In this document: piece by piece, positions 1 to 64,000 of the stretch
Numbering within the stretch: position 1 is the first letter of the stretch
How the letters are laid out: each line of letters starts with the position of its first letter
Notes under the pieces: generated by a model
What the model saw: only the letters and a program-made list of their open reading frames with translations
Told to the model about the DNA's origin: nothing
Database searches by the model: none
Position numbers and translations under genes: made by a program
Origin: Henricia sp. BOLD:AAB3569
Lineage: Eukaryota; Echinodermata; Asteroidea; Spinulosida; Echinasteridae
NCBI GenBank assembly: GCA_037783545.1
Contig: JBBELK010000094.1
Span: forward strand, 186,001-250,000
Reading direction: 5' to 3'
Length of the DNA: 64,000 bases

Positions 1-1193
1 TGCCATTTGGGAACGACTTTCACCTTCGCGGGTCCAACTCTTATTGGGAATGAGTGGACATGGGTTGGCTGATCTCTTCCAAATGCCAAATACACCTCTT
101 CGGGAAAATAATTTTAAAAAATCGTTGTCATTATTATCCATATCTACATTCTTCAAAATCGATGCTTAGAATACAGACGTTAAAACAATTGTATAAGTGT
201 GATACAATTGTAGATCACTTGATGAATACCTGGTTGGCATTTGACGCTTGCTTATACGTTTGGGTTCACGGGCGATGTCATCCTATTTATCCTCAAGCCT
301 CAAATGTAAGTACAGGTTGGGACAATATGTGCTGCATCTGAAGTCTTCGCTCCTTGACAGTTTTGATCCAATCACAAGTGAAATCTTCACTTCCTGACCC
401 CTAATGCACCTTGGTGGTTGGTGCCTTGTCCCCATCACTGTTGAACTGAAAAATGAATAACAAGTTAACATTATTAATAAATGGCACTGAGGGTTGAGAA
501 GTTGATCAGAATGTTTTTCTTTTTTTGAAATGACTCATCAAGCATCGGTAAGTGCAAATTTGATGGAAATACCCACAATTTTGAGTGAGAATTTGTCAGG
601 AAACACTAAGTCTGATATGTTTTGTGCAAAAGGTCGGAAAACATGATAAACAGTATAAATACCGTACACGTTCGCCACTAATTCTTCCTAAAACTAAATT
701 CTTCCTAAAACTAAAAGTAATAATGTCATGATCGTATGCCACAGAAAGTGTAAAGTTTGGTTAGGAAACACGATGAGAAAATATCAAGTTTTTCTTTGGA
801 AACACTTCGGATTTTTCTTGTCATGCTCTATACACGAATCCGCAAGCAAATAAACGCACAAAATTGTTCGAAGTGACAACATAATGTAACAGCATATCAT
901 CAACACAAAACCCACAGTTCATGGCTGCTCGGATTAGTGTATAGACTTGAGTTAGTAGTCCATGGAGTTTCAACTTGCGAACGTGCGTGGTAGTTTTTCC
1001 ATGATCAACCACCAACCCTGACCAAGTTCATTCGATCAATAGCTGCTACGATTCAGTGAGTTCGCATAATAAGTCATGCAAAAAAATGTTCTGGCTGGAT
1101 CTGCCACACCTGAAATTCTATCAAAACCTGTAATAATGAAAAGCCTAACTGTGGCCTAACTATACGACCATACGTGTCTATACCATTGGCAAC
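1..1193. other. 5' flank of the glycosyltransferase-like gene
   Basis: AT-rich sequence upstream of the gene that starts at 1194. The small ORFs here show no recognisable domain and no consistent splice signals. It presumably holds the promoter and 5' UTR of that gene, but I see no defined core promoter. Confidence 0.4.
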
Positions 1194-1934
1194 ATGCATG
1201 TAAATAAAAAAAAACTCGCGTTTTTAATCACATCGTATGTTACAGTTATGGTCACTCTAATGACAATATACTCACACCAGAAAGTACTCGAAGTCGAAAG
1301 GCGTCCGAGTCCAATCGATTCATCGGTCACCCGTTCCAAAACTCGGCCAAACCTGACTCTCACGAACGGCTACAGTATGAAGTTGACATTACGAATGACC
1401 GCGAGACCAGATCTCCTGCAGTTACTCTACTGTAAGATGTTTCGCTCGGCTGCGCTGTTCTGGTCCCCAAAGTTGGGTAATGTCAGTCTAATACTGGACG
1501 AGGAATCAAAGACCGATCATGAGTTTGCAGCTCGGCTTCAGAAACAACAACACTCTATCGGATTTGATATTAAAATCAGGTATGAACCTCTACCTGAGAA
1601 TACGACTTGCCTGAAGACAAAAGGGATCACCGTGGGATACACCCGCATGCTGTTTAACGGTTTCTTCATGGATTTATACACCGATGTAGACATTATTGCA
1701 TGGACAGACACCGATGTGGTGTTTACCACGCCAGTCACACCGGAAAATATCTTTAAAGGCAACAAATTGCGAGTTACTGGCACTGACATGTTATACAAGA
1801 ACGTCAGATTTGTGCAACCATCAACAAGGGCTGCTCTTGGAAAGCCAATGGTTTCAGTGTTTGGCCATTTCCCTACTTACGTCTGGAGAGACACTTTCAC
1901 CAACTGTCGGAAACACATTCTTCAACACATGAAC
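1194..1934 (+). CDS. Glycosyltransferase-like gene, exon 1
   Basis: Codes for residues 1-247: cytoplasmic tail, membrane anchor, stem and the DxD-bearing half of the catalytic region. It ends after HMN, directly before GTAAGT. The open frame runs only four codons past the splice site before a stop. Confidence 0.8.
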
Positions 1935-4900
1935 GTAAGTACTTTATAATTTGTTTTACGAAAAGAACCGTAACATCTAAATTCCGGTGCATGTCACGGT
2001 ACATCTCATGCCCATACACTATGAACATCTAACAATGGAAATTGGGCACACACCATTGTTACTAACAATGGGGTTACAATGAACGTGTACATGTTCTTGC
2101 TCATAGTGATATGAAAGGACATCCGCGAACAGGACCGTTGTACATAATTCCAACGTATAGGCCTACGTTAACTTATGCATATGAAAGAGGTTTTACGAAA
2201 ATAACCGTCACATCTAAATTCCGATGCGCGTCAACGGTACATCTCATACCCATGTGAAATGACACCCGGCACGACCGTTTCATACCCATATGAAACGGAT
2301 GTACCGTTGGGCGTCAATGATACGTCTCATAAATTTAAAAGGGTAATAATAAACATCTTTCTACATTATAATTACATTATTCTTGATCTATCTTAGCCCT
2401 CACCTTGAGTGGCAATTTCGGCCTTGTGTTTGGTGATTTCCATTAAAAACAAATAAATAAGCAACTATATAAAATCGACGAATAGAGCCGTTCTATCTAA
2501 ATTCCATTGTACGTTATTGTTTACAACAAACAAATCAAAACTAGAGCAAATCGGAAACAACAAACAAATCAAAACTATAGCTTATGTGCTTCACGAATAT
2601 CAGCCTGAAATAGCTTTTATGAAAGGTTTTTCTGACCTTTGAACACTGCAGAAGGTTGGGGAGTTATTTGACTGGAAATCAAGATGCTGATCCATAGACC
2701 ATATCGCAAATCAATTTTCACCAACAGAGGGCGTCCTTTGCAATGCACTATTGGATTGAAAATGGGTCAAATTTGACCCATTTCTGCAGTACCGAAATGC
2801 TCAATACGGCGTTTCCTCGTTACTGTACAGTCTATGGCCCTTACCGCTGCAGTACAGAAATGCTCAATACGGCGTTTCCTTGTTACTGTACAGTCTATGG
2901 CCCTTACCGCTGCAGTACAGAAATGCTCAATACGGCGGTTCCTCGTTACTGTACAGTTTATGGCCCTTACTGCTGCAGTACCGAAGTGCCCAATACGGCG
3001 TTTCCTCGTTACTGTACAGTCTATGGCCATGCGCTGCAGTACAGGAATGCTCAATACGGCGTTTCCTCGTTACTGTACAATCTATTGCAATTACCTCTGC
3101 ACTAGCGAAATGCCCAATACGGCGTTTCCTCGATACTGTACAGTCTACGGCCCTACTAAAATGACCCGTACTGACCATTAGGTAGCCGATAGCCAAATTC
3201 TGTGAACAACCCATATGTAGCTTGGTCCAAGGATGTTACTGACCACATTTGACATTAATTGGGTCAAGACTGTGGAAGAAGAAGCATTTTATATTTTTGA
3301 AGAAAATGACCAGTAGGTGACCATTGACCTCACGTGGTGGTCACCCAAGATAGGACTCCGGTCAAGGAAGACTCTGTCCAAATCTGGTTGAAATCGGCCA
3401 CGGCGTTTGGCAGTTATTAGCAGATGTATGATGTCACGTGACCGTTTGCCCGAAGAAAGAAAGAAATAATTTAGAAAGAAAGAAATCGGACGATCACAAT
3501 ATACCAGCGTGCTGCGCACGGCTGATATAAAAATTAATTTAAATATTTACACAAGGATGCAAATAAGGAAAACAATTGTACTTTGAACAATTTAAGTATT
3601 TGTGAAATAATAAACAAGGATTATTAAACAGACATAAACGGTACTTTCCGTGTTTAAAAAAATACAATCAGGAAAAAAATATATTACCATTAAATAAATA
3701 AATAATTAAACGGTTCTTTCCGTTTTATATTATAGAACAATAATTAAACAAATACCAATCGGGAGAGAAAAATAAATTTAATTTGAATAACCCGAAGGGG
3801 GGAAAGGAGAGGAGAGAAGAGAGTGCCCATTCCCAAAAAAGGGATGGGCGGAGGAAAGCCGAGGCCGCCAACCATGTGTACAAATCCTATAGCCGAGTAG
3901 CCGTGCGTGTATGGTTAAAAAACAAAATAGCACGTTCATGTCGGCTTAAACCTTCGAAAAGGTCTGCCAAATCTTTCTGCTAGCAACCACTAATGTATCC
4001 ACACAGTCTAACGAAATACCAGACGATTAAACGAGACAGGCTTACTTTCAAATAACCGCGTCATTTCGGCTCAGAAACACCGCTAACATTCGCCATTTTG
4101 TGTGTGTATATGTGTGTGCGTGTATTACTGTATGCACACACAACGTTTTTACATCGACAACGACGCGACGCGTGAAAAAAATGCTGCACTACTGGCGAAT
4201 GCTGCCATTCACCAATGGAAGCTTTCGCTGGACACCACGTGACATGGTTGGGCGATTTGTTTTTAACCAACTTCGATTTGCGGGGGTCAACATTATAACC
4301 ATAATTGGTTAAAATACAGCCCTCTGATCTTATATTCTACAACCCGCAGTTTACCCAACCAGAAAGTAGAATATTTCTTAACCAACCCCTGGTTTAAGAA
4401 AAATGTATACCCAACTCATAGAATTTAACCAACATTGGGAGGTTTTTAACCAACTGATTTTCAACCAGTGATAACCAGCGTTCTGAGAGTGTAGGGCGTG
4501 TCGCAATGCGCGTACGGTGATTGGAGGGCATTCGAGTATACCGTCTCTATTGTCTAGCGGGAAATGTAATTGGATGGCCGTCGTATACGGTCACTACACA
4601 GTTCAAAACGAAAGAACACTAGTCATGCAATAACTGCGGGAATGTCGTCATATTTTTGTTGTTCTTTTCCATGCAGGTTAGCCGTTTCGAGGATGCTTTC
4701 CTGATCCTGAGGAAACACTGTCCACGTTCTGGGCGATTTATCCTTCCAGTGCACATTATTCTTACATATGCTTACTACTTTGAACACGAGCGCTATGACT
4801 GGCATTTCGATGCCAACAATTCGACACGTTTCCACAGGAAGCGCACAAAAAAAGATGTTGTGGTCCCTGTTGCCGACACCTCTCCTAGAGTCACTGTCGT

Positions 4901-5237
4901 CGTACACAACAAACACCCCCAACCCCCAAATCAGCACAATATTTTGAAGCAAGGGTACTGCGTGGCCAAACGCATTGTGGATAAACTCCCCAGCGGCTGT
5001 GAGACGTTTAATGACACTGTCAATTTTAAACTGTTTGACAATGCTTACTTTGATTCGTGGTGTAAGGGGGAAGATGGCATAAAAACATGCACGGCGGTTA
5101 TTGAGAAACATTACGAAAATGTTAAGAAACACTACAAGAACGGGTTATACGACTTGGACTTAGAAAGAGTATTGAAAGTGGAAAAAGCAGCTGCGACGGA
5201 GAACATCACATGTCCACATATTTTTGACTTTCCCTAA
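1194..5237 (+). CDS. Type II membrane glycosyltransferase-like protein, 2 exons, 433 aa
   Basis: Exons 1194-1934 and 4677-5237 join in phase 0, with donor GTAAGT and a pyrimidine-rich acceptor ending CAG. The product has a short basic N-terminus, a hydrophobic segment at about residues 8-25 and then a long luminal-type region, the layout of a Golgi type II enzyme. A DxD motif (W170-T-D172-T-D174) follows a hydrophobic strand, as in GT-A nucleotide-sugar transferases where it binds metal and sugar nucleotide. Several N-x-S/T sequons (for example NLT, NVS, NTT, NITC) support a secretory-pathway location. The exon 2 part carries conserved-looking Cys and aromatic residues and ends in CPHIFDFP. 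I do not recognise the exact family, and donor and acceptor sugars are unknown. The start is the first ATG before the membrane anchor. The 2.7-kb intron holds a 63-bp minisatellite. Confidence 0.75.
2024..2108 (+). mobile_element. Degenerate copy of the AACAATGG hairpin element
   Basis: The left arm (AACAATGGAAATTGGGCACA) matches the perfect hairpin at 41093-41181. The right arm here is diverged and only the CTCATAGTG end is still similar. Confidence 0.5.
2785..3165 (+). repeat. 63-bp intronic minisatellite, about 6 copies
   Basis: Head-to-tail units, each with CTGCAGTAC, AATGCTCAATACGGCG, TTTCCTCGTTACTGTACAG and a TCTATGGCCCTTAC linker. The 63-bp period is a multiple of three, which keeps several frames open and creates spurious repetitive ORFs on both strands. 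The last unit has diverged. Confidence 0.85.
4677..5237 (+). CDS. Glycosyltransferase-like gene, exon 2 (terminal)
   Basis: Begins after a T-rich tract ending CATGCAG with VSRFEDAF, in phase 0 with exon 1. It codes for the C-terminal 186 residues and stops at TAA 5235-5237. A repeat element begins about 18 bases later, so the 3' UTR must be very short or run into it. Confidence 0.8.
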   Translation, partial: VSRFEDAFLILRKHCPRSGRFILPVHIILTYAYYFEHERYDWHFDANNSTRFHRKRTKKDVVVPVADTSPRVTVVVHNKHPQPPNQHNILKQGYCVAKRIVDKLPSGCETFNDTVNFKLFDNAYFDSWCKGEDGIKTCTAVIEKHYENVKKHYKNGLYDLDLERVLKVEKAAATENITCPHIFDFP

Positions 5238-6000
5238 AAGGTACAGTATAGTATACACTGCAAAAACTCTGGTGTTAAATTAACACCATTGGTGTTGTCT
5301 TATATAGATATCAAATCTGGTGTTAAAATTTAACACCATTGGTGTTAGTTTTTATTCCTCAATTGGAATAAATGCATTTTTTTAACACCCTACTATAGTG
5401 TTAAAACTAATAATTGTGGTGTTAAAACTTGGCACCGGGCTCGGTATTTATTAATTAATTCATTTATTTATTCCATTTATTTACCCAGGGTACGGGTGTG
5501 CCCAAACAGTTTCCATTGGGGCCATGCAAACACTCATAAAACAAATATTATATTAAATTAAACAAGAGTTCACAATCACAAACAAACTGGAATAAGATAC
5601 AACAACTACAACATAACAAATTCACAAAACTAATGGTTACAGAAAAACAACATCACAAGAAATATTATACATGCACGTAACACTGAAATTTACGCTAATT
5701 ACGGGAAGGGCGAAAACCCCCAAAAGCCCTTTTTAAGAGAAAAAAATTGGAAAATTCCCTTCTGGCTCCAAAATGAAAGTTTAATTTTATGGCAACCAAG
5801 TCATACGACTCCGTAAATTAGCATTTCTATTCTCACTTGAAGTTGATCATGTGAATGTTATGTATATGTTTGGCGAAGTTCCGATTTGAATGAGCTCAAA
5901 GAAGACATAGTTCTAAGGTGTGCACTAAGGCTGTTCCAAATTGCGGCGCCAGTTACAGCAAAACTCGAGGCGTAAGACTCCTTTCGTACAAAGGGAATTT

Positions 6001-6402
6001 TCAATGTCTTTTCGGCAGATTGACGAGTTTCTCGAGTTTGTACGTATATGGTGGAAATAGACTTGCCATATGCGGGGCCAAGGAATTTATGCTTTTAAAG
6101 ACAAATATAGCTTTTTTGTATTTGACTCTCTCTGGATAGGCAAGCCAGTCGAGCTTTTTAAACATGTCAGCTGATGAAGTTAGAAAATCGCATTTCAGTA
6201 TTATTCTGGCTGCACGTTTTAGGCATTTGTTCAAGACAGCATTATGAGATGCGTAACGGTCACCCCATACTGTGCAACAATAATTTAGACTAGGCATGAC
6301 TAAACTTAACATAAGGGTATGCATGTGCTTTTGAATTACACAGTCCCGAATTCTTTTTAACATAGCTAATTTCGAGAAAACTGTCTTCTTCACATAGGAC
6401 AT
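6001..6402 (-). pseudogene. LINE reverse transcriptase, C-terminal fragment
   Basis: Open 133-codon piece with LVMPSLNYCCTVWGDRYAS and LNKCLKRAARIIL, the conserved block after the RT thumb of Jockey/CR1-like elements. It is separated from the palm boxes by frameshifts and stops. Confidence 0.8.
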
Positions 6403-6868
6403 GTTGGTTCCAACTTAAGGTTTAGTCAATAATAACACCCAAGCATTTAAACAATTCAACGTTATGCACTTGATTATTATTGATATGTAGGCCTATACTC
6501 TAAGCTCATGCGCGCTTATTTTTTTTCTTTGAGCCAATGAGCATACATTTAGTTTTACTATAGCATTAACTTTGATTTTGTTTTTAACGGACCACCGATG
6601 AATCATGTCTAATGACTTGTTCAGGCTAGTTTTAATTTCGACAATGCTTTCGGAACTGCAAGTTAATGTGGAGTCATCGGATACATATAAATTTTACACT
6701 TTTCGGATACATAAAGAGGCAAGTCATATGTATATAGGCCTATAATGAATAATAATGGGCCCATAATTGATCCTTGTGGTACACCGACACTTATATGCAA
6801 AGATTTTGACATATGTTTACTAATAAGCCTATTATAACGGTTTGACTGCGATCACTGAGATAGGACTT

Positions 6869-6975
6869 AAAGGCACAGGCTCGTCAGCAATGCGCGCGAG
6901 CCAAATTCGTGCCACGAAATACGCAGCTCCATGCCTTTGCTATGGAGCTGCGTATTTCGTGGCACGAATTTGGCG
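6869..6975. mobile_element. Hairpin MITE (GCAGCTCCAT family), copy 1, inside the LINE
   Basis: Inverted arms (CAAATTCGTGCCACGAAATA..GCAGCTCCAT) flank a 9-base loop, GCCTTTGCT. The left arm continues outward with AAAGGCACAGGCTCGTCAGC. The right outer arm is missing, and about 20 RT codons between DCVDH and FKSYL are missing with it. Confidence 0.8.
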
Positions 6976-7195
6976 AATATGGTCAACGCAGTCAAATGCC
7001 TTACTGAGATCTAGGAAAACTGTTCTGGTCATTTTCCCGTGATCCATAGCTTGAAGACACTCGTTTGTCAAATCGTTTAGTGTACTTTCTGTTGAGTGCA
7101 AAGGCCGAAATCTAGATTGACAAACAGGAATAAAATTGTTTTCATCAAGATATATACGACTACCTGTTTGAGTGTATCCATCTTTCTATAGGATT

Positions 7196-7489
7196 TTAGA
7201 GATAATCGGCAAGATTGATAGGTACTAGTCGGTAATTACATGCGTTGCACTTTTCGCCTCTTTTATGAATAGGTGTAACTGAAGCATGTTTCCATGCCTT
7301 TGGATACTGTTCATTTCTTATCGAGAGGTTAAATATATGCGTTAAAGACTTAGTAATAAAAGGTGCAGCCATTTTAATCATATTAACGCTAGTACTATCT
7401 GGGCCTTTTGCTTTCCCAATCAACAAAGACGCAATTTGCTTTTGAACAAACTCTTCTGGGATACTAGGAAGAGAACAATGTTCGTACAT
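7196..7489 (-). pseudogene. LINE reverse transcriptase, N-terminal fragment
   Basis: Contains IASLLIGKAKGPDSTSVNMIK and WKHASVTPIHKRGEKCNACNYR, matching the RT motifs KAxGPDxI and W..a.V.PI.K.G....NYRPI. The usual RPI has decayed to RLVPI. Confidence 0.8.
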
Positions 7490-8031
7490 GTATAATCTGG
7501 TGAAGAAGCAAGAGAATGGTCGTGAGAATCATCGGCCTCATTTGAACTTGTGTGATTCTCAGCGGCCATACGTACACCAATTGTTGAAAAATATTCATTG
7601 AAATTGTTTGCGATGTCGGTATAGGGTCATCAACATATTCTCCGTTTGAGGAGATGATTGAACTCGGGACACATTTTTGTTTATTGGGAAGGACTTCTTT
7701 AGGTTTCTTCCACAAGAGTGATGAGTTATCCTTATTTTCCTCAATTTCCGAAGTGTAATATTCTATCTATATAAGACAACACCACTGGTGTTAATTTAAC
7801 ACCACAGTTTTTGCAGTGTATACGATTGGTAAACTGTTAAAAACGGCGTTATTTCCACTGGTAATTGAAATCCTATGTTGAGAAAACTGTAGAAATGTCA
7901 GCCACATAGCATAGGCCTAGATGCAGTAATACCCAAATAATACAAAAATCGAGGCATGTTTTTTTGTGCATGAATGAATGGCTCCAAAAATTGCCTACAG
8001 ACGATCTGTGGAGATTCAAATAGTTTTGTCA

Positions 8032-8345
8032 TTTTTATTATTATTATTTCTTTCTGGTATTCATACCAAGGATTCTTCAATAGTGCTCATTGCACTGTCA
8101 CTCGTAAGCGTGAGGAAACCCATGAAGAATTAGAAATGGACAGAGACACCGGGGAATCCCCTTGCTCTTCACGAAAGAATGCTCTGGGATCTTTAGAGTG
8201 CGTTACCATTACCTAACACACTGGCCCAACGGCTTTACATCCCTTCCGAAGGATGGAGGAAGTGTGGCTGAGTGCCTTGCCCAAGGGCACAGGTACCGCA
8301 GCCGGATTCGAACCCGCAACCCCAAGTTTTCACCCATGATTGCGA
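8032..8345 (-). repeat. tRNA-derived SINE, minus strand, copy 1
   Basis: Read on the minus strand it starts with a tRNA-like head (B-box type GGGTTCGAATCC), passes a GTGCCCTTGGGCAAGGCACT core and ends in an ATAATAATAA tail. A closely similar copy lies at 33926-34290. Confidence 0.7.
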
Positions 8346-8634
8346 GTCAATGGCCCTTCAGACGAAATAATTTTACAGGATGATTACTACCATTACCATC
8401 TTGATAACCAGTAAGCTATTTAGATAATAATTCAGATTTTTTAAAAGGGTAATTACCAAACATGTAGACTACCTTTAATGAGAGATACATGTATATGGAA
8501 TTAGTAAAAGGGACACGACATCCAAAATTTCAAATTCAAAATTTCAAACACAAACGCGGTGTCAAATGAAAGGTCTATAAAATTGTCCAGATTTAAACTC
8601 GGAATAAAAATAAAACTGCGTTGTGGTACTAAAA

Positions 8635-9545
8635 GTAAGGATTATGTAAATATCCTAATTTAGTGGGGAAAAAAGTGATTAATTGTTGTGGATAAGTATT
8701 GTGCTTTAGTTTATACATAGCCTATGATTCAGGAATGAAGTTATGTTGGGTATTATTTAAGTATACATCTCAAGAAATAATCAGTTATAATTTTATTTTT
8801 GCATAATAATTTTCGTTTAAATAACTGAAGTTATGTTGCATTTTGGGTATTTAATATTTAAGTATACATCTCAAGAAATAATGAGTTATATTTTTATTTT
8901 TGCATAATAAGTTTCGTTTAAATAACTGAAGTTATGTTGCATTTTTTAAAAAGTCCTTCCGTTACCGAAAAAATAAGGATTATGTAAATATCCTAAATAT
9001 AGTGGGAAAAAAAGTGATTAACTGTTGTGGATAAGTATTGTGCTTTAGTTTATACATAGCCTATGATTCAGGAATGAAGTTATGTTGGGTAATATTTAAG
9101 TATACATCTCAAGGAATAATCAGTTATATTTTTATTTTTGCATAATAAGTTTCGTTTAAAAAACTATGAATTGTAGGTTAGGGCGACAAATCGAGTTTAA
9201 AAAAGGTATATTAGGGCGACCTGCTCAATAGGGCGACATTTTGGTGTCGCCCTAATATTTTTGAGTTTAAAATTAATTTTTTTTAGGTCAAAAACAATTT
9301 TTTTTAGGTCGAGAACCATTTTTATTGGGACTGGAGTTGTTTCTCTTCGGTCTGTGACCATCTCCGGAAGCTTTGGGTAAAAAAATAAGGTGTCATTTTG
9401 AGTGATTCTTGCCGAAATTTCGGTGGTCTCCGGTGAGAGTCTTGCCGAAATGTCGCCCTATTGCGTCATTCAGCGTTCTTTAAATAACTGAAGTTATGTT
9501 GCATTTTTTTTAAAGTCCTTCAGTTACCAAAAAATATGTATTTTT
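8635..9545 (+). repeat. Tandem AT-rich repeat block, split by a TA element
   Basis: The block GGATTATGTAAATATCCTAA .. GTTATGTTGGGTA .. AAATAACTGAAGTTATGTTG occurs at about 8640 and 8975. An internal part of about 100 bases is duplicated again at 8750-8945. The second copy is interrupted by the element at 9179-9460 and resumes at 9480. Confidence 0.7.
9179..9460. mobile_element. TIR element, TAGGGCGACA family, copy 1
   Basis: Starts TAGGGCGACA and ends TGTCGCCCTA, compatible with a TA target duplication around GGGCGAC ends. It has an internal TAGGGCGACC/GTCGCCCTAA pair and lies inside an older AT-rich repeat. A second copy, inverted relative to this one, is at 51567-51806. Confidence 0.8.
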
Positions 9546-9680
9546 AACATATTTATAAAATTAGAGACAAATGTACATTGATAATTTGAATGCAAAGCAG
9601 GTTTGGGTAGTCCTACAATATGCTGTTAATGCTGGAAGTTTTACTCTTTTCATTTAGTAATTATAGTTAATTATAATATC

Positions 9681-9716
9681 TGTCCTTCCGTTACCAAAAT
9701 CGGTAACGGAAGGACA
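9681..9716. repeat. Perfect 15-bp hairpin
   Basis: TGTCCTTCCGTTACC, a 6-base loop and its exact complement. The word TCCTTCCGTTACC also occurs near 8955, so this is probably part of the surrounding repeat family. Confidence 0.7.
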
Positions 9717-9799
9717 AAAATTAGTCTTATTTTCATAGCGCTTGGGGCATTTGATGGTTTAAAAAAAATGATACTTGTATAGGGTCCAAAGGGATTTTA

Positions 9800-10367
9800 C
9801 CAGATTTTATTTAAAACATAATTCATATAACCATGATGCACCAGATTATCTTAATTATTCAGACCGTCTCAGTTCTTTGAACCTTGCTACACTACAATCA
9901 AGAAGAGTCTTTGCCTCTGTTATAAACTGCTTTATAACTTAACTGGAGTAGAAAACATGTACTTGCAGATTAACTCTCGTACAGAATATCCTACTTTTAG
10001 GATTCCTTTCTCCAGGTGTAACTCTTTGAAATATTCTTTTTTTCATAGAGTACCAGATGTATGGAACACCTTACCCATTGATATTCGTTGTTCTGCTTCA
10101 ACTGCTTCCTTTAAAAAAGCAGCTGTTTTATTTCTTGGTTAATTTGATTTGTTTGTGTGTGTTATTTGTCACTTTTATTACCTGAGTTTGTAATTGTTAA
10201 ATGATTCTTGATATGGCAGCTGAACCTTTTTGGTCATAGGAACTTATGTTCCTCCTCAGCCTTGCCTTCTCCACTGTTAGTGTTTACTGTGTACAACTTA
10301 TATTTATGTATTATATATTTTGAATTAATACCTTAGTGGAGTGAAATAAAATAATAATAATAATAAC
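9800..10367 (+). mobile_element. LINE 3' end fragment, plus strand
   Basis: Translates as DAPDYLNYSDRLSSLNLATL, a frame change near 9915, then FRIPFSRCNSLKYSFFHRVP, DVWNTLPIDIR and SFKKA before a stop at 10142. This R..R...FF.R....WN.LP..I pattern is the C-terminus of Jockey/CR1-like RT ORFs. The 3' UTR ends in GTGAAATAAAATAATAATAA, the element tail. Confidence 0.8.
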
Positions 10368-10476
10368 TAGAGGTATGACGTTTGTTGTTACAAACGCCAG
10401 GTGATCGGGCTAAATGAACATTTTGTGATGAATTTCAGACGTTGTTATCACCTATGGAATGGCAAAAATGGAAGTT

Positions 10477-10599
10477 CAGCAGCCGATTTCACGAAACTTT
10501 ACGCAATTGCGCAAGTCCACTTACGCCATTACTTGCGCAATAGCTTATGGCGTAAGTGGAATTGCGCAATTGCGTAAAGTTTCGTGAAATCGGCTGCTG
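10477..10599. mobile_element. Hairpin MITE, CAGCAGCCGATTTCACGAAA family
   Basis: Two arms of about 53 bp, nearly perfect complements, both containing CTTTACGCAATTGCGCAA-type sequence, with a short loop. It is inserted in composite copy A. A left-arm fragment of the same family lies at 53717-53800. Confidence 0.85.
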
Positions 10600-11750
10600 T
10601 ATACACTAATCCGGTAACTAATATCTCCTCCCTGCATATCCGCCATAGCTGGGGGTTGATAGCTTGCACCGTTTTGAGATATGAATTGTTGAAATAATAA
10701 CCTTTGAAATCTTGTAATGTGACACCTGTGACGACATCATGACGTCACAATTTTGTGCACAAATTGTTGAACAATATGTTGAACATCAAGTTCTTAAATG
10801 TGGCGAAGGAATCATACCAATATCTGTTGTAGTTTTCAAGATACAGCATTTTAAAACATCTCAGCTCCAAATTTGCGTAATTTGACGTACATTACGTAAC
10901 CACCGTCCATGTAATGACGTCACCAATGGTATAGTCAAAAGGTCCACATGTGTGAAAACATTTCGTTCCGTAGAACTATGGTCAAATTCCCTACCACTTT
11001 GGCTCTTTTTGCATTCAAAGTGCTAAACAAGTGTACATTTTCGAACCTCTTCCGGTTTGGACCGGAAGTAGGCGTCACACAGGGGTCATGACATCGTATG
11101 ATTTGTTCAGTTCATTTAGACTTATCATGTTGTGAAAGAATTGTTCAAGTATCTATTACGGTTCTTGAGATATGAATTTTAAAAATAATAACCTTTGAAT
11201 TTGTGTAATTTGACACCTGTGACGATATCATGACGTCACAATGTTGTGCACAAATTGTTCAACAATTTGATAAACATCAAGTTCTTAAATGTGGCGAAAG
11301 AATCATGCAAATATCTGCTGTAGTTCTCAAGATACAGCATTTTAAAACAATTCAGCTCCAAATTTGCGTATTTTGACGCCACATTACGTAACCACCGTCC
11401 ATGTGATGACGTCACAAATGGTATAGTCAAAAAGTCTACATGTGTGGAAACATTTCGTTCCGTAGAAATATGGTCAAATTCACTACCACTTTGAATCTAT
11501 TTGCATTCAAAACGCTTACAAAATGCACATTTTCGAACAACTTCCGGTTTGGACCGGAAGTAGGCGTCACACAGGGGTCATGACATCGTATGATTTGTTC
11601 AGTTCATTTAGACTTATCATGTTGTGAAAGAATTGTTCAAGTATCTATTACGGTTCTTGAGATATGAATTTTGGAAATAATAACCTTTGAATTTTTGTAA
11701 TTTGACACCTGATGACGTCATGATTACGTCACACTTGATGCCATCGTGAT

Positions 11751-11896
11751 GTGGAATTTCTTTTCGTTTTAGAACGACAGGTGCCAGTGTATTCACACTG
11801 AGCACAATAGAATTACATAACAACTGGCTATATAAACGCCACGTTCGCTTCAGTAGCTCACTCTCGGTCAATCGTGTCAACTTTGCTGTACAATCC
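11751..11896 (+). repeat. Split direct repeat A1
   Basis: Left terminus of the element, starting GTGGAATTTCTTTTCG and ending TGCTGTACAATCC. It contains TATATAA about 50 bases before its right end, a possible promoter. A2 at 13016-13161 matches it base for base as read. Confidence 0.85.
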
Positions 11897-11930
11897 TATT
11901 CTACACACGTCTTCACGCACCGCATCGAAC

Positions 11931-12301
11931 ATGTCCCTCGAACCGGGCGTCGGCGGTTCGGAGTCCGGTACCAGCAGTGATCAGATACTGAACGCTATCC
12001 AGGCCCTTTCTAAGTCATTAGACTTCAAGGTCGAATCGGCTTGCAAGAAGCAACGCTTATCAGACGTTCCGACGTTCAAACGCGACGGCATCAACAGCAG
12101 CACAAGCACTGCGAGAAGCTTCTTTCGCTTGTCGAGTCGGCCATTCAGAACATTGACAGCCTTGACATCGACTCGGCCAAGACCGACTGGAACGCCGCCG
12201 TGAAGTCCATCAAGGAACGTCAAAAGCTCATACGACTTGCTGACCGTTCTGATCTCGGCTGGGGAGTTGTGAAAGAGTACATCGCAGAAACGTCTAATTG
12301 A
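11931..12301 (+). pseudogene. Gag-like ORF of the DIRS/Ngaro-like element, frameshifted
   Basis: The first frame runs from an ATG at 11931 (MSLEPGVGGSESGTSSDQIL), with a predicted helix and a basic KKQRLSDVPTFKRDG stretch. Near 12085 the homology moves to another frame, which gives QQQHKHCEKLLSLVESAIQN, a helical spacer, RQKLIRLADRSDLGWGVV and a stop at 12301. The second half resembles the conserved end of Gag-like ORFs in DIRS and Ngaro elements. In active relatives an acidic tail and further ORFs follow; here they are absent. Confidence 0.6.
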
Positions 12302-12835
12302 GGCGGCATAGACATTTGCGTCCACCCAGTCGTATGGCACTGAGTTTATAACACATTTTATTCGATCGTTTGGTATCGAATTCGATTTGAGGGACAGCGG
12401 ATTTTTTGTCCGTCCAATATTGGCATCGAGCACATCGTTCAAAGTTTAATTTCACAATGTTTTAAAAATTGTTGATCTTTCCACACCGGAATTGGCAATC
12501 GTAATTTGTTATTTAATACCTTTTTTACCTTTGTTGTTTTTTCCGCGTTCCGTGTGCACCGAAGGCCAGTAAACGTCTATTTGAGGCGGCATAGACATTT
12601 GCGTATACCCAGTCGTATGGCACTGAGTTTATAACACATTTTATTCGATCGTTTGGTATCGAATTCGATTTGAGGGACAGCGGATTTATTTTATTTTAAT
12701 TTATTTTTGTCCGTCCAATATTTGGCATCGAGCACATCGTTCAAAGTTTAATCTCACAATGCTTAATTGTTGATCTTTCCACACCGGACTGGCAATCGTA
12801 ATTTGTTATTTAATACCTTTTTACCTTCGTTGTCT
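12296..12835 (+). repeat. Tandem duplication inside the DIRS/Ngaro-like element
   Basis: A unit of about 280 bp beginning GAGGCGGCATAGACATTTGC is present at about 12301 and again at about 12583. The second copy carries an extra TTTATTTTATTTTAATT insertion. It lies between the Gag-like ORF and repeat B1, where RT would be expected in a full element. Confidence 0.8.
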
Positions 12836-12880
12836 TTTGTTTCCCCTTTGCCCTTTCTTTTGCGACTTTCTATAGACTAT

Positions 12881-13161
12881 ACAGCAAGGTTCGCACAACG
12901 ACCTAGCCACTGTTCACCATTGGAAACATTTGACCTGTTTTTGTCCTTTTCTCGTCTCACATGAGGTATAAATAGAAAAGAAATGAATTTTCTGACGGAA
13001 GTATGGAGGAAGAAAGTGGAATTTCTTTTCGTTTTAGAACGACAGGTGCCAGTGTATTCACACTGAGCACAATAGAATTACATAACAACTGGCTATATAA
13101 ACGCCACGTTCGCTTCAGTAGCTCACTCTCGGTCAATCGTGTCAACTTTGCTGTACAATCC
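12881..13161 (+). repeat. Internal B1-A2 junction
   Basis: B1 (12881-13015) ends GGAGGAAGAAA and is followed without a gap by A2 (13016-13161). In split-direct-repeat elements this internal copy equals the junction of the circular DNA intermediate, so it records the two ends joined head to tail. Confidence 0.8.
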
Positions 13162-13642
13162 CGCCCACCCCATTTTCCCACTTCAATCGGAATTCGGACC
13201 GGGGGAGTGCACCCCTGTCGAGTGCCCTGGATGCACCCACGTTTCCTCCAATGGCTGGGGGTTTTTCGTGGCCACCGAGCGCCAGCACACAGTGCTGGTC
13301 CGACACTCGACCCGAATTCAGTTCCAGTTCCGACACACGTGTTTTATTTTCTCTTTTCAGCTTGATTGATTCTGACCGATTTTAGCACGGTGATAATTAT
13401 TGAACTTCGACACTTTATTGTCGAGACCTAGACACTGAACTTTTTTATTTGTTTACAGCTCGTAATTCATACGTCAAACTTGGTTCAGATGCTAGTTTGA
13501 TAGCCTCTAAATCGATAGGCCTTTAATACGGCTTACACCAGACGCGTATAATTATTGTTTTCAACCACATTTGAAGGATATTACATTTGTGCATATAATT
13601 TGATCCTAATCAAGCTGATTAGCGGAGTTTAAAATAAATCGA

Positions 13643-13777
13643 ACAGCAAGGTTCGCACAACGACCTAGCCACTGTTCACCATTGGAAACATTTGACCTGT
13701 TTTTGTCCTTTTCTCGTCTCACATGAGGTATAAATAGAAAAGAAATGAATTTTCTGACGGAAGTATGGAGGAAGAAA
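13643..13777 (+). repeat. Split direct repeat B2
   Basis: Right terminus, starting ACAGCAAGGTTCGCAC and ending GGAGGAAGAAA, immediately before ACTATACATTCTGG of the host repeat. It matches B1. Confidence 0.85.
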
Positions 13778-14830
13778 ACTATACATTCTGGTGAAAGTCT
13801 GCCGTAGGGCCTATGTCTGTATCTAATTTACTAACGATTCAGCTTGGTTTGATAGGCATTGTTGCTGGTAAGTGTAAAAACTGAGATTCTCAGTTTCGTT
13901 GAACTTTGACCTCCAATTGACCCCAGAAGGAAGGGTCAGATGAAAATGCCCACACAAAGAAAATTGTAGCACAGAATGTCATCTGTAAACCTGCCAAATA
14001 CGAAGATCCTGGGTCACGTGGTTTTCAAGACGGAAGCATTTTAAAATATGCATATTTTGTTTTTTTGGGGGGTGTAATTTGATACTTGATGACGTCACGA
14101 TGACGTCACGCTTGATGCCATCATAATATTATACACGCTGGTGAAAGTCTGCCATAGGACCTATGCCTGTACTTAGTTACTTAAAGATTCAGCTTGGTTT
14201 GATGGGCATTGTTGCTCAATAAGTGCAAAAATTGCGATTTTCGTTTTCGTTGAACTTTGACCTCAGATTGACCCCAGAAGGAAGGGTCAGATGAAAATGC
14301 CCACACGAAGAAAATCGTAGGCCATGATCTTATCTATAAGCCTGTCAAATACGAAAATCATGGGTCACGTGGTTTTCCAGACGGAAGCATTTTAAAACAT
14401 GCATATTTTGGTCATTTTTGGGTTGTAATTTGATACCTAATGACGTCACAATGACGTCACCCTTGTATGCACATCTTCACATTGGGGTTGATGTTCCTAC
14501 AAAGTTTCAAGTTGATAGCTTGAACCGTTTTGAAGAAAAGCTCTGGAAACGTTTGAGTGGAAAAAGAAAAAAAAAAAAACTAGAGCTTCGCGTTTGTGTT
14601 TTTTACAAACGCAAGGTGATCGGGTGACATAAACATTGAAATGATGATGACGACACAGTTTTGAGATTGTTTGAAAACTTGAGTTGTTTGTTGTTGAAAA
14701 AAGTATTGGAATTCTCAAGACATGACTCTGACTATTCAACGCTAAAATTGATATAGCTGAATGATATAGCTGAATGATATAGCTGAACAAGTGATAAATA
14801 AAGGCCAGTAACATTATTTGAGGTATTGTA

Positions 14831-14954
14831 TTACTCATCTTCAAGGTCAAAAGTCAATTTAAAGAAGTGGAGGATGCGGATGCTAGTGTGATATTCCGAG
14901 GTGGAGGGTTTTCCTGGTTTTCTTCTGGCTCGGCCATAGTCTTTAATCTTGATA
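14831..14954 (-). CDS. Possible terminal exon, unrecognised
   Basis: On the minus strand a good acceptor (pyrimidine tract, TCTACTTCCAG) at 14955 is followed by an open frame reading IKIKDYGRARRKPGKPSTSE, then YHTSIRILHFFKLTFDLEDE, and a stop at 14831. The basic, then hydrophobic, then acidic C-terminus is plausible. I recognise no family and find no upstream exon. The 27-bp direct repeat GTAGAGACAACAGGATA.. lies over the acceptor side. It could equally be a chance ORF. Confidence 0.25.
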
Positions 14955-14959
14955 CTGGA

Positions 14960-16034
14960 AGTAGAGACAACAGGATAGTTTATTAAGTAGAGACAACAGG
15001 ATATTTTATTATACCATGCCCTCACTTAAGATTTAGTTAACTTTCTCCTTTTTTTTTCCTTTTCTTTTTTTAATGACCTGACTGAAACAATTAGGGCGGC
15101 TATGAGTATGACTTTTAAAAACTTGTAAGTTGTAGGCCTATTCTCTTTATTACTTAAAGTTTGGTTTGTATTTATTGTTTTAATTGTATTTACAGCTGAT
15201 ATAGTGAACAAAATAAAACAAATCAATTCGACAACCAAAACAAAAAAATTCAATTTGAATTTTGATTACTTAGATCTGCCCCTCCAGGAATGCGGAAAAA
15301 CATACCTCTAGTAATAATGGTATCGCCCAAAAAAAGGCATTGTGCATCCTATGTACGAACTACGATTGTACCATTTTTTTAAAATTTGGGGAGGGTTATA
15401 CCTTCCTTTCAAAATTTAACGGACACGAGGCCTAAAAAATTCGGCTAATTGTAATTCTGACGTCCCTAGAAATATATCCGGCATATATGTGAGATGTGTA
15501 TTTTGTTATAAAATTACCAAAACAGCATGATTTTAAGACTTAGTGGTTGACACAACCAGATTCCAACGACCGGGGTCACGCCATGCATCACGCCGTCCTT
15601 TTACGGGCGAGTGCCCGCCAACACACACACGTACAGCGTGGCGTTCGTGTCTATCAAAAGAGCTTTTGAAAGGGTATAGAAAATACGCTCTCCGTAAAAA
15701 AATAAACACATTTAACATTCCAAACTCGCACAAATAATTGTTAAGACATGTAAAATTCATTCAGTGAAACCTCCTACCTTTCAAAATGAAGATTTCACCT
15801 CAAGAAATTGAGTTTACTTTCCCTTTTTCGTAACTTCGGTTGTAGACCACCTACCGATAACAAGGACGCAATGACGTGTACAGTACCCCTTCAGCTATTC
15901 AGGGAAACCCTTTTTATGTACGTCACAAGTATTCGGATCCGCGGAAAGCACCCGAAGTGCATGCGCGCCCAGCCGAGCGGCAATTTTTATGGGCCGAATA
16001 CTCGCGATCGCAACGCTTTGGGAAAAGCTGGTTG
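14960..16034. other. Non-coding interval
   Basis: AT-rich sequence with a short duplication (GTAGAGACAACAGGATA, twice, near 14963-15004). CATACCTCTAGT at 15301-15312 complements the left end of composite copy A (ACTAGAGGTATG at 10369) and may mark its far end. No gene is seen. Confidence 0.4.
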
Positions 16035-16043
16035 GGGCGAGAG

Positions 16044-16742
16044 TAGTCTTGGCCCAAGACTACTCTAGTCGATATTGGTTTGTGTACGCGTTGGCCATTC
16101 CCAGTAGTGGGCCCTCTTGCAGCACTAACTGGCCAGCCCTTTGCTCACTAGAGTAGTCTTGGGAATTTCTCCCGGAAGTTCAGCATTGGGGGCGGTACCG
16201 TTTTATGTAAATAGCTGCATAGGGTTTTATGATGGCACACAAGGGACATGGCATACCACAGATATCTTTGCAAATATTTGCAATGTCGCAATTATCTTCA
16301 TAAACAAATGTATTTTGCGATGTCATACGCCTTTGCAAACATGTTTGTAAATATATTCGCAAACATTTGCCAAGAAACTTATGCCATCGAAAATATTAGC
16401 AACGATAAAACGGTCATGTTCGATGATTCTTGTAAGCCGCCTTATATTTTTCAAACCATTCGAAGCGCGTGCACGCGGTGTATTTGGGTCACGCTCTGCG
16501 GTCGACGCGCTGTATTTGGGTCGTTCGCTGCATTCCCACGCTCTGCTGTATTTGGGTCACTCGCTGATTGGTTCCCTAGGAAAGCCTAGGCAAAAACAAA
16601 GAAAAAGTTAAAACTTCCTGGAGAAATTCCCAAGACTACTCTAGTGAGCAAAGACTGGTCCGTTAGTGCTGCAAGAGGGCGCACTATATGGCCAACGCGT
16701 ACACAAACCAATATCGACTAGAGTAGTCTTGGGCCAAGACTA
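16044..16742. mobile_element. Long-TIR DNA transposon with 9-bp target duplication
   Basis: The left TIR begins TAGTCTTGGCCCAAGACTAC at 16044. The right TIR is its inverted complement ending CCAAGACTA at 16742. Homology runs about 130 bp on each side, and each arm carries an internal CTAGAGTAGTCTTGGG repeat. The element is flanked by GGGCGAGAG at 16035-16043 and 16743-16751. Long TIRs and a 9-bp duplication fit a Mutator-like (MULE) non-autonomous element, though the superfamily is an inference. The 430-bp interior has no transposase and holds a GTATTTGGGTC short repeat near 16480-16550. Confidence 0.85.
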
Positions 16743-16751
16743 GGGCGAGAG

Positions 16752-17690
16752 TAGTTCATTCATAAAAGCCTGGGCTGTCGGTCATACCTCCGACGGCTGT
16801 TTTATGTACGTTAGTGAATGACTGAAACTCTAAGCTTTCTAATGAACTGTTGCTCGTTAGATTTGGACAGGTAAAAGTGGATGAATTTTTGAGATGAAAA
16901 ATAGTAAGATTTTGGTGCGGGCTGTGCGCTGTGTGTGCAGAGGGCTTCAGTCTCGTACAATCGAACTGAAAAACTGATGACGTCATAATTGTCAATCTCA
17001 TCATAACGTTACTATTGTGTGCACAGATTGTTAAAGTATCTACTGAAGAACAAGTTTTGACATGTAGGCCTAGGCCCATATGTGGTGAAAGAATCTTTAC
17101 AATATCTATTACAGTTCTAAAGATTTTGTCATTTGAGATCATATTACTGTAGTATATCGCCGTGTGGGGAGTTGGGGTTCAATTGCATCTAGAATAAACT
17201 GACGCTCCAGTCAACTTGAGTTGCGGTCCACCATGTCCATTTTATTTCCAACACAGCAACGATTTCCAGCATGTCACATTCACAGTTTTCGGGGAGAAGA
17301 CATATTTACTCTGGTCCGCCGACTAAGGCTAGCCGTACATAATTACACCCAAGATACAACAGCTAAGTCACCAAAAGTAAATGCCCTTGTGCTATCTAGT
17401 GTTTATTCAACTTTCATGGCGATGATGCCACGGCAACGAGCAGTTTTACATCTTCAAAAGTCAAATTTTCTGAGTTGTAAATCAAGCCCTGCTTATTATG
17501 TCTCGTCTGTCTGACTTATTCACTACTAAAAGATACATTATGACCTCTGACCCGAGACAGGCGCCTAGATACAAGTTCTATTATTAGAAGTCGAGCACTA
17601 TATATGGGCGCAAATCGTCAGATTAGTGGAGGCTTGGCATAGCGCCCTCAAACGACTGAGTTAGCTTAATTATCAAGGGACCCAACAAAT
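16752..17690. other. Interval with diverged composite-repeat remnants
   Basis: From about 16970 to 17140 there are TGACGTCATAAT, GTGCACAGATTGTT and AAGAATC..AATATCT sequences resembling the 490-bp module of the composite repeat. The interval 17150-17690 is unrelated and shows no gene. Copy B may start here and have been interrupted. Confidence 0.4.
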
Positions 17691-19500
17691 AATTTCTCCA
17701 CATTACGTAACCACCGTGCACGTGATGACGTCATCAGTAGTATATATGTAGTCATAAAGTCAACATGTGAGGGAACATTTCGTTCCGTAGAAAAATGGTC
17801 AAATTCCCTACCACTTTGGCTCTATTTGCATTCAAAGTGCTAAAAAAGTGTACATTTTCGAACCTCTTCCGGTTTGGACCGGAGGTTTGGGTCACACAGG
17901 GGTCATGCCATTGTATGATTTGTTCAGTTTATTGCGACCTATCATGCTGTGAAAGAATTGTTCAAGTATCTATTACGATTCTTGAGATATGAATTTTTGA
18001 AATAATAACCATTTAATTTTTGTAATTTGACACCTGTGACGATATCATGACGTCACAATGTTGTGCACAAATTGTTCAACAATTTGATAAACATCAAGTT
18101 CTTAAATGTGGCGAAAAAATCACGCAAATATCTGCTGTAGTTCTCAAGATACAGCATTTGTAAACAATTCAGCTCCAAATTTGCGTATTTTGACACCACA
18201 TTACGTAACTACCGTCCATGTGATGACGTCACCAATGGTATAGTCAAAAAGTCCACATGTGTGGAAACATTTCGTTCCGTAGAAATATGGTCAAATTCAC
18301 TACCACTTTGAATCTATTTGCATTCAAAACGCTTTAAAAAATGCACATTTTCGAACAACTTCCGGTTTGGACCGGAAGTAGGCGTCACACAGGGGTCATG
18401 ACATTGTATGATTTGTTCAGTTCATTTAGACTTATCATGTTGTGAAAGAATTGTTCAAGTATCTATTACGGTTCTTGAGATATGAATTTTGGAAATAATA
18501 ACCTTTGAATTTTTGTAATTTGACACCTGATGACGTCATGATTACGTCACACTTGATGCCATCATGATACTATACATTCTGGTGAAAGTCTGCCGTAGGG
18601 CCTATGTCTGTATCTAATTTACTAACGATTCAGCTTGGTTTGATGGGCATTGTTACTGGTAAGTGTAAAAACTGAGATTCTCAGTTTCGTTGAACTTTGA
18701 CCTCCAATTGACCCCAGAAGGAAGGGTCAGATGACAATGCCCACACAAAGAAAATTGTAGAACAGAATGTCATCTATAAACCTGCCAAATACGAAGATCA
18801 TGGGTCACGTGGTTTTCAAGACGGAAGCATTTTAAAATATGCATACTTTGGTTTTTTGGGGGGTGTAATTTGATACTTGATGACGTCACGATAACGTCAC
18901 GCTTGATGCCATCATAATATTATACACGCTGGTGAAAGTCTGCCATAGGACCTATGTCTGTACCTAGTTACTTAAAGATTCAGCTTGGTTTGATGGGCAT
19001 TGTTGCTCAATAAGTGCAAAAATTGAGATTTTCGTTTTCGTTGAACTTTGACCTCAGATTGACCCCAGAAGGAAGGGTCAGATGAAAATGCCCACACGAA
19101 GAAAATTGTAGGCCATGATCTGATATATAAGCCTGTCAAATACGAAGATCATGGGTCACGTGGTTTTCTAGACGGAAGCATTTTAAAACATGCATATTTT
19201 AGTCATATTTGGGTTGTAATTTGATACCCGATGACGTCACAATGACGTCACACTTCAGTGCACACCTTCACATTGGGATTGATGTTCCTACCAAGTTTCA
19301 AGTTGATAGCTTGAACCGTTTTGAAGAAAAGCTCTGGAAACGTTTGAGTGGAAAAAGAAGAAAAAAAAAAAAAAAAAAAAAAAAGAAATCGTACAATAGT
19401 AATAGGTGATCGGAATGAGTTCCGATCACCTAAAAAAAAAAAATAAAGAAATCGTACGAGAGTAATAGGTGATCGGGCTGTTGGCCCGATCACCTAATAA
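17691..19500. mobile_element. TGACGTCA-rich composite repeat, copy B (uninterrupted)
   Basis: Same module order as copy A: two 490-bp modules (CATTTCGTTCCGTAG at 17779 and 18268), then two 350-bp modules (CTGGTGAAAGTCTGCC near 18580 and 18930), then an A-rich end. It terminates in two perfect hairpins built on AGGTGATCGG..CCGATCACCT (about 19405-19431 and 19467-19495). At 18561-18580 it keeps the unoccupied site equivalent to the insertion point in copy A. Confidence 0.75.
19405..19496. repeat. Paired GGTGATCGG hairpins at the end of copy B
   Basis: Two short palindromes, AGGTGATCGGAA..TTCCGATCACCT and AGGTGATCGGGC..GCCCGATCACCT, are separated by an A-rich spacer with an AAATCGTAC word repeated before each. 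The same GGTGATCGGG word occurs once near each end of copy A. Confidence 0.75.
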
Positions 19501-19733
19501 TAGACAATGTATTAAACATGCTTATGGGTTTGTCTGGTGAAGTTAATTTTTGGGGTTTTTTGTTGGCTATTTCTATCGCAGTGAATTATATCCCGGCCAA
19601 AATACCTAGAAAAGCAAAAATACAGGCTACAGAGCTCGTTATTCATTCCCATGATCATTTCATGTGCAGCATTTGAATGATGTGCACAATAATTCAGACA
19701 TACACGCGTATTGAGCTCGTGCCAATGACGTCA

Positions 19734-19922
19734 TTTTGGGAGTCAAATAATGCCGCGTCGTTCTGGAAGCAATGTGCGTGCGCGTCGTGTGTGTCTATAG
19801 CGCGCGTAATGCGCTATGCTGAGGCTTCCATTGGTGAATTAAACCACATTACGCCCACCAGAGACACACAACGCGCACGCACATCGCTTCCACAATGACT
19901 CAGCATTATTTGACTCCCAAAA
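19734..19922. mobile_element. Foldback MITE, ATTTTGGGAGTCAAATAATG ends
   Basis: The arm ATTTTGGGAGTCAAATAATG at 19734 is the inverted complement of CATTATTTGACTCCCAAAAT ending at 19922. Homology continues inward through GAAGCAATGTGCGTGCGCG and GACACACA words. No coding content. Confidence 0.75.
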
Positions 19923-20599
19923 TGGCGTATTCGCACGTGTTCGAAGGGGGTCAATAGGGGCCTACCTAAAGTATCTCAAGAGTGACATGGGACCTTAAAG
20001 TAATTGTTTGGTTAATTTGGTGTTGCTCGAAATTTGTTCGAAATACGGCGCAGCCGATGCGCGTCACAAAAAAATACGCTCAAAATTCTGATGCACGTGG
20101 CGATTTGTAGGAAGTGACGTCATTAATTTGAACGTGATCAATATGTGGGTTGTGCAATGGTCAAACTGTATGCATGATGAGCGCATGTACGTGTATACAG
20201 CCTGCGCTAGACTGATTCCCGGCGTCAGTGGAATCCTCGACGATTCTCGCGTGACTTTGCGTGAACTATCACGTCGCCTCACCTCGCCTCACATCGCCCC
20301 AGCTCCCCAGACACTCCACTTTCGTCCAATTTCAATCCCCCGCTTTCTCGCGGGATCTACTATTTCTCGCGTGACTATGCACAGAGGTGGTTACTGTTAT
20401 CTCGGAGGATGTTTTTAAAAAAGAAAACTCCCGCCCGAATATCACCCGTGCAAAATTCTCGCGAGACCAAATTAATCTCGCGTTACTTTTCATCGGGACG
20501 TAAAGTAGCTGTGATGTCGGAGGAATTTCTTTTTTAAGGCAAATCCTCGAAAATTCTTGCGTGACTTTGCCTGAACTATCACGTCACCTCACCTCGCTA

Positions 20600-21313
20600 T
20601 AGCGTACATCGACCTTGCAACTGGAAGCAACTCAACTGATCCGTTGCTGTCGATGTGTGCATAGCGCGCTCATCGACAGCAACTCATTAGTTGCACAACT
20701 AGCGGCAACTGGAAGCATCCAGCTATGTTTACATTTCGAGAGCGTGCACATCGACACGGCAACTAGAGTACATTGACCTTGCAACTGGAAGCAACTGTTG
20801 CTTGCAGTTGCTGTCGATGTGCGCGCATGTGATCAGATGCACGCGTGCAACTGACAGCAACTAGTTGCAAGTACGCATACATTGACGCAACTGACCGCAA
20901 CTGGGTATAACTAGTTGCCAGAAAGTAGAACATAATCAAGCAACTCGCGGCAACTGGGATTTTTCCAGTTGCCAGTACGCGCCATCAACCTTTTTGAGCA
21001 ACTGATCAGGGGCCAATTTCATGGCGCTGCTAAGCACAAAAAGTTGCTTAGCACAGGATTTTTTTGCTTTATAAAATGGATTTTAAGCCAAAATTACACG
21101 CCAACTTGTGTTCTTCGCAAGAGTAGGAGAATACCCTTTCAATACACATCACTTTTTGGCTGGCAATCTATTTTTGCAAAATAAAGCAAACAAATCCTGT
21201 GCTAAGCAAATTGTTGTGCTTAGCATCGCCATGAAATTGGCCCCAGTTGCTGCTAGTTGCCAAAAATGCCAGTTGCCACTAGTTGCTTCCAGTTGCAAGG
21301 TCGATGTACGCTA
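20600..21313. mobile_element. TIR element with GCAACTG internal repeats, hosting a nested MITE
   Basis: 33-bp perfect terminal inverted repeats (20600-20632 and 21281-21313) start TAGCGTACATCGACCTTGCA. The interior is full of GCAACTG and CAGTTGC words in both orientations. A second inverted-repeat element (21009-21244) is inserted within it. Confidence 0.85.
21009..21244. mobile_element. Nested MITE, GGGGCCAATTTCATGGCG ends
   Basis: GGGGCCAATTTCATGGCG..GCTAAGCA at the left is answered by TGCTTAGCATCGCCATGAAATT..GGCCCC at the right. Internal GTGCTAAGCA pairs extend the inverted repeat. It is related in wording to the element at 61901-62363. Confidence 0.8.
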
Positions 21314-21690
21314 GGCTTAAGAGCTACTGACCAGCAACAGTTAAAACCCCATAAAACTGCCCCAGCTGGTGTAGTTAGACTGCTATACCGTGTGTAGTGA
21401 AAATGGTTTTGGACGGTGGCTCTAGGTCCACTGACTACACACATGGGTTCTGGGGCAGTGGCACACTGGACGGTTTCAAGAGGTATAACAGTATAATGTT
21501 AATGCCGATAATCGTCATGATTTTCACGCACATACCCAATTGATTTGAAACGGCATCAGCACTCATTCCTGATTTCGACGTACCAGGTCACAAATGTTGT
21601 CTGGTCTGTTCGCCTTGTGCGACTTGATTGTATGAAGTTTTTGATATAGACTAACTTCTTAAACTAGTAGAAATGGTATGTCGATCTATA

Positions 21691-21832
21691 GACCCCTTGC
21701 ACGGGCGGCCATGACAGGGGTCAGTCACATTGTCACCGTGCATCATGCATGAGTAGGCACTTTGTGTATCTATTGTCACATCAATTAAATATGACAACCT
21801 GCCCCCTGTCATGGCCGGTGGTTCAAAGGGTC
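21691..21832. mobile_element. MITE at the FERRY3 stop codon, TA target duplication
   Basis: Left end GACCCCTTGCAC..GGCCATGACAGGGG; right end is the complement (CCCCCTGTCATGGCC..AAAGGGTC). TA at 21689-21690 and 21833-21834 fits a TA target duplication. The FERRY3 stop (TAG, minus strand, 21834-21832) consists of that TA plus the first base of the element. Confidence 0.8.
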
Positions 21833-21924
21833 TATTTGTGTTGCGACAGGTCCACTGCTCGAGACAGTCTGAAAATCTGTGGCAGTTGAGTACTTAGTTG
21901 GGCAAAAAGATCGTCCGAGATGCC
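21832..21924 (-). CDS. FERRY3: FERRY3 exon 12 (terminal)
   Basis: Residues 529-558: [20 protein letters not shown], then [10 protein letters not shown] and TAG. Acceptor TTTTTACAG. The length and the PQIFR core match the family C-terminus. The stop straddles the edge of the MITE at 21691-21832. Confidence 0.9.
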   Translation of the reverse strand, partial: GISDDLFAQLSTQLPQIFRLSRAVDLSQHK

Positions 21925-24900
21925 CTGTAAAAAGAGAGAACAGTTAACACAAACACACAAAAACAAAATAGGGATGAGCGAAATATCATATGGACCTCAT
22001 CGGGATTCGAACCTGGGATCTTTGACACACCGGGCAGATGCTCTACCAGCTACAAGTTCACAAATTAGAATAGCATTTGGTATGGTGTCTCAGGTGCAAG
22101 TCCCGATGAGGATTATAATGTTTCTCTTTTGAGGACAATAACATTTAATTTTTGGTAAAATCAAAGCTAGTGCGCTATATTTTGCACTTAAAAGGTTTTG
22201 TTTTTCCCCCCGACAATTTATGCCCAGTTATCCCAAAGCACTGAAAAATGGGCAAAGAAGAATGCTTTTGTGTACAACTGTTGTATACAAACATATGGGG
22301 CCTGCCAGACAATCTGGGCTTGCCCTGGAACATTTGGGTCAAGCTTTCAGTGGGGCTTAAAGGCACATTCGCTCTGACTGAAAGGGAAACTTGTGGAGTC
22401 TGAAAATTGTTGGCCGAAAATTTAAAAAAAAATAATAAAAAATAACCGACAATAATAACAGTATGTTCGTGCGTCAGAGGGTTAAAAACTGTACATACCT
22501 TGGGCACAAAAAACTGTACGGTGCGACTTTCACTGCCGCCCCATTGGGCCATCTCCATCATAAACCCCTTGATGCACTTTAGTACAAGCTCCGCCCTCTT
22601 GACGCACCACGCGATGGTCATCTCCTGTCACACATGAAGAAATTTGCGTACTAAGCAGATGAATAAATCAACACATAAATTGCATGAAACAACCTTGACA
22701 GAAAAATCATATGGGCCTCATCGGAACTTGAACCCGAGACCTCTGACTCTGGGCAGATGCTCTACCAGCTGTGCTTTGAGGCACAGTGGTATACTCCCTC
22801 AGGTTTTCCCCCATGACCTCTGACGCACTGGGAAGATGCTCTACCAGCTGAGATACAAGGCACAGTGGTATACTCCCTCAGGTTTTCCCCAAGACCAATG
22901 ACACGGGCAGATGCTCCACCATGCAGCTGTGCTTTGAGGGACAGTGGTATACTCCCTCAGATTTCCGCATGCCGGTAGAGCATCTGCCTGGTGTGTCAGA
23001 GGTCTTGACAAAAATCTGAAGGAGTATACCACTGTGCCTGATAGCTCAGCTGGTAGAGCATCTGCCTGGTGTGTCAGAGGTCTTGGCAAAAACCTGGGGA
23101 GTATACCACTGTACCTCATAGCTCAGCTGGTAGAGAGCATCTGCCTGGTGTGTCAGAGGTCTTGGCAAAAACCTGAGGAGTATGCCACTGTGCCTGATAG
23201 CTCAGCTGGTAGAGCATCTGCCTGGTGTGTCAGAGGTCTTGGCAAAAACCTGGGGAGTATACCACTGTACCTCATAGCTCAGCTGGTAGAGAGCATCTGC
23301 CTGGTGTGTCAGAGGTCTTGGCAAAAACCTGAGGAGTATGCCACTGTGCCTCATAGCTCAGCTGGTAGAGCATCTGCCTGGTATGTCAGAGGTCATGGCA
23401 AAAACCTAAGGGAGTATACCACTGTGCCTCATAGCTCAGCTGGTAGAGAGCATCTGCCTGGTGTGTCAGAGGTCTTGGCAAAAACCTGAGGAGTATGCCA
23501 CTGTGCCTCATAGCTCAGCTGGTAGAGCATCTGCCTGGTATGTCAGAGGTCATGGCAAAAACCTAAGGGAGTATACCACTGTGCCTCATAGCTCAGCTGG
23601 TAGAGAGCATCTGCCTGGTGTGTCAGAGGTCTTGGCAAAAACCTGAGGGAGTATACCACTGTGCCGCATAGCTCAGCTGGTAGAGCATCTGCCTGGTGTG
23701 TCAGAGGTGTTGGGGAAACCTGAGGGAGTATACCACTGTGCTTCTTAGCTCAGCTGGTAGAGCATCTGCCTGGTGTGTCAGAGGTCTTGGCAACCTGAGG
23801 GAGTATACCACTGTGCCTCATAGCTGAGCTTGTAGAGAGCATCTGCCTGGTGTGTCAGAGGTCTTGACAAAAACCTGAGGGAGTATACCAATGTGCTTCT
23901 TAGCTCAGCTGGTAGAGCATCTGCCTGGTGTGTCAGAGGTCTTGGCAAAAACCTGAGGGAGTATGCCACTGTGCCTGATAGCTCAGCTGGTAGAGCATCT
24001 GCCTGGTGCGTCAGAGGTCTTGGCAAAAACCTGAGGGAGTATGCCACTGTGCCTGATAGCTTAGCTGGTAGAGCATCTGCCTGGTGCGTCAGAGGTCTTG
24101 GCAAAAACCCGAAGGAGTATACCACTGTGCCTCATAGCTCAGCTGGTAGAGCATCTGCCCACAGAGTCAGAGCCTTACTTGAGCCTGGTTTCCATATCAT
24201 CGCAACAAACGCAGAGACCCAAATTAGACGTAAACTGCAACGCAAACAATAATGCAGACAGTCGGCAAAGTTGAATCAAGTTTAACTTCGCCAATTGTTT
24301 CCATCAGTGTTTGCGTTGCAGTTGTTTGCGTCTAGTCTGTGTGCATGTGTTACGATTATAGGACAGTTTCAAGCTGTCACGGGTAACAAAACCCTCCTGT
24401 GTTTGTCCTCCAGATCGGGGGAGAGAATAGAGCCTCGTCTATTATCTTCCCGAACTGGAGGACAAACACAGATGTTTAGTGACAGCGTGATACCGCTCTA
24501 TATGGAAACTAGGCTTTATCCTGTTCATGAAGCCGGCCATACACCTTGCGTTCCGACTCCGTTGCGATTGCACAGACTCTCCAAATTTTCTACGATTGCG
24601 TTGCGACGGACACATACACAAAATCGTGACCCCATCAGAACGCATCGCAAAACCTGTACACCTTGTGATGCGACTGCACAACATGCGCTATCGTGATCGG
24701 ATCACGGACGAAACGGCTTAAGTCACAACCATCTTCTATTTGAGTAAAGTTTTTCCAGTCAATTACATCATGACGACAATTTTGAGACGTTGCAAATTCC
24801 AAAGTATATGGGTTTCAATCACTGCACCTACCTCATACATTTCATAGAGCAAAAACAGAGGCAACGTGACAGCATGAATGTCAAACTCTACGCAGCATTT

Positions 24901-27900
24901 GAGAATGTTTCTCAGCGCCAGGATGCAGGGGTGTCGTGAGTTGATGTCGCTGCCTCGCAGGGTGTCGTCACTGACGAGGTGAAAGACGATGTGGACTTCG
25001 GCCAGGTTGGAGTGCTTGGTGATGTAAAAATCGCCTGCAGAAGGCAGAAGAAAACATAGGGGGATTCCATGAAGTTAAAGGGGGAATCAGAGTTTATTTC
25101 TCCACTTTTCACGAGAATAAAAAGGTATTGTATTGATCCTCGGTTACTAGAGAGATGAATTCCGAATAAAAAATAAGAAAATTCCACCCCTGTTAAAAAT
25201 TAGGGACAATTGTTCATCGTTGGGTTACCTTTTATTATGCGAACAACGGACGGATTATGTGAATCTTTGCCCCCTCCTTCATCCGTGGCTCCAGCCTGGT
25301 GTATCCCAGCAATATTAATGGATTAAGAAACATCTTGGGCCAATGCTAATTGAAACTTTCACCCCTCTTGAGTATATTTATTAACACCAAGAGAATCCAC
25401 ATAGGTAAACTACACACAAAGGAAGATTGAATTCCAAAATACCGAGCCTGACCGTAAAACACCGAGTGTTTCAAAAACGGCCTATGTGGAACAGATTTTG
25501 CGCATGTATCCACACGTCCAGACGTATCACGTGCATAGCTACACCCTGGTTACTGCTATCGGGAAAATACTTCAATATCGTTAAGCAGATGGATCGAAAA
25601 AGGTAGGAGGATTGTATTTGTTTTCATCGACTGGTTCAAATATTTTTATTCCCGCTCCAGGGGAATAAATTGGAAAATGCCTAGCCGTTGCGAAGTGGTC
25701 AAGTAAAATAACGACTTGTTGGTCTCCTATTGGCCATTTTGTGGAAATCCAAACCCAGGGGCGGATCCAGGATTTTGAAAAGGGGGGGGGGGGGCGTGAA
25801 ATTTTTAAGCATGAAATGCTGACGACAATGAAATAGCGAGCGCGAAGCCCTAACGGCTTCTAGATAGATTCTAGATGCTCTGTGGTGCGATCTAGGGCAA
25901 TATTTAACCACTTTAAGCAGAAAAAGTGTGCACAAAAAGTTGATTTTTTATATTTTTAAATTCTTTTTTTTAAAAGGGGGGGCGGGCGCCCCCCACGCAC
26001 CCCCCTATCCGCCTCTGAAACCTGGTGGAAGCATGCTAATTCTGAAATCATCTTGAAGAAAGCCACCACCATTCCATATACCTGGCTTGAGATTGGACGT
26101 TATCTCTCCATCTTCTGCTGAGGACTGTCTAGATTCGTTAGAGGCTAATGATCTTCTATCGCCACTCCCACTGCTGGACCCTAAAAGGAAAAACCACTTT
26201 GTTTGAATTTAATCTGTTTCCCTTTTCTGGTGTAATATGAGCTTTAAAAAGATACGCAAATTTATCGAGGCGGCTGAGAGATGTAACATAATAATAATGT
26301 TGGATTCTTATATAGCGCTCATGTCCACCCTGCGGGGTGCTCCTGGCGCTGTTGCCATTATTACCGCTGCCATCAGGAAATCACCATTTCACTTCAACTA
26401 GGTGGCTCCTGGCCAGGCGCTCAACCCTATCAGCACTCAAATTATGGCATTCCCCTTAACAGCTTCCCAAATATTGCTTGGGTTGACGAGGCAACTAATT
26501 TGCATGACCGTAGCTATGACCGCCGCAAGGCTAACTGCACCAGCCTTCGTAAGAGCCACTGAGGCAGGGTGAGCCACTCTGCACGAAGTGCTTCCCTGAG
26601 CTCCTGTACTTCTGGGGTTGGCACTAGGCAGCGGTTGGCATTTCAGGCAGAATGGCACACCCTGCCTCAGTGGCTCTTAAGGGGGCTGGTGCAGTCAGCC
26701 TTGTCACAAGAGGTGTTCCTGATTGATAATTTCTTTTTATAAATTTATGAAACATTTATAACTGCTTACAGTGGTACTACAACAAAGTTTTTCTTGAATC
26801 TGCAGGCTAAATAAGAGAAAATTACATTTATTCTGGACAGTTTCTAACTACTTTTTCCTGCATGACGGTTTCCCAATTATGACTTAAAATAATAATTAAA
26901 TACAGGGTGGCACAGGAAGGCACAGGCTCGTCAGCAATGTGCGCGCGCAAAATTTGTGCTGCAAAATACGCAGCTCCATAGCAAAGGCATGGAGCTGCGT
27001 ATTTCGTGGCAAGAATTTGGCGCGCGCATTGCTGACGAGCCTGTGCTTTTAAAGACTGTAAAAACAAATTATGCATGAGCTTTCATAGCAACAGCTACTT
27101 CATCAGAACAATGACAGGAGTGCACAATTCAAGAAATTGTTCCTTTTTGGGGGGAGGGGAGGGGTTCTAATTTACCATCCTGACTGACTCTCTCTGCTTT
27201 CCGTGCTTTGCGTAGGATGTTTGCCTGGACTGCATGTTGCTGTATAACCCTGAGTTGAGTGTCCAGGTCGGGAAAGTGGAAGTCGGTTGATTGCTGACAC
27301 ACGGCGGCAAAATCTGGGAGTGAATATTAAAAAACAAAACAAAATACATACTCTGACTGAAAGATCAAGGTAGCTGAACGATATAATTTTTTCGGTCAGT
27401 AACATGTATGACCACCTCTTGTGGCAAGGCTGTACACCACTCTGCCTGAAGGGCCTCCCTATTAAAGCTCCTGCACTTCTGGGGCCGTTTGTGAAATGCA
27501 CAGCTCCAGAGGTCCACTACAGGTTTCTACCAACTACAGAATTCTCCCAGAAACAGAAAATGTCACATTTCATTGCTGTGAGAATCACTTAGTTCAAACA
27601 GGTCCACTTGGACCTGAACAAAAATAACTGAAGTGGAACAGTCTTGAAAGTGATTGAAAAAATTGGGTGGTTGGTGGATTAGTGCCTTGTGATTCACAAG
27701 TTCACTGTATTCAACAAACAAGAATCAATATTTTTTAGGAAGATTGCTTTGTTTTTCAATCTTGTCGGGAGAGACAACAAATGGCAAAAGTAGAAAGGTT
27801 AGTAAACTATTACCCCAATCTCACTTACTAGAGAAATCACTTCGTCCGACCACGATTCGACGATGATTCGACGAAGAGATTTCCTTATGTGAACGCACGC

Positions 27901-30900
27901 CTCTTCATTCGACGATGATTAGAATCGCTTCATTCGACGAAGAGATCGCTTCATTCGACGAAGCAAATTTGTAATGTGAACGGCTCCCTTCGTTCGACGA
28001 AGCGATTTTGCGGGCCTGCGTTTTGCGTCGAGCGCCTAGCAAGAGTTGTTTTTGATGCGCCGCTGGAAAACCACACAGCGCGTCTAGACGCTTGAAGCTC
28101 AGCGCTTGGTGCGCGACGCACATGTACGACCTCCCACGGCTTCATTCGATATTGTTAGCGGTCGCTCTTCGTTCGATCTTCGTTAAGTAATAAATGAACA
28201 CACGCTTCATTAACTAACGATGATTAACTAATCTTCGTTGAACGAAGCGATTTCTCCAGTGAGAACAGGGTCTATGTTTAGCATTAACTAATTTATCCAG
28301 TTAACATGAAGCAGTACAGTGAAAACACCAAACATTTTGCTTCCACATCCAAATTTGAGATTGCAAATTTCCTGTTTTGTTCCCATGGATAGTATTTAGG
28401 AAGCTATTTATATGATTGAACGAAATCCATTTTCTGGAAAAATCTGATCAACACTACTAAATATTCTGCTATCAGTGAACCACGCTATTTAACTTTGATA
28501 TTCAATTGAATATAAAATATGATGTTTTAAAAGTATGTACAGCGGCATATACAGTGAAACCTGCTATTAAGGCCACCTTGATAAACAGGCCACCTGCATA
28601 TAGTGGCCACCCACCTTTGGTCCCAAATGCCATGTGTATAATGCTTAAGAAACCTCTATAAGGCCAATGAAATTAGATTACTAGTTTCTCGTCAGCGCCT
28701 GCATGTGATTTTGACCCGCACCAAAATATTTCATTATGCCAAAATTTCATTATTTTTCAATTTTTTTTAAAATCAGATGCAAACTACTCCCATACAAACT
28801 ACTCCCATTTCAGTTGTGCAATCGCGATCTGTGTTTTGCAACTTTTGTGTTTATAACCAGACATCTCCTTTGTCATTTCCCATGATTCTGTCATCTTAAC
28901 TTGTTCCTTCAAACACAAGCTACCCGGTAAAACTCAATGGCATTGATACTGGCACCAAACCATATCTGGGCGAGTTTAGAGTCTTATAATAATCGGTTTC
29001 TAAATGGCAGTTCGTGTATGTGTAAAGGTTGTATTTTTCCTTGATTAAATAATGAATAATGAACAATGAAACAAATCCCTCACCAAAATTTGATAAATGG
29101 TTTACGAGAAACTAGTAATCTAATTTCATTGGCCTAAAGAGGCCACCTCTTTATAGTGGCCAGTTTTTTACGATCCCGAGGGGGGCCACTATAGACAAGT
29201 TTCACTGTATTTTACAGAAGCCCTTCATTGCACCTCATTCAAACTAACATTTTGTATACAAACCTCTTTTAATGCCGGTGTACGTATTGATTCTGTCGTC
29301 CACCATGAGAATGAGGCCGGATAGTGAATAGGAGAATAGAGACATTGCTGTTTGCAGCCTCTGGGGTTGAGGTTGTAGGAAGCCGCTGTCATTGGTCAAA
29401 GGATAAAATAGCAACCAATCAATGGTTACGAATACGCATACATTATTTGTCTAATTCCTTGCATTGAATATATTGACATTGCCAGAAAGCCATGTCAAAA
29501 TTTACTTCTTAAGATTTGAGTATAAATGGGTGATTTTAGGGATAATGACCAAAGAAATGCCGGGGTGCATTAATTCGATACAAACGTAGACAAATGTCCG
29601 CGAGTTTGGGAAATTTGGATGCCTTGAAAAACAACTTGGCTCGACCGAAATTTGAACCATGGAACTTCTGCTTAAGGTTAATTGGGACAAAGCCGAGCAG
29701 AGGTTTGGGTCAAATCTTAAGTGATCTCTGGGAGGGGTGGTTATCTCAAGGGTTTATCATAATCCCTCTGTAGGGCTTGCTAAGCTCACATCATAGCCAA
29801 TCTCAATCAGTGAGGAACACCTGCAATACCATGATTCGATACCATCAGTTGGCTTCATAGCTCAATTGGTAGGGCGTCTGCATGTTAAGCAGAAGGTCCG
29901 CAGTTCGAATCCCGGTGGAGCCAAGTTGTTTTTCACTGCATTCAGATTTCTCAAACTCATGGACTTTTGTCCACATTTCTATCTACTACAAATGTTGTCA
30001 AGTATCACCTACTAATTTATATATTTTTTCTCAAAATACTGGAAATTGTGCAATATGTTAATATCTTGTAATCTGTTTTCCTACATAATGGGTTAGGACC
30101 TTTGCATACCCTTCTCTAGTTGGTTTGTGCTTGCAAAGATCTAAGATGTTCACAGACATCAGACGAATGTTGTGCATCGTTTTCATCTGTGCACCTGTGG
30201 GGGAAACAAGACTTGTTAACTTACAGCAATGTTTGTAAACTTCACAAAGGCTATAACATATTTGTATGTTTAGAAATATACAAGACTTTAGGGGCCGTTC
30301 AAAGTTGTAGACATTTTCACAGTTCTACAGAGCGTAGCCTTTTTTAAGACACTACCCTCCCTCCTTCCTCCGAATTACTACTTATGAACATTTTTTGTCA
30401 CTACCATGAAATGTCAACATTTTACAATGCATGTACAGTCGTACGCTGGTGCCGTACCCCCTCCCCCTCCCCCTGCCCCCGTACCAAGGTGAATCGTGAA
30501 GCTTTCCTCTAGCTTGGGTTCCTCAACCATGACGTCTCTCCTGGGGGAAGGCAGAGTTTCGGACATTGCCCGTATGCGCCGGCTGACGGGACCCTCGGTA
30601 CCGTTCCCCCTGCCCTCCCCTCCCCCCTTACCAAGGTGAATCGTGAAGCTTTCCTCTAGCTTGGGTTCCTCAACTACGACGTCTCTCCTGAGGGGAGGCG
30701 ACATTGCCCGTCTCTCCTGGGGGCAGGCAGCGAGTCGGACATTGCCCGGATGCGCCTGCTGACGTGACCCTCCCCACCATTCCCCGTGTCCTCCCCTCCC
30801 CCTAACCAAGGTGAATCGTGAAGCTTTCCTCTAGCTTGGGTTCCTCAACGACGACGTCTCTCCTGGGGCCAGGCAGCGAGTCGGACATTGCCCGTATGTG

Positions 30901-33900
30901 CCGGCTGACTGGACCCTCGATACCATTCCCCCTGTCCTCCCCTCCCCCTAACCAAGGTGAATCGTGAAGCTTTCCTCTAGCTTGGGTTCCTCAACCACGA
31001 CGTCTCTCCTGGGGCCAGGCAGCGAGTCGGACATTGCCCGTATGTGCCGGCTGACGGGACCCTCGATACCATTCCCCCTGTCCTGTCCTCCCCTCCCCCC
31101 TCCCACCTAACCAAGGTGAATCGTGAAGCTTTCCTCTAGCTTGGGTTCCTCAACGACGACGTCTCTCCTGGGGCCAGGCAGCGAGTCGGACATTGCCCGT
31201 ATGTGCCGGCTGACTGGACCCTCGATACCATTCCCCCTGTCCTCCCCTCCCCCTAACCAAGGTGAATCGTGAAGCTTTCCTCTAGCTTGGGTTCCTCAAC
31301 CACGACGTCTCTCCTGGGGCCAGGCAGCGAGTCCGACATTGCCCGTATGTGCCGGCTGACTGGACCCTCGATACCATTCCCCCTGTCCTCCCCTCCCCTT
31401 TACCAAGGTGAATCGTGAAGCTTTCCTCTAGCTTGGGTTCCTCAACCACGGCGTCTCTCCTAGGGCCAGGCAGCGAGTCAGACATTGCCCGTATGTGCCG
31501 GGTGACAGGACCCTCGATACCATTCCCCCTGTCCTCCCCTCCCCCCTCCCACCTTACCAAGGTGAATCGTGAAGCTTTCCTCTAGCTTGGGTTCCTCAAC
31601 CACGACATCTCTCCTGGGGGAAGGCAGCGAGTCGGACATTGCCCGTATGTGCCGGCTGACTGGACCCTCGATACCATTCCCCCTGTCCTGTCCTCCCCTC
31701 CCCCCTCCCACCTTACCAAGGTGAATCGTGAAGCTTTCCTCTAGCTTGGGTTCCTCAACCACGGCGTCTCTCCTGGGGCCAGGCAGCGAGTCAGACATTG
31801 CCCGTATGTGCCAGCTGACTGGACCCTCGATACCATTCCCCCTGTTCTCCCCTCCCCCCTCCCACCTTACCAAGGTGAATCGTGAAGCTTTCCTCTAGCT
31901 TGGGTTCCTCAACCACGACATCTCTCCTGGGGGAAGGCAGCGAGTCGGACATTGCCCGTATGTGCCGGCTGACGGGACCCTCGATACCATTCCCCCTGTC
32001 CTGTCCTCCCCTCCCCCCTCCCACCTTACCAAGGTGAATCGTGAAGCTTTCCTCTAGCTTGGGTTCCTCAACCACGACGTCTCTCCTGGGGCCAGGCAGC
32101 GAGTCAGACATTGCCCGTATGTGCCGGCTGACGGGACCCTCGATACCATTCTCCCTGTCCTCCCCTCCCCCCTCCCACCTTACCAAGGTGAATCGTGAAG
32201 CTTTCCTCTAGCTTGGGTTCCTCAACCACGACGTCTCTCCTGGGAGCAGGCAGCGAGTCAGACATTGCCCGTATGCGCCTGCTGACAGGACCCTCGGTAC
32301 CGTTCTCCATGTCTTCGCGTAGCCGTTTGATCCAGTCCCAGAATTCCTGTCGCTGGGTGTCCTGGAGGTTCTTCAGTTCGCTGTCCCATTTGGCCTCTTC
32401 AAACTAAGTCCAAAGTGATTAACGAACAAATTGTACATGTATACAATTGTACATGTATACGTTTTTTTTAAAAGCAGTGGAAAAAAATGCGAAAATACAG
32501 TATATAAATACAGCCAAAAAAATGCAAATTTGTACTCACAGAAAAATCGAGGAGGCCAAGAGATGTATTTTATCAGTCATTAACCCTAACCCTGCTCAAT
32601 CCTTCAAAATTAATATGATTTTACATACACCCTAGGGCTTTGGGTTAACGTATATGACCCCCCACTTGTAGTAAAAAGCTAACTGCGCCAGCCTCCACGA
32701 GAGCCACTGAGGCAGGGTACGCCACTCTGCCTGAAGGGCCTCCCTGAGCTCCTGCACTTCTAGGGCTGTATTTGAGAAGTGTATTTGAGTCAAAATGAAC
32801 CACATCACAATGCATTAAGTGCATGTTGCGCCTTTTCAAACACAGACGCAAAGCAAAACACCAATGAGATGCCTTCATTTTGACTCCCAAAATGGCAGTC
32901 TGCATACATGTGCGGTGGTTCGCACAAGCTCAATTGGGTTCTTCCAGAGGAGCGCGTGTGGTCTAGTGGGTATGAAGCGGGACTCCCAATCGGAGGTTGT
33001 GGGTTCTAGCCCCACTATGACCAACGTTTCTGTGTCCCTGAGCAAGGCACTTAATCCCAGTTGCCTCGTCAACCCAAGCGATATTTGGAAAGCTGTTAAG
33101 GGAAATGCCACAATCTAACTGCTGATAGGGTTGTGCGCCTGACCAGCAGCCACCTAGTTGAAGCGAAATGGTTCTGGTGATTCCCTGATGGCAGCGAAAA
33201 TATTGGTAACAGCGCCAGGAGCACCCCACAGGGTGGACATATAAGAATCCACCATTATTATTATTCTTCCAGACACAGGAAATGCCACATTCCACTTGGA
33301 CATGGGCAAAATCATTGAACCAGAACAGTCTTGAAAGCAATTCCAAAGTGATCGGTCAACCAGACTAGTGCCTTGTTACCCACAAGTTCACTATATTCAA
33401 CAAACTGAGCCCAACTGAGAATGCGCCCAATTACTTACCTGTATTGTTTCAAAGTGCTGAGCAGCTAGCCTGTTGACCTGCTGGTCACTGTGGGTGTAAT
33501 CTAGGTTCTGTACAGCGGCTTGTATCTGAGCAGCTTGCCTTGATTTGCCATGATAAATGAACAAAAACAATTGCCGATTAATATTAAGACCTTACAATAT
33601 AAAAAGTAACTCGGACATTGTAAATACACCTCTAACTATAAAACTAATACAGTGCAACCTGTATATAATGGCCACCCTCGGGACCCTAAAAACTGACCAC
33701 TATAAGGTGGCCACTTTATAGAGGTTGCACTAGCATTATATCCAAAGATGGTGGCCACTATAAACAGGTGGCCCTCTTTATCGAGGTGGCCTTAACAGCA
33801 GGTTTGACTGTGTCTTATCTGGTCCATGAATTCACTGACAGAAAACAGATTTAATTAAAGTAATTTTGACAGCGTATTTGTTACAATTGACCAAGTATCG

Positions 33901-36900
33901 TGATTTCAATGTAAGTTTTTTTTATTATTATTATTATTATTTCTTTCTGGTATTCATACCAAGGATTACTCAATAGTGCTCATTGCACTGTCACTCGCAA
34001 GCGTGAGGAAACCCATGAAGAATTATAATTAGAAATGGCCAGAGACACCGGGGAATCCCCTTGCTCTTCACGAAAGAATGCTCTGGGATCTTTAGAGTGC
34101 GTTACCATTACCTATTAAACACACTGGACCAACGGCTTTACATCCCTTCCGAAGGATCGAGCAAGTGTGATTAAGTGCCTTGCTCAAGAGCACAAGTGCC
34201 ACAACCCGTCACGGCCCGGAATCGAACCCACATTCTAGTACTGGCACAGCAACTTGAGTTCGACGCACTAGACCGCTCGGCCATAACACCCCACAAGTTT
34301 GAAGGTGACAAGTGCCCATTTTCATTTTTGCAATAAATAGTAGGGGATCCAGGCATAAGAAGGCGGTGCTTGTCATGTAAACTATGTGGACTGTTGAGGC
34401 TTTGTGCATGCGTCAAGCCATCTCTCCTCCACTGCCACAATCAAGAATGCCAAAACCACAGTCACCGCATTCTCGATTGTGGCAGTGTACGTGAGAGATG
34501 ACTTGACGCTTGCACAAAGCCCCAACATTGACGTCATCACATCGCAGTCCACATAGTTAACATGACAATCTAAAACTCCCTATTGATGCTGAAGATGGCT
34601 GCCAGATAAAACACCATTGCAAAAGCATTTAGACAAGGTTGACTGATTTTTAGTGTAGAGTCATTGCCTAGGCAACGAACAAAGGGGTGACGTATTCACT
34701 TCGGCAGTCTATTGCAGGGGTCGAAGGACCAGTAGAATAGACCTTTATCACGGTGCGGCCATCTTCCCTTTTCTCCTATTAAAATTAACGTAACCAAAGC
34801 GAGGCTTGCAGAAAAAATAGTTTGGTCCTGTTTTGAAATTGATTATTGTGTGCATCACAATTCACAATATGGCACAGGCGCAGCGCTGCGCGTGTGCATC
34901 ACAATTCACAATATGGCACAGGCGCAGCGCTGCGCGATCAAGAGCGCGCAGCGTATCATAACGGGAGATACACGCGCTATCGCGAGGTAGCGCAGATGCA
35001 CTGTCTGACACGTACGGTGGGGAACAAGACAAGGATGGACGCACCGTGATAAAGGTCCTGCTGAAAATTTGGTGGTCCACTGGTGCTTTTCAAATTGGCA
35101 CCGAGATACTGCAACACTTTCTGGTTTAAGGTCATTGAGTGCAGGATGGATGGGATTGCTCTTTGATCAAACACTAGGGCATGTCTGGAGAGATCGGAGA
35201 AAGAAATGAAGTTATCTGAAAATGTCTAAAGCGATCAGGAATTGTGGTAACCAGGAATTCTTCGCATTGAATAAGAAATGTTTACTGTGGATTAGGCATC
35301 AGGAAATGAGTTGGTAAATGTTTTCACTGGTCTATCGGACCAGCGTCTTTGACAGATCTAGTGGTCCTTCTGATTTGTTACTAGTCTCGGACCACAGGAC
35401 CAGTGTTAATTTCGACCCCTGCTATTGGATTGGGGCTTTGTGCTGCAGAAATGCACGGTATCCGCAAAAGCTTCACTGTACAGGGTGTTTTTAAAAAAAG
35501 GAAACCGAGATTAATTTGTTAATTTCGTGGAGATGGCTAAATATTTTGGAAATTGGCAACCACCATCTATTAGCTAATGATGTCCTCTTTCTTATGACAC
35601 CACAAAATCCAATTTACGGTAACACATGACTGAGCATGGAGCAGTGTAATCAACCATGTCATAACTGGTCTTGCACCAAAAAGATGTTTTCACAATGAAC
35701 CATGTCTGCCCAGTGCAGGGCTTTTGTTGGGCCTCCAAATTATGCAATCCTCAGCCTGTTATTTCATTGCACACTCCTTAAAAGTCGAAGGACACTGGGG
35801 TTAGGTCGAGACAGGGAAAGGCACCCAAAATGTGTAATCATTGAGAATACAAATTTTGTCGAGGACACACTGGTCTTTCTACTTTTTTTTGGTATGAAAA
35901 TTGTTGGAGTTAGGCTGCGGTGAATCTGGTGCAAAACCAATTCTGACATGGTTGATTACACTGCTCCGTGCTCAGTCATGTGTGACCATAAATTGGATTT
36001 CGTGGTGTCACAAGAAAGAGGACATCATTAGCTAATAGATGGTGGTTGCCAATTTCCAAAATATTTAGCCATCTCCACGAAATTAACAAATTAATCTCGG
36101 TTTCCCTTTTTTTAAAATACCCTGCATATAAAATTTACCTTTCTTGTAATTTGGCAAGAGCCTGATCCCTTTGTATCAGGACATCCTCCACGGCCACAGC
36201 GTAAGTATGTTCTAAACGAAACAGGATCTCCAATGCTGGTGAATGGATGAGCTTGTGGTAAAGTTCTGCTAATCCCACCTCTGGTTTGGGCCTACTGTCC
36301 GGCGCATAGGCGACACACTCCTGGGAAATGGAAGTAAAAATGCGATGGTCTTAATTGGGATTAAAACCGTAAAACGAAATTGGCAACAAGACAACATCCT
36401 ACATAAGAGATTAAAACCAGTATTTTTACGAAACCTCTGATTTAATTTTTTAAAGTTAATTTTGTGCAAAGACTGAAAGAGGGCAGTGTTTTGAATGTTA
36501 AGGGAAATTAAGGAGTTAATCTAGTCATAAGTGAACAGACTTTCTACCGGTAGAAATTCAATAGGAAGGAATGGATTTTTTTCATATACATTGAACACGG
36601 ATTTGGGTGAATTTATATATTGGAATCGATAGCTTACATGTATTCAATTCTAAGATATACTTCCCACTGACACTTCCCACTGACACCGTCGCAAATGTTG
36701 CATTTCTGAGATAAATAAATGATAAAATTACTGCATAAAGTAATGCACAAAATGACGTGCGAGCTGTCTGTGCGTAAGCACGACAACAGAGGGCGCTGCG
36801 CGCGCGCGTGAATGGTTATCTTGTGCACTAACTGAAGGCAATTTTTGAAGAAGAAAACGTGATTTTTCTACAGAAATGCAACATTTGCGACAAAAGTGCA

Positions 36901-39386
36901 AGTGGGAAGTATATATCTTAAGATTACATTATGTGTTGATTCCAGGAGGTAATTTCCTTAAATTCTTTGTTCAATGTATATGAAAAAAATACTGAAGGAA
37001 TTGAGTAGCTGATCATGGCTTCACACCATGAGCATAAAACATATGATTTTTCCACTCTTAAAGGGCCATGACATGCTAAACCACTTTATGCCCAATATTT
37101 GCTTCATATGACGGATTACTTGTGAACAGCAAGACATGCTATTGTTCGTTTGTATGTAAAATCAATCAAAGGTAGCCTTTTTCAACTTTGAAGATTTCAT
37201 TGCAATAAATCACAGACAGAGGGCGCTGTTTGGAGTGCATCACGTAAGGAAAACAGAAGGGAACAGTTAAGAAAAAAACATAAGACCTCAAGTTGGACTT
37301 GTGGCAAATTGCTGCAGTTTCTACCCCCAGTTTTGTCATGGCTTACAGCAGGCAACATGTAAAACAGACTCAAACAGCCATGGATTACAAAAGTTTCAGG
37401 AAAATTGAGAAAAAGGTGGAATCTTTTGTGCACAGTTGAATGTGATTTTCCTGTGTTTGCCTCTTGTGACATCATGACCTTGGTCATGAATATGCATATT
37501 TTCATTAGCATAAAAACTAAAAACCTTTGTTTTAACCCCCAAAGCAAGCTCCAAATAGGATTGTTATGACTGTAACTGAGTAGAGTGGTTTTAAAGCATG
37601 TATTTCATTGATAAAAATCCTAAATAAGGGGCCCTTTAAATGTTTCCATCAAATGTTACCAATGCTTGATGAGTCATTTTAAAGAAAACAAATTCTGATC
37701 AACCTTTCAACTTTTATCGTAAAATTAAAGAAAAATATTATATTAACATAATAACAATTAACACTCCGAACCAAACAGTAGAACATGGCAATCATTTACC
37801 AATGGATACAAGTTCAATGTTTGTGTTACTTCCGTGACTAAAAGGCTGCAGCACACTTTAGAGATTTACCAGCCAACTGGACACCAGGCCGTCAGATGCG
37901 GATGTTTGATTTGCCCCAGTCATTCGGTGTACGGTCAGTCTACCCCGATGTTTCAGCACACACCTTTCCGGTATGTGGGCCGATAGGCAGATTGGCCGGT
38001 AAATCACAAAGGTGTGCAACAGGCATTAACTAAAATCATTCAAATCGAGATAAACACTGAATGTGCCCTCCCTCACCTGTGTATAAGCCCTGGCCCATTT
38101 ATCGGCGATGTTTCCAATGTCCTCATCCCCAGCTTTCTGTAGGGACTCAATCGCTTCTTGGGCATTCTGATCACGAAATGCTGCAGTTTCTTTGGCAATG
38201 AACGTTTCAAGCCTTGATGTGATGTCTGGTGGGTGAACAGCATAAAAGACGGAATTTCAGACAGAAAAAGAGAGAATATTCATGATGTACAATCTTTTTA
38301 CGGTATTTTTTCCGTAACCATTGAACAAAGATTCGAAGGAAATTACCTCCTGGAATCAACATCGTATAATCTAATTTTAAGATATACTTCCCACTTGCAC
38401 TTTTGTCGAAAATGTTGCTTTTCTGTAGAAAAGTCGCATTTTCTCCTGAAATTGCATTCAGTTAGTGCACAAGATAACCATTCACGCACGCGCGCAGCGA
38501 CCTCTGCTGTCGCGCTTACGTACGTACGGACCGCTCGCGCTGTAATTTTGTGCATTAGTTTTATATGCAGTAATTTTTTAATTTATTTAGCTCAGAAATG
38601 CAACATTTCCGACAAAAGTGCAAGTTCAAGTTGGAAGTATATCTTAGAATTGGATGATCTGTTGATTCCAGGAGGTAATTTCATTCAAATCTTTGTTCAA
38701 TGTATAAGGGAAAAAGGTATTTTTTTCATATACATTGAACACGGATTTGGGTAAATTTATATATTGGAATCGATAGCTTATTCAATTCTAAGATATACTT
38801 CCAACTGACACTTCCGTCGCAAATGTTGCATTTCTGAGATAAATAAATGATAAAATTACTGCATAAAGTAATGCACAAAATGACGTGGCGAGCGGTCTGT
38901 GCGTAAGCGCGACAACAGAGGGCGCTGTGTGCGCGCGTGAATAGTTATCTTGTGCACTAACTGAAGGCAATTTTTGAGGAAGAAAACATGATTTTTCTAC
39001 AGAAAAGCAACATTTGCGACAAAAGTGCAAGTGGGAAGTATATCTTAAAATTACATTATGTGTTGATTCCAGGTGGGAATTTCCTTAAAATCTTTGTTCA
39101 ATGTATACGAAAAAAATACCATAATTTTTCCCCTGTAAACTCGTCGATTACTTTTTGGGGTCATTGCAAATGATACACTGACGTGCCTTTAAACCGTGAG
39201 AACGTTGACAACTGACGGCCCCCTACCTTCCTCGACGAAGCACGGCAGGTTGTGGGCGTTCACCAAACGACCGACGAACTCCCGACTGCTGATTTTCAGT
39301 GGTATTGGTACGGGAACACGGAGCTTGGACAGTAGTTCCTTGGTCTTGAACTGGTAATAAAACTCATTCTCTGTGTTCGAGGGCAT
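21832..39386 (-). CDS. FERRY3: FERRY complex subunit 3 (C12orf4 homologue), 12 exons, 558 aa
   Basis: Coding exons (5' to 3'): 39386-39227, 38225-38077, 36320-36139, 33538-33439, 32403-32184, 30194-30110, 29385-29264, 27313-27176, 26180-26082, 25034-24832, 22624-22499, 21924-21832. Every junction is GT-AG, phases agree throughout, and the sum is 1677 nt (558 aa plus stop; the human protein has 552). Diagnostic stretches are [12 protein letters not shown] near the start, [75 protein letters not shown] and SRTVQFFVP. In mammals the protein (Fy-3) is part of the five-subunit FERRY complex, a Rab5 effector that links mRNA and ribosomes to early endosomes. Orthology rests on sequence likeness across the whole length. 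Oddities: the 3' half of exon 5 is tandemly amplified in the following intron, and a MITE forms the stop codon. Confidence 0.95.
21990..22052 (-). pseudogene. tRNA-derived sequence (3' three quarters)
   Basis: Minus strand: TAGCTGGTAGAGC (A-box type), CATCTGCCCGGTGTGTCA, then CAGGTTCGAATCCCGATGAG with a consensus B box. The 5' acceptor half is missing and the anticodon arm does not fold canonically. It is the same family as the arrays nearby. Confidence 0.6.
22499..22624 (-). CDS. FERRY3: FERRY3 exon 11
   Basis: Residues 487-528: [40 protein letters not shown] and PK. Phase 0 on both sides, donor GTATGTAC. Confidence 0.95.
22713..22783 (-). pseudogene. Full-length tRNA-like sequence next to the array
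   Basis: On the minus strand GCCTCA at the 5' end pairs with TGAGGC at the 3' end. An A-box CAGCTGGTAGAGC and a B-box GGGTTCAAGTTCC are present. The anticodon arm has an irregular loop, so a functional tRNA is unlikely. It shows the complete form from which the 78-bp array unit seems to derive. Confidence 0.6.
22740..24170. repeat. Tandem array of a 78-bp tRNA-like unit, about 18 copies, with an inversion
   Basis: The unit reads GTATACCACTGTGCCTCATA, GCTCAGCTGGTAGAGCATCT, GCCTGGTGTGTCAGAGGTCT and TGGCAAAAACCTGAGGGA. It carries the D-arm and A box of a tRNA but no T-arm or B box. About 15 units run on the plus strand from 22975. About three units to the left run on the minus strand, giving a head-to-head junction near 22970. 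The array lies in FERRY3 intron 11 (between exons 10 and 11 of this model it occupies most of the gap). The repetitive ORFs across it are artefacts. Confidence 0.9.
24180..24830. mobile_element. Diverged inverted-repeat elements
   Basis: GACGTAAACTGCAACGCAAAC near 24227 is roughly inverted at 24310-24332. A hairpin with arms CTGTGTTTGTCCTCCAG lies at 24397-24471. Further GATTGCGTTGCGAC words with partial complements follow to 24700. I read this as one or more old foldback elements in an intron. Confidence 0.5.
24832..25034 (-). CDS. FERRY3: FERRY3 exon 10
   Basis: Residues about 419-486: [40 protein letters not shown] and [13 protein letters not shown], a strongly conserved block. Acceptor TTCTGCAG, donor GTAGGTGC. 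Confidence 0.9.
25756..26017. mobile_element. MITE with CAGGGGCGGATCC ends, hAT-like
   Basis: Begins CAGGGGCGGATCCAGG and ends CCTATCCGCCTCTG, flanked by AAACC on both sides (25751-25755 and 26018-26022). G-rich and C-rich tracts follow each end. The CAGRGGCGGAT end type is common in hAT-like elements; the assignment is tentative. Confidence 0.65.
26082..26180 (-). CDS. FERRY3: FERRY3 exon 9
   Basis: Residues about 386-418, a Ser-rich, low-conservation linker: [20 protein letters not shown], then [12 protein letters not shown]. Phase agrees on both sides. The hAT-like MITE at 25756-26017 ends 65 bases away. Confidence 0.85.
26287..26493 (-). repeat. SINE fragment, minus strand (same family as 32946-33262)
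   Basis: Read on the minus strand: GTTGCCTCGTCAACCCAAGC.., a CTGATAGGGTTG..GCGCCTG block, AGCACCCCGCAGGGTGGACA and an ATTATTATT tail. The tRNA head is missing. Confidence 0.7.
26500..26720. repeat. Dispersed repeat (GAGCCACTGAGGCAGGGTG family), copy 1
   Basis: GAGCCACTGAGGCAGGGTG with CTCCTGTACTTCTGGGGTTG, followed by an inverted CACCCTGCCTCAGTGGCTC at about 26652. Related copies lie at 27390-27720, 32675-33415 (split), 43085-43445, 54230-54575 and 55850-56140. Confidence 0.6.
26917..27050. mobile_element. Hairpin MITE (GCAGCTCCAT family), copy 2, complete
   Basis: Both arms are complete, from AAGGCACAGGCTCGTCAGCA to its complement ending GAGCCTGTGCTTTT. The inner arms CAAAATACGCAGCTCCAT / ATGGAGCTGCGTATTTCG flank the loop AGCAAAGGC. 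It lies in FERRY3 intron 8. Confidence 0.85.
27176..27313 (-). CDS. FERRY3: FERRY3 exon 8
   Basis: Residues about 340-385: [40 protein letters not shown] and ERVSQDG. Acceptor CACTCCCAG, donor GTAAATTA. Confidence 0.9.
27390..27720. repeat. Dispersed repeat (GAGGCAGGGTG family), copy 2
   Basis: Shares CTCTGCCTGAAGGGCCTCCC, CTCCTGCACTTCTGGGGC, AGAAACAGAAAATGTCACAT and CAGTCTTGAAAG with the other copies, ending CACAAGTTCACTGTATTCAA. It holds no ORF of note. Confidence 0.65.
27815..28274. mobile_element. TIR element with TTCGACGA internal repeats
   Basis: The left end AATCTCACTTACTAGAGAAA matches the complement of the right end GCGATTTCTCCAGTGAGAAC. The interior repeats TTCATTCGACGA and its complement several times. 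No transposase. Confidence 0.65.
28552..29207. mobile_element. MITE with CAGTGAAACCTG ends, TA duplication, carrying a nested element
   Basis: CAGTGAAACCTGCTATTAAG at the left and TATAGACAAGTTTCACTG at the right are flanked by TA. Interior words such as GTGGCCAC recur. An element at 28662-29134 is inserted in the middle. A second, uninterrupted family member lies at 33650-33810. Confidence 0.8.
28662..29134. mobile_element. Nested TIR element, GGCCAATGAAATTAG ends, TAA duplication
   Basis: A 30-bp perfect inverted repeat, GGCCAATGAAATTAGATTAC..TCTCGT, stands at both ends. TAA flanks both sides (28659-28661 and 29135-29137). A TWA target duplication is typical of PIF/Harbinger elements. The 410-bp interior is non-coding. 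Confidence 0.85.
29264..29385 (-). CDS. FERRY3: FERRY3 exon 7
   Basis: Residues about 299-339: [20 protein letters not shown], then [20 protein letters not shown]. Phase picks the acceptor CAATGACAG at 29386 over a nearer CCCCAG that would break the frame. Confidence 0.9.
29851..29923 (+). tRNA. tRNA-like gene or pseudogene, anticodon GTT (Asn)
   Basis: A 73-nt cloverleaf: acceptor GGCTTCA/TGGAGCC (one G-T pair), D stem GCTC/GGGC, perfect anticodon stem TCTGC/GCAGA with loop ATGTTAA, T loop TTCGAAT and discriminator A. The T stem CGCAG/CCCGG pairs at only two of five positions, and the body does not resemble usual animal tRNA-Asn. It is probably a tRNA-derived repeat or pseudogene, related in its 5' half to the 78-bp arrays. 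It lies in FERRY3 intron 6, antisense to the gene. Confidence 0.45.
30110..30194 (-). CDS. FERRY3: FERRY3 exon 6
   Basis: Residues about 271-299: [20 protein letters not shown], then KHKPTREG. Acceptor TTCCCCCACAG, donor GG|GTATGC. It follows the exon-5-derived array on the transcript. Confidence 0.9.
30475..32333 (-). repeat. 12-copy tandem array of FERRY3 exon 5 end plus its 5' splice site
   Basis: The marker ACCAAGG (complement of the exon end and donor) occurs at 30483, 30630, 30806, 30951, 31110, 31256, 31402, 31556, 31715, 31869, 32028 and 32182. Spacings are 147, 176, 145, 159, 146, 146, 154, 159, 154, 159 and 154. Each unit holds about 115 bases of exon 5 (coding [13 protein letters not shown].. 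to [11 protein letters not shown]), the donor GT and 30-45 bases of purine-rich intron. The copy at 32184-32403 joins the unique 5' part of the exon. All 12 keep GT: GTAAGG in most right-hand copies, GTTAGG in copies 3-6, GTACGG in copy 1. Confidence 0.95.
32184..32403 (-). CDS. FERRY3: FERRY3 exon 5 (source of the tandem array)
   Basis: Residues about 198-270: [57 protein letters not shown], then [17 protein letters not shown]. It is bounded by acceptor GGACTTAG and donor CTTG|GTAAGG. Its last 145 bases or so are repeated eleven more times in the next intron. Confidence 0.9.
32640..33415. repeat. Dispersed repeat (GAGGCAGGGTG family), copy 3, split by a SINE
   Basis: GAGCCACTGAGGCAGGGTAC..TCCTGCACTTCTAGGGCTG ends near 32768. 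The family resumes at about 33268 with CCAGACACAGGAAATGCCAC and runs to CACAAGTTCACTATATTCAA. The SINE at 32946-33262 and about 180 bases of other sequence lie between. Confidence 0.65.
32946..33262 (+). repeat. tRNA-derived SINE, plus strand
   Basis: The head GTGTGGTCTAGTGGGTATGA, with GTGGGTTCTAGCCCC as B box, is tRNA-like. It is followed by a CCTGAGCAAGGCACTTAAT core, a long body ending AGAATCCACC and an ATTATTATTATT tail. A truncated antisense copy is at 26287-26493. Confidence 0.8.
33439..33538 (-). CDS. FERRY3: FERRY3 exon 4
   Basis: Residues about 164-197: [20 protein letters not shown], then [13 protein letters not shown]. Donor GTAAGTAA is strong. The acceptor (AAATCAAG) has a poor pyrimidine tract but is set by phase. 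Confidence 0.85.
33650..33810. mobile_element. MITE with CAGTGCAACCTG ends
   Basis: CAGTGCAACCTGTATATAAT at the left, AACAGCAGGTTTGACTG at the right, with repeated GTGGCCACT words inside. Same family as 28552-29207. Confidence 0.7.
33926..34290 (-). repeat. tRNA-Leu-derived SINE, minus strand
   Basis: The minus strand starts GGTGTTATGGCCGAGCGGTC, then TCGAACTCAAGTTGC and a B box TGGGTTCGATTCC. This class II layout with CAA in the anticodon position resembles tRNA-Leu(CAA). The body matches 8032-8345, and the element ends in an AATAATAATAA tail at its left edge. Confidence 0.75.
34371..34567. mobile_element. Foldback element, TGTCATGT.AACTATGTGGACT arms
   Basis: The left arm runs TGTCATGTAAACTATGTGGA .. 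GGCTTTGTGCATGCGTCAAG .. CACTGCCACAATCAAGAATG. The right arm is its diverged complement, with an extra TTGACGTCATCACATCG. The loop is CCAAAACCACAGTCACC. Confidence 0.75.
34715..35421. mobile_element. TIR element, CAGGGGTCGAA ends, CTATTG duplication
   Basis: CAGGGGTCGAAGGACCAG at the left and CACAGGACCAG..TTCGACCCCTG at the right are flanked by CTATTG (34709-34714 and 35422-35427). A second inverted-repeat element occupies 34740-35057. Confidence 0.75.
34740..35057. mobile_element. Nested MITE, GACCTTTATCACGGTGCG ends
   Basis: GACCTTTATCACGGTGCG at the left is answered by CGCACCGTGATAAAGGTC at the right. Inside, a 44-bp unit (GTGTGCATCACAATTCACAA..GCGCTGCGC) is duplicated in tandem at about 34848-34938. 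Confidence 0.85.
35481..36124. mobile_element. TIR element with about 200-bp inverted repeats, CAGGGTG ends
   Basis: The left arm 35481-35683 (CAGGGTGTTTTTAAAAAAAG, GGAAACCGAGATTAATTTG ...) is repeated inverted at about 35925-36124. The loop of about 240 bases has no recognisable protein. Related ends occur at about 45242 and 58330. The right edge is 14 bases from FERRY3 exon 3. Confidence 0.85.
36139..36320 (-). CDS. FERRY3: FERRY3 exon 3
   Basis: Residues about 104-164: [20 protein letters not shown], then [20 protein letters not shown]. It ends in LAKLQER split by the donor GTAAATTT. A long-TIR element ends only about 14 bases beyond the donor. Confidence 0.9.
36575..36993. mobile_element. 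Foldback element (CATATACATTGAACA family), copy 1
   Basis: The ends TTTTTTTCATATACATTG and CAATGTATATGAAAAAAAT are inverted. Inner arms hold ATATACTTCCCACTGACACT / AAGTGCAAGTGGGAAGTATA. The centre has CGACAACAGAGGGCGCTG. Confidence 0.8.
37059..37639. mobile_element. TTAA-flanked element (AGGGCC ends), copy 1, inverted
   Basis: TTAA|AGGGCCATGACATG at the left and ATAAGGGGCCCT|TTAA at the right. About 580 bp, closely matched by 49662-50243 and 57442-58023 in the opposite orientation. TTAA at both sides of all three copies suggests a piggyBac-like non-autonomous family. Confidence 0.8.
38077..38225 (-). CDS. FERRY3: FERRY3 exon 2
   Basis: Residues about 54-103: [17 protein letters not shown], then [14 protein letters not shown] and DKWARAYTQ. 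Acceptor CACCCACCAG, donor GTGAGG. Confidence 0.9.
38298..38722. mobile_element. Foldback element (CATATACATTGAACA family), copy 2
   Basis: Begins near GGTATTTTTTCCGTAACC and ends GTATAAGGGAAAAAGGTA. Arms with ATATACTTCCCACTTGCAC / GTTGGAAGTATAT surround a GCGCGCAGCGACCTCTGCTG centre. Copy 3 follows directly, so the two share one boundary. Confidence 0.75.
38718..39119. mobile_element. Foldback element (CATATACATTGAACA family), copy 3
   Basis: Closely resembles copy 1 at 36575, including GCGCGACAACAGAGGGCGCT and TTGATTCCAGG.GG, and ends at GTATACGAAAAAAATACC. It lies in FERRY3 intron 1. Confidence 0.8.
39227..39386 (-). CDS. FERRY3: FERRY3 exon 1 (first coding)
   Basis: Starts [20 protein letters not shown] and reads through [13 protein letters not shown] to NLPCFVEE. 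It ends one base into the next codon before GTAGGG. The ATG is the first in frame and its distance to EFYY matches the family. Confidence 0.9.
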
Positions 39387-39990
39387 TTCTACAGATATTT
39401 AAGGCCGGCAAGTGCAAAATTCACGACAAAACGTTCACGCGAGCGATGTGTTCATGGCAGTTTACTCTGACAAACCTCTTGAGGGCGCGCTTTTAGTATT
39501 TTGGCCAGAGCCGTATATTTAATATACGGCTCTGATTTTGGCTATAGCTTGATAGTACGCAAGCCATACCATTGATTCGCGTGTATTATCACTAGCCGTA
39601 GCCATGTAATTCGGACGCAGCTATCGGACGCTCCCCACAAAATGGGAACCTGTGTTAAATGCCAAATATTCAAAAATCATTTAAAAATACTTAGACGTCT
39701 TACAACGTCTTGGGATAAAAAGCAAAAGATTCATTGAAGTCTCATCTTTCCAATTCTGATCAATTTTATGGGGGTAGTCCATCTCATTTATTCACTTTTC
39801 TTAAAACAAATCATCCAGACTAGGGCTCAAATAGGTCTACAGTAATTTGTAGCCTCCATTTTTTTATTTGGGCCTCAAAACGTTGTACTCTTGGATGGTG
39901 TGCACAAAAATAATGAGGTCGGTGCAAGGATCCGACGGCTATAGTGTGGTGCTGCATGAACTTATGGACTAATATAATCCAGGAAACTCG
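39387..39990. other. FERRY3 upstream region
   Basis: The interval before the first FERRY3 codon. It contains a perfect palindrome at 39507-39533 (AGAGCCGTATATT, one base, and its complement) about 120 bases upstream of the ATG. No other gene signal is seen. It probably holds the promoter. Confidence 0.45.
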
Positions 39991-39992
39991 CT

Positions 39993-40135
39993 TAAAGGTA
40001 GAGACTCGTCATTGCGCGCGTGAGGCCAAATTCGTGCCACGAAATACGCAGCTCCATGCCTTTGCTATGGAGCTGCGTATTTCGTGGCACGAATTTGGCC
40101 TCACGCGCGCATTGACGAGCCTCGATCTGCCTTTA
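39993..40135. mobile_element. Hairpin MITE (GCAGCTCCAT family), copy 3
   Basis: The core arms CCAAATTCGTGCCACGAAAT.. and the loop GCCTTTGCT match copy 1. The outer arms differ (GACTCGTCATTGCGCGCGTG, complemented on the right). Confidence 0.85.
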
Positions 40136-40139
40136 TTAA

Positions 40140-40400
40140 CGGTCCCTACGCAGTCGCTACTACCCATGATCATATGGCTCTATTAAATCACTACACATAC
40201 CATCTCAGGTACCCATTTAGGACCTACTCCTGGGTGGGGAGAAGCAATGTTTGGCAAATTGCCTTGCTCAAGGGCACACGTAACGGGATGTACTGGACCA
40301 GGATTCGAACCCACAACCTTTGAACTAACCAAGCTCTTGAATACAACCCAGAAGACCGCTGTACTACGACACTACACAGTCATACTTTTAAACAAACTCA
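40140..40400 (-). repeat. tRNA-derived SINE fragment
   Basis: TTGCCTTGCTCAAGGGCACA followed by GGATTCGAACCCACAACC (complement of a B box) and a decayed tRNA-like head. Related fragments near 41490-41880 and 42485-42665 share GTTACTCCTGGGT and AGCAAT..GGCAAA words. Confidence 0.6.
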
Positions 40401-41092
40401 GACGAATGAAAACCAAAGGCCTCAGATTATATATCTTGTTTTATTCACGGACAATAAAAAGTGTCACCTTATTATTTCTACATATGATCACCTGGTATAA
40501 ATGTTTATTTCGCCTTATATTTATAGGCTATACTTGGCCGATCACAATAATTAGCCTTTTGCGTGTTTTACACGAATAGCGTCTGGTACACTGACGTACT
40601 TCCTTTCACATGTACACTTAGTATCCACTTGACCAGACTAAATTTTTGTTGGTGCATGGTGCACGCGGCAGGTACTATGAAGTACAGAATCAATACCGTG
40701 TTCACCATCAGTGGGAGTATATAGCAAAAAGCAACCAGACGTTGGTTGCTAGGCAATGGTGTGCTTCACGTAAACATATAGTTATATATGCACCTCACAT
40801 TTTGAAAATGTGTGAATAATTCGTGGCGCCAAGCATTATGCAAGGGGCTAATTTACATCAAGGCCGGGGACTCTTATTTCAGTTGTGTGACGCAGAAACG
40901 CCGAGAATGATCCACTACGCTAACCCGACCGCCCCAACCATGTATACAAAGTATGTCACGTTAAAGGTCTGAGGTTCAAACCCAGATAAGGACCATAATT
41001 ATGATTTTTCCCAAGCATACAGTTCATCCGTCCGAAACACAAGTCGTCGGCTGATAACTGACATCATGCATCTTTGTCATACCACGACACTA

Positions 41093-41181
41093 TATCAGCA
41101 ACTAACAATGGAAATTGGGCACAAACCATTGTTAATAACAATGGTGTGTGCCCAATTTCCATTGTTAGTTGCTCATAGTGC
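41093..41181. mobile_element. Near-perfect hairpin element, AACTAACAATGGAAATTGGG
   Basis: GCAACTAACAATGGAAATTG with GGCACA.ACCATTGTTA is followed at once by the inverted complement ending GTTAGTTGCTCATAG. One or two mismatches in about 85 bases. Confidence 0.85.
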
Positions 41182-41570
41182 GACTAAATCTTCCCCAACT
41201 TGGTTTATCACTTTACTGATCGCACACAGATCGTCCCGTTTTCATCATGAATATAATTTCAGAAAACTCAACTTGTTTACGGTATAATCCAATCGTCATT
41301 ACATTGGTTACAACGCGAAAAAAACGTCTGTACTGTACTCACACACTTCACTATTTTCTTTATCGCGGTTCCTTCAAAGACAAAGCTCTTGTCCACATAA
41401 CATAACTCATCTTCAAAATTTCAGAAACCCATTAATATGATAATGGTACCCCCGTGAAGGCGCCAACACTATCATTATTGATCATCACACGGCTCCATTA
41501 AATCACTCCGTATCTATCTCAGCTCCCTGGAGAGTATACAGCCCCGGCTGCCTGAAGGAGCCTTTTCCTT

Positions 41571-41697
41571 TGGTCCGTTTTTCATCCGTCCCGCGTTTTC
41601 CATCCGTTTGCGCTTGAATCGCTCCATAGACCGATACAGACGGACGCGCGCAGCGCAAACGCAACTTACTCAAAACGGATGAAAACGGACCTAACGA
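41571..41697. mobile_element. Foldback element, GGTCCGTTTTTCATCCG arms
   Basis: GGTCCGTTTTTCATCCGTCC at the left and CGGATGAAAACGGACC at the right, with partial pairing of GCGTTTTCC.. and GCGCAAACGC words between them. Confidence 0.65.
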
Positions 41698-41965
41698 ATG
41701 GCGCGTCCTTAATTAGGCACTCAACTGCTAATCAAACACATCAACATTCATTACCCTCTCAAGTATCCATTTGTTACTCCTGGGTAAAGAGAACCAATGC
41801 GTAGCAAAGTACTTTGCTCAAGGGCACATGCACCACGGATGGATTGGTCGACCATACTGCACATATCATAGCACATCATAGCACATTATTACCCCTGGTC
41901 ACTGCGCTCCTAATAGCACTCCTTATGTTAACCTTCTCAGCTTCCAAGGGAATACACAGCCGTAA

Positions 41966-42450
41966 GGCCCGTCTACACGAACCAACATGTGTTGGCCAAC
42001 AAGGACGGACTAACATCTGACGATGTCGGCCGACCGATCGCTGGATGGTGTGGACGCCACTCCAGACAACTCCCAACTTCATCCGACAAGTTAGGCCATG
42101 TAGCTATCGCCCAACTTTGTTAGGGCTTGTTGGATTAAACAGACAAATAGCATAGCAGAACACCTGTCACATGAAGGCAGCACCTAACCGTAGTGGAGAT
42201 AATTCTGAATCATGTAATGCGGACGAGCGCATCCACGTCAGCTGACCAATCAGTGCGCAGCGTTCTGAACACGCCATTCCCGCTTTCAGCCTTATATTAT
42301 ATCGATAAGCGAACCCATGCCATTCTTGCGTTTTGCTCTGATGAGTGCAAGTCGAAAAGCTTTAGCATGTCTTTGTCGTTACTTAATTATATATTCCGAC
42401 AATTCTATATATTGGTCGACAAATGTTGGCTCGTGTATAGACGAGCATCT
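41966..42450. mobile_element. TIR element, GCCCGTCTACACGAACCAAC ends
   Basis: GCCCGTCTACACGAACCAACA at the left is answered by TGTTGGCTCGTGTATAGACGAGC at the right with a few mismatches. The 430-bp interior is non-coding. Confidence 0.6.
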
Positions 42451-42484
42451 AGGCGCTCATGGGTTAATCAAACAACACCACTTC

Positions 42485-42665
42485 TCCATTCACTCGCAAG
42501 CATCCATTTTACTCCTGGGTCGAGAGAAGCAATTTATGGCAAAATACCTGGCAAAAGGGTACACGCACACCACGGACGTAGCTAGGATTCGAACCCACAA
42601 TAAGAAATAACCATGGTCTTCAGTTTGATACACACCACTTGACCAGGTACTCCACATCGTGTAAT
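42485..42665 (-). repeat. tRNA-derived SINE fragment
   Basis: TACTCCTGGGTCGAGAGAAG, ACCTGGCAAAAGGGTACACG and GGATTCGAACCCACAA, followed by a tRNA-like head TGATACACACCACTTGACCA. Decayed relative of 40140-40400. Confidence 0.55.
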
Positions 42666-42931
42666 CAAAATTACATGAAACAATCAACATCATGTAATCA
42701 TGTAATCAACATTATCATGCTAAAAACATTATCTTTTTCACGGCTAGGTTCATATTCATAATATCCATCGGCATAGTCCTTTCGGAAACTCGCAGACCCA
42801 TAGCTATAGTTATACCACAACACATTTTACCATCATTACAATGTTTGTCACTTTGCTCCACATTTTCATCACATTAGAATTAGCATTTTCATCGTCTTCT
42901 ACCTCTGAGATGCTTGGTTTGAATTTCTTTC

Positions 42932-43054
42932 GCGGGCCAGTGTGTGGACTTAACCTGACGGACTTCCTATGTGGACAGGGGGTTTCTGTATTCGCGGGCC
43001 AGTGTGTGGACTTAACCCGACGGACTTCCTTTGTGTACAGGGGGTTTCTGTATT
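42932..43054 (+). repeat. Tandem duplication of about 63 bp
   Basis: CGCGGGCCAGTGTGTGGACT.. through ACAGGGGGTTTCTGTATT occurs twice in a row with few differences. It lies next to a dispersed-repeat copy, with no gene signal. Confidence 0.8.
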
Positions 43055-43084
43055 CAACACAAAAACCATGCATGGATTTTTAAG

Positions 43085-43445
43085 GTTGTTCAGCTTCTAT
43101 GGTTTCCTCCAGATCCAAGAGAGCCTGTTTGAACAAAATGATTCCAAGAACATTGACATTGTAACATTTTCTGTTTCTGTAAGAAATCTTACAGTTAATG
43201 GCTCTCAGAAGACAAATTTTGTTGGGTAATTAGCCTGATTGAACCTGCGTGTAATGAACTGACCAGTGAAACCGCGCGTCTCCAAAACAGCCCAAGAAGT
43301 GCAGGACTCAGGGCGGCACTTCAAGCAGAGTGGCACATCCTGCCTCAGCGGCTCTAACGGAGGCTTGTGCAGCCAGCTTTGCTACAAAAGGTGGTCATAC
43401 ACATTAATGGCCGATAAAATGTGTTACATTTCTCAGCATCTTCGA
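43085..43445. repeat. Dispersed repeat (GAGGCAGGGTG family), copy 4
   Basis: CCTGTTTGAACAAAATGATT, AACATTTTCTGTTTCTG and AGTGGCACATCCTGCCTCAG link it to the copies at 54230-54575 and 27390-27720. Confidence 0.6.
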
Positions 43446-44396
43446 TCTTTGGTCAGAATATAATTTGGGTACATTTTCAAAAACCTCACACAGACATTCC
43501 ATTTGTCGTTTTCCCAAACAAGCAACAATTGCATTATCTCCGCCGCTCTTGGCATCATCATCATCATCATTTTCCCAATACTCATCAATCGTTTTTCTTC
43601 TCTCTACAATTCCTACTTCCCATCCACACAACACGAAAACAAAACACTGGACCTTTGGGAAATATGATGAGGTAAACACCACTAGCCTGAGGCCTGAAGA
43701 CGGATAAGATTTGTCAAAATTCTGGGTACAACATTGACACAAGAGTGACACTGCTGTGTTAAGGTATTTATAGGCAGTGGGACCGGGGGATCCCTCTGAC
43801 ACATATCGTGCTTAGTGTAGACATTCAAGTACATGTATCTTTATAATGAGAAATATTGTTTAAATTTACAATTTGTTTGTATTATCGGTCAATTACAGCC
43901 AGTAACATTCGTACGCCAGACGTTCCGATTTCGTTTATTAAAATGCCAATCGCGATCTTTTTATGAAATATATAAGCCAGGATATTTTTTAAAATGAATA
44001 TCAAAGCTAAAGTCTCGTAGAAGCGATTTGGACTCTTTCGAATTTTTAGATCCTGATAGGGAATATTCTTAATGAAACATTGTCTTTATTTCATCAAAAT
44101 CAGGCTGAAATTTAGTACGACCTGTGACTGCCTATTGACTGATCATATAAACTGGACGACCAGTTCTTGTTGTCAAAATATCAGATCTGGTTCATGAACT
44201 AGCTATAGGGTGTGACTTTGCACAAACAGTGACATAGGCTTAACTTGGCAGATTATCTTGATTATCTTGTTTAACTTGATTATCTTTTGATGAAATAAAG
44301 ACTATTTCTCATGCAAGAAGATTTCCTTTCATAACCCCAGGAAACCTAGATTCTGAGGTTGCCTGGGTTTGGCCTGGACATATTTTGGACACCATG

Positions 44397-44547
44397 CATA
44401 GACCGTATCAAATAGCTGCCATCTTGTGGGGCAGTTTCTTTATTCCTTGGAGATATGGGTGCTGGCTGCAGATTTTGTACTTACACTGTTGACCATGTCA
44501 AAAGTAGCCCAACAACAAGATGGCAGCTATTCGATACGGTCTATAGG
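44397..44547. mobile_element. MITE, TAGACCGTATC ends, downstream of the methyltransferase
   Basis: TAGACCGTATCAAATAGCTG with CCATCTTGT at the left and its complement ACAAGATGGCAGCTATTCG..ATACGGTCTA at the right. It ends about 42 bases past the methyltransferase stop codon, within the likely 3' UTR or just beyond. Confidence 0.8.
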
Positions 44548-44588
44548 CCAGTGACAAAAATTAAAGATGTTATAAGTGGGGGAAGTCA

Positions 44589-45181
44589 TCACTTTTTACA
44601 CACGTATGTGACACTATCTAGAGGGTCCCCGGGAACGGGCACCAGTGTGACTTGTTTGAAGCCGGCTTTTACCAAGAGCGGGCGGAAGGACTCGCGACCG
44701 AACGCCGCTCCCAGTCCCAGGCCATCTTCCTGATTCAGAGACTGAGGTAGCGAGCTAAAGAGACTACATGAATACACGAACACTGAGGCCGGATTGTCTC
44801 TGTTGTCGGCGATTTTGGACCGCATGTTGCTTTCCATCATTGTTAGCAGTCCGTCTGGTTTCAGAATTCGGTACACTTCCTCCACGATCGCGTCCGGGCG
44901 CGGCGCGTCGCGCACGTTCTGTATGGCCACCACCACGCCGAACTTGGCCGACCAATCGGCGGGGAGCTTGGTCGGGTCGTAGGTCTCCGATTTCAGGTTG
45001 AACTGTTTGTAAGGGGAGCCCGGATTAGTCAGGAAATCACTGGTAGTCGTGGTTTCGTTGGTTGACGGAGGAGGCTTCGGGAGGTTGCACAGGAAGAAGT
45101 TACTCTCTGGGAAGGCTCTTGCTAGTTTGCGGGCTGCGGACCCGGAGTGGCAGTTGATCTCAAGGACATCGGTTCCTTCTC
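44589..45181 (-). CDS. Methyltransferase exon 4 (terminal, SAM domain)
   Basis: Begins EGTDVLEINCHSGSAARKLA after acceptor TTTCTTTCAG, holds the whole catalytic core and ends PLDSVTYVCKK with TGA at 44591-44589. Confidence 0.9.
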
Positions 45182-48100
45182 CTGAAAGAAAGAAAATATT
45201 ACCAGATCACGCGGTCACAAGAATCAAATATCAGCAATCTAGGGTGTCCTAAAAAGGAAACCAAGATTAAAATGCTAATTATTCGGTAATTGAGGATTAG
45301 AAAAACGGCAACCACTATTGATGAGTCAAAGCAAGCCTGTCAGAAATAGCTTTGCACCAGATTACAGAAAAAGGTATTCTGTCGCGGGCGTACATCCTGA
45401 CACTGTGACCCGGTGTCACGATCTCAGATGTTCCGCGTGCTCAGATGTTCCGATGACGTCACGGAACGTTTCAGCACGTTGCGTGCACGATCTCAGATGT
45501 TCCGCGTGCTCAGATGTTCCGGTGTAAAAGGTAAAACTGTCCCCTTGTAAATGTGTCCGCGTGCTTACTGGCCTCATCGTACATGTGTTTCTCTCTTCTG
45601 ACTCTCAGAAAGCCCTGCTGCGTAAGATCCCTTGCTTAAGTAATCAATGATTTTTTCGTTTTTTTCCTCTAAATACGGCGAAACGGCTGTACGCTCCGCC
45701 ATGTCCGCGGCTGCCATCGTGCAAAAATGTCACTACATCTGCGCGCATCAAAGTACGTACATGGCGCGAATTCTGCTGATCAACTCAGCACTGCACCTAA
45801 ACTGGTAATAATACATACGCTGTGCGCATGACGTTCCGTGACGTAAGCTACCATATTTGGTCATCGGAACATCTGAGTACGCGGAACATCTGAGAGCGGG
45901 ACACCGGTGTCATATGCCTCTGTATACGGGCACAGCACCGTGACTGGAGTGAACACAAATGCGTTCATGCTCAGATACGTGTACGTGTTGCGTAGACAAC
46001 CGTACGGCTTTGTTCCTTCGCTTGTCACCATGGGCACACCGTTGTTTTCACTCCATCCCTACCGGATGTGACGTGCACCGACCGACAGAATATCGGCCAA
46101 AAAAGATAAACAGTGGTGACTTTGGCCGTTAAAATGCCCTCTTACCTAACGCAGTCTCTAAACCCGGTATGGAAGGCACCACGGCTTCTAGTAGCGACGC
46201 CTGCACAAACGTGTCGTAACATTGGTTCCTCCATTGGTGGTAATTTGGTGTGAATTCGCTGCTGCTTATTCCTACAAAAATCGAACCAAAGTCTGCGTTA
46301 AAGCTGCATGGTTCATACCTCACGCGAAAGTGAATCTGACAAACATCTGTGAAAGTTGAAACTATAGTTCAACTCTTTGCGAATTCGCGGCGCGAAAACT
46401 TTGCTGTGAAGTGAAATTTGCGTTCGCGTTCGCTTTCGCGTGATGTATGAACCGGTCTTTAGAATTAGAGCGATTCGCAATACAGTCAATATTTCGCTAT
46501 TAAAACCGGACTCCATATGTGCAGTTTTTGCGGCAAATTACCCATGATTACATGTATAGGTATGGTTCGTTGAGACTGTCTATATCAACATTTTATATAC
46601 TATCTACATGGTGTAAGGGGGGGAACGTCCAAGAGGAAGACCACCAAAAAGATGGACAGACAACTAGCTGACAGTAGGCGGAAAAACCAAACATCCTTAG
46701 TGGAGGCTGGCCGGGCAGCTGTGGATCGAGCCAACTGGCAGGACATCATGCATGCGGCAGATGCCAACACTCAACCCCTAGTTGGATTGAAGGGCATAAG
46801 TCAAGTCAAGTCAAGTCAAGTAATCTCAACAAATCTTACCTACTAGGAAATTCGTAGCAAAATCGCACAGAGGGAGACTAGACCAGCTTGAGAAGGACAA
46901 GTTCCTTCAAGAAAGGTACTGGCCACGTGACCACCCTAGGAGAAGGTCCCACACCAATTATGTCAACGTGAGAGTCAATTTATTCCAGAGACAAATTATC
47001 CGTGGATGCTATACAGACATATTTTTGTCAACGAGGGAAATGTTCCTTTGACAGAACATCCCAGTAAATTCAGTGTCTGAGAATTTATAAAAAAGGCAGC
47101 ACCTTTAAAATAAGGGCCGAACGGTTAACCGATTAACCGGTATATGAAATAAATACAAACCGGTTACTAAATTAAACGTAAATTCTCAACCTTATGGGAA
47201 TTTTGTGTCTTTTGAGAAAAAGAACAAAATCTGAGATCTGGTCAGATATGACATCCTCTCCACTTTTTTATATAGTCTATCTCTCCCAATTTTCTTTGTT
47301 TTAAGACATTATGCATGGAACAACGGAAGCCAACCGTATATCGTTTCCACTGGAATATCGTGTACTTTATCCAGCCATTATCAAGGCTATTCAAACCTGG
47401 CCTCAGTTTGTTCTTTTGTGGCCTACATCCGGTGCTCCCCATGCATTAGGCCGGCTGACAGGACATTGTAGGTGTTTTGTACTCGGCTGTGCTAGCATTT
47501 TGTATCATGTTGCACTAGCATGTGCTCACAATCGTAAAGATACATGTATATTGTCTTTTCTTTATGGTAGATATATTTCATCTGGGAAATGCATTCAGTT
47601 AAAACAAATGGATATTTCAGTTTAAATGGGATTTCGGTCAAAAAGTACGCCAGGGGAATGCTCTGGAACAAAAGTGCAATTTCTGAAACGTTGCATGCTG
47701 CAGGGTTACATAGCCATTCTTTCCAATGGTAAACTGTCCAATGGTAAAATGAATGGCATCGCGTCTAATTCTAAAACAGTGTCTTCTGTAAGGATAGAAA
47801 TAAGTTTAACTTTGAACATAATATGGGATATTTTTGAAGCGCGTGACGCGTGGTGGCAACAAGCGACTTCCTGACTGAAGCAACCATATCCGCCATGACT
47901 TTTGAATTATGTGATGAGAGACAAATAAAAATGAGTCTTATCGGAATGCTCCACCTGCTGCTCTACACCAGCTGTTTTATACCAGCTGAGCTATGAGGCA
48001 CAGTGGTATACTCCCTCAGGTCTCCCCCAAGACCTCTAACACACCGGGAAGATGCTCTACCAGCTGAGCTATGAGGCACAGTGGTATACTCCCTCAGGTT

Positions 48101-51087
48101 TCCCCCAAGACCTCTAACACACCAGGCAGATGTTCTACCAGCTGAGCTATGAGGCACAGTGGTATACTCCCTCAGGTTTCCCCAAGACCTCTAACACACC
48201 GGGCAGATGCTCTACCAGCTGAGCTATGAGGCACAGTGGTATACTCCCTCAGGTTTCCCCCAAGACCTCTAACACACCGGGCAGATGCTCTACCAGCTGA
48301 GCTATGAGGCACAGTGGTATACTCCCTCAGGTTTCCCCAAGACCTCTAACACACCGGGCAGATGCTCTACCAGCTGAGCTATGAGGCACAGTGGTATACT
48401 CCCTCAGGTTTCCCCAAGACCTCTAACACACCGGGCAGATGCTCTACCAGCTGAGCTATGAGGCACAGTGGTATACTCCCTCAGGTTTCCCCAAGACCTC
48501 TAACACACCGGGAAGATGCTCTACCAGCTGAGCTATGAGGCACAGTGGTATACTCCCTCAGGTCTCCCCAAGACCTCTAACACACCGGGCAGATGCTCTA
48601 CCAGCTGAGCTATGAGGCACAGTGGTATACTCCCTCAGGTCCCCCCAAGACCTCTGACACACGGAACAGATGCTCTACTAGCTAAGCTATGATGCATAGT
48701 GGTATACTCCCTCAGGTTTCCCCAAGACCTCTGACACACGGGACAGATGCTTTACTACATGTAGCTAAGCTATATGATGCACAGTAATGCACTCCCTCGG
48801 GTTTCCCCAAGACCTATAAGCTATAAGACACAGTAGTATACTCCGTCGGGTTTTCCCCCCAAGACCCCAATTTTTCTTCCGGTGTTGTTGCATGGGAGCA
48901 CAACTGAGCAAAGTAACAACCGCAATATTTAGTGTGGTACCTGCTCACAACCAAACATGGGATAGAAAGGAACGGGTTACTTGGTGCAACCACGCGTCTC
49001 CAGAGTCTCCCATAGACTATACTAAAGTAACTGGGTCTTAACATTCGCTGGTCATCTGAAACGTCCATTGCTAAAGCGCAGGGAAACCGTCTACTGGTTT
49101 TTGTGTAGACCAGTAACCTTGGCTATAAGCAAAGGGTAACATGTTTTCTATCAGTACTCTGTAGAGCATAAAGTGAAAACCTTACTTTTTGTGTGTTGCC
49201 AAGGATACTGGGTCTACGCTAAAACCAATGAACTGTTTCCCTGCGCTTTAGCAATGGTCGTTTCAGATTACCAGCGAATGTTTAGACCCAGTTACCATAG
49301 TGACCGACACACTTTAATACTCTGTATTACCACTCGGTCCGTCTTTCTTCATGCATTCTGCTACTTTCTCATACACGGAAGACACCGCAGGAAGCCCCTG
49401 AGCGACCATGGACCAATCCACGCCGTCGCCGAGCCGCGTCACCGCCGCCCTGCGGTGCGGCGGGAGAAAGAATTTTTCGCTTGTGTCATCGTCCACCTCC
49501 ACGATACTGCTCGATACCATTGCGCCTAGCCACTCGCGCACGTAACTGAAATATTAAAAACATTAATGGTTGGCATCGTAACAAAGGCCCTCTCCTGATC
49601 TACTATAGTACTAGCTTAAGCTATGCAAAAAAAACAATTTGCTGAAATTTTTCACATTTCGTTTAAAGGGCCCCTTATTTAGGATTTGTATCAATGAAAT
49701 CTATGCTTTAAAACCACTTTACTCAGTTAAAGTCATAAAAATCCTATTTGGAGCTTGCTTTGGGGGTTAAAACAAAGGTTTTTAGTTTTTATGCTAATGC
49801 AAATATGCATATTCGTGACCAAGGTCACGACATCACAAGAGGCACAGACAGGAAAATCACATTAAACTGTGCACAAAAGATTCCACTTTTTTCTAAATTT
49901 TCCTGAAACTTTTGTAATCCATGGCTGTTTGAGTTTGTTTTACATATTGCCTGCTGTAAGCCATGACAAAACTGGGAGTAGAAACTGCAGCAATTTGCCA
50001 CAAGTCCAACTTGAAGTCTTATGTTTTTTCTTAACTTTTCCTTTTTGTCTTCCTTGTGTGATGCACTCAAAACAGCGCCCTCTGTCTGAGATTTTTTGCA
50101 ATGAAATCTTCAAAGTTGAAAAATGCCACCTTTTATTGATTTTACATCCAAACGAACAATATTATGTCTTGCTGAACAAGTAATCCGTCATTATGAAGCA
50201 AAGCTTAGGCACAAAGTTGTTTAGGATGTCACAGGCCCTTTAAACAAAATTCACGACATTACACTTCCTAAAGCCTCTGTATAAAAACGCGCCGTTCACA
50301 CTTTCACGATCTAGGCCTTTAAGATGACGCGTGCCAATCTAAGTCTTGGTGATTCTGGTTGACATCTTGCTGACGTCCGGAACTACGTCTTGACATGCCT
50401 GTGTGCGCCGTCATGGGTCTGGAGGGTCCACGACGCGCCACGAAAAAAGAGTGAAAAATTTGAGCCATCATTACGTGTCTTGTCACGTCTTGACGATGTC
50501 TCGGTCCGTCTTGTCGATGTCTTGGCTGTTTTGTGACGGCACATAGCTGATTCGTGAATATTCGTGGCGATACGTGAGGAAAATACATGTATTGTCAAGA
50601 AGCCAACAAGACACCGCAAAGAAATCGCCAAGAACTGCCATATGACACATTTACCGATCCGCCACGTGTATTGACCATGTGACAGACCGTTACATCTTGG
50701 TGACCTTTTGTCAGGTCTTAATAAGGTCGTATAGCGGTGTCTTGCGACACTGCTGCGATGTCGTATCGGCGTTATAGCGGCGCCGTAGTGATGTCGTAAC
50801 GTGTCGTGATCACATGGTGGGCGGGGCTTTTTTTTGGTGCCGAAAACGTTCGTTGCGGTTCGGCTGATAGATCTTAACGATTCGTAATAGTGAGAACGCG
50901 GCTTATCTCTTTACCGTTCTTTGAGTCCTGCTGCGTCCGCTATCTCTTTGGACTTCTTCGGTTCGTCAAAGCCTGCCATGGTCTCAAACAGCCCGGTCTT
51001 GTGTCCCATAGACAGGGCCAAGCACATGAAGCCTTGTGCAACAGCCTCGGCTAGGCGGTTACCGAACATTTCCTCCGATTCGTCCAT
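44589..51087 (-). CDS. SAM-dependent methyltransferase with winged-helix N-terminus, 4 exons, 368 aa
   Basis: Coding exons (5' to 3'): 51087-50915, 49545-49331, 46271-46146, 45181-44589. All junctions are GT-AG with matching phases; the total is 1107 nt. The N-terminal half, from AVAQGFMCLALSMGHKTGLF through KSKEIADAAGLKERYVREWL, resembles the winged-helix region that precedes the catalytic domain in Rv2258c-type methyltransferases. The C-terminal domain has the SAM-binding motif I region TDVLEINCHSGSAARKLA, an acidic strand after it, a post-motif block GVVVAIQNVRDAPRPDAIVE and EVYRILKPDGLLTMME, and the closing FRPLLVKAGFKQVTLV. In motif I the usual glycine pattern is altered (EINCHSGSA), which may change SAM binding. 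The substrate is unknown. The family is best known from bacteria and some invertebrates, so horizontal origin is possible, but the introns show long residence in an animal genome. Confidence 0.9.
45240..45345. mobile_element. Fragment of the CAGGGTG long-TIR family
   Basis: TAGGGTGTCCTAAAAAGGAA, ACCAAGATTAAAATGCTAAT and GGCAACCACTATTGATGA resemble one arm of the element at 35481-36124. The second arm is missing. Confidence 0.5.
45405..45922. mobile_element. TIR element with duplicated CTCAGATGTTCCGCGTG
   Basis: Outer ends GACCCGGTGTC and GACACCGGTGTC, with inner CTCAGATGTTCCGCGTGCTC..GATGTTCCGATGACGTCACG answered by CATCGGAACATCTGAGTACG..GAACATCTGAG. The left inner block is duplicated at about 45484-45522. 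Confidence 0.75.
46146..46271 (-). CDS. Methyltransferase exon 3
   Basis: ISSSEFTPNYHQWRNQCYDT, FVQASLLEAVVPSIPGLETA and L. Acceptor TTTTTGTAG, donor GTAAGAGG. A MITE begins about 35 bases upstream of its acceptor. Confidence 0.9.
46308..46458. mobile_element. MITE, ATGGTTCATACCTCACGCGA ends
   Basis: ATGGTTCATACCTCACGCGA and its complement TCGCGTGATGTATGAACCG bound a stretch with further paired GCGAAAGTG..CGCTTTCGC words. It lies in intron 2 of the methyltransferase gene. Confidence 0.75.
46612..46830 (+). mobile_element. LINE 3' terminus with AAGTC tail
   Basis: The frames include a KRKTTKKM..DRQLAD stretch, then AGRAAVDRANWQDIMHAADA, the basic R-P-x-x-R-W...A..R..W end seen in several LINE ORF2 proteins. 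A TCAAGTCAAGTCAAGTCAAG tail follows at 46798-46820. Confidence 0.6.
46831..47940. other. Intronic interval, nothing recognised
   Basis: Mixed sequence in methyltransferase intron 2. Open frames at 47311-47625 and 47626-47874 have no recognisable domain and no matching splice sites. I see no gene here. Confidence 0.4.
47945..48860 (-). repeat. Second tandem array of the 78-bp tRNA-like unit, about 11 copies
   Basis: Minus-strand units: GCCTCATAGCTCAGCTGGTA, GAGCATCTGCCCGGTGTGTT, AGAGGTCTTGGGGAAACCTG and AGGGAGTATACCACT. The period is 78 bp. The middle copies are nearly identical, and divergence rises at the right edge from about 48650. It lies in intron 2 of the methyltransferase gene, in the same orientation as the gene. 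Confidence 0.9.
49020..49300. mobile_element. Inverted repeat, GACCAGTAACC / GCGCAGGGAAAC
   Basis: CCATAG.CTATACTAAAGTAACTGGGTCTTAACATTCGCTGGTAA-type sequence is inverted around 49240-49300 (ACCAGCGAATGTTTAGACCC). GCTAAAGCGCAGGGAAAC at 49070 is complemented at 49237-49254. A MITE next to methyltransferase exon 2. Confidence 0.6.
49331..49545 (-). CDS. Methyltransferase exon 2
   Basis: YVREWLGAMVSSSIVEVDDD, FFLPPHRRAAVTRLGDGVDW and VYEKVAECMKKDGPS. Acceptor AATATTTCAG, donor GTAATACA. Confidence 0.9.
49662..50243. mobile_element. TTAA-flanked element (AGGGCC ends), copy 2
   Basis: TTAA|AGGGCCCCTTATTTAG at the left and GTCACAGGCCCT|TTAA at the right. About 90 percent like copies at 37059-37639 and 57442-58023 by eye. 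It lies in methyltransferase intron 1. Confidence 0.8.
50283..50906. mobile_element. Large TIR element abutting methyltransferase exon 1
   Basis: The left end AACGCGCCGTTCACACTTTC..CGATCT roughly complements the right end GATCTTAACGATTCGTAATA..GTGAGAACGCGGC. The interior repeats GTCTTG, GACGTCTTG and TGTCGTA words. The right end is about 8 bases from the donor of the first coding exon. Confidence 0.6.
50915..51087 (-). CDS. Methyltransferase exon 1 (first coding)
   Basis: MDESEEMFGNRLAEAVAQGF, MCLALSMGHKTGLFETMAGF, then DEPKKSKEIADAAGLKE and part of R. The ATG at 51087 fits the family start. Donor GTAAAGAG. Confidence 0.85.
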
Positions 51088-51204
51088 CGTGGATGAACGT
51101 GCTTGCGCTTGGGTTTGATGGAGAAGCCGGTTCCGGAATAGAGTGTCGTCTTACTAAAAGGCACCTGATGAACAAAGGCATCGGAAATCGTTACGGCACG
51201 TCTG

Positions 51205-51470
51205 AATACAGGATTAATGTGTCCCTTTGAACCATTGTGTCCGCAGATGATTTGTGGGACACAATATTAAGATTATAATGGGTTTTAGACACAATGGTCC
51301 GGACACAATGGTTTTTAGACAATGGTGCGGACATAATGGTTTTAAGACACAATGGTGAGTACATAATGGGTATCGGAGTGGTACGTGCACATATGGCTTT
51401 TCGGACACAATGCGTGGTGTGGACATTATTGGGCCCAAAACCCTCTGGGAACACAATGGTAATATACACA
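51205..51470. repeat. Degenerate GACACAATGG repeat upstream of the methyltransferase
   Basis: GGACACAATGG, GACACAATGGT and GGACATAATGG-type words recur about ten times over 260 bases, with one inverted ACCATTGTGTCC at the left edge. It starts about 120 bases before the start codon, in the 5' UTR or promoter. Confidence 0.7.
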
Positions 51471-51566
51471 AGTCCAATTCCATACAACATAGATTTGTTA
51501 CCACCTCGTGGGATTTGATATAACAAGACATATTTGTAGTAATTTAAACAACTCTGAATGCCGCAA

Positions 51567-51806
51567 TAGGGCGACATTTCGGGAAGTCTCCCCCCGGGGA
51601 CCACCGAAATTTCGGCAAGAGTCACTCAAAATGACACCTTATTTTTTTACCCAAAGCTTCCAGAGATGCTTCCAGACCGAAGAGAAACAGCTCCAGTCCC
51701 TAAAAAAATGATTTTTAAACTCAAAAATATTAGGGCGACACCAAAATGTCGCCCTATTGAGCAGGTCGCCCTAGTATAGCTTTTTTACACACGATTTATC
51801 GCCCTA
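51567..51806. mobile_element. TIR element, TAGGGCGACA family, copy 2
   Basis: TAGGGCGACATTTCGG at the left and TTTATCGCCCTA at the right. It contains the same CACCGAAATTTCGGCAAGAG and TCAAAATGACACCTTATTTT blocks as 9179-9460, in the opposite orientation. Confidence 0.85.
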
Positions 51807-53055
51807 TCCTAGCATTCATAGTAATTTATCACATAACGGATAATTATGATTTTTTTAAATATATATAAATAAATTTAAAAAAATACAAATTCTCACAGTG
51901 GACTGATACGCAAATGTTAGAAAGAATACAATGTTAAAAGAACAACGGAGTAAAATAGCATAAAATGAAACACGAATGTAATACTGCACACTTTCTAATA
52001 CATGTATTAAATATACGAACCCATTATGGACATCATTATTGTAATACAGTGTAGTATACACGCAAAACTCTATGAAGTAATGGATACTCTACAATAACAT
52101 CTAAGGCAAACAGAAAGACAATACCATTAGGAAAAACCTGGAAATCCAATATGCCCATCTTATAGGCCTATATACAGGAAGGATTATACTTATTTTTTGC
52201 ATTGGCCTTTTTTTTTTACAATATTCATTTAAAGGTAACATGTATACCTCCCGAGGACAGAGCACAGAAAAATAAATTTGATTTAATACATTAAAAAATA
52301 TATTTAAACTTGAAAATAAATTTGAACAATAAAGGGGATATGCTATTATAACAATTTGCCGGAGGTACCAACTTTCAAAAAAAATTATCGCTCAGCAGAA
52401 TACGCCATAATAAATTATGTAACATAAAAGGTGCGGTTCATGATCGTTTGGTGTCCCAAAAGGTCTTATAAATTGCCATTTTTCTTCGAAGGCATTATAT
52501 TTTTTTTCTCTCTTTGACCAACATCTATTTTGAAAGCCAATAATCAAAAAAATATATTGTCAATTTTATCCACACATATTTTTAAGCACACAAAATATAC
52601 CTTTAAATACACTTTGCCCCAGGGGAAACCGAGATATAGATTTCAACTGACTTATCGCACTCTGTATAGTACATAGAAATACGATATTGGACACCATGCG
52701 GAGTTATATCAAATCTCCTAGAATTAGCAATAGCGAGCCCTACAGTGCGTCCATGCACACTCCACAGTTGGTCATGAAAAGCATAAACGCGAACGTCAAT
52801 TTATGATAGTATTTCCGTTTTAATGTATGGAGCCAGGGTTTAAAAATTCAAATTCACGCCTCGCATCAAAAGTGGGCCCATTATGAAACGAAGGATACTC
52901 AAAATAGGGCAGTTTGACCTATACAAAACAATGTATAGGTCTACATTAAGCAAATTGGTACAGGCAACATTTTTCAGCACCGTGATAGTGTGTTGTGATA
53001 CTCACTGATTCATTAAAAGAGTTGTTCATATTTTTTAAAATGGATTTTGTTTGAC
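51807..53055. other. AT-rich interval, no gene seen
   Basis: Poly-A/T-rich sequence with short ORFs only. No domain, splice structure or clear repeat is apparent. Confidence 0.4.
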
Positions 53056-53059
53056 CTCA

Positions 53060-53330
53060 TGCACCTATCAATTGTTTCCCCCACCCCTTCCCCCCGGGCT
53101 ACCCCACCTAAGAGGTGGGGAATGTCACTTTTTGCGTGACAAAATCCCCACCCCTGGGGCAACATTTAGTTGACAACAATCCCCACCCTCGGGTGCAAAA
53201 CATGCGCAAAAAAATGCACAGCAAATGGGTCAAATGCCCCACCCTGGGGCATGAAAAACGTGACCAAATCCCCACCTAGGGGGTGGGGCAGCGCGGGGAG
53301 GGGGGGGGGGGGGGACAATTGATAGGTGCA
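53060..53330. mobile_element. MITE, TGCACCTATCAATTGT ends, with G/C tracts
   Basis: TGCACCTATCAATTGTTTCC at the left is answered by GACAATTGATAGGTGCA at the right. Inside are CCCCACC-rich words (CCCCACCCCTGGGGCA, CCCCACCCTGGGGCAT) and a long G run. Confidence 0.8.
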
Positions 53331-53716
53331 TAACAATCATATAAAATAGCTCTCCAAAATACTATCCATGGGAAGAAAACAGGAAATTCGCAATCGCCAA
53401 TTTGGATACGGAAGCAAAAAGGTTGGTGTTGGCCTAATCACTGCACTGCTTTATGGAATTAATAGTTGAAATAGTTTACAAAACTTGTTTTACGATATAC
53501 TTGAAAATATACTGTTGAGAGCGCGACATTTCAGAATCATGGTAAAGAGAAAAATTTGACAAATGACATGGTATCAACATCTCAACACCCATGGGAAAAA
53601 TGGGGGCCTCACTAATTTGGACACGCTCCCTAAGGACGATGTGTCTAGAGTTCGGTCTCCATATTTGGGTCCGAATGTCCAGATTTACTCCGAGTACAAA
53701 CTCCCGATAGTGTATC

Positions 53717-53800
53717 CAGCAGCCGATTTCACGAAACTTTACGCAATTGCACAAGTCCACTTAGGCCTACGCCATAAATTATTGCGCAAGTAATTTATGC
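53717..53800. mobile_element. Half copy of the CAGCAGCCGATTTCACG hairpin element
   Basis: CAGCAGCCGATTTCACGAAA and CTTTACGCAATTGCACAAGT match the left arm at 10477. The right arm is reduced to TTGCGCAAGTAATTTATG. Confidence 0.7.
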
Positions 53801-54229
53801 AGGAGGCATATAAATACCGACACTAGATAGTCAATTAATGCTAATTAGATTGTAGATTACAGCCGATCTTTGCTCTTTCGACTTCCAAAGTTTAAAGATT
53901 TTTGTAACGCTTGCTTGCTTATCAAAAGGTAAATAGGGGCACGGCATTGTGGACGAGTATATAGCACATATATGCCTACGCAAACGTAAAATTACATGAA
54001 AAGCAAACGAGATTAATACAGATTATTAATTAATTTGTCATTTTATTTCCCACAAACCTTGACGTTTATGTGTGTGTTTGGGACGGATGATAATTACTCT
54101 CTCAACGATAAACACAATTTTCTTAATATATTATTTCTTGACCAGAACAGACAATTGTTGATTACAGTGAACAAAGCACTGATCGCAACTCACTTTGGAG
54201 TTGCTTTCAAGAGTATTCCACTTAAGTGA
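53801..54229. other. Non-coding interval with a duplicated block
   Basis: The stretch around 53998-54065 (AAAAGCAAACGAGATT .. TTATTTCCCACAAACC) recurs diverged at about 54638-54712. No gene is seen. Confidence 0.4.
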
Positions 54230-54575
54230 TTTCGTCCTGGTCGAAGTGGACCTGTTTGAACAAAGTGATTCCCACAGCAATGAAATGTGACATTTTCTGT
54301 TTCTGGGAGAATCCTTCAGCTAAGGGCTCGCTGCATAAAACCAATTCAGTTTGTTGGTTTTCAACCTGACAGGATCATACATGTATAGGATGAGCTGACC
54401 TCTGCAACCGCGAGTCTCCCAAACAGCCCTAGGAGGAGACTGAAGGAGCTCAGGCAGAGTGGCGCACTCTGCCCCGGCGGATATATTACGGCGGCTGGTG
54501 CAGACAACCTTGCCAAAAGAAGTGTTTATATACACGTTACTGACCGATAAAATAAGCTACATCTACCAACCTCCC
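54230..54575. repeat. Dispersed repeat (GAGGCAGGGTG family), copy 5
   Basis: GACCTGTTTGAACAAAGTGA, CAGCAATGAAATGTGACATT, GAGCTCAGGCAGAGTGGCGC and CGTTACTGACCGATAAAATA match the copy at 43085 and others. Confidence 0.65.
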
Positions 54576-55680
54576 CGATCTTTGGGTCTTAGCATGGAGT
54601 AGTATAATTGGCGTTACTCTTTTGAACCGTATTGACGTACGAAAAGCAAGCGAGATTTAGCCTATACACAAATTTATCATTCTATTGTCCCACAAACGTT
54701 GACGCGTTTGTCGGAACATATACTGTACTACAATCTACAATATAAAAAAACAAGAACTGCATGGACCGAAAGCAGTACTTACAAAAAGACAAAATCACAA
54801 ACTGCCAACATTTGAAACTGAAACAAGGTTTATACAACAGCTTTAAACAGGTCAATTAACGTGACATGAGTATTTGCCTATAGTGCATGTCTAGGGATCT
54901 TGCACTGAGAATCCCAAACCCCAAGATAATTTTGCAGCAATAACATCTTCTAATATTATCACCTATATTATCCTAATTCCCTTCCCCCTATCCGTGAGAT
55001 AAGACACATCCTTCACACCTCTGGTTGTCTGCAACGTGCAATCCCAGAAGAACCATTCGTTCAGACGCCGCCCAATTTGAGAGATCTAGTTCATGCAAGC
55101 TGAAACTCCACTCTAATTATTTTAGCCGGCAACCTGCTTGTTTCTCACGGTAAGTTTAGGTGCACAACACGCAATGTTTAAGAAACGAAAATGATGTACA
55201 TGTATCTGACCAAAAGATCGAGGATCGAGACTGATAGTACAGCTTATCTAGTCTGTCATTATAACACGCCTCTTTGTGATTCTCAATTCTGACTGGCTAA
55301 AACGCAGTCACGTTGGGTTCACTAACTTGATAAGCTAGTGCATGAAATTTGCGCCAGCGTGAACTAGACACGAGTCAACACTTCTATATAGCGTGCGCGT
55401 CAAGACTTCACACGCGCGTGATTCCCCGATACGACTGGTGTTCCTGACCGGGCACTGGTCTCAAAAACTAGTGACCGGTTCCCGAAGCCTCTGGAGGTTG
55501 CCAACTGTGTCAGTGAACAGCAACTCAGAAATTTAAAGTACTAAGCCAAACCTTTCATTAACTGATGAACTGCCTCTATTGTTGAAGTGCTTAAAAGTTA
55601 AAATCCTGTTGTTAAAAAACCTACAGTACATGTGCCTATTAATTGCATTAATATTTTGGCCAAAGACGTGTTATAAAACA
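54576..55680. other. Interval without recognised gene
   Basis: Non-coding sequence of mixed composition between repeat copies. No splice-consistent ORF and no clear inverted repeat. Confidence 0.4.
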
Positions 55681-55682
55681 CA

Positions 55683-55822
55683 AATGGACTGGCATAATTC
55701 GGTCACCAGTGCACGCCTATGTGCCTCTCGGGACTGTGAGTGACCACAAGAGGGTTGTGGTCACTCACAGTCTCTCGGGGCGCATAGACATGCACTAGTG
55801 ACCTCATTGCCAGTCCATATGT
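55683..55822. mobile_element. Foldback element, ATGGACTGGCA arms
   Basis: ATGGACTGGCATAATTCGGT..GGACTGTGAGTGACCACAAG is answered by TTGTGGTCACTCACAGTCTC..GACCTCATTGCCAGTCCAT with a tiny loop. Confidence 0.85.
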
Positions 55823-55849
55823 GTATACTAGTGTCGGCAACGTATATGA

Positions 55850-56145
55850 ATACCTCTTGTGGCAAGGCTGACTGCACCATCAGCCTCTGTAACTAGAGTC
55901 ACTGAGATAGGATATAAGTCTGCCTGAAGTGCTCCTTGAGAACACTTCTGAGAACCTGTATACCTGCAGGATTCTTCCAGGAACAGGAAATGTCACATTT
56001 CATTTCTGTGGAAATCACTTTGTTCAAATGGACCTGTCCTGGAAGAAACCTGGACCTGAAGCGGAGCAGTCTCGAAAGCGATTCCAAGGTGATTGTTCGA
56101 TCAGTGCCTTGTTTGTTATACCCACAAGTTCACTGATTAAGAATT
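55850..56145. repeat. Dispersed repeat (GAGGCAGGGTG family), copy 6
   Basis: CTCTTGTGGCAAGGCTGACT, GGAACAGGAAATGTCACATT, AGCAGTCTCGAAAGCGATTC and CACAAGTTCACTGATT match other copies. Confidence 0.65.
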
Positions 56146-56306
56146 GACATCATATAAAGAAAACAGTTTATTTTTTGAGAGAGTATATCTTGGAATCAGA
56201 TTTCTTCAGTAGTCATCTTACTGGAGTCACCTTGAATTAAGACAAAAGGATGCACATATGTCATAAAGCATGCGGTGTACTTCAACAGGCTGCCCTAACC
56301 ACTCTA

Positions 56307-56614
56307 TATGTGACCCGCTCTGCATAAAAGGGTCTTAAGTCGCGCTGGCTAGTATTCTTTTTGCGACCATTAAAAGAAATCCGCGGCAAATCCACGCTCA
56401 ATAAAATACCAAAACACAATGGAAATTCCTGGCGGTGCCCAGATACCGCCTGGAATGTCTGTGTTCCCCTGGAATGTCTGCGTTACGCCTGGAATTTCGT
56501 TTGGGTTTAGGTATTTTAATGAGCGTAGAAATGCCACAGATTTCTTTTTATGGTCGCAAAAAGAATGCTAGCCAGCGCGATTTAAGACCCTTTTTTGCAG
56601 AGCGGGTCACATAT
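56307..56614. mobile_element. Foldback element (ATGTGACCCG family), copy 1
   Basis: ATGTGACCCGCTCTGCATAA..AAGTCGCGCTGGCTAG at the left is answered by CTAGCCAGCGCGATTTAAGA..GAGCGGGTCACAT. The centre has CTGGAATGTCTGTGTT with partial duplication. Confidence 0.85.
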
Positions 56615-57089
56615 TTCTGACATGTGTCTATACAATGTATGGAATAGTTTCAGTTTGCCCAGCTCGGCAGAGAGAAGCTATGATTAAAACTATGTACATG
56701 CTGTAGTATATTATTTAGCCGCGTGGCCAGGAAGGAAATAATTAAAACTATTAATCACTATTTTCTAAACCCATACACAGCCCGTATTTTGTCTATATAC
56801 TTCCATCTGCTTTTTGCCTGTATATGTGGGTGTTTAAAAATAACATGAAATATCTGTCAACTGCAGAGTTTCCAAATTTCAAGTTACCTGAAATGACCAT
56901 ATCACTACAAATTTTGTACCAATTTACCTTTTGAGAAGTGGCAATGTTTTGAGAAGTGGCAGGGACATTGTTTCAGTTAACAGATATCAAAGTGATAAAT
57001 CAGCAAAATCGGTGCTACGTATGGGACACACTTCTCTGACGCAGCTATAAAGCATAATACGCGTAAAACACACATGTATTATATACGTA

Positions 57090-57394
57090 GTATGTGACCC
57101 TATCTGAGAAAAGGTAACATAGGCCTAAGTCCAGCAGGCTAGGTCGAGTTTTCGCGACCATAAGAAGAAATATGCGGCAGATCCACGCTCATTTCAATAC
57201 CAAAACACAATGGAAATTCCTGGCGGTGCCCAGATACCGCCTGGAATGTCTGTGTTACGCCTCGAATTTCCACTGTGTTTTGGTATTTTAATAAGCGTGG
57301 ATCTGCAGCAGATTTCTTCTTATGGTCGCGAAAACTCGACCAAGTCTGCGCGACTTATGTTACCTTTTCTCAGATCGGGTCACATATTTTTAAA
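57090..57394. mobile_element. Foldback element (ATGTGACCCG family), copy 2
   Basis: TATGTGACCCTATCTGAGAA at the left and TTCTCAGATCGGGTCACATA at the right. The centre TACCAAAACACAATGGAAAT..GGTGCCCAGATACCGCCTGG is nearly identical to copy 1. Confidence 0.85.
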
Positions 57395-57441
57395 ACAACC
57401 ACTCCAGAATGAAATGTGTGGGCCGCGCCGGGCCGGGGCAC

Positions 57442-58023
57442 TTAAAGGGCCCCTTATTTAGGATTTTTATCAATTAAATATATGCTTTAAAACCACTCTA
57501 CTCAGTTAAAGTTATAAAAATCCTATTTGGAGCTTGCTTGGGGGGTTAAAACAAAGGTTTTTAGTTTTTATGCTAATGCGAATATGCATATTCATGACCA
57601 AGGTCACGATGTCACAAGAGGCAAACACAGGAAAATCACATTTAACTGTGCACAAAAGATTCCACTTTTTTCTCAATTTTCCTGAAACTGTTGTAATCCA
57701 TGGCTGTTTGAGTTTGTTTTACATGTTGCCTGCTGTAAGCCATGACAAAACTGGGGGTAGAAACTTCAGCAATTTGCCACAAGTCCAACTTGAAGTCTTA
57801 TGTTTTTTCTTAACTTTTCCCTTCTGTCTTCCTTACGTGATGCACTCCAAACAGCGCCCTCTGTCTGTGATTTATTGCAATGAAATCTTCAAAGTTGCAA
57901 AAGGCCACCTTTTATTGATTTTACATCCAAACGAACAATAGTATGTCTTGCTGAACAAGTAATCCGTCATTATGAAGCAAAGCTTAGGCACAAAGTTGTT
58001 TAGCATGTAACAGGCCCTTTAAG
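57442..58023. mobile_element. TTAA-flanked element (AGGGCC ends), copy 3
   Basis: Flanked by TTAA on both sides, ends AGGGCCCCTTATTTAGG and GTAACAGGCCCT. The 135-codon ORF at 57534-57941 recurs in the other two copies, shortened or frame-shifted. It has no known domain, and I do not treat it as a gene. Confidence 0.8.
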
Positions 58024-58805
58024 CTCGGTAATGCCCAACACAAAACAATTGATGACACATGTGAAATAACTCGAGTAGCCTGTTACAGGACATGGATTTG
58101 CATGTTCATGTTATTTAAAAACACTCCACATTTTCCTGGCCAGCTGCGCCCATTTTTCTTAAACCACACAGGAAAATAACTTGTCACCGTGATGATTTCA
58201 CGACCTTATAGTCATGCATGACAGTTACATCCTGGTACCATTGGACAGAGGACAGTCTGGACTTTCCCTACATACACACCTCTTTTTGAAATATTGCACA
58301 GATTTCTGATAATTTGCATTTAAAGATGAGTTTCCTTTTTTTATGGACACCCTGTATATACATAATCATGACTGCTGAATCATACATTGAGGGGTGTTAG
58401 GGTAAAAAAAATTCCCAACAAATCACACTATATAGTGGAAAGGCACCACATGCATATATATATGCATATCGCTCTTAGTCCTAAAACATGCTTGACAAAG
58501 TCAGTCTATCAGCAAATACGCTAGGATGCCATTTCAATTCGACACTAAAAACCCTGGTGACAAATGACGAAGTCGTTAACATTTAGACTGTGCTGGCATT
58601 TTACCGTGGAAATAAACTGCACAACTTACGGTCCGCGCGCGCGTGCTCTGACTCTGTAATTATAAATCTAAACATTAGTCAAACGGGACACCGTGAAGCG
58701 AATGCGAAAAATGTTCAATGTAGAACTACGAATTACAATATAATAAACATAAATTACATAACCGGGAAATAGGAGAAGCAACGAGTACAAATACGACATA
58801 AAATC
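58024..58805. other. Interval with a fragment of the CAGGGTG family
   Basis: GTTTCCTTTTTTTATGGACA with CCCTGTATAT near 58330-58370 resembles the end of the 35481-36124 family. The rest has no recognised feature. Confidence 0.4.
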
Positions 58806-58809
58806 TCAC

Positions 58810-59068
58810 CTCTTTCAATAAGAATTCTTCCGAAACTCTTGTTTATTATAGGATCTTCGAAATCCACGAGCTCAGAAAGCTTGCAGACTGCACTGATGAC
58901 CGCTGTACAAAATACTGCACAGATTTTAGTCTGTGTGCGTAACCTACTAGCGGGTTTATTTTTAGACTTACGTACATTGAACTCCAAACTGTTGTCTCTG
59001 TGTGATTCACGACTTTTAGGGCGGGAATGACAAATGTTTGCTCGCTTTTGGGGGAAATGTTTGACGTT
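58810..59068 (-). CDS. Possible exon, unrecognised
   Basis: The minus-strand open frame includes KICAVFCTAVISAVCKLSEL and VDFEDPIINKSFGRILIER and ends at a good donor, GAAAGAG|GTGAGATT. No in-frame ATG is seen: the upstream limit is a stop just before 59071. No partner exon is found. The amphipathic SAVCKLSELVDFED stretch looks protein-like, but the call is speculative. Confidence 0.25.
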
Positions 59069-59071
59069 CAC

Positions 59072-59860
59072 AAAGGATCATGGTCCAAACAAAGTTGATT
59101 TGGTAATTTGTCTACATATGGGAGTTATTAAAACCCAATACATCATTTGCAGTGATTTGAAATTTTACTTGAATTGACAAGGAAAAATCAGACTAAAAGT
59201 GTTGATAATGACAGCAATGGTAACCTTGAACACCGCATGATTTTCACTTGAGTAAAATGGTACTTTTGTGGAATAAATTGCTTTTTTTAAAGGTGTTTTT
59301 TTAAAAATTGTCTGCAGACACATTTTCTTTTTAACATTCATTTAACACAAAAATCATGCATGGATTTTTTATCTAAATTGTAATAAATTTTAGCTTAGCA
59401 CTTTTTTTCTACGCTGAGCAATATTTTCGACGCAGTTCCATGAAATTGTGAAGAAATGTTTTTCTTCAAGACAACTGTTAATTTGTTTTATTTTCGTCCA
59501 TGGCGTTCCGAAATTTAATTATCATGTACGCACAAAACAAACCGCATGCCTGCACTGCTTCAGCTACATACGAGTAAAAATACGGTCCCTTGCAAAATCA
59601 AGATATCCATTAACTAGAAACTGCATGCCCGAGGCACGTGCTAATAACCATGTGTATCAATTTACAAAGAAAAGATGTCAAAATATGATAACTTTTTAAT
59701 TTAGTACATACAGCATGAATTTTTTTCTTGTTCCGAGATATAGGGGAAGCTTATTAATTAACACGAATGATATTCTGTATGAATATAGGTGATTTTTGTT
59801 TTAGGGATAACGACCCAGGGACCGCCGGGTGAATTAATTCGATACAAATGTGTCCACATT
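59072..59860. other. Interval without recognised gene
   Basis: AT-rich. TTTTAGGGATAACGACC..ATTAATTCGATACAAATG at 59800-59855 matches a similar block at about 29533-29586, so a dispersed repeat is present. Nothing else is recognised. Confidence 0.4.
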
Positions 59861-59868
59861 TGTATTCT

Positions 59869-60252
59869 AGGGTTTCACTTTCTTGACAACCGGTTACTAT
59901 CCGCCATTACTGTGTCCATACTATGGCACGCCAAAGCGAAAATAATATTGTTAAAAATGTTGACGCATTTTTTCGCAAATGTTGCGCAAGAAAGAAAAAA
60001 AAGTTTGCCATGACTTTTAATTGTTGACAGACTGTTTGAACCGGCAGACCGTGCTTTTGTTGGCAAGTTTTTTAAAATGTTAAGACTTGTTTTTCAGGAT
60101 TGATGGTAGAACTATCAGTGTTGAATTATTTCCGCTTCGGTGTGCCATAGTATGGACACAGTAATGGCGGATATGATAGTTGTTGACGTCACGCGTCATA
60201 GTATGGACACAGTAATGACGGACAGCAACCGGTTGTCAAGAAAGTGAAACCC
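59869..60252. mobile_element. TIR element, GGGTTTCACTTTCTTGACAA ends, with duplicated right arm
   Basis: GGGTTTCACTTTCTTGACAA..CCGGTT and TTACTGTGTCCATACTATGG at the left. The right side holds CATAGTATGGACACAGTAAT twice (60147 and 60198), then AACCGGTTGTCAAGAAAGTG..AAACCC. Confidence 0.8.
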
Positions 60253-60594
60253 AAGAATCGAATTATATATTCTGAACACATTTCAGTGAAATATTTAAAG
60301 GATCCCTGAAATGCCCAGTAACTTTATGCAGTCTTTGCATACAGGGAATTCTGTTTAGGAAAACATTATACCTGTACCACTGTTCATTTTTACATAACGG
60401 GAATAAAATATAGCGCTTTTAAACATAATATTTCTTCACAGGCACAAACAGAAAGAGTGCGCTGTTTAAAGATAGTATACATGATTGGTATTACTGTTAC
60501 ATATAGTTTTATCCCCCTGTGTGATTGAAGATATGCATGATTAAAACCAACCTGAGCAAAAACATTTGAGAAAACAGTCAAAAAGGGGTTTGCA

Positions 60595-60812
60595 GTCATT
60601 TCGCCCCAAAACCACTTCGCCCTGAACCATATCGCCCTGAACCACAGCCTGTGCACGAAGTGGTTTTGGGGCGAAGCAGCATTTGGGAGATGTAGTGTTT
60701 GGACGAAGTGATTTCGGATGAAATGGCACTCGGGCGAAGTGGTTTGGGGCGAAATGGCACTTGGGCGAAATGGTTTTGGGGCGAATTGAATTTTCGTCTC
60801 ATGAGACGAAAA
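60595..60812. repeat. TTCGCCC / GGGCGAA repeat cluster with hairpin
   Basis: TTCGCCCCAAAACCACTTCG and its complement CGAAGTGGTTTTGGGGCGAA form an inverted repeat. GGGCGAA.TGGTTTTGGGGCG is then repeated directly three or four times. It ends in the palindrome TTTTCGTCTCATGAGACGAAAA. Confidence 0.75.
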
Positions 60813-61900
60813 CTAATTGTTTTACTCATTTCTCAAAGACTATACAACTTCAGACAAAACCATTTCAGGGGAAGTTTGCTACGGTCATCATGTTTATGTT
60901 GTGTAAGTTAGGCGTAAATATGTGAACATTTCTGATTTTCGAGATACCAATCAAGTATACTACCTTTAAGGCATGTCACTTTAGGAGCACACACGGGAAA
61001 AGTAAAAGAAAAACATAAGAATTCAAAAAGGTATAGGCGGTTTCTAGCTGCAGTTTATTTGTAGACATTTTGGTAAATACGATTACTCGAATAATCGCGA
61101 GTATTTCCTCGCGAGTATCGGGTACTAAAATTTACTAATCACCTCCACCACAAACTAAGAACCGGTTACAAATAATGTGCCCCACGGCATCCGTCCCTTT
61201 TACATAATTACAGCAAAAGCAAATGTCGTATGCATGTCTCCAGACAGTCTTATATATACGGGTCACCCCGTGGTTAAGAGCCAGGATATAGCGTTGATTG
61301 CCCCGTGCATTGAGATAATTACGGGGATTTGAGGAGGACTGCTCGCTTGAGTATGCATGCAGACGACTACACCACTGACTCGTAACGTCCTTGATCGTAA
61401 GATTTCATTCTCTAAATGGATTTCTTAAAGATACACTCTCGGTGCCCAGTCTTAGATTTTTTCAGACACAAATTTACGAGGGATTAATTTGATCCTTTTT
61501 AAACAAAGTGGATTAAAGTGGATTTATACAAGATTTGAAAACGGTTACAAACGGCATTATCTTCATGTGTGTTTGCGGATGTGTATGATAAAAACCAACA
61601 TGTTTATAAGTCAGCTCAGTACCGCATTGTACGTTCAGAGAAAACAATGAAAAACTGTGTCCATGCTTTCAAGAAATTGTGCCAAGCCACAGTCCTATTA
61701 GACTGGTATCTGGCTATACTGCACGGAAAACGGAGCAATGATATACCACCATCGTCAGGGGGCCTAATTTTATCACACGAGGGCGCCCTTGTGAAACAAT
61801 GCGTATGCACACGCACTTATATAAATTATCTTTAATCAACATTTGTTGTCAACGATATATCGGGCAGAATCATTGCATCTACATCATTTCCGTATGTACC
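60813..61900. other. Interval without recognised gene
   Basis: Mixed sequence. The ORF at 61569-61835 has no recognisable domain or splice context. Confidence 0.4.
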
Positions 61901-62363
61901 AGGGCCCAAATTCACAAAGCTGTTTAGCAGGGGAACAAAATGCTTAATCCAAAATTTGTTTGCTTTATAAAAATGGGTTAATAGTCAAAACTGTGCGTCA
62001 ACTCGTGTTCTTAGAAAGAATAGCAGAACACCAGTCAGAATAAATATCACATAATATTTTGACTGCTAACCCATTTTTACAAAGCAAACAAATTTTGGAT
62101 TAAGCAAATTTTTCTACTAAACAGTTTTATGAAATTGGAAGCTGTTTAGCAGAAAAAATTGCTTAATAATACAAAATTCGTTTGCTTAAAAAACAAAATG
62201 GGTTAGCAGCCAAAATATTATTGTAAATAATATGCGTATTACATGATGTTCTGCTATTCTTGCTATAGAACACAATTGACATACAATTTTGACTATTAGG
62301 CCTAACACATTTTTATAAATTTTGGATTAAGCCATATTGTCCCTGCTTTATGAAATTGGCCCC
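61901..62363. mobile_element. Inverted-repeat element, GGGCCCAAATTCACAAAGC / GAAATTGGCCCC
   Basis: AGGGCCCAAATTCACAAAGC..TGTTTAGCAGGGGAACAAA at the left and CCCTGCTTTATGAAATTGGC at the right. The middle holds a further inverted pair (CAAAATTTGTTTGCTTTATA and its complement) around 61955-62100. Wording resembles 21009-21244. Confidence 0.65.
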
Positions 62364-62725
62364 TGGCTATGCATGCTGATTACGATCGAACTGGCTTCAT
62401 TTCTGAGTTGTTAATATCACACAATCACAGTGCACGCGGCTGACATGTTAATGCAAAGTAATCAATGTAGAAACTACCTGGAGAAACCGAAAGTGCCGTG
62501 AAAAGTGCGCTACAAATCAATGAAATGCACAGTACAAAAATGAACAATAATTCATGCTAATGCTTTCGAGTCGTGAAAAATGAGTCATGTTCAGTTCTCA
62601 ACATTAAAGGCAGACTACATGATTGGAAAACTTTTAAAAACAGGAAAAACAGCATTACAGAACTAAACTAAACTCCCGAGGAGTTGAAAATTATGGAATA
62701 TTATCAAGAGCCCAATGACCAGGGG
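62364..62725. other. Interval without recognised gene
   Basis: Short AT-rich spacer with no supported feature. Confidence 0.4.
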
Positions 62726-62728
62726 TAA

Positions 62729-62927
62729 TAATACAGGGCTTAAATTTCGTCACTGAAAGGGCACTGCCATTTCTGTTTTTTTAGTAGTTTTTTGGAGTTT
62801 AAAAAGGGCACTTTCATTGGAAAATGAAAAAGTCTATGGGATAATTGCAGAAGGGCTCCAAGGCCAAAAGCAGGGGCAACAGAGGCAATGGCCTCTGTGG
62901 CCTCCGTTAATTCCAAGCCCTGCATTA
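62729..62927. mobile_element. MITE, CAGGGCTTAAATTT ends
   Basis: CAGGGCTTAAATTTCG at the left and AATTCCAAGCCCTG at the right. Internal AAGGGCACTGCCATTTC and GAGGCAATGGCCTC words. The ends are hAT-like, but no clean target duplication is found. Confidence 0.6.
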
Positions 62928-62949
62928 TATGTAAGAGCCTCTTGAGCAT

Positions 62950-64000
62950 GGATACGTGGATACGTGCGCCATATAAACTGGAAATATTATTAGAGAATAA
63001 TTTTGATAAACTGCAGCCTTAAAGAAACTTCAGCCACATAGATGCAGTAATACTTCAGAAAACCTGAAAATCAATGCATGGTTTTTGTGCATGAATGAAT
63101 GGGATTTTAAAAAGCACATTCATGCAGTTGGCAATTTATCCTACAAAAATACCATTTTACACGGGGGAAAAAAAATAATGTGTTTTTTTACCATTGCTAT
63201 CAACACTTTTGGTCGGATTTCTCTTGTCAACTCGTGAAGTAAAATGTTGGGTAACTGCAAATGATGTATTGGAGCTCTACATTCGCAAATAGCCATTTTC
63301 ACTGAACTATTTTTATCCGTCAGTGTCATGTTTTTAACTCCGAGTGTAGGCTATTCCGTGTCACGAACAGGCCTTCGTAAGGTGACCGTATACATGCACG
63401 GACTGCGGAGGAAACGAGCTTTTGTCGGTGCAAATTATGTAACGCTTCGTTTGATTTCGCCTGCGACGAGTTTTTATCGTACCCTTTGGGAAATCATGTA
63501 TCGCTCGACCTGTAAAAATGCTCACTTGCGCGGTGAAATTTGATCGGTTGCATTGGTGTAGCGCCGGGATCGTGCCAATATACAACATAACACCCCGGCG
63601 TTTTCTCGTTGATATGCTTTCAAGTTATACTTGATGATTTCCTGGCAAAAAGTGGTTGATTTACCGGCCCGGCGAATTCTTGAACGATTTGGTTTTCTTG
63701 TTGTTTTCAAGTTTTTAATCAACACGTCCAAATTTTCTAAGAGTGCTAATTAAATTTCACATGTAGTGCGAAACTGCAAATATTGACATTTTAATTTTAT
63801 TTTTGTTTAATTTATTTTATTTTATTTTTGACACCCCCACCCCTCTTATCTCACGGGTGTTGAGATTTTGTTATCATATCATGAGTCATGTTTCTCATTA
63901 ATATTCTGAAATTTCGCGTTCTCAATCCATGCATTTTAAAGGATGTCGTAAAAAAACACCAATGTTTTGTAAACTAATTTATCCAGTTACATAAAGCACT
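62950..64000. other. Interval without recognised gene
   Basis: Two words near 63040-63110 (GCCACATAGATGCAGTAATA, TTTTTGTGCATGAATGAATG) recur at about 7900-7980, a dispersed repeat. ORFs at 63328-63543 and its antisense lack any domain. No gene is supported. Confidence 0.4.

Follow-up and report, generated by a model that had tools for sequence, protein, structure and literature searches.

The window, that is, the whole 64,000-nucleotide stretch of starfish DNA analysed here, carries the FERRY3 (C12orf4) gene on its minus strand. The coding region (21832..39386) comprises 12 exons, all of which were placed by mapping the orthologues of two other starfish, Patiria miniata and Asterias amurensis. 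The GT-AG exon borders were chosen by eye and checked via translation, and the spliced sequence is an intact open frame of 558 codons with GT-AG introns and without an internal stop. A 346-residue query made by joining exons of the window has the FERRY3 proteins of the same two species as its top matches; for P. miniata the identity is 80%, with 80% of the query covered, and for A. amurensis it is 76%. The Pfam family PF10154 matches four of the six open frames scanned, those of exons 4, 5, 6 and 10; exons 5, 6 and 10 lie above the curated cut-off and exon 4 below it. Judged by the presence of PF10154 in single exons and by the co-linear orthologue match, the gene is FERRY3, and it is apparently a working gene. 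The original prediction, which had named FERRY3 and its exon 5, is borne out on these points.

Exon 5 (32184..32403, minus strand) is 220 nt long and ends in phase 1, and exon 6 (30110..30194, minus strand) is 85 nt long. Exon 5 covers positions 165-239 of the PF10154 profile and exon 6 positions 239-266. Because position 239 is both the end of exon 5 and the start of exon 6, the native donor after 32184 (TTG|GTAAGG, with its GT at 32182..32183, minus strand) joins exactly to exon 6. The FERRY3 frame is intact when this donor is used.

The native donor is only the first of 12. Intron 5 measures 1989 nt, of which 1699 form a tandem array; the other 290 (30195..30484, minus strand) are unrepeated and lie between the last exon-like copy and the exon 6 acceptor. 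The array consists of 11 further copies of the exon 5 donor and the DNA preceding it, placed head-to-tail on the minus strand, each with a GT at the donor position. The last exon bases before donors 1-6 are 32184, 32030, 31871, 31717, 31558 and 31404, and those before donors 7-12 are 31258, 31112, 30953, 30807, 30632 and 30485, which gives spacings of 154, 159, 154, 159, 154, 146, 146, 159, 146, 175 and 147 bp, in that order. The corresponding units, all on the minus strand, are unit 1 (32030..32183, 154 bp), unit 2 (31871..32029, 159 bp), unit 3 (31717..31870, 154 bp), unit 4 (31558..31716, 159 bp), unit 5 (31404..31557, 154 bp), unit 6 (31258..31403, 146 bp), unit 7 (31112..31257, 146 bp), unit 8 (30953..31111, 159 bp), unit 9 (30807..30952, 146 bp), unit 10 (30632..30806, 175 bp) and the most distal copy, unit 11 (30485..30631, 147 bp). 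A 33-base piece of the unit, searched for in the window with 3 mismatches permitted, occurs 12 times, every time exactly, against 0 occurrences expected from 100 shuffles. The twelve-fold repetition previously described therefore stands, with 12 donors at spacings of 146-175 bp, as do the GT in all twelve copies and the GTAAGG form in six of them (donors 1-5 and 11 of the row). The remaining donors read GTTAGG (four), GTAAAG (one) and GTACGG (one, that of unit 11). At the level of sequence, the transcript indeed offers several donor-like sites.

The part of exon 5 that was copied amounts to about 115-126 bases, the upper figure taking in a purine stretch in which exon and intron look alike; the earlier estimate of about 115 bases holds as the lower figure, but the range reaches 126. 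The unit border sits at these resembling purine stretches, GACATGGAGAACGGTACC in the exon and GACAGGGAGAATGGTATC in the intron, and their similarity may have seeded the first duplication. Tandem Repeats Finder (TRF) gives periods of 146, 154 and 313 in the array. Unit 7 is identical to unit 9 (100%), and units 2 and 4 are 99.4% identical; together with the dimer period of 313, these near-identical units suggest the copying of unit blocks. At columns 22, 29 and 49 of the alignment, the minority base of exon 5 is common to different units, and these conflicting columns suggest exchange or conversion among the units, perhaps involving exon 5 too.

Compared with Rfam, the array matches no RNA family at gathering scores, and a 184-nt piece that covers one unit and runs into the next shows no stable fold: its z-score is 0.52, and of 200 shuffles 133 fold equally well or better. 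A known RNA family or a stable fold was rejected as an explanation of the array on these two results. Elsewhere in the window, a tRNA at 29851-29923 is the sole Rfam match.

According to the original prediction, the repeated exon sequence has no acceptor of its own. This is contradicted by an AG that follows a pyrimidine tract in all 12 copies, 56 nt upstream of the donor. Unit 10, which exceeds exon 5 by 29 nt in the aligned part, has two such sites, bringing the acceptor-like sites to 13. In exon 5, the stretch from this internal site to the donor occupies 32184..32239 (minus strand); it recurs in every unit as a potential 56-nt mini-exon or pseudo-exon. Upstream of the AG, 10 of the 12 copies have, by reading, a branch-point-like motif, which is CTGAC in 4 and CCGAC in 6.

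The splice sites were scored with a vertebrate matrix, which is only a guide, because two further real FERRY3 acceptors also score poorly (-3.89 and -0.07). On this scale, the 13 acceptor-like sites range from 5.2 to 11.4, against 0.33 for the real exon 5 acceptor, and 12 of them exceed 5.96, the 95th percentile for the 774 AGs of the remaining FERRY3 introns. The top value of 11.4 belongs to units 2, 4 and 11 and to one of the two sites of unit 10, and the internal site of exon 5 scores 9.19. Seven of the 11 units fall below the latter (6.93, or 5.2 in unit 5), so that the copies show no general strengthening of the acceptor. By the same matrix, the native donor scores 7.6 and is equalled by five of the 11 extra donors; lower scores (3.57-4.25) belong to donors 6-10 and to donor 12. 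Since extra donors equal the native one and all 13 acceptor-like sites beat the real acceptor, heavy mis-splicing would be expected unless it is suppressed.

What such mis-splicing would do to the reading frame can be read from the allele in the window. All 11 alternative donors after exon 5 lead to a stop at codon 297, because every downstream donor takes in unit 1 (154 bp), which holds this stop. When the native donor is paired with a unit acceptor and splicing continues from one of the later donors, all 68 combinations run into an early stop, and a pseudo-exon used with its own adjacent donor has a stop inside itself for all 12 acceptor choices. Longer chains of pseudo-exons starting from the native donor should stop as well, because the same first pseudo-exons are entered. 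In this allele, then, only exon 5's own donor among the 12 is predicted to give the full FERRY3 protein. When donor 2 is used, 74 nt separate the stop from the exon junction that follows. Nonsense-mediated decay is established where a stop precedes a junction by more than about 50 nt, and mis-spliced FERRY3 RNA would probably be degraded.

The copies also differ from one another in a patterned way. Over 126 gapless columns, an alignment that leaves out 29 nt of unit 10, 24 columns vary, all of them within the first 83; the 43 bases next to the donor show no difference among the 12 copies. If columns are treated as exchangeable, the chance of this invariant tail, a pattern spotted after the fact, is 1.2e-5, and that of such a run anywhere is 2e-4 (20,000 shuffles); the chance of the tail rises to 6.5e-4 without CpG columns and to 0.005 if just the 12 informative columns are counted. 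CpG mutation was rejected as the cause of the tail, as the bias persists among the 99 non-CpG columns (13 variable; 40 in the tail, 0 variable). The tail encodes 14 residues, the last part of which, ESFTIHL, is nearly unchanged across 15 orthologues. Synonymous sites, too, are constant in the tail, and coding selection was rejected as its whole cause because these invariant synonymous sites would be left unaccounted for. The variable part has 28 distinct changes; 13 leave the amino acid unaltered, compared with an expected synonymous share of 27-29% (P 0.021 at 27%, 0.063 at 31%). A nucleotide-level constraint from splicing, localized conversion, or array lineages passing through the exon are candidate causes of the invariant tail.

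In the open reading frame P0122, from a contig of a related starfish, exon 5 is followed by about 122 nt and then by exon 6 in a shifted frame (the intron length and the exon 6 frame were derived manually). Because exon 5 reads through this short intron into exon 6, P0122 lacks the array. By eye, exon 5 of P0122 matches that of A. amurensis. Also by eye, the segment occurs once each in the proteins of Patiria (P0001) and Asterias (P0002), and the open frames P0121 and P0124 end 1 or 2 residues past the junction and carry little information. Among the four proteins inspected by eye for an array-like structure (three at E <= 10 with the read-through query, three at E <= 1e-6 with the exon 5 query), none holds two copies of the segment. 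Within the assembly of the animal itself (740.7 Mb, 2104 contigs), the array as query matches, among the best-scored candidates, the window and one other contig, C308. The latter has two adjacent near-full-length matches at 86% identity, together about 3.6 kb. Exon 5 probably flanks this second array, because the upper match reaches the end of the query in unrepeated exon 5. It may be the other allele or have arisen by a recent duplication, and it would contain about double the number of units.

We consider it likely that the array is a minisatellite of the exon-intron junction, in which exon 5's own donor makes the productive mRNA and the extra sites are decoys. It is probably a variable number tandem repeat (VNTR). 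A tandem duplication would have picked up the donor together with some 115-126 bases at the end of exon 5 and some 20-33 purine-rich bases at the start of the intron, and exchange or conversion between copies would then have multiplied the unit within intron 5. Productive FERRY3 mRNA would use the first donor in the row, and the 11 downstream donors, together with the acceptor-like site of each unit, would serve as decoys. Leaky use of a decoy may give an extended exon 5 or a 56-nt pseudo-exon and, through the resulting stop, nonsense-mediated decay. Copy number could thus lower the output of the gene and leave the protein unchanged. This explanation is supported by the intact GT-AG frame with its Pfam and orthologue joins at 32184, by the stops met with 11 of 11 alternative donors and in 68 of 68 pseudo-exon combinations, by the TRF periods and near-identical units of the array, by the absence of the array from P0122, the single copy in P0001 and P0002 and the second array on C308, and by similar repeats known from other genes, in ABCA7 with splicing effects described and in CBS spanning a junction. 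Two points speak against it: a plain neutral minisatellite does not predict 43 invariant donor-side bases in 12 of 12 copies, and the site scores would lead one to expect heavy mis-splicing unless it is suppressed.

The same invariant bases speak for units that are functional poison mini-exons, tuning the FERRY3 level and kept by selection. A branch-point-like sequence, an acceptor, a 56-nt exon and a donor are all present, AG and GT are kept in 12 of 12 copies, the acceptor-like score rises above that of the internal exon 5 site in units 2, 4 and 11 and at one site of unit 10, and inclusion would add a stop; a segment of this kind, flanked by acceptor and donor, fits what defines a poison exon, as far as sequence and the scoring matrix can tell. 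However, the tail was noticed post hoc and local gene conversion could produce it too, the acceptor-like site is weaker than the internal one of exon 5 in most units, six of the extra donors are weakened, and the one relative with a readable intron (P0122) lacks the array. Selected poison mini-exons are therefore an unlikely reading, and a rheostat of FERRY3 expression built from about a dozen of them, with an identical core, an allele-variable number and a splicing constraint, is slightly more doubtful again. An expansion error of the assembly, with a shorter repeat in the animal, is very unlikely: tandem arrays are error-prone, and the arrays of the two contigs differ about twofold in length, but the copies are not uniform, varying at 24 columns and in their length, and the array is found on two contigs.

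Two further readings would make protein from the repeats. The only open use found splices exon 3 to any one mini-exon and this to exon 6, giving 470 aa in frame for 12 of 13 acceptor choices and skipping exon 4 and most of exon 5. It would remove 88 residues inside the Pfam-matched part, a stretch retained in 12 orthologue sequences, and exon 4 spliced to a mini-exon ends at codon 203 with each of the 3 acceptors, out of 13, that were tried, so that this skipping seems highly improbable. Least credible is the ladder of competing donors of the original prediction, yielding in-frame protein repeats of the exon 5 segment. All copies have a donor-like GT, and the spacings of 147 and 159 are divisible by three, as had been pointed out, but the stop at codon 297 intervenes with each of the 11 alternative donors; open frames number 0 of 11 for these donors and 0 of 68 for the acceptor and donor combinations, and the frame tests rule the ladder out for this allele.

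The FERRY3 array lends itself, as an experiment of nature, to asking how the spliceosome picks one of many near-identical donors arranged in series, with acceptor-like sites interspersed. Should the two array lengths be alleles of one animal, RNA assigned to each allele would reveal directly whether output depends on how many donors and pseudo-exons are present. A literature search of titles and abstract openings, mainly non-subscription, gave no repeat at a FERRY3 splice site among the matches listed; the claim that no such FERRY3 gene is known holds to that extent, but the arrangement itself is known in CBS and ABCA7. Human CBS has a 31-bp VNTR, c.1444_1467+7, at an exon-intron junction, with 16-21 copies (PMC2630376, PMC1395315). 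By its name, its unit spans the end of the exon and the start of the intron, 24 and 7 bases, and multiplies the donor like the starfish array, whose unit of 146-175 bp differs in containing an acceptor-like site. The CBS VNTR reportedly affects enzyme activity, an observation attributed to Lievers in 2001. The 25-bp VNTR in intron 18 of human ABCA7 has the exon 18 donor as its first GT; a cryptic exon acceptor and one-unit retention lead to out-of-frame mRNA with early stops, and exon 19 skipping increases with VNTR length (PMC5954066). In ABCA7 as in starfish FERRY3, the first GT of the repeat is the donor of the exon, and use of the next unit's donor or of an acceptor-like site within the exon sequence would have comparable frame-breaking results in the starfish, but the ABCA7 unit begins at this GT, without exon sequence, and the starfish unit includes the end of exon 5. 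For potato RdRp, a study of intron gain reports intragenic tandem genomic duplication as a source of new splice sites (PMC4974935). The starfish duplication, in contrast, is situated at an existing exon-intron border, and its copies appear to stay intronic. In splicing-factor genes, poison exons occur singly and are conserved across species. The putative starfish mini-exons resemble them in that inclusion would add a stop and lead to decay, and differ in being tandem and found in this assembly only. On this comparison, the starfish array is built on the CBS and ABCA7 plan, with a large unit that carries both putative splice signals; it adds an echinoderm example to such repeats, and its unit can accommodate a whole pseudo-exon.

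Within the array in FERRY3 intron 5, in which the end of exon 5, its donor and the purine-rich start of the intron are copied, unit 10 (30632-30806) is 29 nt longer in its aligned part; GAGAGACG is repeated within it, and a second acceptor-like site, an AG after a pyrimidine tract, is present. The assembly has a second copy of the array elsewhere, on contig C308 (G000:C308:2457774-2461394), and this copy is approximately twice the length of that in the window.

Intron 10 of FERRY3 carries tandem arrays of a 77-79-bp unit (22733-24159; about 3 and about 15 copies), and a further array of about 11 copies is located at 47980-48819. The unit contains GCTCAGCTGGTAGAGC and, on reading of its sequence, looks like the 5' half of a tRNA; ARAGORN called no tRNA in these arrays. 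In intron 6, on the strand opposite to FERRY3, ARAGORN and Rfam identified a tRNA-Asn-like sequence (29850-29924), which overlaps one arm of a 99-nt inverted repeat and is perhaps a tRNA-derived element.

Two arrays with a 351-bp period, each of two copies (13780-14475 and 18514-19255), are separate and similar in sequence. The open frame at 6943-7185 includes FLDLSKAFDCVDH, which is reverse-transcriptase-like as judged by its motif; this frame is probably the remnant of a non-LTR element.
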